From Emcibacter nanhaiensis (GTDB lineage: Bacteria; Pseudomonadota; Alphaproteobacteria; Sphingomonadales; Emcibacteraceae), in assembly GCF_006385175.1 (NCBI RefSeq), contig NZ_VFIY01000019.1, positions 1 through 53,952 of the forward strand: a DNA stretch of 53,952 nucleotides. Reading direction: 5' to 3'. Under the pieces are notes generated by a model, which was not told the DNA's origin, did no database searches, and was given only the letters and a program-made list of their open reading frames with translations. The translations under genes and the position numbers were made by a program. Below, piece by piece: positions 1 to 53,952 of this stretch. Numbering within the stretch: the stretch's first letter is position 1; each line of letters opens with the position of its first letter.

Positions 1-60
1 CAATTGTCTCAGAGGATCGGAGATATCGCTTGGTGGTCAGATCATAGGCGTTGCCGATGT
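1..60. repeat. Terminal direct repeat, copy 1 (circular junction)
   Basis: Bases 1-60 are identical to bases 53893-53952 in the same orientation. The HD-GYP reading frame continues across the join without interruption, so the repeat is best explained as the overlap of a circular contig (an overlap of exactly 60 would suit a k-mer assembler). A true 60-bp terminal repeat or tandem duplication is less likely. Confidence 0.9.
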
Positions 61-268
61 CGTGTCAGCGCTTGTTTCAAAGCGAACATATCGCACCGCT
101 TCAACCGCCGACGAGGTTGAAAAGATTCTGATGGACCTGACACCTCATCAGATGGACCACAAAATTGTTCTGGCTGCTCTGGATTGTTTAAGGGCTGAAG
201 TAGACGAGATATTCATGGTAACTGATTATGCCCATGATATGCAGAATGCCATTCATCATTATCATTGA
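2..268 (+). CDS. HD-GYP phosphodiesterase, C-terminal part (gene continues from 53504 across the circular junction)
   Basis: This is the C-terminal part of the HD-GYP protein that starts at 53504. Joining 53504-53892 to 1-268 gives 657 nt, a 218-residue protein. The codon phase matches exactly: the frame entering the repeat at base 53894 is the frame at base 2. The piece supplies the end of the domain, reading GVADVVSALVSKRTYR and then about 55 further residues, ending IHHYH. The ADVxxAL..KRxYR segment is the conserved helix after the GYP motif. The in-window GTG at 62 is an internal codon of this gene, not a start. Confidence 0.88.
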   Translation, partial: NCLRGSEISLGGQIIGVADVVSALVSKRTYRTASTADEVEKILMDLTPHQMDHKIVLAALDCLRAEVDEIFMVTDYAHDMQNAIHHYH

Positions 269-627
269 ACCGGCATTTAAACTGGGCATGCCTTAAACCA
301 AGAAACACGCCTTATCTAAAAACAGGCCCCCGCCTTTGCTCGCTTGGGGGGTCGAACTGGCGGGAGCCCGGCAGCTGTAGAGCCACGATTATTTATAGCA
401 TAGAACTCTGGTTCAACAGACCGAATTTATTCATATTTGAACACATAATATCTTTGCCCACCACCCAGGTTGAATTACCCCAAGCGTCTCAAACACCTTG
501 CACAGGGATAGTGAAGCAAGGTGTTATTATTTTGTTGGTTGCGGGTGATTTGAACCTATAAACTTCATGCTTTGCTTTACCAGGAAATTTCTCGGAAAAA
601 CCAAGTGTAATTCCACGGCCACATTGT
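269..627. other. Intergenic region with an att-like site
   Basis: This stretch lies between the HD-GYP stop and the end of the convergent response-regulator gene. A small overlapping frame at 265-561 has no recognisable protein character. The only structure I see is the tRNA-end-like element and hairpin at 492-556, listed separately. Confidence 0.6.
492..556 (-). other. att-like site: tRNA 3'-end-like sequence plus hairpin
   Basis: On the minus strand, 556-536 reads GGTTCAAATCACCCGCAACC followed by A. This resembles an initiator-tRNA 3' end (T-loop TTCAAAT, acceptor CCCGCA, then ACCA) with about four bases missing. It is followed at 525-492 by a perfect 10-bp inverted repeat, AACACCTTGC..GCAAGGTGTT. 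The same tRNA-end plus hairpin arrangement recurs near 8395 and 8551. No intact tRNA lies here, so I read it as an attachment-site scar. Confidence 0.5.
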
Positions 628-1278
628 TTAGCTCGGTTTGTTTTTCGACAACAGGCCCAGCTGTGTTGCATGCCAAGAAGCCTCGGCGCGGGAAGAAATG
701 CCAAGTTTGCGGTAAATTGCCTTGATGTGACTGGCGACCGTTGAATCAGCCAGGCCAAGGTTAATGGCCACTTCGCTGTTACGCAGCCCCCGGGCGATCA
801 ATGCCAGGACATCCTGTTCCCGGGCAGTCAGTTTGTCCTCTGCCATAATGGCAGGGCCAGTCAGTTTAAAATGCTCCATAATCCGCCGGGCAATGGACGG
901 AGAGAGCGCAGGGATGCCTTGGGCGAGTTGGGAAAGTTGCTGGCTTATCATATCAGCCGGCTGCTCCTTGAGCAGATAACCCTGGGCGCCGGCGGACAGA
1001 GCCGCGACAATATGGGCATCGTCCCCCATCACGGTGGTGATTACGCAAAGAGTTTCCGGAGACACCGATTTCAAAGCCCGCAGGATTTCCAGACCCGAGC
1101 CGTCCGGCAGTCCGAGATCAATCAGCGCCAGGTTAATATTCCCTTGTCCCGCTTGCGCGATACCTTGGCGCATGCTGGGGGCTTCGGATATTTCAGCATC
1201 GGGAAACGTTTTACGGGAGATTTCGGTGAGCCAATTCCGGGTCTCAGATATATCCTCCACAATCAAAATTTTTTTCAT
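628..1278 (-). CDS. LuxR/NarL-family response regulator
   Basis: A 216-residue two-domain response regulator. The receiver domain (about residues 1-120) has the acidic pair E8/D9, phospho-acceptor D54 in LIDLGLPDGSG, T81/T82 and K104 in YLLKEQ. The C-terminal LuxR HTH (about 148-205) reads LTAREQDVLALIARGL and ADSTVASHIKAIYRKL. Its ATG overlaps the stop of the upstream histidine kinase gene (ATGA at 1275-1278), so the two are translationally coupled and almost certainly a cognate pair. It should bind DNA as a phosphorylated dimer. Targets are unknown, but the PEP-CTERM/Sel1 block beginning at 3676 is the nearest divergent transcription unit. Confidence 0.92.
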   Translation of the reverse strand: MKKILIVEDISETRNWLTEISRKTFPDAEISEAPSMRQGIAQAGQGNINLALIDLGLPDGSGLEILRALKSVSPETLCVITTVMGDDAHIVAALSAGAQGYLLKEQPADMISQQLSQLAQGIPALSPSIARRIMEHFKLTGPAIMAEDKLTAREQDVLALIARGLRNSEVAINLGLADSTVASHIKAIYRKLGISSRAEASWHATQLGLLSKNKPS

Positions 1279-3407
1279 AGTGAAAGCCTTTCGAGGAGAG
1301 GAGGAAGTTTAATATGTAGAGTTACCCCGCTTTTTGTTTCCGGAAACTCCAATATGCCTCCAAGTGCGGTGACGCGAGTATGCATATTTTCCAGGCCGTT
1401 GCCCCCCTTTCCAGGGATTTGACTTAATCCGGTTCCATCATCGCTGATTTTTACGGAATAACCGGTGTCGGAGAAGTTCAAGGCCACTGAGACCTTGCGG
1501 GCGCCCGAATGCTTCAGAATGTTGCTTATAGCTTCGCGAATGATCGAACGAAGCCCGTGTACAATTCTGGGATTGACTAAAAGGGTGCCTTCTACGTCAA
1601 TAAACCAGTCAAGTTCTATGCCTGCGGCAGCGAGTCTCTCAGAAGCCTCAAGCCTGAGGTCGGCCAGTGCTTCCTCATAGGTCAGAACAGGGCGGGAGTG
1701 ATCATTGATGATGTCCCTCAGATCTGTCAGAGTTTCGCGGATCATGGCATCTTTTCGGGAGCTGTCCCGGTTGTGCAGCGCTGACATCAGTTGGGCGCCG
1801 ATATTGTCGTGCATATCGCGGGCAATCCTTTGCCGTTCTTCGGCCACACCTTTTTCATAGTCACCGCGACTGTTTTCCACGTGAGTCATCAGCTGAAAAA
1901 GCTGCTGTGCCAGGTTAAGGTGGCTTGTTCCGAACAGGCTTCGTCCGTTCCAGGGATAGCGCAGATACAGGCCCGGGAGACCGGCGATGGCCGGAATTTC
2001 CAACGCCAGACCATCTTCTTTTAACATGGGAACATCGGCTGTTTGTTCCCTTTCGTGCCATTCAAGTGGTGCGAAGATGCGTCGAACCAGAGTTATCCAG
2101 CGGTCAGCCCGCTTGTCTTCAGTGGTTTCAAAAGCGACATCAATGACTTCATGAAATAATTCATGTTCTTTCAGAGGTGAGCGGTTGACCAGGCGACGCC
2201 ATAGAAGATCCCTCAGCGGCAGATATAGAAAACCGACCAGCAGAAGCGAAATGCCGAGCGCAGGGAACCGGTCCAGAGAAAGAATGAAGACCAGAAGAGC
2301 ATCCAGTGCAACCAGCAGAAATATACCGGCCATGTAGAAAACAATCCTGAATCCCCATTCCCCGATATCAAACAGGCGGTAACGACGCAAGCCCGCCGCG
2401 AGGCCCACATATATGATGAGAAAAAACAAAAAGGCATATCCCTGTTCCAGGATAAAGGCATCACTGCCGAAGATCATGGGGGTTGCGGTCAGCGCGATAA
2501 AGGCGCCGGCACCGATCATCACGGAGAGGCCAAACCAGATCAAAACAGCTTTTTCAGCAGGTTTTTGCCGGTTGGCAAAATATTGGGCAGCTATGGCGAA
2601 GCAAATGGCGATCATTTCTGACAACATGATCAGATTTGGGCCGTATGCTGCGGGTAGAAACAGCAGGATATTGAGCAGACTGAGCGTCGCTACTGTTCCC
2701 CAAGCCAGGAACATGATAACTGTACCGGGCAGCAATATACGCCAACCCTTTAATCGCGTCGGATAGATCAGAAACAGACACAACATGGCAATTCCGAAAC
2801 CATAGGCGCCGATGAGGTTGATGGCGTTCAAACTCCGGAAAAGATGTTCCGGAAGAGCGAGAACGCGTGTACTGTAGATGGCGGCTGCCAGCGCTGATAT
2901 ACAGAGAGAAAGGCCGCTCAGGGCAAATAAAACCGAGGGCAGATCACGAGGACGCAATGACCAGACCCAGCCGGAAATAGCGAGCGACCCGATAGCGGTG
3001 AGAATTTGTGCCCAGTAGATTAACGGCAGATCGCTCAACGTACGCGGTCGCGGCGAAACGACCCGACGTTGCCCCGCTGTTTCTAGAGTGATCTCATCTT
3101 CAGCGATGATTTTCGCCAGCCTGTCCTGACGCTGGTAAAAACGGCGGATAATGTTATCGTCGATAAATTCACTTGGTTCTGCCGTCAGGTCTCGCGGCTC
3201 CAGCACTATGCTGCCGACCCGTGAGCTGATGGTCAAATCCGAGCCATGCTCAAGAGAAATTTCCAGATAGGGTTGATCCAGGGAGAACCAAGTCACCCCC
3301 GCAATCGCTAAAACAGCGATAATACATACCAACGCAATACGACCGAAAGGCGTTGCCATCAGATCGGCTGATATCATCCTTGACCCCTTTTCCCTCTTGA
3401 AAATCAT
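1275..3407 (-). CDS. Membrane sensor histidine kinase, NarX/DegS type
   Basis: A 710-residue membrane histidine kinase. A first transmembrane helix (about residues 20-40, IALVCIIAVLAIAGVTWFSL) is followed by a roughly 100-residue extracytoplasmic segment and then a block of about seven hydrophobic helices (to about residue 390), resembling 7TM sensor modules. The HisKA_3 dimerisation helix holds RIARDMHDNIGAQL with the phospho-His near residue 533. The HATPase has an N-box (REAISNILKHSGA) and glycine boxes (SDDGTGL, GNGLENMHTRV). It overlaps the response-regulator gene by 4 bp. The ligand is unknown. An in-frame ATG at codon 11 is an alternative start. Confidence 0.9.
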   Translation of the reverse strand: MIFKREKGSRMISADLMATPFGRIALVCIIAVLAIAGVTWFSLDQPYLEISLEHGSDLTISSRVGSIVLEPRDLTAEPSEFIDDNIIRRFYQRQDRLAKIIAEDEITLETAGQRRVVSPRPRTLSDLPLIYWAQILTAIGSLAISGWVWSLRPRDLPSVLFALSGLSLCISALAAAIYSTRVLALPEHLFRSLNAINLIGAYGFGIAMLCLFLIYPTRLKGWRILLPGTVIMFLAWGTVATLSLLNILLFLPAAYGPNLIMLSEMIAICFAIAAQYFANRQKPAEKAVLIWFGLSVMIGAGAFIALTATPMIFGSDAFILEQGYAFLFFLIIYVGLAAGLRRYRLFDIGEWGFRIVFYMAGIFLLVALDALLVFILSLDRFPALGISLLLVGFLYLPLRDLLWRRLVNRSPLKEHELFHEVIDVAFETTEDKRADRWITLVRRIFAPLEWHEREQTADVPMLKEDGLALEIPAIAGLPGLYLRYPWNGRSLFGTSHLNLAQQLFQLMTHVENSRGDYEKGVAEERQRIARDMHDNIGAQLMSALHNRDSSRKDAMIRETLTDLRDIINDHSRPVLTYEEALADLRLEASERLAAAGIELDWFIDVEGTLLVNPRIVHGLRSIIREAISNILKHSGARKVSVALNFSDTGYSVKISDDGTGLSQIPGKGGNGLENMHTRVTALGGILEFPETKSGVTLHIKLPPLLERLSL

Positions 3408-3612
3408 ACTCTTTGATTATGGGGTATTTCAATCACTATATAGCCGGGAGAAGCCCTGCTAACACATCCCCGGAACGGGGGATGTCAATAATTTAAAATT
3501 TTACCTAATGTTGAGTCGGAGAATTGAGTAGTGGGGGAGAGGCCGGCAATACCAGGCAAATTTCGGGCCTGTTGCGAGGCTGTTTCCAAATGACACTGCG
3601 GATATTATCCCC

Positions 3613-3630
3613 GCCGGTTTCCGGACCGGC
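3613..3630. other. Inverted repeat upstream of the PEP-CTERM gene
   Basis: GCCGGT-TTCCGG-ACCGGC is a 6-bp perfect inverted repeat with a central CCGG-rich loop, about 45 bp before the start codon at 3676. It could be an operator or a weak hairpin. Nothing in the sequence decides which. Confidence 0.3.
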
Positions 3631-3675
3631 AGCTCTATTTTGATGAAGTGATATTTAATTTACAGGAGGGTACCC

Positions 3676-4464
3676 ATGTTACCTGCTTTTGTTATAGAAA
3701 AAATTAATGTTCTGCGCAGCAAAACTGTTGCATCTGCAGCCTGCACCCTGTTGGCAGTGCTTTTGAATTTTACGGCCTTGAACACAACAGCTTCAGCAAC
3801 TGCGGTGAAGGTATTCTGGAATCCCGGGATTGGCGCCAAGGCCGCTAATCGCCCGGAAAACACACCTTATCCCGCCAGGTACCTTCCGGATGAAACGCTT
3901 TTGACAGGCGGTGATCTGGAAGCTGTTGGAATTGTAAATGACAGTGTCAATCATGGTGCACTCTCCTTTACATTTACAAACATTCCCGATGCTTTTAGCG
4001 AGAATCATTATCTGAATTTTTCTCTTCTTCCAACCACCGGTTACCAAGCTGAGCTATCTTCCCTGTTTTTGGCAACAGATAGTAGCCAGAGTGTTTCAGA
4101 CTATGTGCTGCGCACCAGTCTGGACGGTTTTACGAATGATATATCGGGCTTCAACTGGTTTGGTCCCAACTCGGAAGGATACCGTGGAATAGGGTTTGAT
4201 TTAAGCGCTCTTGCTGCAATTACCAGTGAGATTGTTTTTCATCTCCATATCTTCGACAGTTTTCAAAATGATGGCGTATCCCAGATTTATGGCAGTGTTC
4301 ACACTCAAGGGCGTGGCTTGATGTTTGGAGATATAAATGTATCGCCTCGAGAAGATTCCCAAGGCGGCGCTGCCGACGTGCCGGCTCCTGGCATATCGTT
4401 GTTGTTTGGATTGGGGGTATTGGGTATCGGCCTGACGCGCAGGAGAAAACCATCCTTGAAGTGA
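3676..4464 (+). CDS. PEP-CTERM-type exported protein
   Basis: A 262-residue secreted protein. It has an N-terminal signal region (hydrophobic stretch about 20-42 ending TASA) and a C-terminal sorting signal: VPAPG, a hydrophobic helix (ISLLFGLGVLGIGL) and the basic tail TRRRKPSLK. This tripartite tail is the exosortase-recognised PEP-CTERM signal, here in a VPAPG variant. The central region has no catalytic motif I recognise and is rich in beta-type and Asn/Ser sequence. A strong Shine-Dalgarno (CAGGAGGG) precedes the ATG. A terminator follows directly (4474-4512), so it is probably monocistronic. No exosortase gene lies in the window, so sorting must depend on one elsewhere. Confidence 0.85.
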   Translation: MLPAFVIEKINVLRSKTVASAACTLLAVLLNFTALNTTASATAVKVFWNPGIGAKAANRPENTPYPARYLPDETLLTGGDLEAVGIVNDSVNHGALSFTFTNIPDAFSENHYLNFSLLPTTGYQAELSSLFLATDSSQSVSDYVLRTSLDGFTNDISGFNWFGPNSEGYRGIGFDLSALAAITSEIVFHLHIFDSFQNDGVSQIYGSVHTQGRGLMFGDINVSPREDSQGGAADVPAPGISLLFGLGVLGIGLTRRRKPSLK

Positions 4465-4473
4465 CTTTATACC

Positions 4474-4512
4474 TGGCCTCTCTTTCCACTTGAAAGGGAG
4501 GCCAGTATTTTT
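4474..4512 (+). terminator. Intrinsic terminator after the PEP-CTERM gene
   Basis: Stem GGCCTCTCTTTC (4475-4486) pairs with GAAAGGGAGGCC (4492-4503) with one G-U pair, followed by AGTATTTTT. It separates the PEP-CTERM gene from the Sel1 gene starting at 4525. Confidence 0.8.
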
Positions 4513-4524
4513 CCGGAGAGTAGA

Positions 4525-6345
4525 ATGATTCTTGCCCGTCATTTTCTTAAATATCTGCTCCTGATTTCTGCATGGTGCGTTGCCGGCCAGACACTCCTGG
4601 CAGCGGAAAAGATTCCGCTCGGGCACGAGGGCAGGAGACACAGTGCGGTTTACAACGGGCATCAGAATATGCCGGTAGTGCTTTACGGGGTGGCGATCGA
4701 CTGGAACAAGGACTGCCTCAAAGGCAAAGCGGATAAATGCCTGCGCCTGGCCCGGGGCTTCGAGATCGGACAAGGAGATTTGAAGCTGGAGGTGCGTGCC
4801 GCACTGGGGTACTACCTGCGGGCCTGTGAAAAGGGAGCTGCTGCCGGTTGCAACCGGGCGGCGGAAATTATCCGGGCCGGGGAAGCAGGTTTCACCGACA
4901 ATGACCTTGCTCGGAAAACCGCGGAACGGGGCTGCAGTGAACTTGGTGACCAGGCATCCTGCGCCGGGCTGGCCGAAAGCCTGAGAATTGCCGGTCGGCC
5001 GGAAGACAAAAACCGGGCGCAGAAACTGATCGACATGGCCTGCGACAAGGGGAATAGTGAGGGCTGCCGTCTGAAGGCGACATCGCTGTTTTATGATGAC
5101 AGGAATGCATCGTCGCTAGGACAAGCCGTCGATTTATTCGAGAAATTCTGCAAAAAGAGAATGGCGTGGGCTTGCACCGGTATGGCGGAAGCTTTTCTGG
5201 AAGGGCGTGGCCAAGCGCGGAATGAGAATGACGCCCTGAAATATGCCCGGCGCGGGTGTCTGGACGCCGACGGCAATACGATACCGGCCTGCGCCCTCTT
5301 GGGACGCTTGCTGACCGGCGGCGGAAGTTCTGGGGATCTGGAGCTAGGCGTTAAATTGCTCGTCAAGGCCTGTCTGGCCGGGGACGCCTACGCCTGCAAT
5401 GACGCGGGCGAACTTGGGCCGAAAAACAGCAACAGCCGCATTGCACAATGGGAGGTCCCGCTTTTTTTCCGGGATGCCTGCGACATGGACTTGGCGCGGG
5501 GATGCCTGAACCTGTCAGATATCTATAAACAGGGCCTCGGGACTATCCGCCTGGAGCCTGCGCCGATGATTGCCCTTCTGGACAAAGCCTGCCGTCTGGG
5601 CAGTGCCGAAGCCTGCGACAGAGTGACGGCACTGGGAGAGGTAAGGGCGAAGAGTTATCGTCGACGGTTGAAGCCGATCGATCCGTCTCTGCCGGCTACC
5701 CAGCAACTGGCGATGGCAAACCAGATTCTGGAAACGGTAAGCGACCGGGTCACGAGAAACCGCGCCCTGGATGCAGTGATCCGGCTGATGCAGGAAGGGG
5801 TGGCGGAAGCTAATTGGATGCTTGGGGGCTGGCTTTACTACGGCAAGCCCGGTGTCATTAACCAGGCGAATAAGAATGATGGCTTTATCCTGTTTGAGAA
5901 TGCCGCCCGGCAGCAACATGTAGAAGCTGCCAAATGGGTCGGGATGGCCTATTGGTACGGGGATGGCGTTCCCCTTGACCGGAAAAAGGGCGAGGGTTAT
6001 ATGGCGCTGGCCGCCGCCCGGGGAGATGAAATGGCCATTGCCATTTATCGCTCCATGAAGGCGGAAAAGATCCGCGAGGACAAGGCCCGCCGGGAGAGGG
6101 AAATGGCGGAGGCGGCGGAACGTCGTAAAAACGACTGGTCTTATCAGTTCGGTCTGGCGGCCGCGGCCTGGGCCCAGGGGCGGCGCAATACGCCCTACAG
6201 CTATGGCGGCGGATCTTCCGGCCGCCTGGCCGGTGAAAGCTGGCAGCGAAGCCAGCAGGCGCTTGATAAAATGAACTGGAACAATGCCGTGAATTATACA
6301 ATGGGCCGAACAAATGCCTGCCCCATCTCCAATCCCTATTGTTGA
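4525..6345 (+). CDS. Secreted Sel1-repeat (cysteine-rich) protein
   Basis: A 606-residue protein with a signal peptide (about 1-27, cleavage near SAWCVAGQTLLAAE). It carries many Sel1-like helical repeats of about 36 residues. The first half has paired cysteines of the type CEKGAAAGC, CSELGDQASC and CDKGNSEGC, as in Helicobacter Hcp proteins, where each repeat is locked by a disulfide. That implies a periplasmic or extracellular location. A second Sel1 block (about 435-510, WMLGGWLYYG and WVGMAYWYGDG) precedes a charged helix (KIREDKARREREMAEAAERR) and a Gly/Ser/Tyr-rich tail. Such proteins act as protein-interaction scaffolds. The partner is unknown. It opens a gene run with 6371 and 6954. 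Confidence 0.85.
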   Translation: MILARHFLKYLLLISAWCVAGQTLLAAEKIPLGHEGRRHSAVYNGHQNMPVVLYGVAIDWNKDCLKGKADKCLRLARGFEIGQGDLKLEVRAALGYYLRACEKGAAAGCNRAAEIIRAGEAGFTDNDLARKTAERGCSELGDQASCAGLAESLRIAGRPEDKNRAQKLIDMACDKGNSEGCRLKATSLFYDDRNASSLGQAVDLFEKFCKKRMAWACTGMAEAFLEGRGQARNENDALKYARRGCLDADGNTIPACALLGRLLTGGGSSGDLELGVKLLVKACLAGDAYACNDAGELGPKNSNSRIAQWEVPLFFRDACDMDLARGCLNLSDIYKQGLGTIRLEPAPMIALLDKACRLGSAEACDRVTALGEVRAKSYRRRLKPIDPSLPATQQLAMANQILETVSDRVTRNRALDAVIRLMQEGVAEANWMLGGWLYYGKPGVINQANKNDGFILFENAARQQHVEAAKWVGMAYWYGDGVPLDRKKGEGYMALAAARGDEMAIAIYRSMKAEKIREDKARREREMAEAAERRKNDWSYQFGLAAAAWAQGRRNTPYSYGGGSSGRLAGESWQRSQQALDKMNWNNAVNYTMGRTNACPISNPYC

Positions 6346-6370
6346 CGAGTAATCCAAGAGAGGAAGTTCC

Positions 6371-6901
6371 ATGAAAAAAACAAATACTCTGATTTGCGCT
6401 ATTGTTTTCAACGCGGCTTTTGTCCCGGTCAGTGTAACGGCTCAGCAGAAAATGAATCTCAACTTCTCCACCAGCATGCCCAAGGGCGGCTGTATTATCG
6501 GTTTCAGAGGCGGTAATGCGCCGGGGACGGACAAACCGATGAAGCTGGAATTCAGCTACCGGGTTCGGGATGGAAATATGAACACACAAATCAGTGTGAA
6601 CGGCTGGCCGAAAGCACAAAAGGAAGATCCCAATCGTGTTGTCCCGATGACTATGACGCTGGACACGGGGGAGAAACTTCTATCCGCGGATGGTGGATAT
6701 TCAAGCGGGTTCAATGATCGTTACTGGGCTGCTTGGGGCAAGGAAAATTCTGCAGCTGTGTTTGAAAAAATGAAAAATGTGAAAACCGTACATATTGAAG
6801 GGGACGGCATGGATTTCGGAAGTTTCGATCTTCAGGTCAAGGGGCTGGTCTATACGTGGATCAGCGATTGCGCCGCCAAGCAGAAGGCGGCCGGCCAATA
6901 A
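6371..6901 (+). CDS. Small secreted protein of unknown function
   Basis: A 176-residue protein with a signal peptide (MKKTNTLICAIVFNAAFVPV, cleavage near VTAQQ). The mature part is beta-rich, with two cysteines (in GGCIIGF and ISDCAAK) that could form a disulfide. I recognise no family. It lies 25 bp after one Sel1 gene and 52 bp before another, with an RBS (AGAGAGGAAG), so it probably shares their transcript and may be a partner or cargo of the Sel1 scaffolds. Confidence 0.75.
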   Translation: MKKTNTLICAIVFNAAFVPVSVTAQQKMNLNFSTSMPKGGCIIGFRGGNAPGTDKPMKLEFSYRVRDGNMNTQISVNGWPKAQKEDPNRVVPMTMTLDTGEKLLSADGGYSSGFNDRYWAAWGKENSAAVFEKMKNVKTVHIEGDGMDFGSFDLQVKGLVYTWISDCAAKQKAAGQ

Positions 6902-6953
6902 AATCCGACGGCTTTCTACACGGTCATAATTTCCAATCGGAGGGGAGCATTTT

Positions 6954-8090
6954 ATGAACCATTCAATCTGGAAACTGTTAACGACTGTCCGGCAAATCCT
7001 CCTTGTCGTTCTGATGGTGGTCTCTGCTGAATCCGTGGCATCCATCGCCTGTGCCGAAGGGACGGTGACGGAAGGGGAGGCGGCTTTCGAAGCCGAGGAT
7101 TATGACCGGGCGCTGGCCATCTTCAAACCGTTGGCGGAGCAGGGGGATGTGGATGCTCAGTTTTATATGGGATATCTCTACGAATTGGGGGAAGGCGTCG
7201 GGCAATCCTACAAAAAGGCTTTTGAGTGGTATTCCCGCGCGGCGGATCAAGGTGATGCCTATACACGATTTCTGGTTGGTGTTTTTTACTACGAGGGCTG
7301 GGGCGTGAAACAGTCCACGAGGGAGGCCGCGAAACATTATGCGGTTGCGGCCGATGCCGGCAATTCTGACGCACAGTTTAATCTGGCTATGTTGTATCGG
7401 TCGGGAGACGGTGTAAAGAAATCTCCGGAAAAAGCTTTTGAATTACTGAAACTAGCTGCAGAACAGGATGACGCCGAGGCTCAGGTCGAGGTGGGATTAG
7501 TGTTCGAAAACGGGGAACTGGTTGAGCAGTCCTATGAAACGGCCGCCTATTGGTATGGCAAGGCGGCGGACCAGGGCGATCCGGGCGGCCAGGCTTACCT
7601 CGCCGAACTTTATGAAAACGGCAAGGGGGGTGAGAAGGATTTGAAACGGGCCTTCAAACTTTATAAAGCCGCCGCCGATCAGGAATATGATTATGCTGCC
7701 AAGAAGCTGGGCAATATGCTTGAAGATTCAAGAAAACCGAAAACAGAGATTTTCCTGATGGCCGCAAATCTTTTTAATTCAGGCGATACAGTCATGGGTG
7801 TCAATATGTGGAAGAAAGTGGCCGAGATGGGCGACAGGGATGCCCAGGTCGTGCTTGGCAAGCTTTATGAAACAGGCCAGGGCGGGCTGGAGCAGTCCTA
7901 CACCAAAGCCCTCTATTGGTATGAACAGTCTGCTCTGCAGGGGCATCCGGGGGCGCAGAATAATCTAGCCGTCCTACATGTTACCGGAAACGGCACGCCG
8001 AAAGACATCGGGAAAGCAAAATTTTGGTTTGAGTGGGCTGCCAGGAACGGTTTGGAACAAGCTAAGCAGTCGGCGGCTAGCTTAAAGTAG
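6954..8090 (+). CDS. Secreted Sel1-repeat protein
   Basis: A 378-residue protein with an N-terminal signal sequence (hydrophobic VRQILLVVLMVVSAESVASI). It has about eight Sel1 repeats with the signature A...GDxxAQxxLGxxYexGxGVxQSxxxAxxWYxxAA, for example DAQFYMGYLYELGEGVGQSY and GAQNNLAVLHVTGNGTPKDI. Unlike the gene at 4525 it lacks the paired cysteines. RBS CGGAGGGGAG precedes the ATG. It probably acts as a periplasmic interaction scaffold and is the last gene of the 4525-8090 run. The 8091-8380 stretch after it holds no recognisable gene. Confidence 0.85.
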   Translation: MNHSIWKLLTTVRQILLVVLMVVSAESVASIACAEGTVTEGEAAFEAEDYDRALAIFKPLAEQGDVDAQFYMGYLYELGEGVGQSYKKAFEWYSRAADQGDAYTRFLVGVFYYEGWGVKQSTREAAKHYAVAADAGNSDAQFNLAMLYRSGDGVKKSPEKAFELLKLAAEQDDAEAQVEVGLVFENGELVEQSYETAAYWYGKAADQGDPGGQAYLAELYENGKGGEKDLKRAFKLYKAAADQEYDYAAKKLGNMLEDSRKPKTEIFLMAANLFNSGDTVMGVNMWKKVAEMGDRDAQVVLGKLYETGQGGLEQSYTKALYWYEQSALQGHPGAQNNLAVLHVTGNGTPKDIGKAKFWFEWAARNGLEQAKQSAASLK

Positions 8091-8380
8091 GAAAGCGGTG
8101 AATAAAACAGTTTGATCGGGATTTCAACTTACCGACTAAGTTCGGTCTCTGGTATTGCGCCTGCGATGTGGAAACCTTGTCTGGATCACAGCCAGATAAA
8201 GTTTTATTCCAATGGGTATAAGATGCGCAATTTTTCATCTAACTCTATGTAAGGTAGATACTTTTCGGTATTTCCCGGTCGCATTAATGTTCCCGGTGTA
8301 ACGAAACCCTCTGCAAAGCAGTGTAGAAAAACACGGGGTTGCTAATTGTCGAAGGATTGCAAACAACAAGTATCAGGACG
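8091..8380. other. Gene-free stretch before the att-like site
   Basis: About 290 bp with no convincing reading frame, repeat or RNA on either strand. It separates the Sel1 block from the recombinase-linked accessory region. Confidence 0.5.
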
Positions 8381-8453
8381 ACAACTTCCGTACAAATCCT
8401 GCCCCCGCAACCAATTTAAAGGGTCGGCCCCAATAAGGGACCGGCCCTTTAAA
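8381..8453 (+). other. att-like site: tRNA-fMet 3'-end sequence plus hairpin
   Basis: 8394-8413 reads AAATCCTGCCCCCGCAACCA, matching the 3' end of a bacterial initiator tRNA (T-loop/T-stem, acceptor CCCCGCA, CCA). A hairpin follows directly (TTTAAAGGGTCGGCCC.. at 8415 pairing with ..GGGACCGGCCCTTTAAA ending 8453, two G-U pairs), like a tRNA terminator. Upstream bases do not form the rest of a tRNA. The 40-bp unit 8381-8420 is repeated at 48480-48519 with 34/40 identity. Its 19-bp core (8395-8413) recurs at 8551-8569. Confidence 0.65.
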
Positions 8454-10326
8454 CTTTGTGCGCCGGGTCCAGGATCTGATCCTTGCAGAGCGGCCACAAG
8501 CCGATCTGCAGGTTCTTTGCGAAGCTGACGAGGAGCAAAGCGACGAGACTAATCCTGCCCCCGCAACCACTGAGACAGTAAAGCCGTCCTTCCATATCGG
8601 AAGGATGGCTTTCTGTTATCTGTAAGCTATTGGGTTCATTACTATTATCGTCGTTACCCGTCACCTGGTTGCGGGGTGAATGACTGGGCCTAACGGCCCG
8701 GGTTGAGGGCTGCAGCGCGTTCTCTTTACTCGTCATGAAATGCAGCAAGGCATCAAGCTCCCCATAGAGAGCTACTTCGAGAGTGTTGGTGCCGTCCTTG
8801 TCCTCTATGGGCGTGAGGATGATCTTGTCGATCAGGGAGCGGATCGCTTCCCCGGCTTCGTCGAGGGAGGCCGGATCATTCAGCGCCTCGGTTAATCGCT
8901 CCACTTTCTCGCGATATAGGGTGGCAATGCCTGGATGCAGGTCCGGCAGTTTAATCGGTTCCTGACTGAGCTCCTGTTCCAGGCGCTTGCGCTCGACTTC
9001 CAGCTCCTTCAGCTGGGTGTGCATGAGGGGGAGGTCGGTGCCGTCGCCGATGGCCTCCACATAACGCATCATTTTAGATTCGATGGCGGCAAGATCCTTC
9101 TTCTTCTGATCATGGCCCTGCAGGCGTTCCCGCTGCAGCCGGTTGGCTTCCTGTTGCATCTCCCGGATGATGGTCTCCACCACTTCCGGCGTGATCAGCT
9201 TGTCCTTGAGGCCATGCAGCACCCGTTCCTCGATCCTCTGGCGTTTAATGGTGTGCGTGTTGCTGCAGGTGTTGCGGTTCCGGGCATTGAAGCAGCCATA
9301 ACGATCCTGGCTCACGATACTATAGCGGCCTCCGCAGTGGCCGCAGCTGAGCAGGCCGGAGAGCAGATGCTTGGGGCGTCTGGTGTTGGCGAGCGCATTG
9401 CGCACCCCCTCGATCTGGTTCTGGTAGCGCTCCTGGATCTGGGCCTTGCGGTCCCGGGTGATGTCCCACAAAGCCTGGTCAATGATGCGCAGCTCGGGCA
9501 CCTCCTGGATGACCCATTGTTCGGGAGGGTTCAGGCGCGAGACCCGTTTGCCTGTCTCCGGGTCCTTGATATAGCGCATGCGGTTCCAGACCAGTCTGCC
9601 GATATAAAGTTCGTTATTGAGGATTCCGGTGCCGCGCTTGTTGTGGCCGCGGATGGTGGAGCCGGTCCAGGTCTTTTTGCGGGGACCGGGCACGCCTTCC
9701 CCGTTCAGCGCCTTGGCAATGGCCCTCGGTGACTTGCCCTTGGCGAAATCCTCAAAGATGCGCCGGATGACAGCGGCCTCTTTCTGGTTGATCTTCCGTT
9801 CCCCGGTGACCTTGTTGCCCTCCGCATCCAGAGAGCGGCGGACCTCGTATCCATAGGTCAAGCCGCCGCCGGACTTGCCTTGTTCAATGCGGCCCCGCAA
9901 GCCGCGCCGTGTTTTATCGGCGAGATCTTTGAGATAGAGCGCGTTCATGGTGCCCTTCAAGCCAATATGCAGGTTGTTCACTTCGCCCTCTGAGAGAGTG
10001 ATTATCCTGACATCGGCGAAGCTCATGCGTTTATAAAGCCCGGCGATATCTTCCTGGTCGCGGGAGAGACGGTCCAGAGCCTCGGTCAGGATAATGGAGA
10101 ACTTGCCCTTCAGCGCGTCTTCCATAAGAGACTGAATGCCGGGGCGCATCAAAGAGGCCCCGCTCATGGCGCTGTCCTGATAGGTCTTGGTGATGGTCCA
10201 GCCTTCCCGGTCGGCGGCTTCCTTGCACAGGCGGATCTGGTCTTCGAGTGAAGCCTCCCTCTGGTTATCGGAGGAGTAGCGGGCGTAGATGGCGGCTTTA
10301 ATGGGGGTGGGGTTCTTAGTGGTCAT
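8449..10326 (-). CDS. Large serine recombinase (resolvase/invertase superfamily)
   Basis: A 625-residue site-specific recombinase. The N-terminal resolvase domain carries the catalytic Ser in IYARYSSDN (S18) plus ALDRLSRDQEDIAGL. It is followed by a recombinase domain (about 170-270), a zinc ribbon (CGHCGG ... CFNARNRNTC) and a coiled-coil segment. I chose the ATG at 10326, directly before TTKNPTPIKAAIYARYS. It overlaps the end of the upstream small gene by 11 bp (coupling). The frame extends 47 codons further upstream without family character. The C-terminus is odd: from about residue 549 the frame runs through att-like sequence (8667-8680, 8551-8569) and a terminator-like hairpin, so the last 75 or so residues may be read-through of attachment-site DNA. 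Likely integrase of the surrounding island. Confidence 0.9.
   Translation of the reverse strand: MTTKNPTPIKAAIYARYSSDNQREASLEDQIRLCKEAADREGWTITKTYQDSAMSGASLMRPGIQSLMEDALKGKFSIILTEALDRLSRDQEDIAGLYKRMSFADVRIITLSEGEVNNLHIGLKGTMNALYLKDLADKTRRGLRGRIEQGKSGGGLTYGYEVRRSLDAEGNKVTGERKINQKEAAVIRRIFEDFAKGKSPRAIAKALNGEGVPGPRKKTWTGSTIRGHNKRGTGILNNELYIGRLVWNRMRYIKDPETGKRVSRLNPPEQWVIQEVPELRIIDQALWDITRDRKAQIQERYQNQIEGVRNALANTRRPKHLLSGLLSCGHCGGRYSIVSQDRYGCFNARNRNTCSNTHTIKRQRIEERVLHGLKDKLITPEVVETIIREMQQEANRLQRERLQGHDQKKKDLAAIESKMMRYVEAIGDGTDLPLMHTQLKELEVERKRLEQELSQEPIKLPDLHPGIATLYREKVERLTEALNDPASLDEAGEAIRSLIDKIILTPIEDKDGTNTLEVALYGELDALLHFMTSKENALQPSTRAVRPSHSPRNQVTGNDDNSNEPNSLQITESHPSDMEGRLYCLSGCGGRISLVALLLVSFAKNLQIGLWPLCKDQILDPAHKV
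8551..8612 (+). other. Second att-like core plus hairpin, inside the recombinase 3' end
   Basis: 8551-8569 repeats the 19-bp core AATCCTGCCCCCGCAACCA found at 8395-8413. It is followed by a strong hairpin, AAAGCCGTCCTTCC (8580-8593) pairing with GGAAGGATGGCTTT (8599-8612) with one G-U pair, flanked by ACAG/CTGT. This again looks like a tRNA 3' end plus terminator on the plus strand. It overlaps the recombinase reading frame on the minus strand. A related minus-strand TTCACCCCGCAACCA lies at 8666-8680. Confidence 0.6.
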
Positions 10327-10693
10327 GGGTGTTCTCGGAGTTTGGAGCGTCGGGAAAGAGATCAAGCTGCCTGCCGGCAGGGAGGTCGGCATAACGGGAA
10401 GGTTCAGTGGTTGATAGAGGCTCGGCAGTGTGGGGAGGCCTGGGATCACTCTCGGTTTGTTCCACAATCAATGGCGCTGCTGCACCATGTTCGGTTCCTT
10501 TGACGGGATGTCGCCCGGCGACCGTCAGGTTGTCATTTGCGGTCTGGCCGTCGATCAGGTCCCGCACAGCGGCCCGGGCGATCAGCCGGGCCAGGGACAA
10601 CAATCTGGGGTCCAGCGGACTGCCGGAGACGCTGCCATTGTCATTGGCGTGCGGATAGGCCTTAAACCTTATGGGAAGCTCTTTCCTGCTCAT
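10316..10693 (-). CDS. Small conserved recombinase-associated protein
   Basis: A 125-residue protein starting MSRKELPIRFKAYPHANDNG. I chose the ATG at 10693, where family-like sequence begins; the frame is open 28 codons further upstream. It has a helical central segment (DPRLLSLARLIARAAVRDLI) and a Pro/Thr-rich tail. Small proteins with a DPRLxxLARxIxR-type helix often precede large serine recombinase genes in Alphaproteobacteria, and the stop overlaps the recombinase ATG here. It may assist recombination as an accessory or directionality factor, but this is inferred from position only. Confidence 0.65.
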   Translation of the reverse strand: MSRKELPIRFKAYPHANDNGSVSGSPLDPRLLSLARLIARAAVRDLIDGQTANDNLTVAGRHPVKGTEHGAAAPLIVEQTESDPRPPHTAEPLSTTEPSRYADLPAGRQLDLFPDAPNSENTHDH

Positions 10694-10980
10694 AATCCAT
10701 AAAGTAGACGCCGCTCTCGCCCCCTCGTCAAGGGGGCCGCGCGCGGCCTGGTGTTCATCATTGTATCTGCAAAGCATCCTAAATACCTCTCAAGAAACCC
10801 AAAGATATCTCCCGATATCCAGCGACGTAAAAATCTACCCCCAAAAAAACATCAAAAAAATTACAGGATTCTGCACCCCCAACCACAGAAAAGACGGGAG
10901 AACCCTGTCGACCTGTATGGTCATACAGGGTCGCTCCCGCCGAGTCTCCGTTCCAGGCCCGGTACGCACCCCGGAGGAAA

Positions 10981-12264
10981 TCAGGCCACCCGGCTGGAAC
11001 GGTAAGGGGGATGTTCGGCATCCCCTTTTGTCTCACGGTCAATCGTCTTGCCGTTTTGGAGTTCTTCATCGGGAACCCGGAGTTCCCGGATAAGATCGAA
11101 AATGTTGTAGACCTTGTCTTTGAGGAGAGACGCCCGTTCCCGGGTCACGTCTCCCATCAGGCTGATGCCGTCATGTTCCACATCTCCGCCTTCCCATGCC
11201 AGACACTTCATCACATGGGAAATGGTCACCAGCTGACAGCAGGGGTCTTCCAGATCGAACAGGCTGCTGAACAGTCGGTCCAGCTTCTTCTGCAGTTCGG
11301 GAGAGCGAGCGATATAGTCTTTGTCATGATCAACAGGCAAGGGGCGCAACGGCAGGTCTTCCCGGGCGGCGTTTTCCATGAAAGTGTTTTGGTCAATCTG
11401 GGGCCGGTCAGGGCTTCCTTCTTCAAGGGTCTCAAGCTTCTTGCGGCAAAGAAAACGAACCAGCCGGAGCAGCTGATCTGTGCAGGAAAACAGCCGGTCG
11501 AGTTCTTCCGCCCCCACCGTGAAATTTGATGAAAAGCGGGTGCCGGTGAAAGCTTGCTTTAGATTATGAAATGCCTGTGCCTGATCGGTCCAGGCCTGGG
11601 CCAGTTCCGGCTGGATCGCCTCGGAAAGCGCTCTCAGGTCAGAGAGGTCCCGGCTGCGGGGTACATGCAGGCTGTGGGTCAGGAGGAAGGCCCTGTAGGC
11701 TTGTTCCGCACACAAGTGAAGGGATAACGTCGCCGCTTCATTCTGCTGCTCAGCGGCCTGTCTGTAGGCGCTTGAGAGGAAACTGCAGGTCAATGGCCAA
11801 ACCCTCCCGAAATGCTTTTGGGAGAGTTTATGATGTTCCTCTACGGAAGGTCGCTCCGGCGCGGTGAGGAGGTCCAATCCTTTGTCACCGGACTGATAGA
11901 GCAGGGTGCCCGTCTCGGAGATATCATTGTAGAGAAAATAACCGTCCCTGATCTTTTGGTTCGCTGAGGCTTGGGTCTCGAAGGATAAGGACACAGGCGC
12001 GGAAAGACCCGGCAGGTTGTTGATGGCTTTCTCGGCCTGTTCCACAGGCCACACAAAGCGGGGCAGGAGCCGGTTCACAATCACCAGCAGGGTATAGTGG
12101 TTAGCAGGGTCGCCATAGAGAATAATGGAACGTATCCGGGACCGCTTCTGCTTCTTCGAGGTTCCCGACCGGGCCGCCGCGTCATATTCCATAACCAGAA
12201 AACGGGTCAGACGATCCAGGTCGTTCTGAACGGAAGGAGGAAAGGCAGTTAGGTCCGTGTGCAT
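10981..12264 (-). CDS. Nucleotidyltransferase-like/HEPN protein, probably an accessory (toxin-type) gene
   Basis: A 427-residue protein. I chose the ATG at 12264 because it has a good RBS (TTGGAG). The upstream ATG at 12309 lies inside an inverted repeat and lacks one. The N-terminal part (about 30-110) has the outline of a minimal nucleotidyltransferase, but the usual GS...DxD signature is reduced to IILYGDPANHYTLLV, so catalysis is doubtful. The middle (about 165-280) is a helical HEPN-like domain with RAFLLTH, which fits the Rx4-6H pattern of HEPN RNases. The remainder is unassigned. It is divergent from a small XRE regulator at 12451, a layout common for toxin or defence pairs. Function unproven. 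Confidence 0.65.
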   Translation of the reverse strand: MHTDLTAFPPSVQNDLDRLTRFLVMEYDAAARSGTSKKQKRSRIRSIILYGDPANHYTLLVIVNRLLPRFVWPVEQAEKAINNLPGLSAPVSLSFETQASANQKIRDGYFLYNDISETGTLLYQSGDKGLDLLTAPERPSVEEHHKLSQKHFGRVWPLTCSFLSSAYRQAAEQQNEAATLSLHLCAEQAYRAFLLTHSLHVPRSRDLSDLRALSEAIQPELAQAWTDQAQAFHNLKQAFTGTRFSSNFTVGAEELDRLFSCTDQLLRLVRFLCRKKLETLEEGSPDRPQIDQNTFMENAAREDLPLRPLPVDHDKDYIARSPELQKKLDRLFSSLFDLEDPCCQLVTISHVMKCLAWEGGDVEHDGISLMGDVTRERASLLKDKVYNIFDLIRELRVPDEELQNGKTIDRETKGDAEHPPYRSSRVA

Positions 12265-12305
12265 GGTGGGCTCCAAGTATTGCGTTTGAACAAGTGTATG
12301 TGTTT

Positions 12306-12324
12306 GCATTACTTCTAGTAATGC
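12306..12324. promoter_or_regulatory. Inverted repeat in the divergent promoter region (candidate XRE operator)
   Basis: GCATTACT-TCT-AGTAATGC is a perfect 8-bp inverted repeat with a 3-base centre. It lies between the HEPN/NTase-like gene and the XRE gene at 12451, within AT-rich DNA. Its position and symmetry suit autoregulation by the XRE protein. Binding is inferred. Confidence 0.5.
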
Positions 12325-12450
12325 ATGCGGGGCTGAGCTATAATTTGAAGGTAAAAACTAAATACTTAGATTTTTTATATCAAAAACGAGATGTAAAAGT
12401 CAAATTAAAAATCTCAATAGTTGTATTTTAAATACCAATAAAGGGGTTTC

Positions 12451-12717
12451 ATGAGCAAATCTGTACCTTTTGAAGTACGCCAGATCAAAGCGGCCCGCCA
12501 ATTGCTAAATTGGACACAGGAAGTGCTGTCTCAGAAAAGCGGCGTTCCAATTAGCACGTTACGACGAGTGGAAAGTAGTACCGATAAGATCAGGGGAAAA
12601 TATGAGAATATTGAGAAAATATTTTCGGCTCTTAGAGAAGGGGATGAGAACTTCTCGATTGAATTCATGAATAGTGGCGAACCTGGTGTGAGGTTGAGAA
12701 AGAAGGAATTTAACTAG
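12451..12717 (+). CDS. XRE-family HTH regulator
   Basis: An 88-residue protein with one HTH_3 domain (about residues 8-60): VRQIKAARQLLNWTQEVLSQ, KSGVPISTLRRVES and KYENIEKIFSALRE. The short tail is charged. An RBS (AAAGGGG) precedes the ATG. It is transcribed divergently from the HEPN/NTase-like gene with an inverted-repeat candidate operator between them, so it probably represses that promoter. It may be the antitoxin of a pair, but no direct antitoxin feature is visible. Confidence 0.8.
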   Translation: MSKSVPFEVRQIKAARQLLNWTQEVLSQKSGVPISTLRRVESSTDKIRGKYENIEKIFSALREGDENFSIEFMNSGEPGVRLRKKEFN

Positions 12718-12823
12718 ATTGATCAGGCGTGGTGGAAAAGTGTACGCGTTAACACCTTGATCCTCGTCTGGGTATGGAGTTCTTTTCCAAAAGAGAGTTT
12801 GGCTCTGTCCGACTATCTTCTTG

Positions 12824-13156
12824 TTAATTTTCTTCAGCCATTTTAGTTTTGTCTTTTGGCTGGTGTAGAGCTTCCATCGCACGTTCATAGTCGCCTTTAA
12901 CGATTGTGATGCCGTTTGAGCCGCCATCAGTTGCGAATATAACGTCGTGAACGAGTTTACTATCTTCACCGAGTTCCTGTGCGATATGTGCGCTGTGATA
13001 TTGGTGAATTGTATCGTTCGGCTTTGTTGAGAGGTCGGTATTGATATAATGTTCCACTAAAGTTGCAACGCGATTCCTGTTATAAGTCTTTTTTTGTTTT
13101 GCAAGGTTTGCTCCTCGGTATCCTGTGCGAGGTACTTCGATAGGGTAAAACTTCAT
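12824..13156 (-). CDS. Hypothetical protein
   Basis: A 110-residue soluble protein beginning MKFYPIEVPRTGYRGANLAK, with a basic N-terminal part and the glycine-containing strand ATDGGSNGITIVKGDYERAM. I recognise no family. An RBS-like AGGATGG precedes the ATG. It stands alone between the XRE gene and the hipBA promoter region, in AT-rich accessory DNA. The frame has protein-like composition and no competing frame. Confidence 0.55.
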   Translation of the reverse strand: MKFYPIEVPRTGYRGANLAKQKKTYNRNRVATLVEHYINTDLSTKPNDTIHQYHSAHIAQELGEDSKLVHDVIFATDGGSNGITIVKGDYERAMEALHQPKDKTKMAEEN

Positions 13157-13296
13157 TGTGCCATCCTGTTGTCTCTAATGTTTTGCAGTTTACCAGAACA
13201 AAAATAGCACTTCCATTTTTTGCAGCGCTAGATAGTTTTGCAGGATATGCTTTATATACCTTGAAAAGCGGATAAAACTTATATACCCTATAAACA

Positions 13297-13315
13297 GGAT
13301 ATATATTAAATATCC
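13297..13315. promoter_or_regulatory. Inverted repeat upstream of hipB (candidate HipB operator)
   Basis: GGATAT-ATATTAA-ATATCC is a perfect 6-bp inverted repeat 28 bp before the hipB start, in a very AT-rich promoter region. The half-sites GGATA/TATCC are those of the E. coli HipB operator, though here in the order GGATA then TATCC. A further TATCCGATATACC overlaps its right end. Confidence 0.5.
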
Positions 13316-13342
13316 GATATACCGAGTATGAAAGGTATCTGA

Positions 13343-13594
13343 ATGGAACAGCCTCAAGCAGTCCGAAACGAGCAGCAGCTTGGTGCATTAATCCGAATTG
13401 CTCGCAAAAACAAAGGTTGGCGGCAGGTTGATCTCGCACGACAGGCATCTATGCGCCAGCAGCTCATTTCTGATCTGGAAAATGGAGCTTCCTCGTCGCG
13501 ATTGGATACGATCCTCAAGGTGCTTGCAGCCTTGGACCTCGACTTGAGCATAACGGGCCGCCAAGCGCCTTCCTTTGATCCCCAGGATTATTAA
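13343..13594 (+). CDS. hipB: HipB-like antitoxin, XRE family
   Basis: An 83-residue DNA-binding antitoxin with a HTH_3 domain at about 12-70: ALIRIARKNKGWRQVDLARQ, ASMRQQLISDLENG and LDTILKVLAALDLDLSI. HipB proteins bind the HipA kinase and repress the hipBA promoter. hipA follows 17 bp downstream, and the length and pairing are typical. The inverted repeat at 13297-13315 is its probable operator. Confidence 0.88.
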   Translation: MEQPQAVRNEQQLGALIRIARKNKGWRQVDLARQASMRQQLISDLENGASSSRLDTILKVLAALDLDLSITGRQAPSFDPQDY

Positions 13595-13611
13595 GGTGAG
13601 GGAGTAACAGC

Positions 13612-14916
13612 ATGGGCCGAAAACGCAGATCACACGCTCTGGACCTGTATGTTGGATTGAGTAAAGTAGGCACCTATACGCGTGCTTCAACTGGCGCCAC
13701 GTCTTTTCGCTATGACGAAGACTGGCTTGTCTCTAAACGGGCTTTTCCTATTTCATTGTCTCTGCCACTTTCCGACCGGATATGGAGTGGAGATAGTATC
13801 GCCAGTGTTTTTGATGGACTTTTGCCCGATGATCAGGCGGTCAGGGAGGCCATCGCCGCTCGAGAAGGTGCGGACAGCGCTGGAACATTCGATCTTCTCA
13901 CAGCAATAGGCAGAGACTGCGTTGGGGCATTGCGCTTTGTCCCTGAAGGAGAAGATCCCGGCGAGCCGACGAAGATGACCTATCGTCCGATCAGTGATGC
14001 TGAAATCTCCCGCCGCCTCGCAAGTCTGGCACGCGCTCCACTCGGAATGGCGGCGCATAGAGATAATGGGGAAGAAGACTTTCGCATCTCCATTGCAGGC
14101 ATGCAGGAAAAGACCGCTTTTCTCTATGCAGAAGATAGATGGCAGTTGCCTCTTGGTGCAACGCCTACCTCGCATATATTTAAGCCAGCAATGCGTGAGG
14201 GACCGAACGGTGCCGACTTTTCAGACTCACCCTGGAATGAATGGTTTTGTCTCAAGCTTTGCGAAGGCTTCGGTCTGGCGTCGGCCGGTGCCGAAGTTCA
14301 ACATTTCAACAACAAGCCGGTTATCATCGTGAAGCGTTTCGATCGGCGTTGGCAGGATGGCGTTCTCTACCGTTTGCCACAAGAGGATTTATGTCAGGCG
14401 CTTGGCGTGTCACCGGCTCGGAAATATGAGAGCGATGGTGGACCCGGAATCCTGTCTATTCTCGAATTTTTAAATCAGGCCGCCAGTCCTCGTGCGGACA
14501 GGTTAACTTTTTTTAAGGCGCAGATAGTCTTCTGGTTGCTCGCAGCGATCGATGGTCACGCGAAAAATTTCTCTATTTTTCTGACGCCAGGTGGCTTCCG
14601 TCTCACGCCCATGTACGATGTAATGAGTGCAGCGCCTTACCCAGAGCTGACACCGCAGAAGATCAAACTCGCTATGGCGATCGGCGACAATCGCCACTAT
14701 CGTGTGCATGAAATCGTACCTCGGCACTTTTACCAAATGGGCAAAACCGCTGGATTTGCCAAGGTGGATGTTGACGAAATGTTTGATGCTGTGGGTCAGA
14801 CGTTTACGGAAGTTTTGGAGGATGCGGTTTCTGCTGCTGATAAAGCTTGTATGCCGGCCAATACGCGTGATGCTATCGTCGAAGGTGTCCTTGCTCGCGC
14901 CAAGCTAGTGACGTAA
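13612..14916 (+). CDS. hipA: HipA-like serine/threonine kinase toxin
   Basis: A 434-residue protein of full HipA length. The N-terminal couple domain (about 10-110) includes SVFDGLLPDDQAVREAI. The kinase part has the ATP-binding region (GMQEKTAFL, THIFKPA, VIIVKRFDR), the autophosphorylation-loop region (RLPQEDLCQALGVSPARKYE), catalytic D314 in AIDGHAKNFSIFL and metal-binding D336 in TPMYDVMSA. HipA kinases inactivate an aminoacyl-tRNA synthetase (GltX in E. coli), stopping translation and inducing persistence. All key residues appear intact, so it should be active when released from HipB. RBS GGTGAGGGAG. The pair may stabilise the surrounding element. Confidence 0.92.
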   Translation: MGRKRRSHALDLYVGLSKVGTYTRASTGATSFRYDEDWLVSKRAFPISLSLPLSDRIWSGDSIASVFDGLLPDDQAVREAIAAREGADSAGTFDLLTAIGRDCVGALRFVPEGEDPGEPTKMTYRPISDAEISRRLASLARAPLGMAAHRDNGEEDFRISIAGMQEKTAFLYAEDRWQLPLGATPTSHIFKPAMREGPNGADFSDSPWNEWFCLKLCEGFGLASAGAEVQHFNNKPVIIVKRFDRRWQDGVLYRLPQEDLCQALGVSPARKYESDGGPGILSILEFLNQAASPRADRLTFFKAQIVFWLLAAIDGHAKNFSIFLTPGGFRLTPMYDVMSAAPYPELTPQKIKLAMAIGDNRHYRVHEIVPRHFYQMGKTAGFAKVDVDEMFDAVGQTFTEVLEDAVSAADKACMPANTRDAIVEGVLARAKLVT

Positions 14917-15215
14917 ATTTCACGTAGAACTGGCAAGGGTAACTTTGAAAAAATCACTTCTGAGAAAGCGGGAACGGGTGAGTTTTGTATTCTCCCCACA
15001 CACCATGCACCTCCTGGTGAATACACTCCGGTGCTAAATAGATCCTAAGCATTTGGCATGCTTTTAACTTTCATATATTCGCCTCCGGCTTCTCTGTATT
15101 CGCTTGATTTCCGAGTTTATTGATAACGTCTTGATCTGGATGTTATTTGCCGGTTGAGGCACGAATACAAATTCCTCCTCTTTTGTAATCGCCTATTTTC
15201 CTGCCACATTGCGGC

Positions 15216-15686
15216 TCAGGAGAAGTGCGTAGTTGTGATCAAGTAGTCAACGTTTGTGCCGTCGCTGGAAAAGGGCAGGGTCAAAGTGCTATATCGCGCG
15301 AAGTCTGTAGTCGGGTGAGGGAGAGTATCGCGAAAATAACATGGCTGTTTGTGTTCCGTGGCCCATGAATAGGTTTCCACAACGTCGTCAACATTTTCGT
15401 ATTCGTCGAGCCAATGTCCGCTAATGTTTGTTCTCAGTGTTGCGACAATTTTGGTGCCGGCTAATCGGAACTTATATCTGGCAGGGTTGTTATGGACTTC
15501 AGCTATAATAATAAAGGGCAAAGCGGCGACAACGCTAGCCGGATTGAAGTCACTTTTTCGCGGCATTGATTTGCTGCCTTTGAGCTCAAGCCAGTATTGA
15601 TAGACCTGAGTATGGATATGCGAGTCAAACTCAATATTGTGGAGGTCTTTGATGAATGATCTTGTTGACTCGGGGCTGTTGTTCAT
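15216..15686 (-). CDS. PAS_5-type single-domain protein (paralogue 1)
   Basis: A 156-residue protein resembling the alphaproteobacterial PAS_5 family. It shares the family outline with the genes at 52211 and 52834: HxxVYQYWLELKGSKSMPRK, DFNPASVVAALPF, RYKFRLAGTKIV, GHWLDEY, YSWATEHKQPCYFRD and LTLPFSSDGTNVDYLI. The highly conserved MPxxxDF motif is present. Such proteins are PAS-fold sensors without an output domain. Ligand unknown. It is isolated in accessory DNA, and its two relatives sit near 52-53 kb beside the chemoreceptor. Confidence 0.8.
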   Translation of the reverse strand: MNNSPESTRSFIKDLHNIEFDSHIHTQVYQYWLELKGSKSMPRKSDFNPASVVAALPFIIIAEVHNNPARYKFRLAGTKIVATLRTNISGHWLDEYENVDDVVETYSWATEHKQPCYFRDTLPHPTTDFARYSTLTLPFSSDGTNVDYLITTTHFS

Positions 15687-16050
15687 AATCTCGTTTGAAA
15701 CTTTCTACTTAGATGCAGATCGGTAAATGACCGCAAACTCAATTGGTGCATTGCACATACATTAGAACGTTAAGAAAAACTTAATAAGCTTTTAACTCCT
15801 ATGCAAGTTGGTATCCAGGAGGTGGCGGGAATGGTGAAAAAGCGATAACCTGACTTAGGGGGCGTAGAGGAGCAGGAAACACCCCTCAGACCCGCACTAA
15901 GTCTTTAGAAAATAAGGCCCACACCCACATCACGCCACTGCTACTTTTATCTTGCACCGCGCCCCTTTCTCCACGACCCTTCCTTCTGGATAACTCAAGG
16001 AATTCTGCACCTTTCCCGCGCCCCGCGCCAAAACATCCCATGCCCCGCAA
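15687..16050. other. Intergenic stretch, no gene seen
   Basis: About 360 bp between the PAS_5 gene and the 3' end of the Thr-Asp-repeat gene. I see no convincing coding frame, tRNA or hairpin. An isolated CCCCGCAACTATATCC at 16042-16057 weakly echoes the att-like CCCGCAACCA motif. Confidence 0.5.
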
Positions 16051-18399
16051 CTATATCCTAAAAAAACCTATCAAGTGGTTGCGGGTGAATTGGTCACTTA
16101 CAGCTGATTGCTCGTTCAGGGAGCGCTTGAAAAGAGATGGGAATTTCAATTTGTTCCGGCTTTTGCGGCAGACAATAAGCAGCAGACCGAATATTGCCAG
16201 TGGAAGCGTAGGAGGCAAAGAGATACTTATAATGTGCAGGATCATTTCATCCATATCGGACAGGCCGTTGTCATAGACGATGCTGAGTACGATTTTATAG
16301 ATGCCGGTGCCCGTAAACACTCCTGGATTGTCCTCGATAACATCAGTTAGGACAAGCGGATTACTGTTGTCGCCAATGTCCAGTTCCTCTCCCTTGAGGA
16401 CCCAGCGGATATCGAACATGTCTTGATCCATTTGCTGAAGTAGAAGCTTGAGTTCCTGCTGCTCAGCAAACATGTCACACAGGGAGACGTTGTTTAGGGT
16501 TGAGCCGCAGCCATTAAGGTCAAAGTCTTCGCCCAAGTAGATGGTCTGCTCAGGAGTCGCATCTGCCACAAGTTCATAATCATCTGTATCCGTATCTGTA
16601 TCTGTATCCGTATCGGTGTCCGTATCTGTATCGGTGTCTGTATTCGCGTCTGTGTCCGTATCCGTATCGGTGTCTGTGTCTGTGTCTGTGTCCGTATCTG
16701 TATCCGTGTCTGTATCCGTATCCGTATCGGTATCCGTATCAGTGTCCGTATCGGTGTCCGTATCCGTATCGGTATCAGTGTCTGTGTCCGTATCGGTGTC
16801 CGTATCCGTATCGGTATCCGTATCAGTATCAGTGTCGGTGTCTGTGTCCGTATCCGTGTCGGTGTCGGTATCAGTGTCCGTATCGGTGTCCGTATCCGTA
16901 TCGGTATCCGTATCAGTGTCGGTGTCTGTGTCTGTGTCCGTATCGGTATCCGTATCCGTATCAGTGTCGGTGTCTGTGTCCGTATCGGTGTCTGTATCCG
17001 TATCACTGTCAGAATCAGTATCAGTTATGATGATACCGCCACCGCCGCCACTACCGCCGCCGCCAAAAGCGTCAACGAGGCTGGCATTGGGGCCAAGGCC
17101 GGAGCGGGTGTTGGGATTTGTGAAGAACTGGGCAATAGTATTGGCGGTAAAGTCATTCCCAAACGAGCCGGTATAGCCCGGTCCACCGGCGGCTGGCGCG
17201 ATATCATTCAAGAAAGCTAGCAGCTGCTCATTGAGTTTTTCCTCGAATTCCTCAAGGCTGGTCGGGCTGACAATAATACCGACAATATAGGTTTCCTCGT
17301 TGTCCAGCTTTTCAAAGGCGAGGCGCACCGGCTCGCCATCGGTGCGGATCAGGGACGTCATCAGCCAGCCTTCAGGTTTTACTTCTTCGCCGGAGGTTAC
17401 GGGAACCAAAGGAGCCTCATCATCCTGGTTGCCCGGGCGTCCCTCGAGGGTAATGCCGCTGGAGGTGAGTTTTGCCTGGCGCTTGCTAGTTCCCACGCCG
17501 GCGTCGACAACCCGGAGTTCATTGCCGTTGAAGCCGAATTTGCGCCCGAACGGGTAAGCCAGTTTGCCACCGGAGGGCAGGGTGGTAGTCACCACGAACA
17601 GGCGGTAAGTGCCGGCCTCCACATCTGTGGTGCCGAATTTATCCACATTCAGGATGCCGTCCTTGATAAAATCATTCTCTGCGCTGGCTTCCAGCGCCAC
17701 GAGCCCTTTGCCGCCGATCAGGTCGCTTTTCGGACCGACCCGCATAAAGCCGCGATGGGGCGTTTTTCCATCCGGGCCAAGATCCCAGCCATAATCCCCG
17801 GCAGCCAGGCCAAACTCGGACAGGGAGGTAAACGGCATGGCGAAGGCAGAAGAGGCGGACCGGGCCGCGGCGTCGATAATCCGGCGGGCCGCCTGTTCCA
17901 GGGTCTCACTATCCAGCGGCATCTTGCCCAGGGCGCTGAGCAGGCCTGAGGTGCGGTCGCTGATTTCTTCCGGAATCCCGGCGGTTTCGTCAAAATAGTC
18001 CTGCAGGAGTTGCAGCGCCTCGTCGGAGCCGTCAGTGGCGGCGGCCAGGGCGTCTTCCAGGCTGATGGCGTTTACCGTTTTCTCAGCCGTATCCGGCAGA
18101 ACCGGCGAGGGGGTCTCCTTGTCGTAGATTGGTCCCTGCGGGGTCAGGGCGGATTTGCGGATCGGGGCACCCGTCCCGTCCTTACCGACAGGGGCAATCG
18201 GTTCGGCGTCTTTTTCTTCCGGCTTTTTTAGGAGATTGTCGACAGTTTTTTCAAAGGTGCCGTCTTCGACGATCACAAACGGTTCCGCTTGTTGTTTGGC
18301 GGCGTTGCGTGTGAAATCGGCGTCGGCAAAGTTAGAGTATATCCAGGCACCGAGTGCAACTGTACCGACTGTTGCCAAGAGTTTCAGTTTTGCTTCCAT
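16051..18399 (-). CDS. Exported protein with long Thr-Asp repeat and C-terminal membrane anchor
   Basis: A 782-residue protein. The N-terminus is a signal or anchor (KLLATVGTVALGAWIYSNFA). Residues about 60-455 are a Gly/Ala/Asp-rich exported region of no family I recognise. A Gly-rich linker (FGGGGSGGGGG) leads to about 70 Thr-Asp dipeptides (residues about 460-605), then a domain of about 120 residues (GEDFDLNGCGSTLNNVSLCD) and a C-terminal sorting-like segment (SLPPTLPLAIFGLLLIVC plus RKSRNK). The acidic repeat probably acts as an extended, Ca2+-binding stalk. The last roughly 30 residues run into an att-like site at 16076-16095, so the native C-terminus may have been altered. Confidence 0.8.
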   Translation of the reverse strand: MEAKLKLLATVGTVALGAWIYSNFADADFTRNAAKQQAEPFVIVEDGTFEKTVDNLLKKPEEKDAEPIAPVGKDGTGAPIRKSALTPQGPIYDKETPSPVLPDTAEKTVNAISLEDALAAATDGSDEALQLLQDYFDETAGIPEEISDRTSGLLSALGKMPLDSETLEQAARRIIDAAARSASSAFAMPFTSLSEFGLAAGDYGWDLGPDGKTPHRGFMRVGPKSDLIGGKGLVALEASAENDFIKDGILNVDKFGTTDVEAGTYRLFVVTTTLPSGGKLAYPFGRKFGFNGNELRVVDAGVGTSKRQAKLTSSGITLEGRPGNQDDEAPLVPVTSGEEVKPEGWLMTSLIRTDGEPVRLAFEKLDNEETYIVGIIVSPTSLEEFEEKLNEQLLAFLNDIAPAAGGPGYTGSFGNDFTANTIAQFFTNPNTRSGLGPNASLVDAFGGGGSGGGGGIIITDTDSDSDTDTDTDTDTDTDTDTDTDTDTDTDTDTDTDTDTDTDTDTDTDTDTDTDTDTDTDTDTDTDTDTDTDTDTDTDTDTDTDTDTDTDTDTDTDTDTDTDTDTDTDTDTDTDTDTDTDTDTDANTDTDTDTDTDTDTDTDTDTDDYELVADATPEQTIYLGEDFDLNGCGSTLNNVSLCDMFAEQQELKLLLQQMDQDMFDIRWVLKGEELDIGDNSNPLVLTDVIEDNPGVFTGTGIYKIVLSIVYDNGLSDMDEMILHIISISLPPTLPLAIFGLLLIVCRKSRNKLKFPSLFKRSLNEQSAVSDQFTRNHLIGFFRI
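16076..16095 (-). other. att-like site at the 3' end of the Thr-Asp-repeat gene
   Basis: On the minus strand this reads CCAATTCACCCGCAACCA, the same CCCGCAACCA end seen near 540 and 8666. It lies within the last codons of the gene on the same strand. Confidence 0.4.
16583..17025. repeat. Degenerate hexanucleotide tandem array encoding (Thr-Asp)n
   Basis: About 70 copies of a 6-bp unit (minus strand GAYACN) over about 440 bp. Nearly all differences fall at codon third positions, so the dipeptide is kept while the DNA drifts. Longer blocks built on CGTATCCGTATCGGTATC recur several times, suggesting later segmental duplication or slippage. Confidence 0.92.
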
Positions 18400-18530
18400 C
18401 TGCGTTCACTACTCCTAGACATTTCTACTCCGATTAAAGGGCGATCGTGTGTCGCTTCGCGAAACTGTATTAGTTGATGTTTCCGTGGGAATCAATAAAA
18501 ATGAGGTCATATTCAAAAATAAAGAGAAGG

Positions 18531-18566
18531 TTAAACTGATTAAACTGATTAAACTGATTAAACTGT
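18531..18566. repeat. Four tandem copies of a 9-bp unit
   Basis: TTAAACTGA is repeated four times head to tail (the last copy ends in T), about 130 bp upstream of the Thr-Asp-repeat gene. It is too short and too few to call iterons. It could be a protein-binding array or simple slippage. Confidence 0.85.
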
Positions 18567-18578
18567 GACCTTTCCCAT

Positions 18579-18590
18579 GAGCATATGCTC
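18579..18590. other. Perfect 12-bp palindrome
   Basis: GAGCATATGCTC lies between the 9-bp tandem array and an att-like site. It could be a regulator site. No partner can be assigned. Confidence 0.4.
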
Positions 18591-18605
18591 CCCAAGCTAG
18601 GGTTA

Positions 18606-18622
18606 TGATTGCGGGTGATTTG
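18606..18622 (-). other. att-like site
   Basis: TGATTGCGGGTGATTTG shares 14 consecutive bases (TTGCGGGTGATTTG) with the site at 539-552 and 13 of 14 with 16079-16092. With 16076 it brackets the Thr-Asp-repeat gene. Confidence 0.4.
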
Positions 18623-18728
18623 TCATATGGCGGATATTGCCATCCGAGGGAGACCTGAAAGTCGATGTGAATTTCACTTTATGACAGGCAAGATTGCTCA
18701 AGTTTCAGAGACAGGATTGCAAAAGAAT

Positions 18729-18747
18729 GGCCCCGAAAATCGGGGCC
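18729..18747 (-). terminator. Hairpin terminator downstream of the ArdC-like gene
   Basis: GGCCCCGA-AAA-TCGGGGCC is a perfect 8-bp stem. Read on the minus strand it is followed by ATTCTTTT, and it lies about 80 bp beyond the stop at 18827. Confidence 0.65.
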
Positions 18748-18826
18748 GGACGAATGTTTGTGTGAGTGGTTAATATTTGGGGTGTTGTGATGCCGCGTTG
18801 TGTTTTGCGTTATTGTTTTCTCCACT

Positions 18827-19765
18827 TTAGGGAGAATTTGCAGACTGACTTGTGTCGGTTTTCGGCTGCAAATGATGCAAATAGTCGACGGCTTTTTGCG
18901 CTTCCTTCGCCGCGATAAAAACGGCCTTCTTGTCGTTCCTGAGGGCCATTAGCCAGGACTGAATATAGGCGGCATGATCCAGTCTTGGTTGGGGTGTAAC
19001 AGATAGCCTGCAGCACAGGAAAGCCGCGCCCAATTCGGCGATGAGTTCTTCAAAGGCATATTTCTGATCTCCGAACTTCTCTCCCTTGTCCCGGTTGAGG
19101 CGATGCTCTGCCCCGCTCCAGTGGGTCAACTCATGCAGGATTGTACTGTAATATCCCTCTGTGGCGCTGCTGTATTCCGTTTCTGTGAATAGATCTCGGG
19201 ACGGAATAAAGATCCGATCCAGGGTAGGGGAGTAATAGGCCTTATTACCGCCATGAGAAATATGCGCTTCCGTGCCGGCGATGAATTGTTCTGCCTCGTC
19301 CAGGTCGGAAACCGGGCAGGGTTCGTTTTCTTCATCTGTATCTTTTTCATCTTCCGCCTTGTCCCAGCCTTCTACCTGGTCGGCATTAAAGACGCGACTG
19401 GCCCGGGCAAAATGTCGGGTGACAAGTTCCGTTTCTCCGGGAACGACTTCTCCGTTGATCATTTCGTCTTCTTCTCTTTCGAAGGCCTTGTAAAAAATGA
19501 TAAAGGATGATTTGCTGCCTTTCTTGATTTTGGCGCCCTGTTGTTTCCATTGCTTGAAGGTGCCCCAGCAAGGGGAACTGAAGCCTTTCAGATAGGCTTC
19601 TACCCAAAGGTTGAGAATATTGATCCCCTGGTAATAGTTCCCGGTATGGGCATTCACGGGCAGGGACAGACCGCTGTTCCAGGGCAGACTGCAACTGATG
19701 CTGCCTTGTTCCAGGGCTTCCACAATTCTGTCGGTGACTGTCTGGTGGATATCGATGTTGGTCAT
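18827..19765 (-). CDS. ArdC-like antirestriction/ssDNA-binding zincin protein
   Basis: A 312-residue protein with the ArdC layout. The N-terminal ssDNA-binding domain (about 5-125) includes PWNSGLSLPVNAHTGNYYQG, INILNLW and WGTFKQWKQQGAKIKKGSK. The C-terminal metallopeptidase-like domain has HELTHWSGAEHR (HExxH) and a following FEELIAELGAAFL glutamate helix. ArdC proteins are usually plasmid- or ICE-borne and protect incoming DNA from restriction. I chose the ATG at 19765, which has an AGGAG RBS 8 bp upstream; the frame extends 24 codons further. No conjugation genes accompany it, so it marks past mobility of this region. Confidence 0.88.
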   Translation of the reverse strand: MTNIDIHQTVTDRIVEALEQGSISCSLPWNSGLSLPVNAHTGNYYQGINILNLWVEAYLKGFSSPCWGTFKQWKQQGAKIKKGSKSSFIIFYKAFEREEDEMINGEVVPGETELVTRHFARASRVFNADQVEGWDKAEDEKDTDEENEPCPVSDLDEAEQFIAGTEAHISHGGNKAYYSPTLDRIFIPSRDLFTETEYSSATEGYYSTILHELTHWSGAEHRLNRDKGEKFGDQKYAFEELIAELGAAFLCCRLSVTPQPRLDHAAYIQSWLMALRNDKKAVFIAAKEAQKAVDYLHHLQPKTDTSQSANSP

Positions 19766-20385
19766 GGTCTTCACTCCTGAAAGAACACAATCCCCAATGG
19801 ACTGCGCTTTACCTTTCGAGGGGCGAAGGGGGACCATCGAAGATGGTGGGGAAACAGTCCCGGTGGCTGTTTTCCCATACCCCCGCCGGGTTCAGGAGGA
19901 GATCAAGGGTGTGGTGCGGACAGTGAGCGAAGCGAACAACCCGGTCCCTTGAGGGACGACAGGTTCCGGCATAAGCTCGAAAGACAAGGATAAAGAGAAG
20001 AATAAATTGTCTGCTTTACTTATGTTGTAGAGAATAGTTCTAAGAAGACATTCTTAAACTTAAAGAAGGGGCGGTAAGTGGTGTGCAGAAAGGTGTACTA
20101 TTTCAATTTAACTTACTAGTAAATATGAGTCTGCCAGTGCCTTTTGGTTGCACCAACATCCTTTTTAGGAAATCCAAAATTCCGCCCAGACTTCTGAAAG
20201 TCATAAAATTCCGAGGTTGAACCGTAAAGCATGTTGCAGAATTTGGGGCGTGTTAAGCTTCTTGAGATTATAAGTCCTTTTATTCATGTTTGAATTTTAT
20301 TGGTTTCCAGTGTCTCAGGGTTTGGGATAAAATCCGACCATAGTATTTTGAATTTGACTTCAAGTCTGTCAGGGAAGGTGAAAAG
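19766..20385. other. Long gene-free region upstream of the ArdC-like gene
   Basis: About 620 bp without a convincing gene. It holds a small hairpin (ACCATC-GAA-GATGGT near 19834) and the divergent promoter space between the ArdC-like gene and the XRE-cupin regulator at 20386. An AT-rich stretch spans about 19980-20130. No RNA gene is recognisable. Confidence 0.5.
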
Positions 20386-20928
20386 TTGGACATCGGGAAG
20401 CGTCTAAAAGAAATCCGGTTAGCTAGAAAATTATCGCAGCGGGAGCTTGCAAAAAGAACAGGCGTGGCGAATGCAAGCATATCTCAAATAGAATCTAACC
20501 ATCTAAACCCAACAGTAGGCGCTCTGAAAAGAATTCTGGACGGCATCCCTATCAGCCTCTCCGATTTTTTCAGTGAGGGGGATATAGAGGATAAACAGAT
20601 CTTCTTCGCTGTGGAAGAGCTTGCCGAAATCGGGGAGAGGGGCATATCCTTCCGACAAGTCGGAGCCAACTTGAACAATAGAGCTATCCAGTTTCTGCAC
20701 GAAAAATACAAGCCCGGGGCCACAACTGGCAAAACGGCAATTAGCCATGAAGGCGAGGAGTGCGGTATTGTTTTGAAAGGCAAGATTCAGATTGAGGTTG
20801 GCGATCAAAAGAAAATACTGGGGCCCGGGGATGCTTATTATTTTGCCAGCAGTATGCCGCACAGGTTTAAGAACGTGGGTTCTGAAGAATGTGAAATTGT
20901 CAGCGCCTGCACCCCGCCGACATTTTGA
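20386..20928 (+). CDS. XRE-cupin transcriptional regulator, PuuR-like
   Basis: A 180-residue regulator with a N-terminal HTH_3 (MDIGKRLKEIRLARKLSQRE, VANASISQIESNHLNP) and a C-terminal cupin_2 domain (SHEGEECGIVLKGKI, LGPGDAYYFASSMPHRFKNV). This is the architecture of PuuR, which controls putrescine/GABA catabolism. TTG is the apparent start, at the head of the HTH and about 8 bp after a GGGAAGG sequence. It lies about 160 bp upstream of the aminotransferase/gabD/gabT run on the same strand, so those genes are its likely targets. The cupin would sense an amine, amino acid or derived aldehyde. Confidence 0.87.
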   Translation: MDIGKRLKEIRLARKLSQRELAKRTGVANASISQIESNHLNPTVGALKRILDGIPISLSDFFSEGDIEDKQIFFAVEELAEIGERGISFRQVGANLNNRAIQFLHEKYKPGATTGKTAISHEGEECGIVLKGKIQIEVGDQKKILGPGDAYYFASSMPHRFKNVGSEECEIVSACTPPTF

Positions 20929-21089
20929 TTCTCAACGATAAGGGAGCTTGTTTGCTATAATGAACACTTTCTGCTCGTCATTTATATTTTTCAAGGGGTT
21001 ATATTAGATAAAATAACGTCTTGTTTCGCTCAAGATAAATTTCCTACACTTTCATGCAGTTGATATTTCATGTGTTAGGAAAATGACCC

Positions 21090-22403
21090 GTGAGTGAAAC
21101 AGTGCAAAAAACAGGTGCCTTTTGGATGCCGTTTACAGCAAACAGGGCGTTCCGGGAAAGTCCTCGGATGCTGTCAACCGCTGAGGGTATGTATTACAAG
21201 AACGTCGATGGTCATAAAATCCTGGATGGTTGTTCGGGCCTTTGGTGTGTTAACGCTGGGCATGGTAACGCCAAAATAACTGAAGCCATCAAGAAACAAC
21301 TCGATCAGTTGTCCTATGCTCCTGCATTTCAGATCGGATATGGAATTGCATTTGACTTTGCAGATAGGCTGGCTGAACTCTTTCCTGGCGACCTGAATCA
21401 TGTCTTTTTTACAAACAGTGGTTCAGAATCAGTAGATACAGCTCTCAAGATTGCCCGGGCTTACCACAGGGCAGCCGGCAATCCTGAAAAAGTTAAACTG
21501 ATCGGTCGGGAACGTGCCTATCACGGTGTAAACTTTGGTGGAATTTCAGTAGGCGGAATTTTGAATAACCGGCAACGTTTCGGACCATTGTTGCCCGAAG
21601 TAGATCACCTGCCGCATACCCATGATCTCAATAAAAACGCCTTTTCAAAGGGGCAGCCCGAAAATGGTGCCGAAAAGGCAGACCGCCTGCTTGACCTTAT
21701 TGCGTTGCATGGTGCCCCCAATATTGCAGCGGTCATCGTTGAGCCGATGGCCGGGTCGACCGGTGTTTTAATCCCGCCAAGGGGTTATCTTGGGCGGCTA
21801 CGTGAGATTTGTTCGCAACACGATATTCTCTTAATATTCGACGAAGTTATTACAGCTTTTGGGCGGCTTGGAGACAGCTGCGCGGCGTCCCGGTTTGACA
21901 TACAGCCGGATATGATTACAACGGCCAAAGGCCTGACCAATGGTGCTGTGCCCATGGGAGCGGTGATGATAAGTGACCAGATTCATAATGCCCTTATGAC
22001 CGGTCCGGAGAACATGATTGAACTGTTCCATGGCTATACCTATAGCGGCCATCCGTTGGCCTGTGCAGCCGGACTGGCCACTTTGGATGTCTATGCCGAG
22101 GAAGACTTGTTTAAACGGGCGAGAGAGATGGAGCCTTACCTGGAGCAAGCTGTTCACGGTCTATCCCATCATAATTGTGTCATTGATATTCGAAATTATG
22201 GGATGGTTGCAGCGATCGAGTTGGCACCGTTGGCAGAAAACCCAGGAGTACGGGCTTTCAGCGTTTTTCAGAAGGCTTTTGATGCAGGGCTTCTCGTCAG
22301 GACAACTGGAGATACAATTGCCCTGTCTCCGCCGCTGATCATAACAAAACAGCAAATTGATTTCGTTGTGAATACGCTGGATGGAATTCTGGCAACAATA
22401 TGA
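21090..22403 (+). CDS. Class III omega-amino acid:pyruvate aminotransferase
   Basis: A 437-residue fold-type I PLP aminotransferase. Family signatures are WMPFTANRAFRESPRML, DGCSGLWCVNAGHGN, FTNSGSESVDTALKIARAYH, the Asp of LLIFDEVITAFGRLG that pairs with the PLP pyridine, and the Schiff-base Lys in TTAKGLTNGAVPMGAV. The WMPFTANR start and GLWC motif are those of beta-alanine:pyruvate transaminases (BauA/omega-APT type), which move an omega-amino group onto pyruvate and yield a semialdehyde. GTG start with AGGA upstream. It sits 16 bp before gabD, so the aldehyde product can pass to that dehydrogenase. Exact substrate (beta-alanine, GABA, putrescine or related) is not determinable. Confidence 0.9.
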   Translation: MSETVQKTGAFWMPFTANRAFRESPRMLSTAEGMYYKNVDGHKILDGCSGLWCVNAGHGNAKITEAIKKQLDQLSYAPAFQIGYGIAFDFADRLAELFPGDLNHVFFTNSGSESVDTALKIARAYHRAAGNPEKVKLIGRERAYHGVNFGGISVGGILNNRQRFGPLLPEVDHLPHTHDLNKNAFSKGQPENGAEKADRLLDLIALHGAPNIAAVIVEPMAGSTGVLIPPRGYLGRLREICSQHDILLIFDEVITAFGRLGDSCAASRFDIQPDMITTAKGLTNGAVPMGAVMISDQIHNALMTGPENMIELFHGYTYSGHPLACAAGLATLDVYAEEDLFKRAREMEPYLEQAVHGLSHHNCVIDIRNYGMVAAIELAPLAENPGVRAFSVFQKAFDAGLLVRTTGDTIALSPPLIITKQQIDFVVNTLDGILATI

Positions 22404-22419
22404 TTTAGGAAACAGAGAA

Positions 22420-23841
22420 ATGAAGGAATTGGAATTTTTGGCCGATTATCTCGGCCAGGAAACAGGATTGCTCGTGCTTAATCCTGTGGATGACAGCGAA
22501 CTTGCGGTTGTCCGCGACTGGACGGTCACAGAGGTGGAAGCCGCTGTGGAGAAGGCGGAAACGGCCTTTGGCGACTGGTCAAAACGTACCGCCAAGGAGC
22601 GGTCGGCGGTGCTCACACGCTGGTATAATTTGATAATGGAGCATCAGGAGATGCTGGCCCGGATCATCACGGCGGAGTGCGGCAAACCGCTGGCCGAAGC
22701 GTGGGGCGAAGTGGCTTACGGTGCCAGCTTTATCGAATGGTTCGCCGAGGAAGGTAAACGGCTTTATGGCGACATGATCCCGGCCCCGGGAGCGGACAAG
22801 CGGATCATGGTGCTCAAGCAGCCGATCGGTGTGGTGAGCGCCATCACGCCCTGGAACTTTCCCAATGCCATGATCACCCGCAAGGTGGCCCCTGCGCTGG
22901 CGGCGGGCTGTACCGCTATAGTAAAGCCGGCGGAAGCGACACCGCTGTCGGCGCTGGCGCTGCAAAAACTGGCGCTGGAAGCAGGCCTGCCGGAAGATTG
23001 CCTGCAGATTGTCACTACCACAAAACCGGCGGAGATTGGCCGGGTACTGACCACTCATCCGACCATCCGCAAGTTCAGCTTTACCGGCTCAACGGCAGTG
23101 GGCAAGCTGCTGGCACAGCAATGTGCGGGGACGGTCAAGAAGGTGTCGCTGGAGCTTGGCGGCAATGCGCCGTTTATCGTTTTTGACGATGCCGACCTGG
23201 AGGCGGCGATCAGGGGCGCCATGGCCAGCAAATACCGCAATGCCGGCCAGACCTGCGTCTGCGCCAACCGCTTCTATGTGCAGGACGGAATCCATGATAC
23301 TTTTGTCGCCCGGCTGACCGAGGAAGTGGACAAGCTGAAAGTGGGCGATGGGGCCGAGGAGGGCATCACCGTCGGCCCGCTGATCAACCGGGCGGCTGTC
23401 GACAAGGTGGAAGGGCTGGTCGAGGCCTCTCTTGCCGCGGGAGCCACAGCGGCGACCGGCGGCGGACGTCATGACTTCGGCGAGAATTATTTTGAACCCA
23501 CCGTGCTGACCAACCTGCAGCATGGCGAAGAGATCTCCCGGGCGGAAATCTTCGGCCCGGTGGCGCCGGTGTTCCGGTTCCAGGATGAGCAGGATGTGAT
23601 CCGCATGGCCAATGACACGCCTTACGGGCTCGCAGCTTACTTTTATGCCCGCGACCTGGGCCGGGTATTCCGGGTCGCCGAAGCGCTGGAATACGGCATG
23701 GTCGGCATTAACGAAGGGATCATCTCCACCGAAGTGGCGCCGTTTGGCGGGGTCAAGGAAAGCGGTATCGGGCGGGAAGGCTCCCGCTATGGCATCGATG
23801 ATTATGTGGAACTGAAATATTGCCTGATAGGAGGGCTTTAA
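22420..23841 (+). CDS. gabD: NAD(P)-dependent succinate-semialdehyde dehydrogenase family protein
   Basis: A 473-residue aldehyde dehydrogenase of the GabD class. Visible are TPWNFPNAMITRKVAPALAA (cofactor site), FTGSTAVGKLL, the general-base Glu in LELGGNAPF, the nucleophile Cys in AGQTCVCANRF and EIFGPVAPVF. GabD oxidises succinate semialdehyde to succinate, the last step of GABA breakdown. The ATG at 22420 (MKELEFL) has a TTAGGAAA RBS; an upstream in-frame ATG inside the aminotransferase end is less likely. It is followed 1 bp after its stop by gabT. Base composition here is visibly more GC-rich than in the preceding aminotransferase. Confidence 0.9.
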   Translation: MKELEFLADYLGQETGLLVLNPVDDSELAVVRDWTVTEVEAAVEKAETAFGDWSKRTAKERSAVLTRWYNLIMEHQEMLARIITAECGKPLAEAWGEVAYGASFIEWFAEEGKRLYGDMIPAPGADKRIMVLKQPIGVVSAITPWNFPNAMITRKVAPALAAGCTAIVKPAEATPLSALALQKLALEAGLPEDCLQIVTTTKPAEIGRVLTTHPTIRKFSFTGSTAVGKLLAQQCAGTVKKVSLELGGNAPFIVFDDADLEAAIRGAMASKYRNAGQTCVCANRFYVQDGIHDTFVARLTEEVDKLKVGDGAEEGITVGPLINRAAVDKVEGLVEASLAAGATAATGGGRHDFGENYFEPTVLTNLQHGEEISRAEIFGPVAPVFRFQDEQDVIRMANDTPYGLAAYFYARDLGRVFRVAEALEYGMVGINEGIISTEVAPFGGVKESGIGREGSRYGIDDYVELKYCLIGGL

Positions 23842-23842
23842 G

Positions 23843-25117
23843 ATGAATAATGCAGAACTCTGGGCGCGCCGGGAACAGGCGGTGGCCCGTGGTGTCGGGA
23901 CCATGCACCAGCGCTTTGCGGCGCGGGCGGAAAATGCCGAACTGTGGGATGTGGAAGGCAAGCGCTATATCGACTTTGCCACCGGCATTGCCGTGAACAA
24001 CACCGGGCACAGTGACCCGCGGATCATTGAAGCGGTGAAGGCGCAGCTCGACAATTTTTCCCACAGCTGTTTCCAGGTTAATCCCTATGAAAGTTACATC
24101 GCGCTGGCGGAAAAGCTCAATGGAGCCGCGCCGGGCGACACGCCCAAGAAATCCATCTTCCTCACCACCGGGGCGGAAGCGGTGGAAAATGCAGTCAAGA
24201 TCGCAAGGGCCGCGACCGGACGCTCCGGCATCATCGCCTTTAAGGGCGGTTTCCACGGCCGCACCATGATGGGCATGGCGCTGACCGGCAAGGTGGCGCC
24301 CTACAAGGTCGGTTTCGGGCCATTCCCGTCCGATATCTATCATGTGCCTTACCCCATTGCCTATCACGGCATCACCGAACAGATGAGCCTGGAGGCGCTG
24401 GACGGCCTGTTCAAGGCAGATATCGATCCCAAGCGGGTGGCGGCGATCATCCTCGAGCCGGTACAGGGAGAGGGTGGCTTTTACGCCGCGAGCCCCGACT
24501 TCATGCAGGCGCTGCGCAAGCTGTGTGACGAGCACGGCATGCTGCTGATCTGTGACGAGATCCAGACCGGTTTTGCCCGGACCGGAAAACTATTCGCCAC
24601 GGAATACAGCAATATCGAGCCGGACCTGATGACAGTGGCCAAGGCCATGGCCGGCGGCTTCCCGATCAGCGGCGTGGTCGGCAAGGCGGACATTATGGAT
24701 GCGGCGGCCCCGGGCGGCCTCGGCGGCACCTATGGCGGCTCACCGCTCGGCTGTGTGGCCGGGCTCAAGGTGATGGAGATCATCGAACAGGATAACCTGT
24801 GCGGGCGCGCCGTTGAAATCGGCGAACTGTTCAAAAGCCGGTTGTTGCGGATGAAAGGCAACGGCACGGGCTCCATCGGCGAGGTGCGTAACCTCGGCGC
24901 CATGATTGCCATGGAGCTGGTGAAGGACGGCGATGCCGACCAACCCGATGCCGAGCTCACTGGCCGGATTGTCCGGGAAGCGGCAGAACAGGGCCTGACG
25001 TTGCTCAGCTGCGGGGTGCGCGGCAATGTGATCCGCTTCCTGCCCGCACTCACCGCCAGCGACGACATTCTCAACGAGGGACTGGATATCCTCGAAGAGG
25101 TGATGGCGATCAGTTAG
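23843..25117 (+). CDS. gabT: 4-aminobutyrate aminotransferase
   Basis: A 424-residue class III PLP aminotransferase. Motifs are FATGIAVNNTGHSDPRI, FLTTGAEAVENAVKIARAAT, LEPVQGEGGFYAASPDF, LICDEIQTGFARTG (PLP Asp) and TVAKAMAGGFPISG (Schiff-base Lys). These are diagnostic of GABA transaminase. It transfers the amino group of GABA (or a similar omega-amino acid) to 2-oxoglutarate, giving succinate semialdehyde for the gabD product. RBS GGAGGG before the ATG, one base after gabD. A textbook terminator ends the unit at 25147-25171. Confidence 0.92.
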   Translation: MNNAELWARREQAVARGVGTMHQRFAARAENAELWDVEGKRYIDFATGIAVNNTGHSDPRIIEAVKAQLDNFSHSCFQVNPYESYIALAEKLNGAAPGDTPKKSIFLTTGAEAVENAVKIARAATGRSGIIAFKGGFHGRTMMGMALTGKVAPYKVGFGPFPSDIYHVPYPIAYHGITEQMSLEALDGLFKADIDPKRVAAIILEPVQGEGGFYAASPDFMQALRKLCDEHGMLLICDEIQTGFARTGKLFATEYSNIEPDLMTVAKAMAGGFPISGVVGKADIMDAAAPGGLGGTYGGSPLGCVAGLKVMEIIEQDNLCGRAVEIGELFKSRLLRMKGNGTGSIGEVRNLGAMIAMELVKDGDADQPDAELTGRIVREAAEQGLTLLSCGVRGNVIRFLPALTASDDILNEGLDILEEVMAIS

Positions 25118-25146
25118 CTCCTCACAACTGATTGCAGACCTGACTG

Positions 25147-25171
25147 GGACCCCTTCGGGGGTCCTTTTTTT
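25147..25171 (+). terminator. Intrinsic terminator after gabT
   Basis: GGACCCC-TTCG-GGGGTCC, a perfect 7-bp stem with a UUCG loop, is followed by seven T. It cleanly separates the gab unit from the guanidine unit. Confidence 0.95.
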
Positions 25172-25383
25172 CTAACTGAAGTAAATTGAATTAGGCAATA
25201 ATAGTTTGTTGGAAGCGCATCAAGATATGGGAGGTTTGCATTCTTATCCATGTAGACATGTTGTTGCTTCGAAGGACTTTCCGTCGATTGTCACCTCTCC
25301 ACGTTGGGACGACTGCTGGAAGGTGCCGGATTTTTTGACAACTATACCAGCATACATAAAAAAGTTTGTATGCTCCTCCGAAA

Positions 25384-25413
25384 CGTGTTACGAAAAATAA
25401 AGAACGTAACACG
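25384..25413. promoter_or_regulatory. Inverted repeat upstream of the NikR-like gene (candidate autoregulatory operator)
   Basis: CGTGTTACG-N12-CGTAACACG is a perfect 9-bp inverted repeat ending 13 bp before the ATG at 25427. NikR binds inverted half-sites whose centres are about two helical turns apart (GTATGA-N16-TCATAC in E. coli). Here the centre-to-centre distance is 21 bp with a different half-site sequence. This fits autoregulation by the adjacent NikR-fold protein. Confidence 0.7.
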
Positions 25414-25426
25414 ATTTGGAGGACGT

Positions 25427-25915
25427 ATGAACGACCAACCACAAGAAAGGCTGGCCCGGCTAGGGGTAAGCCTCCCATCTAGACTGCTGGATGAGCTTGA
25501 TACAATGATCTCGGATCGGGGATTGACCAATCGCTCCCAACTGATTGCGGAGCTGGTGCGCCAAGCGGTAACCAAACATGCGGCGGTGGAGCCGGGGGCC
25601 GTGCTCGCTGGCACGATCACTATGATCTACCAGAACAACAAGGGACATATCCGAAATGCCCTTGCCCAGACCCAACAGTATTTCATTAAGGAAACCATCT
25701 CCTCCCAGCATGTCTTTCTAGAGGAGGACCATTCTCTCGAAGTGCTTCTGGTTCAGGGAACCATCGAAAGGCTCAATGACCTATGTGATCAGATGCGGGC
25801 GATCCGCGGGGTTAACCAGATAAATTTGGTGACCACACGTACCTTGCTGCCGCCCCTTCATGCACATGGGGATGAAGCAGGCGAAATCGAATTTAAAAAG
25901 AAAGAGGTAAAATAG
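25427..25915 (+). CDS. NikR-fold (ribbon-helix-helix + ACT-like) regulator with altered metal site
   Basis: A 162-residue homologue of the nickel regulator NikR. The N-terminal RHH domain (about 8-50) reads RLARLGVSLPSRLLDELDTM and TNRSQLIAELVRQAV. The C-terminal tetramerisation domain (about 60-137) reads GTITMIYQNN, SLEVLLVQGTIERLNDLCD and QINLVTT. Aligned by eye with E. coli NikR, three of the four high-affinity nickel ligands are replaced (H76 by Q84, H89 by F97, C95 by S103) and only H87 (H95) is kept. It is therefore unlikely to sense nickel in the usual way. The ATG at 25427 has a TTGGAGG RBS and follows a perfect inverted repeat. It abuts the first DUF1989 gene (no gap) and probably controls the whole operon. 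Confidence 0.85.
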   Translation: MNDQPQERLARLGVSLPSRLLDELDTMISDRGLTNRSQLIAELVRQAVTKHAAVEPGAVLAGTITMIYQNNKGHIRNALAQTQQYFIKETISSQHVFLEEDHSLEVLLVQGTIERLNDLCDQMRAIRGVNQINLVTTRTLLPPLHAHGDEAGEIEFKKKEVK

Positions 25916-26761
25916 ATGAGCGGGTCAGAAACAGCAGATCCAGCGCTTGCCCGGGAACATGCCCGCCGTCAGGCAGGGACAAAGGTCGAGGCGATGCGGA
26001 CGATCCCGTCCTCTGCAGCAGTAAATCTGCCGGATGGAGTGTCGGCAAAGGATGTTATCTGGGATGAGGTGATTGCCGCCGGTGGTTATGCCATTCACAG
26101 CCTGACACGCGGGGATCGCTTGCAGATTATAGATATCCATGGAGACGGCTGCGTTTCCCTGAATATGTTTAACGCCCAGCATCCTGCGGAACGGTTGAAT
26201 GTGGCCGACAGCATCAAGGTTCAGTGGAAAGCCTATCTCGGGCAGGGGGACCTGATCCTGTCCGGACTGGGCCGGGTGCTGGCCAGTATTCTAAAGGATG
26301 ACGGTTGCGGCATTGATCCCTTCAGCGGGGCGTCAAATCGGCATACTGTTCTGGATCATTATGGCGATAACAGTATCGATCATCCTAATGCGCGCGATCG
26401 TTTTCTGACGGCAGCGGCCAAATGCGGGCTCTCCCGCAAGGATGTACATGCCTGTCTGAATATCTTCAAGCCGGTGCGGATTGCCGAGACGGGCGAGACA
26501 CTGGTGGAGGTGGGACCATTCGTGCCCGGCCGTGTCCTGGAATTGCGTGCGGAAATGAACCTGCTGGTGTTTCTCGCAAACTGTCCGCATGTCCTTGACG
26601 AGCGAAAGGCGTATAGCGTGTCGCCGGTCCGGGCGGTGGCCTGGAAGGGGGAAGAAACAGGATTTGATGATCCGATCCGCAACGCCAGTCCCGAAGCACT
26701 CCGGGCCTTTGAAAATGTCGAAGATTATTTCCACAGCGGTGAGCAGAGGGGAGAAGGATGA
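25916..26761 (+). CDS. DUF1989 protein, urea-amidolyase-associated protein 1 / carboxyguanidine deiminase subunit
   Basis: A 281-residue DUF1989 protein. Family marks are the RGDRLQIIDIHGDGCVSLNM strand pair, NVADSIKVQWKAYLGQGDLI, the HxxxDHYG region, CGLSRKDVHACLNIFKPVRI, and the final LRAEMNLLVFLANCPHVLDE. Proteins long annotated as urea carboxylase-associated (UAAP1/UAAP2) are known to form a heteromeric carboxyguanidine deiminase (CgdAB), which turns carboxyguanidine into allophanate and ammonia. The pair of DUF1989 genes followed by a carboxylase and allophanate hydrolase is the guanidine-pathway order. It overlaps the next gene by 4 bp. Confidence 0.85.
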   Translation: MSGSETADPALAREHARRQAGTKVEAMRTIPSSAAVNLPDGVSAKDVIWDEVIAAGGYAIHSLTRGDRLQIIDIHGDGCVSLNMFNAQHPAERLNVADSIKVQWKAYLGQGDLILSGLGRVLASILKDDGCGIDPFSGASNRHTVLDHYGDNSIDHPNARDRFLTAAAKCGLSRKDVHACLNIFKPVRIAETGETLVEVGPFVPGRVLELRAEMNLLVFLANCPHVLDERKAYSVSPVRAVAWKGEETGFDDPIRNASPEALRAFENVEDYFHSGEQRGEG

Positions 26762-27393
26762 TGTCTGATAAAGCACTCGACATATTGCCAGGGCAGGTCG
26801 TCCATGACGAAACCGTGGCTGCAAAAGCTCCTTGGGCGCATTCTCTTCTGAAGGGGCAGGCCCTGCGTATTGTGGATCTGGAAGGTAACCAGGCAGTCGA
26901 TTTCCTGGCCTATAACCTGCACGATGACAGTGAACGATATAGCGCCCAGGATACAATTGCTGCCCAGCGCAATGTCTACCTGACTACCGGGTCGGTGCTG
27001 CTCTCCAACGAGGGGACGCCGATGATGACCGTCACCGGCGGGTCGGTGGATCGTCACGACACCATTGGCGGGGCCTGTTCCTGTGAATCCAATACCCTGC
27101 GCTATGGCCATCACACCCGGGCGCAACATGCCTGTGTGGAGAATTTTCTGATCGGTAATTCGCCCTTTGGCGGAGACAGCCGCGACTTGGTGCCTAATAT
27201 AAACTGGTTCATGAACGTGCCAGTGGAAGCAGACGGTATGCTGGGTATTGTCGACGGCATTTCCGCGCCCGGCCTTTATGTGGATATCCGCGCTGAAATG
27301 GATATCAGAATCGTGGTGTCCAACTGTCCGCAAATTAACAATCCCTGCAACGGCTTTAACCCCACGCCGGTACGTATGATCATTTCAGGATAG
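26758..27393 (+). CDS. DUF1989 protein, urea-amidolyase-associated protein 2 / carboxyguanidine deiminase subunit
   Basis: A 211-residue second DUF1989 protein, shorter than its neighbour as usual for UAAP2. Key segments are LRIVDLEGNQAVDFLAYNLH, SAQDTIAAQRNVYLTTGSVL, a Cys/His-rich stretch (GGACSCESN, RYGHHTRAQHACVENFL) likely to bind zinc, NINWFMNVPVEADG and SNCPQINNPCNGFNPTPVR. It is the expected partner of the 25916 product in carboxyguanidine deiminase. The ATG overlaps the previous stop, so the subunits are translationally coupled. A second ATG immediately follows the first (26761). Confidence 0.86.
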   Translation: MMSDKALDILPGQVVHDETVAAKAPWAHSLLKGQALRIVDLEGNQAVDFLAYNLHDDSERYSAQDTIAAQRNVYLTTGSVLLSNEGTPMMTVTGGSVDRHDTIGGACSCESNTLRYGHHTRAQHACVENFLIGNSPFGGDSRDLVPNINWFMNVPVEADGMLGIVDGISAPGLYVDIRAEMDIRIVVSNCPQINNPCNGFNPTPVRMIISG

Positions 27394-27407
27394 GGTGGAG
27401 GGCGAGA

Positions 27408-30400
27408 GTGTTTTCCAAAGTATTGATTGCCAATCGCGGCGTTATCGCTTGCCGCATCATCCGGACCCTGAAAAAGATGGGGGTTCAATCAGTTGCCGTC
27501 TACACGGAGGCCGATGCGACCTCTGCCCATGTGCGCTATGCCGACGAAGCGATTTATATCGGCGGGCCGGAGGCGGCTAACGCCTATTTGGACGGAGATA
27601 AAATCATCGAGGCGGCAAAGGCTGGGGGGGCGGAAGCGATCCATCCGGGATATGGTTTCCTGAGTGAGAATGCCGGTTTCGCGGAGGCCTGTGCAGCGGC
27701 GGGTATCGAGTTTATCGGACCGACACCCGATACTATCCGGCTTTTCGGGCGCAAACATACTGCCCGTGAACTTGCCCAGGCGGCGGGTGCCCCGCTTATG
27801 CCGGGCAGCGGTCTGTTGGAAAATGCGGACCAAGCGGCTCAGGAAGCGGAAAACCTCGGCTATCCGGTAATGCTGAAGGCGACGGCCGGCGGAGGCGGGA
27901 TCGGCATGCGTGTTTGCGAAGACCGGGATGACCTGCTGAGCGCCTTCGATACCGTTCAGCGCCAGGGTCAGGGATCTTTCGGGGATGGGGGTGTGTTTCT
28001 AGAACGTTACGTGCGGCACGCCCGCCATGTGGAGGTTCAGATCTTCGGCGACGGAGGGGGGAATGTGGTTGTGCTCGGGGACAGGGATTGTTCCCTTCAG
28101 CGCCGAAACCAGAAAGTGATTGAGGAAACACCCGCGCCAAACCTGCCGACACATATCCGCGACCTTCTCTGGCGAAGCGCCGGGGATATAGCTGCTGCTG
28201 CTTGCTATCGGTCGGCCGGGACCGTTGAGTTCCTGTATGACGTCGACAGAGAGACGGCCTATTTTCTGGAAGTGAATACTCGTTTGCAGGTGGAGCATGC
28301 GGTGACTGAGGAAGTGACCGGGGTTGACCTGGTTGACTGGATGGTGCGCGGTGCCTCGGGTGATTTCAGTGTTATGGAAAAAGACGTTCCGGCCAGAGGC
28401 GCAGCCATTCAGGCCAGGGTCTATGCAGAGGATCCCAGTAACGACTATATGCCCAGTGCTGGTCTTGTCACCGATATTAGCGGACCGAAGTCCACAAGGT
28501 TCGAAACTTATCTTGAGCCCGGAGTGAAGGTCAGTGCACATTATGATCCCATGCTTGGCAAGATTGTTGCATCTGGCCCGGATCGGGCGTCGGCACTTGA
28601 GGCATTGGAAACGGCTCTTACAGAAACGACAATCAGTGGACTGACAACAAACCTGGAATGGTTGAAAGAAGTGGTGTCTTTGTCCGAAGTTGTCGAAGGC
28701 AAAGCAACGACCCGCACGCTGGAAAAAGTCGCCTTTCAGCCGCAGGCAATGCGCATTCTTTCCGGCGGTCCGTCCACGACTGTGCAGGACGCGAAGGGAC
28801 GCCTGGGATACTGGCATGTCGGCGTGCCACCCTCAGGCGCGATGGACTTTCTGTCATTGCGCCTGGCCAACAGACTGTTGGGCAATAGTGAGGACGCCGC
28901 AGGACTTGAGTTTACCGCCATGGGTCCGGCCATCAGGTTTGAGTGTGCCAGCTGGATATGCCTCGGGGGAGCGGATTTTGCGGCCGAACTGAATGGTAAG
29001 CTGATCAGGACCTATCAGGCCATAAAGGTAACTGCCGGGGATGAACTGGTCTGCGGCCGGGTTAATGGCGCCGGTTTGAGAGGATATCTGGCGGTGGCGG
29101 GCGGCATTGCCGTGCCGGAATTTATGGGAAGCCGGGCGACCTTTACACTGGGTGAGTTCGGCGGACATGCCGGGCGGGCGCTTGCGGCGGGGGACTTGCT
29201 CCCCATTAAGGCGTGTGACCGGCTGGAAAAAACTGACGAGTGTCGCTTCACGAACCTTCCTTCTCTCGAGAAGGAATGGATCATTCGAGTGACGCTCGGG
29301 CCACATTCAAGTCCCGATTTTTTCACCGATGAAGATGTGGATATGCTCTTGGCGGCCAACTGGAAGGTACATTTTAACTCCAGCAGGACTGGGGTACGAC
29401 TGGTCGGCCCGAAACCGGACTGGGCGCGTAAGGATGGCGGCGAAGCCGGCCTTCATCCCTCCAATATTCACGACAATGCCTATGCCATCGGTGCGGTGGA
29501 CTTTACGGGGGACATGCCAATCCTGTTGGGTCCCGACGGTCCGTCGCTGGGCGGTTTTGTCTGCCCCTTTGTCACGATCACCGCCGACCTGTGGAAACTG
29601 GGTCAGCTGGCGCCGGGGGACAGGGTGAGTTTCCAGCTTGTGGACGACCGTTCGGCGCGGGAAGCCCTGTTCAGTCAGGAAAATTGTATTTCCAATGGAA
29701 GCGAGACCGTCTGGTCGTCGGTTGCTGTCGCCGCGCAGGATCAGGACGCCATTCTTCATCGGCTGGAAGAAAGCGGGGAACGTCCCGCGGTAACCTATCG
29801 TCGCCAGGGGGATGCCAATCTGCTGGTGGAATATGGTCCCATCGTTCTCGATCTGGAGCTCAGAGCCAGGATCCATGCGCTGATGCTGGCGATTGAAGAG
29901 CGAATTGACGGACTGATCGAGGTCACGCCCGGGGTGCGCTCCCTGCAAATCCATTTTGATCCGCTGACGGTAAATCGGGAAACGCTAATTGACAAACTGG
30001 TCGAGATCGAGGAAACGCTGGGCGATCTCTCGGATTTTGAGGCGACGTCCCGGGTCGTACATTTGCCATTGTCCTGGGAAGATCCGCATGTGCAACAGAC
30101 CATTGATAAATATATGCGGTCGGTCAGGGATGATGCGCCCTGGTGTCCGGATAACATCGAATTCATCCGTCGGGTGAACGGCCTGGAGAGCCGGGAAGAT
30201 GTCTATCGCACGGTTTTTGATGCGGATTATCTGGTGATCGGACTTGGTGATGTCTATCTGGGGGCGCCGCTGGCAACCCCCATGGATCCCCGGCATCGTC
30301 TGGTGACCACAAAATATAATCCCGCCCGGACCTGGACGCCGCCGAATGTGGTGGGCATCGGCGGGGCCTATCTTTGTATTTACGGTATGGAAGGACCCGG

Positions 30401-31013
30401 CGGCTATCAGCTGTTCGGCCGCACCGTGCAGGTCTGGAACTCCTGGAGTGCAACGGGGTCTTTTGAAGCGGGGTGCCCGTGGCTGCTGCGCTTTTTCGAT
30501 CGGATCAAATTCTATGAGGTCAGCGCAGAGGAGCTTGCGGAATGGCGGCGGGAATTTCCCCTCGGCAGGCGCGATGTGAAAATTGAGGAAGATGTCTTCC
30601 GTATGCAGGATTACCGGGCTTTCCTGGAGCGGGAAGCCGGGAGTATTGCGGAATTCCGTACCAGAAGAGAGGCGGCCTTCGCCCGGGAGCGGGATGACTG
30701 GGAAGCCGCGGGCGAATTTTCCAGGGTTGCGGAAATGGAGGAAGCGCTCGAGACGGAAGCTGCCCCGGCGGCCCTGGAGCTGCCGGAGAATGCCATGGCC
30801 ATCGAAACGCCTCTGAGTGGTGTGGTCTGGAAAATCCATGTTGAAGAGGGGGTGCAGGTTACCAAGGGGCATGTTCTAGCCTCGGTGGAAGCTATGAAAA
30901 TGGAACAGGCGATTGCGAGCCCTTGTAACGGCGTGGTTATCGGCATCTATGCAGCAGAAGGCAGTGAAGTTACTCTGGGGTCCACGATCCTGGCAGTAAA
31001 AGAGGAGGATTAG
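27408..31013 (+). CDS. Biotin-dependent urea/guanidine carboxylase
   Basis: A 1201-residue multidomain carboxylase. In order: biotin carboxylase (about 1-450; IANRGVIACRIIRTLKKMG, the glycine loop KATAGGGGIGM, FLEVNTRLQVEHAVTE), an AHS2/KipA-like carboxyltransferase part (about 450-750), an AHS1/KipI-like part (about 780-1020; YNPARTWTPPNVVGIGGAYL, GMEGPGGYQLFGRT), and a C-terminal biotinyl domain with EAMKMEQ (biotinyl Lys K1164). Urea carboxylase makes allophanate from urea. The guanidine-preferring forms make carboxyguanidine for CgdAB. The two DUF1989 genes just upstream and the Gdx exporter nearby favour guanidine, but the active-site residue that separates the two was not identified by eye. 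GTG start with GGTGGAGGG RBS. Confidence 0.92.
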   Translation: MFSKVLIANRGVIACRIIRTLKKMGVQSVAVYTEADATSAHVRYADEAIYIGGPEAANAYLDGDKIIEAAKAGGAEAIHPGYGFLSENAGFAEACAAAGIEFIGPTPDTIRLFGRKHTARELAQAAGAPLMPGSGLLENADQAAQEAENLGYPVMLKATAGGGGIGMRVCEDRDDLLSAFDTVQRQGQGSFGDGGVFLERYVRHARHVEVQIFGDGGGNVVVLGDRDCSLQRRNQKVIEETPAPNLPTHIRDLLWRSAGDIAAAACYRSAGTVEFLYDVDRETAYFLEVNTRLQVEHAVTEEVTGVDLVDWMVRGASGDFSVMEKDVPARGAAIQARVYAEDPSNDYMPSAGLVTDISGPKSTRFETYLEPGVKVSAHYDPMLGKIVASGPDRASALEALETALTETTISGLTTNLEWLKEVVSLSEVVEGKATTRTLEKVAFQPQAMRILSGGPSTTVQDAKGRLGYWHVGVPPSGAMDFLSLRLANRLLGNSEDAAGLEFTAMGPAIRFECASWICLGGADFAAELNGKLIRTYQAIKVTAGDELVCGRVNGAGLRGYLAVAGGIAVPEFMGSRATFTLGEFGGHAGRALAAGDLLPIKACDRLEKTDECRFTNLPSLEKEWIIRVTLGPHSSPDFFTDEDVDMLLAANWKVHFNSSRTGVRLVGPKPDWARKDGGEAGLHPSNIHDNAYAIGAVDFTGDMPILLGPDGPSLGGFVCPFVTITADLWKLGQLAPGDRVSFQLVDDRSAREALFSQENCISNGSETVWSSVAVAAQDQDAILHRLEESGERPAVTYRRQGDANLLVEYGPIVLDLELRARIHALMLAIEERIDGLIEVTPGVRSLQIHFDPLTVNRETLIDKLVEIEETLGDLSDFEATSRVVHLPLSWEDPHVQQTIDKYMRSVRDDAPWCPDNIEFIRRVNGLESREDVYRTVFDADYLVIGLGDVYLGAPLATPMDPRHRLVTTKYNPARTWTPPNVVGIGGAYLCIYGMEGPGGYQLFGRTVQVWNSWSATGSFEAGCPWLLRFFDRIKFYEVSAEELAEWRREFPLGRRDVKIEEDVFRMQDYRAFLEREAGSIAEFRTRREAAFARERDDWEAAGEFSRVAEMEEALETEAAPAALELPENAMAIETPLSGVVWKIHVEEGVQVTKGHVLASVEAMKMEQAIASPCNGVVIGIYAAEGSEVTLGSTILAVKEED

Positions 31014-31018
31014 GCATC

Positions 31019-32794
31019 ATGACAATATTTTCGGTAAACGACATTGCAGAGAGGGTAAGGTCAGGCGGGACAACCGCCGTTGAGATCGCAAGAGACGTTC
31101 TGGAGCGCTGCCGAAAATATGATGCCGTGCAAAAGCAGGTCTGGATCCTGAGGCTGGATGAAGAAAGCCTGTGTGCACAGGCGGCCCGGATTGACAGCCG
31201 GATCAAGGCTGGGGAAGTGCTTCCGCTTGCCGGTGTGCCCTTCGCCGTCAAGGATAATATCGATGTGGCCGGCCTGGAGACCACGGCAGCCTGTCCGGCC
31301 TTCGCTTATACACCGGAAGTCTCGGCCCCGGTTGTAGAACGACTGCAGGAGGCCGGCGCACTGCTGGTGGGCAAGACTAATCTGGACCAGTTTGCAACTG
31401 GCCTGGTGGGTGTGCGTTCGCCTTACGGAGCGGTTCAGAATGCTTTTAATCGGGAATATGTCAGTGGTGGATCAAGCTCTGGCTCGGCAGTGGCAGTGGC
31501 TGCCGGGCTAGTGGCGTTTGCGCTGGGCACCGATACGGCGGGGTCGGGAAGAGTACCTGCGGCATTCAATCACCTGATCGGCCTGAAACCGACAAAAGGG
31601 CGCTGGAGCACCCGTGGGGTGGTACCTGCCTGCCGGTCGCTGGATTGCGTCAGCGTATTTACTAACGATGTGCGGGATGCCGGTCTGGTGGATGACTGCC
31701 TCAACTGGTTTGACGAAAAAGACCCTTTTTCACGACCGGCTGCCGGTTCTCCCGGCACAGGAGCGGAGTTCAGCTTTGGTGTGGCGCGGGATGAACAGTT
31801 GCAGTGGTTTGGTGACCAAGCCTCCCGGCAGGCGTATGAAAAGGCAGTCGGGCATCTGGAGATGCTCGGCGGTAAGAAAGTGACGGTGGATATCTCTCCG
31901 CTCAGTGATTGTGCCGCTATGTTGTATCGTGGGCCCTGGGTAGCGGAACGTGCTGCGGCTGTCGGGGACCTGTTGAAGAATAATCCCGGCGCCATTCACC
32001 CGGCAGTCCGGGGCGCCATGCGTGATGGCCAGGGAGTGAACGGCGTCGATACTTTTAACGCTCTGTACCGTCTAAAGGAATTTGAGCGTATGGCCGGTAA
32101 CATGTGGAAGGGTATGGATATTCTGGTGCTGCCGACAACGCCGACCATCTATCGTATTTCGGAACTGCTTGCCGAACCGGAAGTCCTGAACGCCAATCTG
32201 GGGTTATATACAAACTTTGTAAACCTGCTGGATATGTCGGCGATCGCTCTGCCCAGTGGCCAGCGTGAAAACGGCACGGGCACCGGGATTTCCCTCATCG
32301 GTCCGGCTCATATGGACAGAGGATTGCTGGAAATTGCTGCTCGTTTCGAAACGCAGTTTGGTGACATGACGCGTCCCCCGCTTGATCTTGAATCATCCGG
32401 GGATACTGTGGTTCAACTGGCCGTTTGTGGTGCTCACCTGCATGGAATGCCGCTGAACTGGCAATTGGCTTCCCGACAGGCAAAGCTGGTGTCAAGGACC
32501 CGGACTGCCCCGGTCTATAAAATGTACGCGATGGAGGTCTCACCCCCGAAACCGGCACTGATTCATACCGGCGCGGAGGGCACTTCCATTGAAGTGGAGA
32601 TTTATGAACTTTCCACTGAGGATTTCGGAAGCTTTGTGGAGGAAGTGCCGCCACCGCTTGCGATCGGTAGCGTTGATCTTGAAGGCGGTGATACCGTTAA
32701 AGGCTTTGTTGCGGAACCACGCGCCTGCGATGGCGCCATGGATATCAGCCGGTTCGGGGGTTGGCGGCGTTATATGGCGACGCAGAACGCCTGA
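31019..32794 (+). CDS. atzF: Allophanate hydrolase
   Basis: A 591-residue amidase-signature enzyme with the Ser-cisSer-Lys triad: K78 in AVKDNID, the cis-Ser in SGGSSSGSA (about S153) and nucleophile S176 in GTDTAGSGRVPA. The C-terminal roughly 130 residues (LAVCGAHLHGMPLNWQL to GFVAEPRACDGAMDISRFGG) match the accessory domain of AtzF/DUR1 enzymes. It cleaves allophanate to two ammonia and two CO2, completing the pathway begun by the carboxylase 5 bp upstream. Length is typical. As the last gene of the plus-strand unit, it is convergent with the exporter at 33041. Confidence 0.92.
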   Translation: MTIFSVNDIAERVRSGGTTAVEIARDVLERCRKYDAVQKQVWILRLDEESLCAQAARIDSRIKAGEVLPLAGVPFAVKDNIDVAGLETTAACPAFAYTPEVSAPVVERLQEAGALLVGKTNLDQFATGLVGVRSPYGAVQNAFNREYVSGGSSSGSAVAVAAGLVAFALGTDTAGSGRVPAAFNHLIGLKPTKGRWSTRGVVPACRSLDCVSVFTNDVRDAGLVDDCLNWFDEKDPFSRPAAGSPGTGAEFSFGVARDEQLQWFGDQASRQAYEKAVGHLEMLGGKKVTVDISPLSDCAAMLYRGPWVAERAAAVGDLLKNNPGAIHPAVRGAMRDGQGVNGVDTFNALYRLKEFERMAGNMWKGMDILVLPTTPTIYRISELLAEPEVLNANLGLYTNFVNLLDMSAIALPSGQRENGTGTGISLIGPAHMDRGLLEIAARFETQFGDMTRPPLDLESSGDTVVQLAVCGAHLHGMPLNWQLASRQAKLVSRTRTAPVYKMYAMEVSPPKPALIHTGAEGTSIEVEIYELSTEDFGSFVEEVPPPLAIGSVDLEGGDTVKGFVAEPRACDGAMDISRFGGWRRYMATQNA

Positions 32795-33040
32795 AACCAT
32801 ATCAGAAAATTCCACAGGAATATCTCTTTCACTGTGATTGACCGATACATAGACGAATTATTGGCCAGGCGTGATGTTGACGTTAGGTATGAAACTGTTC
32901 GATAAGTTCGGAGCAGAATATACGTGATGCACCAAGAAGAGGCAGCCTCTCTTTTTGGTGGCTACGGCTGCCTACTCCGGCTTTCTATTTGAAAAGTTTC
33001 TACCCGAGAAATATGTGAAAAATTTTACAGAAACCATTGG

Positions 33041-33361
33041 TCATTGCTTTGCCGTAACTTTCAAGCCCAAGATTCCGATGACAATAAGGCCGAGGCAAAA
33101 TAGCCTTAGCATATCCTTGCTCTCGTTTAGGACAACCATGCCAAAGATCGAGACCCCGACAGCGCCTGTGCCTGTCCAGATGGCATAGGCTGTGCCAATG
33201 GGAATAGTCTGCATCGCCCGCGACAGGAAAAACAGGCTGATGAAAGCTGCAATGATAAAGCCCGCGGTTGGGCCAAAGCGAGTAAAACCATCTGAATATT
33301 TTAAAAGGAGCGCCCAGACGCACTCAAATCCCCCGGCAATTACCAGATAAACCCAAGCCAT
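33041..33361 (-). CDS. gdx: SMR-family transporter, guanidinium exporter (Gdx/SugE) type
   Basis: A 106-residue four-helix small multidrug resistance protein. It starts MAWVYLVIAGGFECVWALLL, carrying the essential E13, and continues KYSDGFTRFGP, the PIGTAYAIWTGTGAVG signature and LIVIGILGLKV. The AW.Y...AG.FE.VWA....S.GFTR pattern belongs to the SugE/Gdx subgroup, which exports guanidinium in exchange for protons, rather than the EmrE drug exporters. Its position about 250 bp beyond the carboxylase/allophanate hydrolase unit supports guanidine as the substrate of that pathway. No guanidine riboswitch was recognised nearby. Confidence 0.88.
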   Translation of the reverse strand: MAWVYLVIAGGFECVWALLLKYSDGFTRFGPTAGFIIAAFISLFFLSRAMQTIPIGTAYAIWTGTGAVGVSIFGMVVLNESKDMLRLFCLGLIVIGILGLKVTAKQ

Positions 33362-33402
33362 TTGTATTTCTCCGTTCAGGCGCTCTCTAAATTGCGCAAC
33401 TG

Positions 33403-34197
33403 TTAGCTAAATTTTGGTGTTTCCTTAGCGAGAAACGCCCGCACAGCTTCTTTGTGATCAGCAGTAGTGAAGGTGATGGTCTCAAGCGCCAGGGAGGCCG
33501 GGACCAACTGGGTACCGAGCTGCTTTAGCATGAGATTTACTGATTTTTTGGTCAGCTCGATTGCCATGCGCGGTCCCGTAGCTAGCCTTTTGGCAAAGGT
33601 CATCGCTGTTTCTTCCAGTGCATCGGCATCCACACAATGGTTCACCAGACCGATGTTGGCTGCTTGCTCGGCGTTGATTGGGTCACCAGTCATCAGGAAT
33701 TCCTTGGCACGATTTGGCCCGATCAGGAGAGGCCACAGCAATGCGCCGCCATCTCCGGCGACAATGCCGACGTTCACATGTGGATCGGAAATGACGGCTT
33801 TTGCGCTCATGAAGGAGACATCGGCGAGCAGGGCGATGGTTGCTCCGAGGCCTACGGCATGGCCGTTGATCATGGCGATAACTGGTTGGCGAATTTCTAG
33901 AAGAGAATTCACAATTGCAGCGCCGTCCCGCACCATTTCCGCCAAGTCCTCAGCGGTGTTGATGTCGTCGCGCATCCATTTCAGATCGCCACCGGCGCAG
34001 AAAGCACGACCTTCCGGGTCGCCGGTGATAACTACAACTCGGACGGAATCATCTAGACTGATTTTTTGAAACACACGAGCCAGTTCATGGTGCAGAACCG
34101 CGTCGATGCAGTTTTTGCCGGCCGGGTTGCTTATTGCAATAGTAAGAATGCCTTCTTTAATATCAATGTTCAGCTTGGTGTATTCATCATATGTCAT
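33403..34197 (-). CDS. Enoyl-CoA hydratase/isomerase-family protein lacking classical glutamates
   Basis: A 264-residue crotonase-fold protein. CoA/oxyanion-hole segments are AFCAGGDLKWM and INGHAVGLGATIALLADVSF. The two catalytic glutamates of mitochondrial-type hydratases are not in their usual places: the first falls in GLGATIALLAD, the second in ISDPHVNVGIVAGDGGALLW, where PE is PH. An Asp in AGDGG is present, as in a divergent crotonase subgroup. It may be a hydrolase, isomerase or lyase rather than a hydratase. Its stop overlaps the upstream SRPBCC gene start by 4 bp (ATGA). It is the last gene of the minus-strand unit from 36130. Confidence 0.85.
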   Translation of the reverse strand: MTYDEYTKLNIDIKEGILTIAISNPAGKNCIDAVLHHELARVFQKISLDDSVRVVVITGDPEGRAFCAGGDLKWMRDDINTAEDLAEMVRDGAAIVNSLLEIRQPVIAMINGHAVGLGATIALLADVSFMSAKAVISDPHVNVGIVAGDGGALLWPLLIGPNRAKEFLMTGDPINAEQAANIGLVNHCVDADALEETAMTFAKRLATGPRMAIELTKKSVNLMLKQLGTQLVPASLALETITFTTADHKEAVRAFLAKETPKFS

Positions 34198-34718
34198 TTT
34201 AGGTCTCCAGGTTGCGCACCGCTTTTGGCGGCCTTTGCGACTTTAACGGTTTCTTTGAAAAATGCGGCCGCGCTTTCAATGGACGCGGCTATAGCGTCCT
34301 CGTGGGACTGGCCGATGGGAATGAGGCGGCAGGTATAAGTCAGCAGGCTTTCTTCTGGCCCGCAGGCTTCCACCTGCAATGTGCCACAATATCGGGACCA
34401 AGGTGTGCCGGCGGTATCAATCATTGCGTATGAATAGCGGCGACGCTGGTCATCATGCTCTTCAAGTACTTCCACAATGTCTCCGCCTCCGAGTTTATCG
34501 GAGAGGGTCAGGGTTCGTGTGGCGCCCGGAGTATTGCCATTGCCTGTGGCTGAGACGGAAAGGACTTCGTCTCCGGAAATTTTCAGAATACCGGCCCAGT
34601 CGCCTATTAAGGCCCACGCGTCGTCGGCGGAAACAGGTGCACGTGCCCCATAAAAGCCGGCAGCAAAGGCGCCGTCACGGTGAATGGACGTTGTCTCGTC
34701 CTTCAAAAAATCAGACAT
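34194..34718 (-). CDS. SRPBCC (START/Bet v1-fold) protein
   Basis: A 174-residue protein of the polyketide cyclase/dehydrase SRPBCC superfamily: VSADDAWALIGDWAGILKIS, GATRTLTLSDKLGGGDIVEV, the RRRYSYAMIDTAGTPWSRY core and a C-terminal long helix (DAIAASIESAAAFFKETVKV). The fold forms a hydrophobic pocket for lipids, polyketides or aromatic ligands. RBS AAGGAAAG precedes the ATG. It lies between the SnoaL-like gene and the crotonase, both small-molecule cavity proteins, suggesting a shared cyclic or hydrophobic intermediate. Its substrate is unknown. Confidence 0.82.
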   Translation of the reverse strand: MSDFLKDETTSIHRDGAFAAGFYGARAPVSADDAWALIGDWAGILKISGDEVLSVSATGNGNTPGATRTLTLSDKLGGGDIVEVLEEHDDQRRRYSYAMIDTAGTPWSRYCGTLQVEACGPEESLLTYTCRLIPIGQSHEDAIAASIESAAAFFKETVKVAKAAKSGAQPGDLK

Positions 34719-34733
34719 AAATCTTTCCTTGGG

Positions 34734-34927
34734 TTAGGGGACGTATAGATTCTCGTCCCTTTTGGCGAACATTCGATCGACGGCTTCTTTGACGCTCTGC
34801 AAGTTGCTTTACATATAGGTGTCGCGAAAAGATCTCCGGCGAAGCTGATGCCTGTTTTTGCCTGGGATAGAACCGCCGCTAGACCGTCGGTCCGGGCGCC
34901 ATCACTGATAACGTTAGAGTGCGTCAT
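34734..34927 (-). pseudogene. Small frameshifted gene between the SnoaL-like and SRPBCC genes
   Basis: The ATG at 34927 overlaps the previous stop (ATGA), and the first about 38 codons (MTHSNVISDGARTDGLAAVL, SQAKTGISFAGDLFATPI) look protein-like. The continuing frame then becomes cysteine/lysine-rich and unnatural and runs into the next gene. A different frame of the same strand gives NLQSVKEAVDRMFAKRDENL and a stop (TAA) at 34734, just before the next RBS. This suggests a roughly 60-residue protein broken by a frameshift near 34800-34815, or a sequencing error. I do not recognise a family. Confidence 0.4.
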
Positions 34928-35295
34928 TGATCTTCTGCCGGTTCTTCAAATTGAAGCGCACCCCAGTGCACAAGTAGTTTGCCAGCTCGTACCTCGTAAT
35001 AATCTGCAGAGCGGAGTCTGACGATCTTGCCGGTTGCTTTCGATCGTCCGGTATATTCGTGCAGAACCACACCTTCGTTGCCGTTGTTGAATTCTTTGAA
35101 CACTCTTCGTTTCAGGTCGACTATGTCATCAGCAATGGCGGCACAGGACGCCCGCAGGCTTTGTGGATCAATTTCAGAGATTTCCGTTAGCGAATGGTAG
35201 GCCGGGTCCGCCGCGTCCAGCGCATAGTCAAAGCGCTCAGCCAGCATTTCCTCATAAAAACGATTGATCAGATCTGTTGGGGTCTTGTCGCTCAT
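34924..35295 (-). CDS. SnoaL/NTF2-like protein
   Basis: A 123-residue protein with an NTF2-like outline: DLINRFYEEMLAERFDYALD, the ADPAYHSLTEI loop, then RRVFKEFNNGNEGVVLHEYT and the final strand ADYYEVRAGKLLVHWGALQF. SnoaL-like proteins are small cone-shaped enzymes or binding proteins acting on polyketide- or steroid-like molecules. Here they are an unassigned member. It lies in the minus-strand run of GNAT-like, SnoaL-like, SRPBCC and crotonase genes. Confidence 0.75.
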   Translation of the reverse strand: MSDKTPTDLINRFYEEMLAERFDYALDAADPAYHSLTEISEIDPQSLRASCAAIADDIVDLKRRVFKEFNNGNEGVVLHEYTGRSKATGKIVRLRSADYYEVRAGKLLVHWGALQFEEPAEDQ

Positions 35296-35338
35296 AGTTT
35301 CAATCCTTGTCGAAGTTTTGGCGCGGGATCATTGGTGT

Positions 35339-36130
35339 TCAGTCAAAGAGTGGTATATCAAACCACAGATGGTCTTCGCCGTACCGGCCTGTATCTTCCA
35401 CGGCATCAACGGCGAGTGGCCGGTGACCTCCCGGGATGACATAGTCGCCGGAGACCGGGAATTCCAATCCTGTCCATTCTGTCCACTTCTTCAGGGAAGC
35501 CGTGACAGTAATGGAATCATATGCGATGCCTAAATTTTTCGCCCCTAATTTAACAAAGGAGTTTAACCATGGATCAATCAGGCCGCCGTTCTTGTCGCGC
35601 CAACAAAGAAATTCGTCAAAAGTGAAAGTAGGATAAAACTGTTTTATTGCTGGCCGCACGGGGGAGAGGTAATTTGTCATGCTATGATCGCGGGTCAGTT
35701 TGCTGTTTTGCCTGAGAAACAGCTTGGTGATGCCCTGACCCTGGGAATCCGGAGCAACGGCGCCAAAAATGCCGACGAGCGCGGTCGGTTTTGCACCATC
35801 CTCATATTCCTCAAGGCAGCGAAGCAGTAGCTCGTTATAGCCGGGAAGATCTTCCGGGCTACCATCCCAGCAAAGAGGTACGTTGATATTGATCCCAACA
35901 GTTTTGTTTTCGTCGTTCAAGATGAAGTAGTGATAGTGTGCGAAGTTCTTGAGAATTGCATCCTGAGTTTGCTGCCAGGTCGGTTCCTCATTCAGAAACT
36001 GCGGGAAAGATTCATCTTCCAGTTCACTGATCCTGGAAGCCAGCGTCGGATCGTCTGCAAATGATTTCACGAATAGAGACATGACAAGCCCAAATGCTTT
36101 GTTGTTAAGAGTTCTGATCTTACCGATCAC
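35339..36130 (-). CDS. GNAT-fold acyltransferase-like protein
   Basis: A 263-residue protein. The central part has the acyl-CoA pyrophosphate loop of GNATs (VGIFGAVAPDSQGQGITKLF) and flanking strands (HYHYFILNDENKTVGININV), while the N-terminal helix and C-terminal part (GHRPLAVDAVEDTGRYGEDH, LWFDIPLFD) are specific to this type. It could transfer an acyl group to an amine or hydroxyl of the substrate handled by the locus. The GTG at 36130 gives the full frame; an in-frame ATG at 36082 (MSLFVKSFADDP) is equally plausible, as neither has a clear RBS. It is divergent from the TonB receptor gene. Confidence 0.7.
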   Translation of the reverse strand: MIGKIRTLNNKAFGLVMSLFVKSFADDPTLASRISELEDESFPQFLNEEPTWQQTQDAILKNFAHYHYFILNDENKTVGININVPLCWDGSPEDLPGYNELLLRCLEEYEDGAKPTALVGIFGAVAPDSQGQGITKLFLRQNSKLTRDHSMTNYLSPVRPAIKQFYPTFTFDEFLCWRDKNGGLIDPWLNSFVKLGAKNLGIAYDSITVTASLKKWTEWTGLEFPVSGDYVIPGGHRPLAVDAVEDTGRYGEDHLWFDIPLFD

Positions 36131-36613
36131 TCGTCAATACTAATGCCAGATCAGAACTTTCTGTATATATCTGTTCAAATTATTAAATCAGGAATACTGA
36201 TGTTTTACATTCAACGTGTATAGAGGCATATTCTGAAAGGAGTACAAGTAGCAGTTTTGGATGTTCTGTATCACGAAACGAGCAGGAGGCTGCCGGGTGT
36301 GCTTTGCCAAGGCTGTTTAGCCCGGGGAGCCCGTTGTCGAGTGACTCTCTGGTTTTCTGCTCGTTTGTCTGGAGGCAGGAAGAACATAGCATGATACTAA
36401 CCTATCTCCTGTTGGTGTAGTTGATGGAGCGCGGCGTGGGTTGCTTATAGACGAGGACCGAATCAGGGGATGAGATTACTTCATCAAATTATTTGATGTT
36501 TATATATGCAAACTGATGTTTTGCCTGCCGTAATACAGCGCGATGCTTTTGCCATATTTGTCATCTGTTTTGGTTCAGGTGCGGAAAATGACACTCAAAG
36601 GGAGAACGACATC
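36131..36613. promoter_or_regulatory. Divergent control region between the two arms of the catabolic locus
   Basis: About 480 bp between the GNAT-like gene (minus) and the TonB receptor (plus). A minus-strand frame at 36183-36392 is not convincing. The region holds a perfect 7-bp inverted repeat at 36482-36498 and AT-rich promoter-like DNA, and is the obvious place for the LysR or AraC regulators of the locus to act. Confidence 0.45.
36482..36498. promoter_or_regulatory. Inverted repeat upstream of the TonB receptor gene
   Basis: CATCAAA-TTA-TTTGATG, 7-bp perfect arms with an AT-rich centre, lies 115 bp before the GTG at 36614. Size and symmetry fit a dimeric-regulator operator. The cognate protein is unknown. 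Confidence 0.4.
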
Positions 36614-38920
36614 GTGAAAAGGTTTAATAGTAAAAGTGAGTTACTTGGCACTATCAGCAAGATTGCTCTGCTTACCGGGCTCTCTGCTTCCCTCGGGACG
36701 ATGGCTGCGGCGGCACAAGATGCAGAGGATGAAGTTATAAGAATTGATGAGGTGGTCGTTACGGCGTCACGAAGAGCGCAGTCTCTTGAGGAAGTGCCGT
36801 ACAATATTTCTGCGGCTACCGGAGAGGCGCTCAAGGGCCGGAATGTTGTTGATTTTGCGAAACTGACCCGAACCTTTGCCGGACTCCAAATGACTGATCG
36901 CGGCGTGCGCGACAACACCGCGTCCGCAAGGCTGATTTCGCGGGGGCTGAATACAGAGTCGGCAGCTTTTTCCGATTTGCCCTTCGTTACTGCCTCACCG
37001 GTTGCAACTTATGTCGGCGAAACGCCGGTTTTTGCCAACCTCCGAATGAATGATATCGACCGCGTCGAATTCTTGCGGGGTCCGCAAGGTACTCTTTACG
37101 GGTCCGGGTCTCTTGGCGGCACCTTGCGCTTTATCCACAATAATCCTGACTCGAGTGAATTTTATGGCCGCGTTGAGGGGAGCACAGGCTTCAGCAAAGA
37201 TGCCGGTGATCCGAACTATTCTGTAAGTGGCGTGCTGAACGTGCCGCTTTCTGAAAACACCGCGGTTCGGGTTAGCGGGGGCCATGACTATTACGCCGGC
37301 TATATTGACGGCCTGACCAAGGCGGTTCTGGATGCCGATGACATTGCCGAACCGGCTGATCCGGATAATCCATTTGACAGTGCACCGCTGACAAAATCCA
37401 AAAAAGATATAAACGAAGCAAAAGTAACATATGCGCACGCCGCCCTTCGCGTTGAACTTGGCGAAAACTGGACTATTCAGGTAAACTCACACTACCAGAA
37501 GGAAAAAGGCGCTAACCGGGATGCCCAGTCGGTTATGCCGGGCGAGCCCGAGCGGACCAACCTGGTTTTGCTTGATGAGCCATCCGAGCGGGAATTGAAG
37601 CTGATCGGGCTGGATGTGGAAGCTGACTTCGGTTTTGCAACGATGACCTCGTCAAGTTCTTACACGGATGTGGATAGTTCAGCTATAACTGATGGCACCG
37701 GCGCCTACGGTTCCATAGGCTATTTGTTCTTCCCGAGGGTGACAGTCCCGCTTGAGCTCTATACAAGCAGCAAAACCTTTGTCCAGGAAGTTCGTCTGGT
37801 GTCGAATTCAGATGGGCCCCTGAGCTGGCTGATTGGCGGATTCTACATGGATCAAGATAATCTGGACCTTGATGAATTTGACTACTTCCGTGGTGACAGC
37901 CTTATCGGGTTCCCAATTTCAAACGCAGACGAATTGTTTTTGAACCTGCATCGTGAGTCAAATTTTGAGGATCTGGCTGCTTTTGGTGAACTGAGATACG
38001 ATTTCTCTGAACAGTGGCAGGTGACGGTTGGTGCTCGGGTATTTAACCAGAAATTCTCCAGCGAAGCCTTTTTTGACTTTCCGGCCTTCGGTCTCTATCC
38101 AGGTTCTCCGAACTCCTTCGAGGAAGACGGAGTATTGTTCAAGGTCAATACTTCCTATCAATGGTCGGATGCAGCCAACGTCTACGCGACCTTTTCGCAA
38201 GGCTTCCGTCGCGGAGGCGCGAACTCCATTCCCACTTCGGGGCCGCTGGCTGAGCCGGCTGAACTTGTTAGCTATTCATCTGATTCAGTCGATAACTACG
38301 AGATTGGCGTCAAGGGCGTGTTTGAAAACAATGTCCGATACAGTCTTGCGCTCTATTATATCGACTGGAAAGATGCCCAGATTGGCACCTTGTCGCCTGT
38401 ATTTGGGTACGACGTCGGTGTGAATGGCGGTGACGCGGAAAGCAAGGGGCTGGAAGCGGAGATTTCCGGTCCGATTGGCGAAAATTTCAATTTCTCCATA
38501 GGATATTCCTATACAGATTCCAGCCTCAAGGACGGGTTTGACGGCTTTGTTTCCGGTCAGGCGGGTGCCCGCCTGCCAGGTGTCTCCAAGCACTCATTGT
38601 CCGCCGCACTCGATTATGTCCTGCCATTATCGAATGCTGCAGACCTGGTTTTCCATGTGGACGGGTCGTATCGTTCCGATTTTGTCAACAATGTGGATCG
38701 GACGCTGGATATATATCGTGAGTTTGATGGCTTCGCAATTTTTGCTGCCTCGGTGTCCTATCAGACAGACACTTGGCATGTAACATTGGCAGCAGAAAAC
38801 CTCTTCGACGAGAAAGCGATATCAGCACAGAATGATCCGGGCTATGCAACGCCGGACTATGTGGTGGAATGGGGCACTCGTCCGCGGACGGTTACGCTGA
38901 GTTTTGCCAGCGAGTTTTAG
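36614..38920 (+). CDS. TonB-dependent outer-membrane receptor
   Basis: A 768-residue outer-membrane receptor. I chose the GTG at 36614 because a typical signal peptide follows (KIALLTGLSASLGTMAAAAQ) and GGGAG-like sequence precedes it; the frame is open 36 codons further upstream. The TonB box region reads IDEVVVTASRRAQSLEEVPY. The plug domain (about 60-190) includes VEFLRGPQGTLYGSGSLGGT. The beta-barrel (about 200-768) ends with the required aromatic residue (TVTLSFASEF). It resembles the receptors for organic substrates common in marine and sphingomonad-like Alphaproteobacteria rather than a siderophore receptor, but the ligand is unassigned. It heads the plus-strand catabolic run, with the next gene 2 bp downstream. 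Confidence 0.92.
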   Translation: MKRFNSKSELLGTISKIALLTGLSASLGTMAAAAQDAEDEVIRIDEVVVTASRRAQSLEEVPYNISAATGEALKGRNVVDFAKLTRTFAGLQMTDRGVRDNTASARLISRGLNTESAAFSDLPFVTASPVATYVGETPVFANLRMNDIDRVEFLRGPQGTLYGSGSLGGTLRFIHNNPDSSEFYGRVEGSTGFSKDAGDPNYSVSGVLNVPLSENTAVRVSGGHDYYAGYIDGLTKAVLDADDIAEPADPDNPFDSAPLTKSKKDINEAKVTYAHAALRVELGENWTIQVNSHYQKEKGANRDAQSVMPGEPERTNLVLLDEPSERELKLIGLDVEADFGFATMTSSSSYTDVDSSAITDGTGAYGSIGYLFFPRVTVPLELYTSSKTFVQEVRLVSNSDGPLSWLIGGFYMDQDNLDLDEFDYFRGDSLIGFPISNADELFLNLHRESNFEDLAAFGELRYDFSEQWQVTVGARVFNQKFSSEAFFDFPAFGLYPGSPNSFEEDGVLFKVNTSYQWSDAANVYATFSQGFRRGGANSIPTSGPLAEPAELVSYSSDSVDNYEIGVKGVFENNVRYSLALYYIDWKDAQIGTLSPVFGYDVGVNGGDAESKGLEAEISGPIGENFNFSIGYSYTDSSLKDGFDGFVSGQAGARLPGVSKHSLSAALDYVLPLSNAADLVFHVDGSYRSDFVNNVDRTLDIYREFDGFAIFAASVSYQTDTWHVTLAAENLFDEKAISAQNDPGYATPDYVVEWGTRPRTVTLSFASEF

Positions 38921-38922
38921 GC

Positions 38923-40548
38923 ATGATTGCCAGGGACATTCCTGATACCGGAGAGACGGAAAAAATGTACCGGATGTCTGCGAATATTGGTCTGGAGCTG
39001 CGCCGGGGTGACCTGGCGCAAGCCTCTATTCTTGCAGAGGAAATTGTCCGTAGCTATCCTCGTAACGCGCGGAGCTGGCTGGCTGCCGCCCAGGTTGCAA
39101 GCCGTAGAGGAGACAGAGGCGCCGCCATTCAAAATATTGGCAAGTCGATAGATTGTTTTGATGCGGATGGTGACGAGCTGGCTGTTGCCGCCAAATATTT
39201 TGCAGAAGCCGGCTTGTGCAGAAAAGCCCGTATTTGTGCGGATAAGGTGACGGATGCGCATTGTGCGAGCGCATTTCAACTCGATCTGGCGGGCAACGCC
39301 TATACGCTGTGTGGTGATCATGGATCAGCGAAGCGCTGTTTTGAGCGCGCTGCAGAAGAAGCGCCGAGTAATGCCGGACTTTTGTTCAATCTGGCAGCGG
39401 CACAGCGCTTTTCGGGTGATGTTGCAGCAGCTGAAGCCAGTTTCGAGCGAGTCATTGCCTTGAATCCCGATCACTATGAAGCGCATCATGGTCTTGCCTC
39501 TATCCGTCGGCAAACCAGGGGAAACAACCATATAGATCGGCTCAAGGGAATGCTGGAAGCGGCAGGGCCGGATTGGCGGGGCAAGGTGATGCTTGGTTTT
39601 GCGCTTGGAAAGGAACTGGAAGATATCGGCGACTTTGGCGCCGCCTTTACCGCTTACACCGAGGCGGCACTTTTGAAGCGGGCGCAGACCCATTACAGCC
39701 TTGATCAGGAAATCGGCGCGATTGAACAGATCATAAAATGTCATCGGGCGGAAGCATTTCGTACAGCATCGCCTGGTCGGGGAGGCGCCAATGCCATATT
39801 TGTCCTCGGCCTCCCGCGAACAGGCACCACTCTCGTGGAACAGATCCTCGCTGCTCACCCCTATGTTGGGGCCAAAGGTGAATTGAACGATTTTGCAAGT
39901 GCGATGATGTCAGAGCTGAATTCATTGAGCGGAGGTGTGCCAATCCGCCGTGTACAGGCGATTTCCGATAGTCTGAAACTGGATTTTGCCCAACTGGGGG
40001 AACGTTATTTGTCAATGGTCGCCGAACGGGCGCCGGACTCTGACGTGTTCATCGACAAAATGCCCTTGAACTATCTTTACATTGGCCTGATCTTGCAGGC
40101 GCTGCCGGAAGCACACATAATTTATTTGAAACGCGATCCCCTGGATGCAGCGACGGCAATATATACTACGCTGTTCAATCAGGCTTATGCCTGGTCATAT
40201 AGCCTCCAGGACATTGAGCGTTATATGCAGGCACATTACAGGCTGATGGATCATTGGAAGGCAGAATTTGGAGACCGCTTATATGTGGTGGCCTATGAAG
40301 ATATTATCAAGGACCAGGAAGGGGCAACGCGTGGGCTTCTGGACTATTGTGGATTACCCTGGGATCCCGCCTGTCTTGACTTTCATAAGAACCGAAGTGC
40401 AGTGACAACGGCGAGTGCCGTACAAGTGCGTAAACCAATTTACTCGACATCCATGGGGCGCTGGAAACATTTTGAAACGGAGCTGGCGCCCATAGTACCG
40501 TCGCTTCAGGCTATCTCCCTTATTGAAAGTAACTCATATGCACCGTAA
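38923..40548 (+). CDS. TPR-containing sulfotransferase-family protein
   Basis: A 541-residue protein. The N-terminal roughly 220 residues are tetratricopeptide repeats (GDLAQASILAEEIVRSYPRN, GNAYTLCGDHGSAKRCFERA, GDVAAAEASFERVIALNPDH). The C-terminal half is a PAPS-type sulfotransferase domain with the 5'-phosphosulfate loop LGLPRTGTTLVEQILAAHP and a later YLKRDPLDAATAIYTTLFN (3'-phosphate region). This fusion often follows a TonB receptor gene in Alphaproteobacteria. Whether it sulfates the substrate, the receptor or a cell-envelope component is unknown. The ATG at 38923 is 2 bp after the receptor stop. It overlaps the MFS gene by 11 bp. Confidence 0.87.
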   Translation: MIARDIPDTGETEKMYRMSANIGLELRRGDLAQASILAEEIVRSYPRNARSWLAAAQVASRRGDRGAAIQNIGKSIDCFDADGDELAVAAKYFAEAGLCRKARICADKVTDAHCASAFQLDLAGNAYTLCGDHGSAKRCFERAAEEAPSNAGLLFNLAAAQRFSGDVAAAEASFERVIALNPDHYEAHHGLASIRRQTRGNNHIDRLKGMLEAAGPDWRGKVMLGFALGKELEDIGDFGAAFTAYTEAALLKRAQTHYSLDQEIGAIEQIIKCHRAEAFRTASPGRGGANAIFVLGLPRTGTTLVEQILAAHPYVGAKGELNDFASAMMSELNSLSGGVPIRRVQAISDSLKLDFAQLGERYLSMVAERAPDSDVFIDKMPLNYLYIGLILQALPEAHIIYLKRDPLDAATAIYTTLFNQAYAWSYSLQDIERYMQAHYRLMDHWKAEFGDRLYVVAYEDIIKDQEGATRGLLDYCGLPWDPACLDFHKNRSAVTTASAVQVRKPIYSTSMGRWKHFETELAPIVPSLQAISLIESNSYAP

Positions 40549-41734
40549 GGAAAACTGGGGCGAATTTGCTCGTGAATCCCTGGCAATGGCCGGTGTGACT
40601 GGTCTGGGTTATTGGCCCTTATATGTCATTCCTTTTGTGATTGGAGCACTGATTGATGGCCGCGGTCTGGATGAAGTCCAGGCCGGTTTTGTCGCCTCTG
40701 TGGAGGTTACGACAATTGCTCTCTCCTCACTGCTGATGTCGCGTTTTGTTTCGATGATTGGTTCGACGTCACGGGCTATATATATAACTATTGTCGTTAT
40801 TATCCTTGGGAACCTGATTTCTGCGGTGGCGGAAAGCTATTCTCTCTTGCTTGTGTCGCGGCTGCTGGTCGGATTTGGTGAGGGCATTGCGTTGGCGACC
40901 GGGACTGCCACTGTTACTCATGTCAAAAAACCGGATCGTTTATATGCTCTGGTCCAGGTAGGTCGCGGCTTAATAGGGGCAATCTCCATTCCCATTATCG
41001 CCTATGCCATTGGTCATAGTGCCTCTGCAGGGCCTTTCTTATTTCTAGCTCTTTTGCCGTTGCTTGCCCTGCCGGTTGCTCACTGGCTGCCGACTGAAAG
41101 GGAAAAGGATGCCAGTGCCAGTGAGATCAATGCATTATTTCATAGTAAGATTGCACAGATGGTTGTCCTGCTGATGGCTGCAATGTTTATGGTAACGCTT
41201 GGTGAATCTTTTTGGTATTCCTTTATCGAGCGCAAGGGGACATCGATTGGTATGGACCTAGACAGTGTGGCGATGATCCTTTCCGCGACAATCTTTCTCG
41301 GCATTCTGGGGGCAGGCATCCCTGCCTTTCTTGGTAATCGATATGGTCGGATATTGCCGCTTCTGGTTTTGATTGTTCTTACCACGATTTCAGGGGGGGT
41401 GAGCCTTATGGCCACAACAGCAGTTCCCTATGTCCTAGGTGCATTCTGTTTCGTGATATTTTTCGCGGCAATCACTCCTTTTGCGATCGGACTATCCACT
41501 GTTTTTGGGCGCACTGGAGCTGTGTCTGCGGCTATTGGATCAATGATTGTTGGTGGCCACGCCATCGGCCCGACTATCGCCGGCTTTACATTAAAAGCAG
41601 GCGGATTTCCGGCGCTTTCCATGGAATTTGCGGCGTCAGGTCTTTGCGCCATCGTGCTCTTTCTTGTGCTTGGTTATTTGGTCCAGCAAAGAAAAAAATC
41701 TGACACTCATGTAACAGGAGTATCCGTTGACTAA
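40538..41734 (+). CDS. Major facilitator superfamily transporter
   Basis: A 398-residue inner-membrane transporter with about 12 hydrophobic helices in two halves: GYWPLYVIPFVIGALIDGRG, AIYITIVVIILGNLISAVAE, LVGFGEGIALATGTATVTHV, and in the second half FWYSFIERKGTSIGMDLDSV and VFGRTGAVSAAIGSMIVGG. I chose the ATG at 40538 (MHRKENWGEF), inside the end of the sulfotransferase gene. A TTG 15 bp upstream is possible. It probably moves the compound admitted by the TonB receptor, or an intermediate, across the inner membrane. Direction and substrate are unknown. Confidence 0.88.
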   Translation: MHRKENWGEFARESLAMAGVTGLGYWPLYVIPFVIGALIDGRGLDEVQAGFVASVEVTTIALSSLLMSRFVSMIGSTSRAIYITIVVIILGNLISAVAESYSLLLVSRLLVGFGEGIALATGTATVTHVKKPDRLYALVQVGRGLIGAISIPIIAYAIGHSASAGPFLFLALLPLLALPVAHWLPTEREKDASASEINALFHSKIAQMVVLLMAAMFMVTLGESFWYSFIERKGTSIGMDLDSVAMILSATIFLGILGAGIPAFLGNRYGRILPLLVLIVLTTISGGVSLMATTAVPYVLGAFCFVIFFAAITPFAIGLSTVFGRTGAVSAAIGSMIVGGHAIGPTIAGFTLKAGGFPALSMEFAASGLCAIVLFLVLGYLVQQRKKSDTHVTGVSVD

Positions 41735-43157
41735 TTCTGCGACAGAAGGCTCGGCTTCAGGTCGTCCTGCCTTTCCCCACCGCTCCTTTTGGAGCGACGA
41801 CTATGGAACCTATTCGCCCGGCGCTCCCCTGAGCCAGTCGCTAACGGTGGATGTAGCCATTATTGGTGCCGGCTTCACAGGACTGAGTGCCGCCATAAAT
41901 CTCAAGGAGCTGGATGCCTCTACTTCTGTGGTTGTACTGGAACAGGAAGCGATTGGATTCGGTGCCAGCGGACGTAACTCAGGTTGGGTTTGGCCTAACC
42001 TAACCACATATAGAGACATCTATGCCAAGCAAGGATTGGATGTGCTGCGTGAAACCTATCAATATGCCCAGCAGGCGTATGGTTACGTGCGGGATTTGAC
42101 CAATAGTCATTCGCTTGATTCAGAATACCGGGAAACGGGACTTTTACGTCCTGCCGTGACCGGCGAATATGAACCGGATATGTATGAGTATATGGAGTTC
42201 TGCGAAAAACTGGGGCGTTCCCAGAAAGTCACAGAACTGTCGGAAAATGCGGTGCAGAAAGTCGTGCGCTCGCCTTTGTTTTCCAAGGGGCTGTGGGATG
42301 AAGAATTGGCCCTGATCCATCCGGTCAGGCACGCGCGTTCACTGGCGGACTTGGCACGCAGGCTAGGATCTGCAGTCTATGAGCAGTCGCCAGTGATAGA
42401 TATTCGAGAAGAAGAAAATGCTGTCTATCTGTCAACACCGTCGGGATCAGTGAAGGCGGATCGACTAATTGTTGCCACGAATGGCTATACGCACCTCTTG
42501 CCGGGGGTGCCAGGCAAGGCGTTGAAATGTAGCCAGCGTCCGGTCATCGCCTACAATACTATTTCCCGTCCGTTGACGAACGACGAATGGGATAGTGTCG
42601 GCTGGACAAAGAGGAATGCCGTGTACTCCTTTGGGCCTGCATCGCACTTTGGCAACCCGACGTCAGACGGTCGCATCCACTGGTGCAGTGACCGCTTTCT
42701 CGGAATACCGGATGGTGATGACATTAGCCGGGAGTACCACCCTAACTACAATCCGACGCTAAAAAAGCAGACGCCCCATTTCTTCCCTGGACTAAAGGAC
42801 CTTACGCTAACCCACCATTGGGGCGGTCCGGCATCTGTGACCTACGACCATATTTTCCATCTTGGAGCGCTTGGAAACAGCAAACGGATTTTCACGTCTG
42901 TCGGCTGTAATGGTAATGGAGTGTCGCTAACCCATCTGAACGGCAAGATCCTCGCCGAACTGGTAGCGGGTAGAAAGTCAGGTCTCTGCGATCTATGGTT
43001 TGTTAACCACAAAGTAAAGACCTTTCCGCCGACAATGATTACCGTACCAGCCATGAAATTCATTATCGGCCGCGAGTTAAAGACGGCCAGGAAACGCGCA
43101 GTAAAGGCCGGGCTTGGCTTCCTGACCGAAGAGATTAGCGGAGGAGAGGGCGCATGA
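41727..43157 (+). CDS. FAD-dependent amine/amino-acid oxidoreductase (DAO family)
   Basis: A 476-residue flavoprotein of the D-amino-acid oxidase superfamily. The dinucleotide fold reads VDVAIIGAGFTGLSAAINLK, followed by VVVLEQEAIGFGASGRNSGW. The N-terminal lead-in (RSFWSDDYGTYSPGAPLSQS) and substrate-domain layout resemble gamma-glutamylputrescine oxidase PuuB. Members oxidise secondary or primary amines to imines with O2 or a quinone. It is the best hint that the locus acts on a C-N bond. TTG start with an ACAGGAG RBS, overlapping the MFS stop. Its own stop overlaps the next gene (ATGA). Confidence 0.88.
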   Translation: MTNSATEGSASGRPAFPHRSFWSDDYGTYSPGAPLSQSLTVDVAIIGAGFTGLSAAINLKELDASTSVVVLEQEAIGFGASGRNSGWVWPNLTTYRDIYAKQGLDVLRETYQYAQQAYGYVRDLTNSHSLDSEYRETGLLRPAVTGEYEPDMYEYMEFCEKLGRSQKVTELSENAVQKVVRSPLFSKGLWDEELALIHPVRHARSLADLARRLGSAVYEQSPVIDIREEENAVYLSTPSGSVKADRLIVATNGYTHLLPGVPGKALKCSQRPVIAYNTISRPLTNDEWDSVGWTKRNAVYSFGPASHFGNPTSDGRIHWCSDRFLGIPDGDDISREYHPNYNPTLKKQTPHFFPGLKDLTLTHHWGGPASVTYDHIFHLGALGNSKRIFTSVGCNGNGVSLTHLNGKILAELVAGRKSGLCDLWFVNHKVKTFPPTMITVPAMKFIIGRELKTARKRAVKAGLGFLTEEISGGEGA

Positions 43158-43927
43158 TCCGCATTGCTGACAAATGGTTCGAAAGACGTGTGATCGGTGA
43201 CGGTGTCACGTACCTGACCGAACCTCATGTCGTTCCTTTCATTAGATGTAACATCTGGCATGTCCGCGGGGGAGACCGGGACATGCTGGTTGATACCGGG
43301 CTCGGCATTGTCAGCCTGCGCGAGGCGGAAAAGGATCTATTTGAGCACCCGGTGACGGCGGTGGCCACGCATGCTCATTTCGATCATATGGGCGGCATGC
43401 ATGAATTCGAGGATCGGGTAATTCATGAATGTGAATATGAGGCAATGGCGACTGCGGAAGACAGTATAGCGTTGGGAACACATCAAATTGATGCCGCCAA
43501 TCTTGCCCATATTCGCGAAGCCGGGTACGAGCTGGAGGATGGCAGTTTTCTCAAAGCATTGCCCCACGAAGGCTTCCGGGCAGAATGTCAGAAAAGTATC
43601 GGCACCTGTGCCGGTCGTTGTGTCAAGGAAGGTGATGTCATCGACCTTGGTAATCGAGTTTTTGAGGTGCTGCATTTGCCGGGCCATTCACCGGGCAGCA
43701 TTGGCCTCTATGAGAGAGCAACAGAAATCCTTTTTTCTGGAGATGCCATCTACGACGGCCCCTTGCTGGCCGAGTTACCTGGTTCGGATATGAGTGTCTA
43801 TGTTGATACCATGAAGCGACTGCGGGAGCTGCCGGTCAGGATTGTGCATGCAGGTCATGAAGAAAGCTTCGGGCGGGAACGCCTTTTGGAAATCGTTGAT
43901 CGCTATCTCGGAAAATGGGACCGATAA
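43154..43927 (+). CDS. Metallo-beta-lactamase-fold hydrolase
   Basis: A 257-residue MBL-fold protein with the metal motif THAHFDHMGGMHEF (HxHxDH), MLVDTGLGIVSL, then LPGHSPGSIGLYE, LFSGDAIYDGP (metal-bridging Asp) and VHAGHEESFGRERL (C-terminal His). All dinuclear metal ligands appear present, so it should be an active hydrolase of an ester, thioester, lactone or amide. It is coupled to the DAO gene by a 4-bp overlap, suggesting it acts on the oxidised product. A 101-bp gap separates it from the Rieske-like gene. Confidence 0.88.
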   Translation: MIRIADKWFERRVIGDGVTYLTEPHVVPFIRCNIWHVRGGDRDMLVDTGLGIVSLREAEKDLFEHPVTAVATHAHFDHMGGMHEFEDRVIHECEYEAMATAEDSIALGTHQIDAANLAHIREAGYELEDGSFLKALPHEGFRAECQKSIGTCAGRCVKEGDVIDLGNRVFEVLHLPGHSPGSIGLYERATEILFSGDAIYDGPLLAELPGSDMSVYVDTMKRLRELPVRIVHAGHEESFGRERLLEIVDRYLGKWDR

Positions 43928-44028
43928 ACAGTAGTTTTTCTTATGTGTACATGGAAATGCCAATATTCTGCTTTTTTAAAATAAGGGATAAAGTCGGATA
44001 AATGGTATGAACATAATGATCGGAGTGG

Positions 44029-45240
44029 ATGAAAGTGACGAATAAATCTATATCAGATTTTCTGTCAGATGTTGAGATGGAATCGGTGAGGAGGCCTATT
44101 GCTGAAGCGAGGACCTTGCCAAATATTGCCTATACATCTGCTGACTTTCTCGCGCTGGAAATTGAGCGCATCTATATGCGCCATTGGACGGCACTATGCT
44201 TTGTTTTTGATGTTCCGTCGCCAGGCGACGCCTTCCCGGTCGACTATTGCGGTATGCCGCTGGTTGCGGTCCGGGGGCAGGACCGGATTATTCGTGTTTT
44301 CCATAATGTCTGCCCATATGATGGATGCCCGCTTGTGCTCAGTCCGAAATCAGGTCTTGAGCGGCTTATTTCCCCCTATCACGGCTGGGAATATGATCTG
44401 ACTGGAAAGCTGGTGGCGATACCCTACTGGGATGGGACGCAGGAAGGCAACCTGGACGCTTTGAAAGGTAGGGATGTCGACCTGGTCCCTGTCCATGTTG
44501 GTACCTTTCTGGAAACCGTCTTTGTCAATCTGGACGATGATCCGGAGGACTTTGGAACCTTCACCGCGCCCATTGAGAGGCAGTTTTCAGAGTATGACCT
44601 GAGTATTGTTGCGCCTGGGCTGGACGGGGAGGGAATTCCTATCGTCACGACCCATGAGCGGCGATGCAATTGGAAAACCTTTTATGAAAATTCCGCGCTC
44701 AATGTGTTGCATGAGAATTTTGTTCATGATTTCTATATGGTTTCGCCGGAAGTGCCGCGCATCAAGCAAGACGGAGTGCCGTCCTTTGAGAATATTGTCG
44801 ACGAAGGGCTGCTGGCGCTGGGCTTTGACGCTGAAGATTTTGCGGCGACCTATCCGCATATGGATATCGCTCATCTTGGGAAAGGTGATGTGCCGCCGCA
44901 CCGGGAGTGTTTTGGCACGCATTACCCAAATTTCTATATCTCTTTTGCGCCAAACTTTATCGAGATAACGGCGGTGTTGCCACATGGTCCAGAGAATATT
45001 CGCGAACGACAGGCGATCCTGTTTCACAAGGATGTAGCTGCTGATCCGGCGCTGTTGAAAATGCGGCAGTTTCTGGTGTCAGCTTTTGATGGCGCTTCTG
45101 TTGAAGACGGCGCTATCTGTGAGGCGGTGCAGCGTGCGCGCCGTTCGCCGGTGTTCACGCAAAAATTTTATTCGCCATTCTGGGACGAACTCCACTACCG
45201 CTTTAATAAAATGATCCTGAAAGATCTGGAGCGGAAATAA
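44029..45240 (+). CDS. Rieske-type ring-hydroxylating oxygenase alpha-subunit homologue with substituted cluster ligands
   Basis: A 403-residue homologue of Rieske oxygenase large subunits. The Rieske motif should be CxH-X15-17-CxxH. Here it reads NVCPYDGCPLVLSP then LISPYHGWEY: C95 and H118 are kept, but His is Y97 and the second Cys is S115. An extra C100 is nearby. The catalytic part keeps the two iron histidines, H228 and H233, in NWKTFYENSALNVLHENFVH, but the usual bridging Asp three residues before H228 is N225. The fold is plainly conserved, the gene is full length and it sits in an intact operon, so this looks like repurposing rather than decay. The GTG at 44035 has better RBS spacing than the ATG at 44029. 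Confidence 0.88.
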   Translation: MKVTNKSISDFLSDVEMESVRRPIAEARTLPNIAYTSADFLALEIERIYMRHWTALCFVFDVPSPGDAFPVDYCGMPLVAVRGQDRIIRVFHNVCPYDGCPLVLSPKSGLERLISPYHGWEYDLTGKLVAIPYWDGTQEGNLDALKGRDVDLVPVHVGTFLETVFVNLDDDPEDFGTFTAPIERQFSEYDLSIVAPGLDGEGIPIVTTHERRCNWKTFYENSALNVLHENFVHDFYMVSPEVPRIKQDGVPSFENIVDEGLLALGFDAEDFAATYPHMDIAHLGKGDVPPHRECFGTHYPNFYISFAPNFIEITAVLPHGPENIRERQAILFHKDVAADPALLKMRQFLVSAFDGASVEDGAICEAVQRARRSPVFTQKFYSPFWDELHYRFNKMILKDLERK

Positions 45241-45276
45241 CCGCCCGTTGATTTCACCAAATCGGAGAGTAAGAAG

Positions 45277-46158
45277 ATGAGCCTTCAGCGTTTTACTATT
45301 GAGACACCCATTGAAGATATGGTGGCAGCCGTCAGGGAAGATGGCGGTATTATTATCGAAAACGTCCTGTCGACCGAGGATATTGAGACACTGAATCACA
45401 GTTTTGATGACGCCATAGAGCAGGAAAAAAAGCGGAAAACAGGCAGTGGCGGCATGGATGATCTGGACGGCCTGATGCCAGAAACCATGTATTTCGCCAC
45501 AAATTTACCCGCCCGCTATCCGGGGGTAACCAAATATATCAACAATGACGTGGTGGTCGACGTCGTTGCAAAGGTTTTGGGCACAGCGCGGAAAGACGTT
45601 ACACTGAATACCTTTCAGGTCATTGAATCGCATCCCGGCACACCTCAACAAGCACTACACCGGGATGATGTCACCTGGCCGGTGCCGGAACCCCGTCCGG
45701 AACTTTGCCTGGTTACGTTATGGGCGCTACAGAATTTTGTTCCCGAGGCGGGAGGGACAGTCATAGTCCCCGGCAGTCACAAATGGCCCGATGCGAAAGT
45801 GCCGCCGAAATATAACGAGGACGGGACGCCTGACTACTCTGATATCAGCGACAAGGATTTTGAAAGTTTTCAGCTTGAGATGGAGCCGGGCTCTGTGTTG
45901 ATTTTTCTTGGCAGCCTTTTGCATGGTGGCGGCGCGAATACTACAGAAGACCTGGTGCGCCGATATTTCCATATTGGCTACTGCCATTCATGGCTGCGGC
46001 AGGTGGAAAATTACTATGTGTCAATGGATCCGGATACGTTGATGGGCTTTAGTGCCGATGTACAGAACCTACTGGGTTACGGCTATTACACCTTCGAGTT
46101 AGGCCATGTGTACAACATGACGCCATCCGAATATTTGAAACAACGCCGCAGTGACTGA
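45277..46158 (+). CDS. Phytanoyl-CoA dioxygenase (PhyH)-family Fe(II)/2-oxoglutarate oxygenase
   Basis: A 293-residue non-haem iron oxygenase. The metal triad is visible: H128 and D130 in QALHRDDVTWP, and H216 in FLGSLLHGGGANTT. The 2-oxoglutarate arginine lies in TEDLVRRYFHIGY. PhyH-family enzymes hydroxylate diverse small molecules at C-H bonds using 2-oxoglutarate and O2. RBS GGAGAG precedes the ATG, 36 bp after the Rieske-like gene. Being intact, it may perform the key oxidation while the Rieske homologue has lost electron transfer. It is a candidate for hydroxylation next to a nitrogen that triggers C-N cleavage. Confidence 0.87.
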   Translation: MSLQRFTIETPIEDMVAAVREDGGIIIENVLSTEDIETLNHSFDDAIEQEKKRKTGSGGMDDLDGLMPETMYFATNLPARYPGVTKYINNDVVVDVVAKVLGTARKDVTLNTFQVIESHPGTPQQALHRDDVTWPVPEPRPELCLVTLWALQNFVPEAGGTVIVPGSHKWPDAKVPPKYNEDGTPDYSDISDKDFESFQLEMEPGSVLIFLGSLLHGGGANTTEDLVRRYFHIGYCHSWLRQVENYYVSMDPDTLMGFSADVQNLLGYGYYTFELGHVYNMTPSEYLKQRRSD

Positions 46159-46181
46159 CGTCAAAGCCGGGAGAAACCGAG

Positions 46182-47354
46182 ATGATATGTGATACTTTCG
46201 ACGAGCCAGAGATGATCCGCATGATGCGGGATTCCATTCGCCGTTTTGCGTCGGCTACACTGAGTGCAGAAAGCATGCGCGTTATGGACAAGGCCAATAT
46301 ATATGATCCTGCTGTTTTTGCAAAACTGGGGGAGATGGGCGTTTGTGGTCTGACAGTGGAAGAGAAATATGGCGGGCTGGGTTGCGATATTCCTGCTGCA
46401 ATTGCCGTTATTGAAGAGCTTTCGCGCTTTGCCGGTCCAATGGCCGGTCCCTATATACACTGCGCTTTCTACGGCGGCATCAATATCTCTGAAAAAGGGA
46501 CACCAGAGCAGAAAAAAATGCTTTTGCCTAAGCTTGCGGCGGGCGAGGTGATGTTTGCCTATGGCCTTTCGGAGCCAGATATCGGCGCCGATCTTGCCAA
46601 TGTGAAGACCACAGCAGACCTTTCAAAGGATGGTGATGTGGTGATTATCAATGGTAGTAAGCGCTGGTGTACCATGGCGCAGCAAGCGGACTATATCTAC
46701 TGTCTTGTTCGCTCGGACAGAGACGCTCCAAAATACCAGAATCTATCCTTCGTTTTGATCCCCAAGGGAACTCCGGGTGTTACTATTGAGGAAATCCCCC
46801 ATGCCGGGCTCTATTACGCTCCCACATATGACGTGACTTTTGAAGAGGTACGTGTGCCGGCAACAAATATTGTCGGCGGTATGGATGCATGGAACAGAGG
46901 CTGGCCGCTGCTGGCGGGCCCCGCCTTGGACGTGGAAAAACTCGAGGTTGCAGCGCTCGCCTATGGCACAGCATTGGCCTGTGTTGATATTGCTTGGCAA
47001 TATGCAAAGGAAAGGAAGCAATTTGGCAAGCCGATCGCGCAGCACCAGGCGGTGGGGCATGCGCTTGCAGAAGCGCAGACAAACCTTCTTGCCTGTCGCC
47101 AGGTCCTTTATTATGCCGCTGACCTGGCACAGCAAGGAAAACCCTGTTCTGCAGAAACTTCCATGGCCAAGCTGTTCGTAACAGAACAGTGTGAGAAAAT
47201 CGGCATGGAGTGCCAGAAAGTCCTCGGCGCCTACGGGTTTGCAGACGAATATGATCTAGAGCGCTATATTCCGATGCTGCATCTGATGACGGTGATTGGC
47301 GGCAGTTCAGCAATTCAGCGCAACAATATCAGCAAACGACTTGGCCTTGTCTGA
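46182..47354 (+). CDS. Acyl-CoA dehydrogenase-family flavoprotein
   Basis: A 390-residue acyl-CoA dehydrogenase fold: FAKLGEMGVCGLTVEEKYGG, AYGLSEPDIGADLANVKTTA (flavin loop), WCTMAQQADYIY, RKQFGKPIAQHQAVGHALAE and a C-terminal VIGGSSAIQRNNISKRLGLV. At the position of the medium-chain enzyme's catalytic base (the Glu of YEGTSxIQR) there is Gly (IGGSSAIQR). The base may lie elsewhere, as in some subfamilies, or the reaction may differ. It sits 23 bp after the PhyH gene and is the last enzyme of the run, presumably forming a double bond in a CoA-linked or related acid. Confidence 0.87.
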   Translation: MICDTFDEPEMIRMMRDSIRRFASATLSAESMRVMDKANIYDPAVFAKLGEMGVCGLTVEEKYGGLGCDIPAAIAVIEELSRFAGPMAGPYIHCAFYGGINISEKGTPEQKKMLLPKLAAGEVMFAYGLSEPDIGADLANVKTTADLSKDGDVVIINGSKRWCTMAQQADYIYCLVRSDRDAPKYQNLSFVLIPKGTPGVTIEEIPHAGLYYAPTYDVTFEEVRVPATNIVGGMDAWNRGWPLLAGPALDVEKLEVAALAYGTALACVDIAWQYAKERKQFGKPIAQHQAVGHALAEAQTNLLACRQVLYYAADLAQQGKPCSAETSMAKLFVTEQCEKIGMECQKVLGAYGFADEYDLERYIPMLHLMTVIGGSSAIQRNNISKRLGLV

Positions 47355-47434
47355 GCGGGGCGCCAGAATTTCGCTTGACCTGGCTGGGGGGGTGCGTAAC
47401 AATTTGTGACTAAAAACAGGAAGTTGAAAGCCCT

Positions 47435-48331
47435 TTGCGGATACAGGATATTGACCTGAAACTTTTGCGGATTTTCCAGTCGGTCGCACGCCACCGGGGC
47501 TTCTCCGCTGCGCAGGAAGAACTGGGGGCAACGCAGTCCGCCATCAGCATGAATATGGTGAAATTGGAGGAACGGCTGGGCATGCGGCTTTGTGAGCGCG
47601 GCGTCAAAGGTTTTCGGTTAACCAACTACGGCAAGGAAGTGTTGGCTCTAACTGAAAAGCTATTCGCTTCTATGGATGATTTTCGTATTGAAACATCGCG
47701 GCTCAAGGGGCAGATTGCAGGATCCCTGAGGATCGGTATTGTTGACAATATTTCCTTTGACAAGAATTTCAAATTGCCACAGGCAATCCGAAAGTTGAAT
47801 GAGCTCTACCCTGACTTGACCGTAGATATTATGGTTGGGGCATCCCATGAACTTGAAGAACGCATTATGGATGGTCGAATTCGGGCTGCAATCGGTACCG
47901 ACGAGAAAAAAATTCCGCAGTTCGTATACCGTAATATTTTTGTCGAATATTTTGAGCTTTATTGTTCCCAGCACCACCCTCTATTTGATATTGACGACGC
48001 GGATATCACGGACCAGATGTTGTTAAGTGCAGAGTACGCAAGTTTTTCTACCTATCCACCACTCGACCTGTCGATTGGACTCAGCCCCGCAATATCCTCT
48101 CCCTATATCGAAGCGCTTGCCAATCTGGCGCTATCTGGAAAGTATATCGCCTATCTTCCCTCTTCCTATGCGGAGAACTGGGGACGGAATCGTAAATTAC
48201 GGTCTATCCGGCCATCTGACCTTCGTATCGGCGCAGATATTCGCCTCACCTACCGTCGTAGTGCTAAATTAGCACCGGAACTGGAGGCTTTTATCAAGAT
48301 TCTAATCAACCAGTCGGAGTTATCAGACTAA
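47435..48331 (+). CDS. LysR-family transcriptional regulator
   Basis: A 298-residue LysR protein. The N-terminal winged HTH reads DLKLLRIFQSVARHRGFSAA, GATQSAISMNMVKLEERLGM and GFRLTNYGKEVL. The C-terminal periplasmic-binding-like effector domain (about 90-295) includes GQIAGSLRIGIVDNISFDKN and ELEERIMDGRIRAAIG. TTG is the likely start (RIQDIDLKLLR follows, with GGAAG upstream). It is in line with, and 80 bp after, the catabolic genes and probably activates them in response to substrate or an intermediate. The divergent region at 36.1-36.6 kb is a plausible target. Confidence 0.88.
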   Translation: MRIQDIDLKLLRIFQSVARHRGFSAAQEELGATQSAISMNMVKLEERLGMRLCERGVKGFRLTNYGKEVLALTEKLFASMDDFRIETSRLKGQIAGSLRIGIVDNISFDKNFKLPQAIRKLNELYPDLTVDIMVGASHELEERIMDGRIRAAIGTDEKKIPQFVYRNIFVEYFELYCSQHHPLFDIDDADITDQMLLSAEYASFSTYPPLDLSIGLSPAISSPYIEALANLALSGKYIAYLPSSYAENWGRNRKLRSIRPSDLRIGADIRLTYRRSAKLAPELEAFIKILINQSELSD

Positions 48332-48795
48332 ATTTTCGGAAAGTTTGATCTGGACTGACGGCTATTGGGGAAGTTAGACAATGTGGCTTCTCGCTATTTA
48401 GAAGATGCGGATCCCACAATGAGGCAACTGAAACAGACTATGGCTGGCTTGACTATGTCGCGGGGGCAGAATTAGGGGTACAACTTCCGTACAAATCCAA
48501 CCCGGGCAGCCAACTTAAACGCCACGTCATTCAGTGGAGCGTCCAGTTATAGAGATTGGGGGTTTCCATTGATAGTGTACCAGGGAACTAGACTCTCCTT
48601 GCGTTTGCGATCTGATGTGAATGCTGGGCTCGTGATACACAGAAAATGCGCACGTTTGCAGATCTTCTTTTTTCTTCCATAATGACTACTCCCCGGGATA
48701 GGCTATCTGGCGGATTTACTTGTAGAGTGCACCGCAATAATCTTCAAGACTATCTAGCCGATAGAGGAATAGTAAAATAGTTATTGTATTAAAAA
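48332..48795. other. Gene-free region containing an att-like site
   Basis: About 460 bp between the LysR and AraC genes with no convincing coding frame. Its notable content is the 48460-48519 element. An AT-rich stretch precedes the AraC start. Confidence 0.5.
48460..48519 (+). other. att-like site (right-hand partner of 8381-8420)
   Basis: 48480-48519 matches 8381-8420 at 34 of 40 positions in the same orientation, including the identical 19-mer ACAACTTCCGTACAAATCC. Just before it, 48460-48473 (GCGGGGGCAGAATT) is an inverted copy (13/14) of the tRNA-end core. It is followed by a hairpin-capable CGCCAC..GTGGAGCG. This may be the far attachment site of an island with the recombinase at its left end. 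Confidence 0.6.
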
Positions 48796-49776
48796 ATGGC
48801 CTTTGACATAGAACAATCATCCCCCGGTCTGGAATTTGATCATCTTGTATCTAAAACAAAGAAATATTTTCCCTGGATTACACTAAAACCGTTGGGGGGG
48901 ACAAAGAATTCCACCTACAAAGAAAAAATCTTTGAGGGTAACGAGGATATTACGGTGTTTTGTACACAGCATCAATCGGGACTTAAACTCAAATATAACG
49001 ACGAAAACCATGCATTGAGGCTTATGGTTCCCATATCCGGGGGAGGGTTTCGCGCGCGGGTTGACTGTGAGGATGTTATCTGTGCAAACAATGTTGCCCT
49101 GGTGGCTTCAAACCATATCCTTGACGAAATTGAAATCGTCCCAGATCCGGAAATTGTTGTTGGTAGTGTTGTATTTAATCCATCGATTGTTGATCAAGTG
49201 CTTTGTTCTTTGAACGAGGGGGGGGCTCTTGAGGCCTCAGATTATCAGCCTACGATCGATCTTTCCTCCGAGCATGGGCGCGTTATCAGGGAGAGCATAC
49301 GAATCCTTGTACTGGGTATGGACGACGGTCTTCCTACAAAAAGTTCTAAAGCCTATGCTCTTTATCAGGAAGCCACCCTCCATCTGCTGTTGGAACATTT
49401 TTTACGTACTCGTTGCAAAAATTCACGCTACGAGACTCAAGCGCAACGTGCCGTGAGGCAGGCCGTTGATTATATGCATGCGTACATGGGTTTGCCGTTG
49501 ACAATCGGTGAAATTGCGAATGAGGTCGGGGTATGCGTTCGCAGCCTGGAATATGGATTTCGCCATTATATGGAGACGACACCAAAAGCGTATCTCCAGT
49601 CTATACGATTGGCTGCCGCACATAAAGATCTCTCTAATCCTAGTAATAATCTTCTGGTCAAGTCGGTAGCCCTGAAATGGGGGTTTACGCAGATGGGGCG
49701 TTTTTCTGCCCAATATTTTTCCGCTTACGGAGAGCGTCCTTCTGAAACGCGTAATCAGGCGCTAAAACGACGTTAG
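48796..49776 (+). CDS. AraC-family transcriptional regulator
   Basis: A 326-residue regulator. The N-terminal roughly 200 residues form a ligand or dimer domain of the AraC-binding type (LRLMVPISGGGFRARVDCED, EIVVGSVVFNPSIVDQVL). The C-terminal HTH_18 (about 225-322) reads GLPLTIGEIANEVGVCVRSL, EYGFRHYMETTPKAYLQSIR and RFSAQYFSAYGERPSETRN. Downstream on the same strand after a gap of about 730 bp is the chemoreceptor gene. It may control either the catabolic locus or the signalling genes. An RBS is not obvious at the ATG. Confidence 0.88.
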   Translation: MAFDIEQSSPGLEFDHLVSKTKKYFPWITLKPLGGTKNSTYKEKIFEGNEDITVFCTQHQSGLKLKYNDENHALRLMVPISGGGFRARVDCEDVICANNVALVASNHILDEIEIVPDPEIVVGSVVFNPSIVDQVLCSLNEGGALEASDYQPTIDLSSEHGRVIRESIRILVLGMDDGLPTKSSKAYALYQEATLHLLLEHFLRTRCKNSRYETQAQRAVRQAVDYMHAYMGLPLTIGEIANEVGVCVRSLEYGFRHYMETTPKAYLQSIRLAAAHKDLSNPSNNLLVKSVALKWGFTQMGRFSAQYFSAYGERPSETRNQALKRR

Positions 49777-49848
49777 GCGAAAAGAGGAAGCTTGTTTTTA
49801 CAGGTGTTTTTGGTGTCCCGTCTCTTCTTGACGAACAAAATAAAAAAA

Positions 49849-49874
49849 AGCCACTCAAGAAATCTTGAGTGGCT
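49849..49874 (-). terminator. Perfect 12-bp hairpin terminator
   Basis: AGCCACTCAAGA-AA-TCTTGAGTGGCT is a perfect 12-bp stem. Read on the minus strand it ends in a run of T (eight A precede it on the plus strand), making a strong minus-strand terminator. On the plus strand, 72 bp after the AraC stop, the following TAAAGTTT is weaker, so it may serve both directions. Confidence 0.85.
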
Positions 49875-49938
49875 AAAGTTTCAGGGTATTAGGGAGAAAA
49901 ACTATTGGTTGGCCTGGATCTCCTGAATGAATAGTTCT

Positions 49939-50049
49939 TTACAATTCATTTTCTTCCGGTCGCTTTCTTGCTTTTTTCAGGATGAATTTTTTGCAGATCA
50001 TTTGTGTTTCTAATATTCCTAAGAAAACAGTCAGAAATAAACAAAACAT
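49939..50049 (-). CDS. Candidate small membrane protein (36 residues)
   Basis: A 36-residue frame upstream of the minus-strand terminator: a hydrophobic start (MFCLFLTVFLGILETQMI) then a basic tail (CKKFILKKARKRPEENEL). A second 15-residue frame (MNCKELFIQEIQANQ, 49902-49949) overlaps its end and has a GGAAG RBS. They are suggested only by the otherwise unexplained strong terminator. Chance frames or a small RNA are equally possible. Confidence 0.25.
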   Translation of the reverse strand: MFCLFLTVFLGILETQMICKKFILKKARKRPEENEL

Positions 50050-50502
50050 TAATAAACTCACATGGTGCGCGTTCTGGATAGTGTAATTCGCAAATTGGAT
50101 ATCACCTAAATCTTGTCGGTTATCTTCTGTGGTGCATTTCCAAATGGGAACTTAGCTCTCGCGAAGGAAATAATGGATCAGGGCTTGCCGTTTCTGTGGC
50201 TTGGGAAGCGATACGCTCCAGAAGCGATACCTAAAGTCTGATGCACACGCAGTACCGGATACCTTCAATCAAGTTACTATATTCACTTTGCGAATATTGA
50301 TATTCGTAATGCGCAGCGGACCATTCCAGTAAGAAATTGTTTATTGCTTGCCGGTTTTCTAGGAGCTTAAGATTTGGGCTAGTACCCGGTCTTCTCAATG
50401 GTCATTGGCTGTCTTCCATGCATTGTGAAGATCCGAGCATTTTACAAAACAAAAACAAAGTAATTCAGTTGGGTTGATCACAGCATTCAAAAAAGGATTT
50501 CA

Positions 50503-52077
50503 ATGTTCAAGAGCACGCGTAAAAACGACAATATCATTTCGGTCAGTGAAGAAGATTCTGAAGAGCAATCCATCTTTCGTCGGCACAAAAAAATGATAGA
50601 TAGAATGCCCGTCAATGTGATGGTTTGTGACAAGGAAACGCTCACTATAATCGAAGCAAACCAGACCAGCATCAGAACACTCAAGAAACTGCAACATCTG
50701 ATTCCCATCAGGGCTGAAAACCTGATTGGAACTTGTATTGATGAGTTCCATAAAAATCCGGCGCATCAACGGCAGATTCTTAATGATCCGGATAATCTTC
50801 CCTTTTCGACCACTATTCCACTGGGGGAGGAATTTCTGGATTTGCTGGTGCAGGATCTGGACGAGGAGCATTTTCTGCTTACCTGGTCACTGGTTACCGA
50901 CAAAGTGAAAGCTGAAGAGGAAAGCAGGCAGCTTTTGAATATGCTGGACAGGATGCCCCTTAATATCATGACCTGCGATCCGGAAACTTTTGAAATCAAT
51001 TATGTCAACAGCACCAGTCTGGAAACACTGCGAAAAGTTGAGCATTTGCTACCGGTCAAGGCAGAGGACATAAAAGGCAGTTCCATTGACATTTTTCACA
51101 AAACCCCGAAGGTTCAGCGCGATATTGTCAAAATGCCGGCAAATCTTCCTCACTTGGCGCGTATCAAGCTGGGAGAGGAAGTCCTGCTATTGCGGGTTTA
51201 TCCCATCTTTGGGGATTCAGGTAAATACCGCCGGGTCATGTTGTCCTGGGATATTATTACCGGTCAGGACCGCGCAGAGAAAGAACTGCAATCTATAGCC
51301 ACGCAGGTTGCCTCGGCAGCCACCCAGCTGACAATGACTTCAGATCTGCTGGGCAAGCAGGCAGCCTCCGCTTATGAAAAAACGACCGAGGTTGTCAAGG
51401 AGGCTGACGAGACTTCCCAGAGTGTCACTGAAGTGGCGGCGGCTGTCGAGGAAATGACGGCCAGCATTTCCGAGATCCAGCGGCAAATTGATCATTCCAT
51501 GGAGTATGTTAAACAGGCTGTGGATCAGAGCAGAACCACCTCACAAACGATTGAGACGCTGGATGTTGCGGCCGGAGAAATTGGTTCAGTCATAAAGCTG
51601 ATCGAGGATATTGCCGGGCAAACCAACCTGCTTGCCCTTAATGCGACGATCGAGGCTGCGCGGGCCGGGGAAGCCGGTAAGGGTTTTGCGGTTGTCGCCA
51701 ACGAAGTAAAAAGTCTGGCAACCCAGACCACCGACGCGACCACAGATATTACCAGCAGAGTGGAAGGCATACAGGAGTCCACGCAGAAGTCGGTAGAAGC
51801 AATCCGGAATATTTCCGACACCATTCAGACGGTAAGCGAGTCCTGTGGCAGTATTAATGATGCTGTGAACGAGCAAAGCGGTGTTACCGCAGAGATCAGC
51901 CGGAACATGCAACAGCAAGCCGAGCGGGCAAAAAATGCCTCGGCAAAGCTGAGTGACGTCATCAAGGACATTGATGATACTGAAGTCGCTTCGAAGGAAT
52001 TACAAGGCGCCGCTATGGCCCTCAATGAAATGGCCGGGAAACTCTCGAAAGACATAGTGACGCTTTTGGCAGACTAG
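50503..52077 (+). CDS. Soluble methyl-accepting chemotaxis protein with two PAS domains
   Basis: A 524-residue chemoreceptor without a transmembrane segment. Two tandem PAS-like domains (about 25-145 and 148-260) are clearly duplicated: [20 protein letters not shown] versus [20 protein letters not shown], each followed by a LGEE(F/V)L(D/L)L strand. The C-terminal MCP signalling domain (about 280-520) has the hairpin tip [20 protein letters not shown] and [15 protein letters not shown]. It would bind CheA/CheW in a cytoplasmic array and sense a cytosolic or membrane-permeant cue such as redox state. No che genes lie in the window, so it must use the host array. PAS_5 genes and HD-GYP follow downstream. 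Confidence 0.93.
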
Positions 52078-52210
52078 GAGAAGGAAATAAATTTATCTCA
52101 TTGTTGACGGATCGGCTTTTCTGAAGTGGATGGTCTCCGGAATTTGCAGAGGCTGGATGAGAATGTGTATATCCGGCAAAAAGTTAGTGGTTTTGTAAGG
52201 GGGTAGTAAC

Positions 52211-52669
52211 ATGTTTATATATCCGGTTGAGCTGTCGGACCTGAAGCATGATGTTCACAGGAACCTGTTTCAATATTGGAACAAAATTAGAGGCAACCGA
52301 TCCATGCCAAGCCGAAAGGATTTCGAGCCGACAGAGGTGCCCAATGTGTTGAAACATATCCTTATGGTGAATGTTGAGCAAGCTACAGGTCGGTATCTGA
52401 TCCGGCTGCTTGGATCGGAAACAGTACAAGCCTTGGGTGCAGATCCCACAGGTCAATATGTAGATAGTATTCCCGTCATTTCCCGAGTTGTGGAACGTTG
52501 CAATTGGATCGTTGAAAACAAGATCCCCTATTACTACCAAGGCAACGTTGAATGGTCGGAAAAAAACTTCCTTGAATATCGGTCTATAACGTTCCCTTTT
52601 TCCGACGACGGAGAAACTGTTGATATCATAATGGCCGCTATGGTTTACCTCTTTCCAGAGTCGACCTGA
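52211..52669 (+). CDS. PAS_5-type single-domain protein (paralogue 2)
   Basis: A 152-residue PAS_5-family protein: PVELSDLKHDVHRNLFQYW, NRSMPSRKDFEPTEVPNVL, YLIRLLGSETVQALGADPTG, ERCNWIVENKIPYYYQGNVE and ITFPFSDDGETVDIIMAA. It has no output domain. Its close relative begins 165 bp downstream, and the two are alike enough at DNA level (shared ATGCCAAGCCGAA stretch) to indicate tandem duplication. A GTAAGGGGG RBS precedes the ATG. It is probably a small sensor feeding the neighbouring chemoreceptor or HD-GYP protein, which is inference. Confidence 0.82.
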   Translation: MFIYPVELSDLKHDVHRNLFQYWNKIRGNRSMPSRKDFEPTEVPNVLKHILMVNVEQATGRYLIRLLGSETVQALGADPTGQYVDSIPVISRVVERCNWIVENKIPYYYQGNVEWSEKNFLEYRSITFPFSDDGETVDIIMAAMVYLFPEST

Positions 52670-52833
52670 CCCGCCTACACCATATCTCTCGGTTTCGGAG
52701 AAGGCCGCAGTGGGGGTGTGAAGGGCAGCAGCAATCTTGAGAGGATTTTCTATTATTAGGGAATGATATTATACTGTCAGGTCTGTTTGGATTCGCGTTC
52801 CTATATCAATAGATCCCTAAAGTAAAATGGGGC

Positions 52834-53346
52834 ATGAATAATAGTAAAGGTATCTTTTTTCCAATGTTTAAAGCCCCCGTTCAGCTATCCGACTTGGAAT
52901 ATGATGTCCATAAAGAACTGTTTTCCTACTGGGACAAAATCAGGGGGTCAAAACCCATGCCAAGCCGAACGGATTTTGATCCCATTGATGTTCCTGGACT
53001 GCTGACACATATCTCTATGGTTGATATAGAGCCCGAGACCGGAAGATACAAGTATCGACTGGTCGGTTCCGAAACAGTCACTGGTGTAGGGGAGGATTAT
53101 ACGGGAAGATATCTTGATGAGCTTCCTGTCATGTCTGGAGTAATCGAGCGATATAACTGGATGCTTGAGAATAAAATACCTTACCTCTACAGGGGGCAAT
53201 TCATCTGGTCGAAGAAAGACTATCTTGACTATTGTGCCTTAAACCTTCCCTTTTCTGACGATGGCGTGACTGTCAACATTATCATGACTGGCGTAGTCTG
53301 TTTCTTGTCAAATCATACAGAACGTCAATATCCCAGGAAGAGATGA
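52834..53346 (+). CDS. PAS_5-type single-domain protein (paralogue 3)
   Basis: A 170-residue PAS_5-family protein, tandem copy of the gene at 52211: PVQLSDLEYDVHKELFSYWD, SKPMPSRTDFDPIDVPGLLT, YKYRLVGSETVTGVGEDYTG, ERYNWMLENKIPYLYRGQF and LNLPFSDDGVTVNIIMTGVV. Alignment with paralogue 2 suggests the start may be the ATG at 52864 (MFKAPVQL). The upstream ATG at 52834 adds ten residues. Ligand and function unknown. Confidence 0.8.
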   Translation: MNNSKGIFFPMFKAPVQLSDLEYDVHKELFSYWDKIRGSKPMPSRTDFDPIDVPGLLTHISMVDIEPETGRYKYRLVGSETVTGVGEDYTGRYLDELPVMSGVIERYNWMLENKIPYLYRGQFIWSKKDYLDYCALNLPFSDDGVTVNIIMTGVVCFLSNHTERQYPRKR

Positions 53347-53503
53347 GCCAGAACAACAAGTTCATCAAGCAGCAATCAGAAAAATCAGCCTCACATTATA
53401 GCACCAGGAAAAATCCTTAAAATTTTAAGTGAATTTTTGTAGATATTAATTCCCACGCCTTAAGCTGGTCTCTTCCTTCATGGTATACAGAGGTATTGGG
53501 GAA

Positions 53504-53952
53504 ATGAACACTGATAACTATTCAATATTTAATTCAGACACTGATGAGATCGTTAAGAATACTGTACTGCTTCTTATCGGACTAAGTGATCTGTACACAA
53601 AAGAACACTGTATCATGGTATCCGAACTAGCTGCCCGGATCGCCCAAAGGCTTGGCGTTCTGCCAGGTGAGATTGAAAAGATAAAGCTGGCCGGCTACCT
53701 TCACGACATTGGTAAACAGGCGATACCACAGGGTTTTATATCCAAGCCCGGAAAGCTATCTCCCCAGGAATATGAGTTGGTCAAAACACATGTCCAGGTT
53801 GGCGTAGATGTCCTTCATCAGTTAAAAGTGAGCCCGGCAGTGGTCCGCATGGTTGGAGAACATCATGAAAGGTTGGACGGTAGCGGATACCCCAATTGTC
53901 TCAGAGGATCGGAGATATCGCTTGGTGGTCAGATCATAGGCGTTGCCGATGT
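53504..53952 (+). CDS. HD-GYP cyclic-di-GMP phosphodiesterase, N-terminal part (continues at base 1)
   Basis: N-terminal and central part of a 218-residue HD-GYP protein that crosses the circular junction. The gene contributes codons to 53892, and the last 60 bases duplicate bases 1-60. Motifs present: LYTKEHCIMVSELAARIAQR (first His), LHDIGKQAIPQGFISKPGKL (HD plus metal/substrate Lys), THVQVGVDVLHQL (His) and EHHERLDGSGYPNCLRG (HHE plus GYP). All residues expected for c-di-GMP hydrolysis are there. There is almost no N-terminal extension, so any sensing must come from a partner, perhaps the PAS_5 proteins upstream. It probably lowers c-di-GMP and favours motility. Confidence 0.92.
   Translation, partial: MNTDNYSIFNSDTDEIVKNTVLLLIGLSDLYTKEHCIMVSELAARIAQRLGVLPGEIEKIKLAGYLHDIGKQAIPQGFISKPGKLSPQEYELVKTHVQVGVDVLHQLKVSPAVVRMVGEHHERLDGSGYPNCLRGSEISLGGQIIGVAD
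53893..53952. repeat. Terminal direct repeat, copy 2 (circular junction)
   Basis: Identical to bases 1-60. The shared segment codes for the NCLRGSEISLGGQIIGVADV part of the HD-GYP domain in the same frame at both ends. Confidence 0.9.

Follow-up and report, generated by a model that had tools for sequence, protein, structure and literature searches.

Known systems for nickel sensing and guanidine use

Guanidine is a bacterial nitrogen source, and the genes for its use are switched by RNA. To our knowledge, RNA switches are so far the only kind of switch known for these genes. Riboswitch-controlled guanidine carboxylase operons occur in P. syringae, V. boliviensis, rhizobia, and Pantoea, and include the same enzymes and ABC importer as the loci described here. 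In operons governed by guanidine-I or guanidine-II, the control elements precede the importer as well as UAAP1 or the carboxylase. Such a riboswitch at the front is usual for these operons but not universal. A NikR-like guanidine regulator was not found in searches of the open-licence literature, which does not prove its absence.

The other point of reference is NikR, for which nickel serves as co-repressor. The NikR proteins of E. coli, H. pylori, and P. horikoshii consist of an RHH DNA-binding domain and a NikR_C domain, as does the regulator described here. The E. coli NikR operator is GTATGA-N16-TCATAC (PMC7055735), and GTGTTAC-[N13/14]-GTAACAC is predicted for the NikR of delta-proteobacteria (PMC545781).

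The guanidine carboxylase operon of Emcibacter nanhaiensis

The window is a stretch of 53,952 nucleotides from Emcibacter nanhaiensis (contig NZ_VFIY01000019.1). It contains a complete guanidine carboxylase operon headed by a NikR-fold regulator, with the following features:

25384..25413, no strand: operator, perfect inverted repeat CGTGTTACG-N12-CGTAACACG, with the core GTGTTAC-N14-GTAACAC
25418..25422, plus strand: likely Shine-Dalgarno sequence GGAGG, directly downstream of the operator, as judged from the sequence
25427..25915, plus strand: NikR-fold regulator, 162 aa
25916..26761, plus strand: UAAP1 (DUF1989), carboxyguanidine deiminase subunit; TIGR03425, 240.5 bits against a cut-off of 205.95; PF09347
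26758..27393, plus strand: UAAP2 (DUF1989), carboxyguanidine deiminase subunit; TIGR03424, 325.9 bits against a cut-off of 284.7
27408..31013, plus strand: urea/guanidine carboxylase; TIGR02712, 1737 bits, over the cut-off
31019..32794, plus strand: allophanate hydrolase; TIGR02713, 743.6 bits against a cut-off of 511.05
33041..33361, minus strand: SMR exporter, SugE/Gdx-like; PF00893

The gene order proposed in the first-pass annotation (NikR-like, DUF1989, DUF1989, urea/guanidine carboxylase, allophanate hydrolase) was recovered, with the enzymes scoring over curated cut-offs and the regulator carrying RHH_1 and NikR_C. Two copies of the operon are present in the 3.96-Mb genome. Asp698 and Asp948 of the window carboxylase align with positions 1330 and 1584 of the K. 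lactis enzyme in an alignment to 5i8i, and aspartates at these two positions are given as the guanidine carboxylase signature in PMC11410670. The guanidine-type aspartates are present in every covered carboxylase of the relatives. A Gdx-type exporter had been placed behind the operon as well. An SMR gene is indeed located there, but it is encoded convergently on the opposite strand and is not part of the operon, and its best model, SugE, reaches 116.9 bits, under the cut-off of 126. As the window has an SMR gene nearby and none of 94 group I loci does, the exporter is a neighbour and not a conserved part of the system.

The regulator and its former nickel site

Both domains of the regulator were detected over cut-off, PF08753 (NikR_C) with an E-value of 1.1e-19 and PF01402 (RHH_1) with 1.7e-4. 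In the AlphaFold2 model, the blocks of the C-terminal domain mostly have a pLDDT >90, and the top Foldseek matches are NikR. The best solved relatives are NikRs in both phmmer and Foldseek searches. All five NCBIfam NikR-type models that it matches remain below their cut-offs, with 95, 91.7, 68.7, 66.8, and 64.9 bits against 105, 111, 175.45, 83, and 119, respectively.

The clade compared here comprises 109 proteins. Some of them are encoded at contig ends or as second copies, with their guanidine genes out of view, and at the group II loci L116 and L117 the cluster is seen only in part. The window regulator is of the group I type; the group II genomes outside the class of the window are probably Gammaproteobacteria. 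The class search (loci L029–L047) contributed L043 alone, the G475 locus. A further 23 NikR relatives served as controls, drawn from 15 lower-scoring loci (L118–L132; L121, L123, L127, and L131 were omitted, having no tblastn match) and from 12 of 27 further lower-scoring matches. The second tree represents group I by 21 of its 97 rows and omits N_L118, which has a very long branch.

The nickel ligands His76, His87, His89, and Cys95 of E. coli NikR (1q5v) correspond in the phmmer alignment to Gln84, His95, Phe97, and Ser103 of the window regulator. This bears out the earlier claim that three of the four ligands are replaced; His95 is kept. The full His3Cys site is found in 0 of the 109 clade proteins but in 22 of the 23 other NikR relatives. 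The second, low-affinity metal site is altered in addition, with Glu30 changed to Gln in 105/109 clade proteins versus Glu in 22/23 of the others. At most one nickel ligand is kept in 95/97 group I proteins, usually His95 (93/97), and four Caulobacter proteins keep none. Group II retains more of the old site, with all three histidines in 2/10 proteins, and among relatives from other lineages, as many as three of the four ligands persist. Two group II proteins without an intact nickel site score over curated NikR cut-offs. Clade members of this kind would be annotated as nickel regulators.

By alignment, the replacements in group I are conserved and not drifting: position 97 is Phe in 91/97 proteins, position 103 is Ser in 93/97, and position 94 is Gln in 96/96. 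The clade also differs from NikR in a C-terminal motif containing P[PQ]. In the form [LIM]P[PQ][LIF], it is present in 107/109 clade proteins and in 0/23 other NikR relatives; widened by V after the two misses had been seen, it covers 109/109 versus 0/23. Orthologues with His or Cys at other positions had been named as evidence against the loss of the metal site, and this was found in part. Cys120 is present in all 97 group I proteins and absent from groups II and III, His51 is present in 91/97, and His145 in 82/97 as well as in 10/10 group II proteins. Among the 23 other NikR relatives, Cys120, His51, and His145 occur in 0, 0, and 3, respectively. These residues, newly conserved in group I, may mark a metal or redox site at a new place.

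The operator

A perfect 9-bp inverted repeat with NikR-like geometry had been reported just upstream of the regulator start. The repeat does lie there, immediately followed by GGAGG and the ATG at 25427, and it matches the delta-proteobacterial NikR signal with its spacer of 13 or 14 bases (PMC545781). The window regulator would share its operator type with NikR of E. coli (PMC7055735) and with the type predicted for delta-proteobacterial NikR (PMC545781); the operator type is already known as NikR-type, and the new part is the sensor. The pattern DTRTTAC-N14-GTAAYAH has exactly two sites in the whole genome, one before each operon copy, and is therefore beyond chance. A simple scan of 25100–25500 revealed no sigma-70-type promoter.

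The suggested search upstream of orthologous clusters found the half-site pair again. In the 80 named loci, chosen as the best among 286 relatives, the half-sites are paired 127 times with a spacing of 14 and 0 times with 6–13 or 15–25, and the regulator directly precedes UAAP1 in 72. The counts from these loci are not independent: in three cases two loci overlap on a single contig (L159/L185, L156/L186, L158/L217), and at least five loci match genomes that had been used before (L160, L183, L191, L198, L227). Across 17 regulator-bearing genomes, 27 exact sites were located in 15, 26 of them near the regulator, and two genomes lack an exact site; a control pattern with two more spacer bases gave 0 sites in the 17. 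With up to one mismatch, the site is missing at 2/12 group II/III loci. The pattern alone is not diagnostic, since 25 of 184 Sphingomonadales genomes without the regulator carry an exact match somewhere. In relatives, the same operator is also found away from the regulator gene, in front of a guanidine-type ABC importer. It is absent from all eight regulator-less clusters, which were hand-picked for spread from 60 listed of 237 records.

Co-occurrence and riboswitches

The regulator and UAAP1 are found in the same 12 of 196 Sphingomonadales genomes, and the regulator directly precedes UAAP1 in 13/13 operons of the order (window included). The earlier statement that no guanidine riboswitch is visible agrees with the covariance search, in which nothing in the window matched Rfam at the curated cut-offs. 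At E-values up to 10, 25000–33500 gave two matches, to a microRNA family at the repeat (20.1 versus 80 bits) and to a snoRNA family, neither of which comes near its cut-off. Group I loci differ from guanidine-I and guanidine-II operons in having the predicted protein operator in the places of the control elements, and neither the window nor 22 group I loci, a chosen subset, showed a guanidine riboswitch over cut-off. Guanidine-I exceeds the cut-off in 0/196 genomes of the order, the other guanidine classes having been searched in the loci only. Three weak guanidine-I matches were seen in the order, none in a regulator-bearing genome.

The regulator-less clusters carry a guanidine-I riboswitch in 7 of 8 cases. 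Of 12 loci of groups II and III, 5 have a guanidine riboswitch, and the group II/III protein may therefore sense something else. In Acinetobacter, the operator is located just upstream of a guanidine-I riboswitch in the same operon. This pairing is an independent tie of the regulator to guanidine.

Proposed function and alternative explanations

The first-pass reading is supported in part. Its core, a guanidine operon with a NikR-fold regulator that lacks the nickel site, is well supported; the exporter falls outside the operon, the operator type is not new, and His and Cys are conserved elsewhere in the protein. On comparative sequence evidence, the regulator is a relative of the NikR repressors that has kept their two-domain architecture, operator type, and spacing and has lost the nickel site. 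In place of His3Cys and of the Glu30 equivalent, now Gln, it has other residues, and its predicted targets are guanidine genes. The predicted operator sites precede its own operon and, in relatives, the guanidine-type ABC importer. With modest confidence, we favour a dedicated local repressor of guanidine assimilation that is induced by guanidinium or a close pathway compound; guanidine itself is the ligand that we infer.

Without inducer, the regulator would occupy GTRTTAC-N14-GTAAYAC in the promoter or leader and block transcription. The inducer would bind at the tetramer interface, in the former nickel position. The proposed pocket would combine a mostly small residue at the His76 position with the newly conserved Gln94, Phe97, Glu99, and Ser103 and the carried-over His95 and Glu105. 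Binding would release the DNA, so that the substrate would induce its own import and breakdown. This logic would be the inverse of that of NikR. In Sphingomonadales and Caulobacterales, the protein would stand where other Proteobacteria use guanidine-I or guanidine-II riboswitches.

In one alternative, which is unlikely, the protein regulates the guanidine genes locally but senses nitrogen status instead of guanidine, for example through glutamine in an ACT-like C-terminal domain. ACT-like domains bind amino acids elsewhere, and the predicted beta-alpha-beta-beta-alpha-beta order of the C-terminal domain would fit. Type III glutamine synthetase is encoded in several group II clusters (TIGR03105 over cut-off in L115), and the relatives with a guanidine riboswitch of their own leave room for a second signal. 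Such a glutamine synthetase is, however, found at 0/94 group I loci; as the 22 loci scanned have no guanidine riboswitch either, no other guanidine sensor was found in group I. The near confinement of the operator sites to the guanidine locus also speaks against a nitrogen-status signal. It is quite improbable that the ligand is instead methylguanidine or another substituted guanidine, or one of the pathway intermediates carboxyguanidine and allophanate. Carboxyguanidine is expected from general chemistry to be short-lived, which weakens its case as a signal. The Acinetobacter cluster contains a gene annotated as a 2OG-Fe(II) oxygenase, a type for which demethylation of methylguanidine has been shown in Vreelandella (PMC12508155), and oxygenase-like genes lie at 7/94 group I loci, where in four cases the regulator copy is a second one. 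Yet the oxygenase family is large, similarity at an E-value of 1e-5 says little about the substrate, and the hypothetical gene beside the Acinetobacter oxygenase was matched at 0/94 group I loci.

Kinship to NikR and the NikR-type operator speak for a protein that still responds to nickel or another metal. It could be a nickel-sparing switch, by which metal-replete cells repress the nickel-free route, or could act via a relocated site. A precedent is the NikR control of a nickel-independent hydrogenase predicted for D. desulfuricans (PMC545781). The retention of His95 in group I, the three histidines of some group II proteins, and the new Cys120, His51, and His145 are compatible with metal binding. 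This reading is nevertheless distinctly unlikely, given that the full site is gone from the entire clade, nearly all group I proteins keep one ligand at most, four from Caulobacter have lost all of them, the low-affinity site has been altered as well, and Cys120 is missing from groups II and III. Very improbable is a role of the inverted repeat as an RNA hairpin or as the site of an unrelated factor, with the NikR-like protein as a bystander. A 9-bp stem could indeed be formed by the repeat, which is not far from the ribosome-binding site. The single spacing of the half-sites (127 to 0), combined with freely varying spacers, fits a protein assembly of fixed geometry on DNA. The presence of the site in front of the ABC importer, where the regulator gene is not adjacent, and its absence from the 8/8 regulator-less clusters also count against a bystander.

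Significance

The repressor reading leads to a wider claim, to which we give barely more than an even chance: that this ex-NikR clade comprises the first known guanidine-responsive protein transcription factors, with the nickel pocket rebuilt for guanidinium. Riboswitches would then be wholly replaced in Sphingomonadales and Caulobacterales, and protein and riboswitch would act in series in Acinetobacter and some other lineages. The clade provides a concrete candidate for a protein switch of guanidine use, present in culturable Caulobacter, Novosphingobium, and Sphingobium. If the claim is true, a metal sensor can exchange its ligand and yet keep its DNA site, and protein and RNA switches can replace or stack on each other.

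The regulator and its operon

The gene order claimed in the first-pass annotation is recovered: regulator, UAAP1, UAAP2, carboxylase and allophanate hydrolase form a five-gene operon in the window. The genes are densely packed, with overlapping UAAP1 and UAAP2 reading frames. An exporter, expected behind the operon, is present as a downstream SMR gene, but lies on the opposite strand.

Features of the window
18827-19837, ArdC-type anti-restriction protein (ArdcN + MPTase-PolyVal), a hint of mobile DNA
25384-25413, perfect inverted repeat with the half-sites GTGTTAC-N14-GTAACAC (operator), immediately 5' of the regulator's ribosome-binding site, as first described
25427-25915, + strand, NikR-fold regulator, its stop codon ending at 25915
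25916, start of UAAP1
36506-40548, TonB receptor and TPR-sulfotransferase about 4 kb past the operon, without operator

The same genome contains another complete copy of the operon, with a separate operator and a regulator that is 91% identical (L016, G000:C8:70000-88000; regulator 11410-11895). On one side it is flanked by a MalT/LuxR-type regulator and a TonB receptor; on the other lie an MFS transporter and, by eye, a LysR-like gene.

A clade related to NikR

The AlphaFold2 model of the regulator has a mean pLDDT of 76.5, mostly >90 in the C-terminal domain, and its best structural matches are NikR structures. Group I comprises its close relatives (97 proteins; Sphingomonadales, Caulobacterales), group II ten proteins from other members of the window's class and a second class, probably Gammaproteobacteria, and group III two Acinetobacter proteins. 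Another 23 NikR relatives, found in these same searches, serve as the comparison set. The C-terminal motif [LIM]P[PQ][LIVF] occurs in 109/109 clade proteins (107/109 for a narrower first version) versus 0/23 of the comparison set. Clade members occupy one side of a branch with a support of 100/100 in a 55-row tree with midpoint rooting only, and the same split was seen in an earlier 111-row tree, before group III was known. Judged from sequence, groups I to III form one clade. Some NikR cut-offs are passed by two group II proteins, and plasmid copies are annotated as "CopG family ribbon-helix-helix protein" or similar. A separate degenerate NikR-like protein in Novosphingobium (L132; G178:C32, match 11741-12130) retains H76 as its sole ligand, and no guanidine genes were found nearby.

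The ligand roles of H76, H87, H89 and C95 in E. coli NikR are described in PMC7055735. Alignment places Q84, H95, F97 and S103 at these positions, confirming the replacement of three of the four nickel ligands. The full set is found in 22/23 other NikR relatives versus 0/97, 0/10 and 0/2 proteins of groups I, II and III, and four Caulobacter proteins retain no ligand at all. The second metal site is also changed, with E30 replaced by Q in 95/97, 8/10 and 2/2 proteins, respectively, versus E in 22/23 others. In group I, F at 97 (91/97) and S at 103 (93/97) are conserved, as are Q at 94 and E at 99 (both 96/96), while position 84 is variable and mostly a small residue; conservation of the replacements points to a newly acquired function and not to decay. 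Group II retains more ligands (all three His in 2/10, Cys changed to Thr), which counts against a loss of the site. Overall, the classical nickel site appears to be lost in the clade, a reading that is well supported. Elsewhere in the protein, a newly conserved His, H46, is present in 84/97 group I members, with Q in the window's own.

Association with guanidine genes

UAAP1 and UAAP2 are presumably CgdA/CgdB, the two carboxyguanidine deiminase subunits. PMC11410670 assigns CgdA and CgdB to DUF1989 (PF09347). It takes Asp at K. lactis position 1330, accompanied by Asp at 1584, as the mark that sets guanidine carboxylases apart from urea carboxylases. At 1330, K. lactis itself has Asn; the window carboxylase aligns D698 there and D948 at 1584. 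Asp occupies both positions in all covered carboxylases of the 80 named group I loci, the best 80 of 286 relatives (70/80 and 69/80, the positions being uncovered in 10 and 11), in 14/14 further group I and 7/7 group II/III loci tested, and in all eight regulator-less clusters. By these residues, the operon enzymes are predicted to serve guanidine.

Regulator and UAAP1 co-occur in exactly the same 12/196 genomes of the order. The regulator lies immediately 5' of UAAP1 in 72 of the same 80 group I loci, the other eight being contig ends or second copies. In the second class, 30/219 genomes have a regulator match. The seven best (E ≤2.3e-43) all adjoin guanidine-type ABC importer genes, and five additionally adjoin UAAP1, UAAP2, carboxylase and hydrolase; neither these enzymes nor an importer binding protein were seen at the 12 lower-scoring loci examined. 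A regulon of guanidine genes is predicted with good support.

Further genes of sphingomonad guanidine clusters (L020:744-3302, L020:14851-17346) encode a TonB receptor, a fatty-acid-hydroxylase-like protein and a TPR-sulfotransferase; operator-like sites lie close to some of these. Besides an SMR exporter, an Acinetobacter cluster (L231:13323-15549) encodes a 2OG-Fe(II) oxygenase and a hypothetical protein that are reminiscent, by annotation, of the Vreelandella methylguanidine demethylation pair.

The operator

In relatives (~51-64% identity), GTATTAC-N14-GTAATAA-type sites precede the regulator, the ABC importer or both, and solely the importer at L021, L022 and L025. DTRTTAC-N14-GTAAYAH yields 27 exact sites in 15/17 regulator-bearing genomes, of which 26 sites lie no more than ~11 kb from the regulator; presence at these loci is partly by construction, as the pattern was drawn from them, while rarity elsewhere is not. 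In the 17 genomes, the reversed pattern gives three sites and the pattern with two extra spacer bases none. Across the order, a site occurs anywhere in the genome in 12/12 regulator genomes versus 25/184 others. Spacing is the strongest test: when n is varied from 6 to 25 in TRTTAC-Nn-GTAAYA, the 80 group I loci (1.43 Mb) give 127 matches at n=14, a count inflated by related species and some overlapping loci, and none at any other n. With ≤1 mismatch, the site expected upstream of orthologous clusters is found at 78/80 group I loci, being assigned to the regulator gene in 67/80, and at 10/12 group II/III loci. These patterns indicate that the operator is real and dedicated, and it is the predicted regulator site.

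PMC545781 predicts GTGTTAC-[N13/14]-GTAACAC for NikR of delta-proteobacteria, and locus L116 bears GTATGA-N16-TCATAC, the E. coli NikR site; the operator type is therefore not new. A conserved stretch (TGGACAA ... GGCAATGCTGCA), seen by eye after the importer's operator at many sphingomonad loci (e.g., L183, ~7164-7230), may be a promoter or another site for a regulator.

Relation to guanidine riboswitches

Eight regulator-less clusters of the same genes (three rhizobial, Thioclava, two Burkholderiaceae, Pantoea without hydrolase, and Enterococcus) lack the operator even with one mismatch allowed. Seven carry a guanidine-I riboswitch, six of these guanidine-II too; at the Enterococcus locus neither exceeds the cut-off. 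The window and 22 group I loci have no guanidine riboswitch over cut-off, in agreement with the initial reading. At both Acinetobacter loci of group III, UAAP1 is preceded by a guanidine-I riboswitch and, just upstream of that, by the operator, which has two mismatches at L231.

Features of Acinetobacter locus L232
2842-2869, exact operator
2904-2999, guanidine-I riboswitch

Guanidine-II is present at L043, and barely over the cut-off of 32 at L265 (32.6) and L267 (34.1); the remaining 7/12 group II/III loci have no guanidine riboswitch. These riboswitches tie the clade to guanidine genes independently. The distribution suggests that the protein acts in place of a guanidine RNA switch in group I, or atop it in some group II/III members, where it may respond to a second signal. 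Three genomes of one genus of the window's family (L228-L230) give weak guanidine-I-like matches of 45, 37.4 and 33.7 bits, all below the gathering score of 63.

Proposed mechanism and significance

Substrate-inducible repression is the likeliest mode of action. The apo tetramer would hold the operator, and a guanidinium-type ligand entering the rebuilt interface pocket would cause its release; repression, response direction and ligand identity are all inferred. Alternatively, the regulator might sense nitrogen status or a substituted guanidine, the latter being consistent with oxygenase-like genes at 7/94 group I loci. A relocated metal or redox site is a further, less likely possibility, raised by residues newly conserved in group I: C120 (97/97; 0/10 in group II, 0/2 in group III, 0/23 in other NikR relatives), H51 (91/97; group II 7/10, others 0/23) and H145 (82/97; group II 10/10, others 3/23). 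These residues count against a purely metal-free regulator.

With substrate-inducible repression as the preferred reading, the clade shares the already known fold and operator type with NikR, but differs in its guanidine regulon and, by inference, in its signal, both of which would be new.
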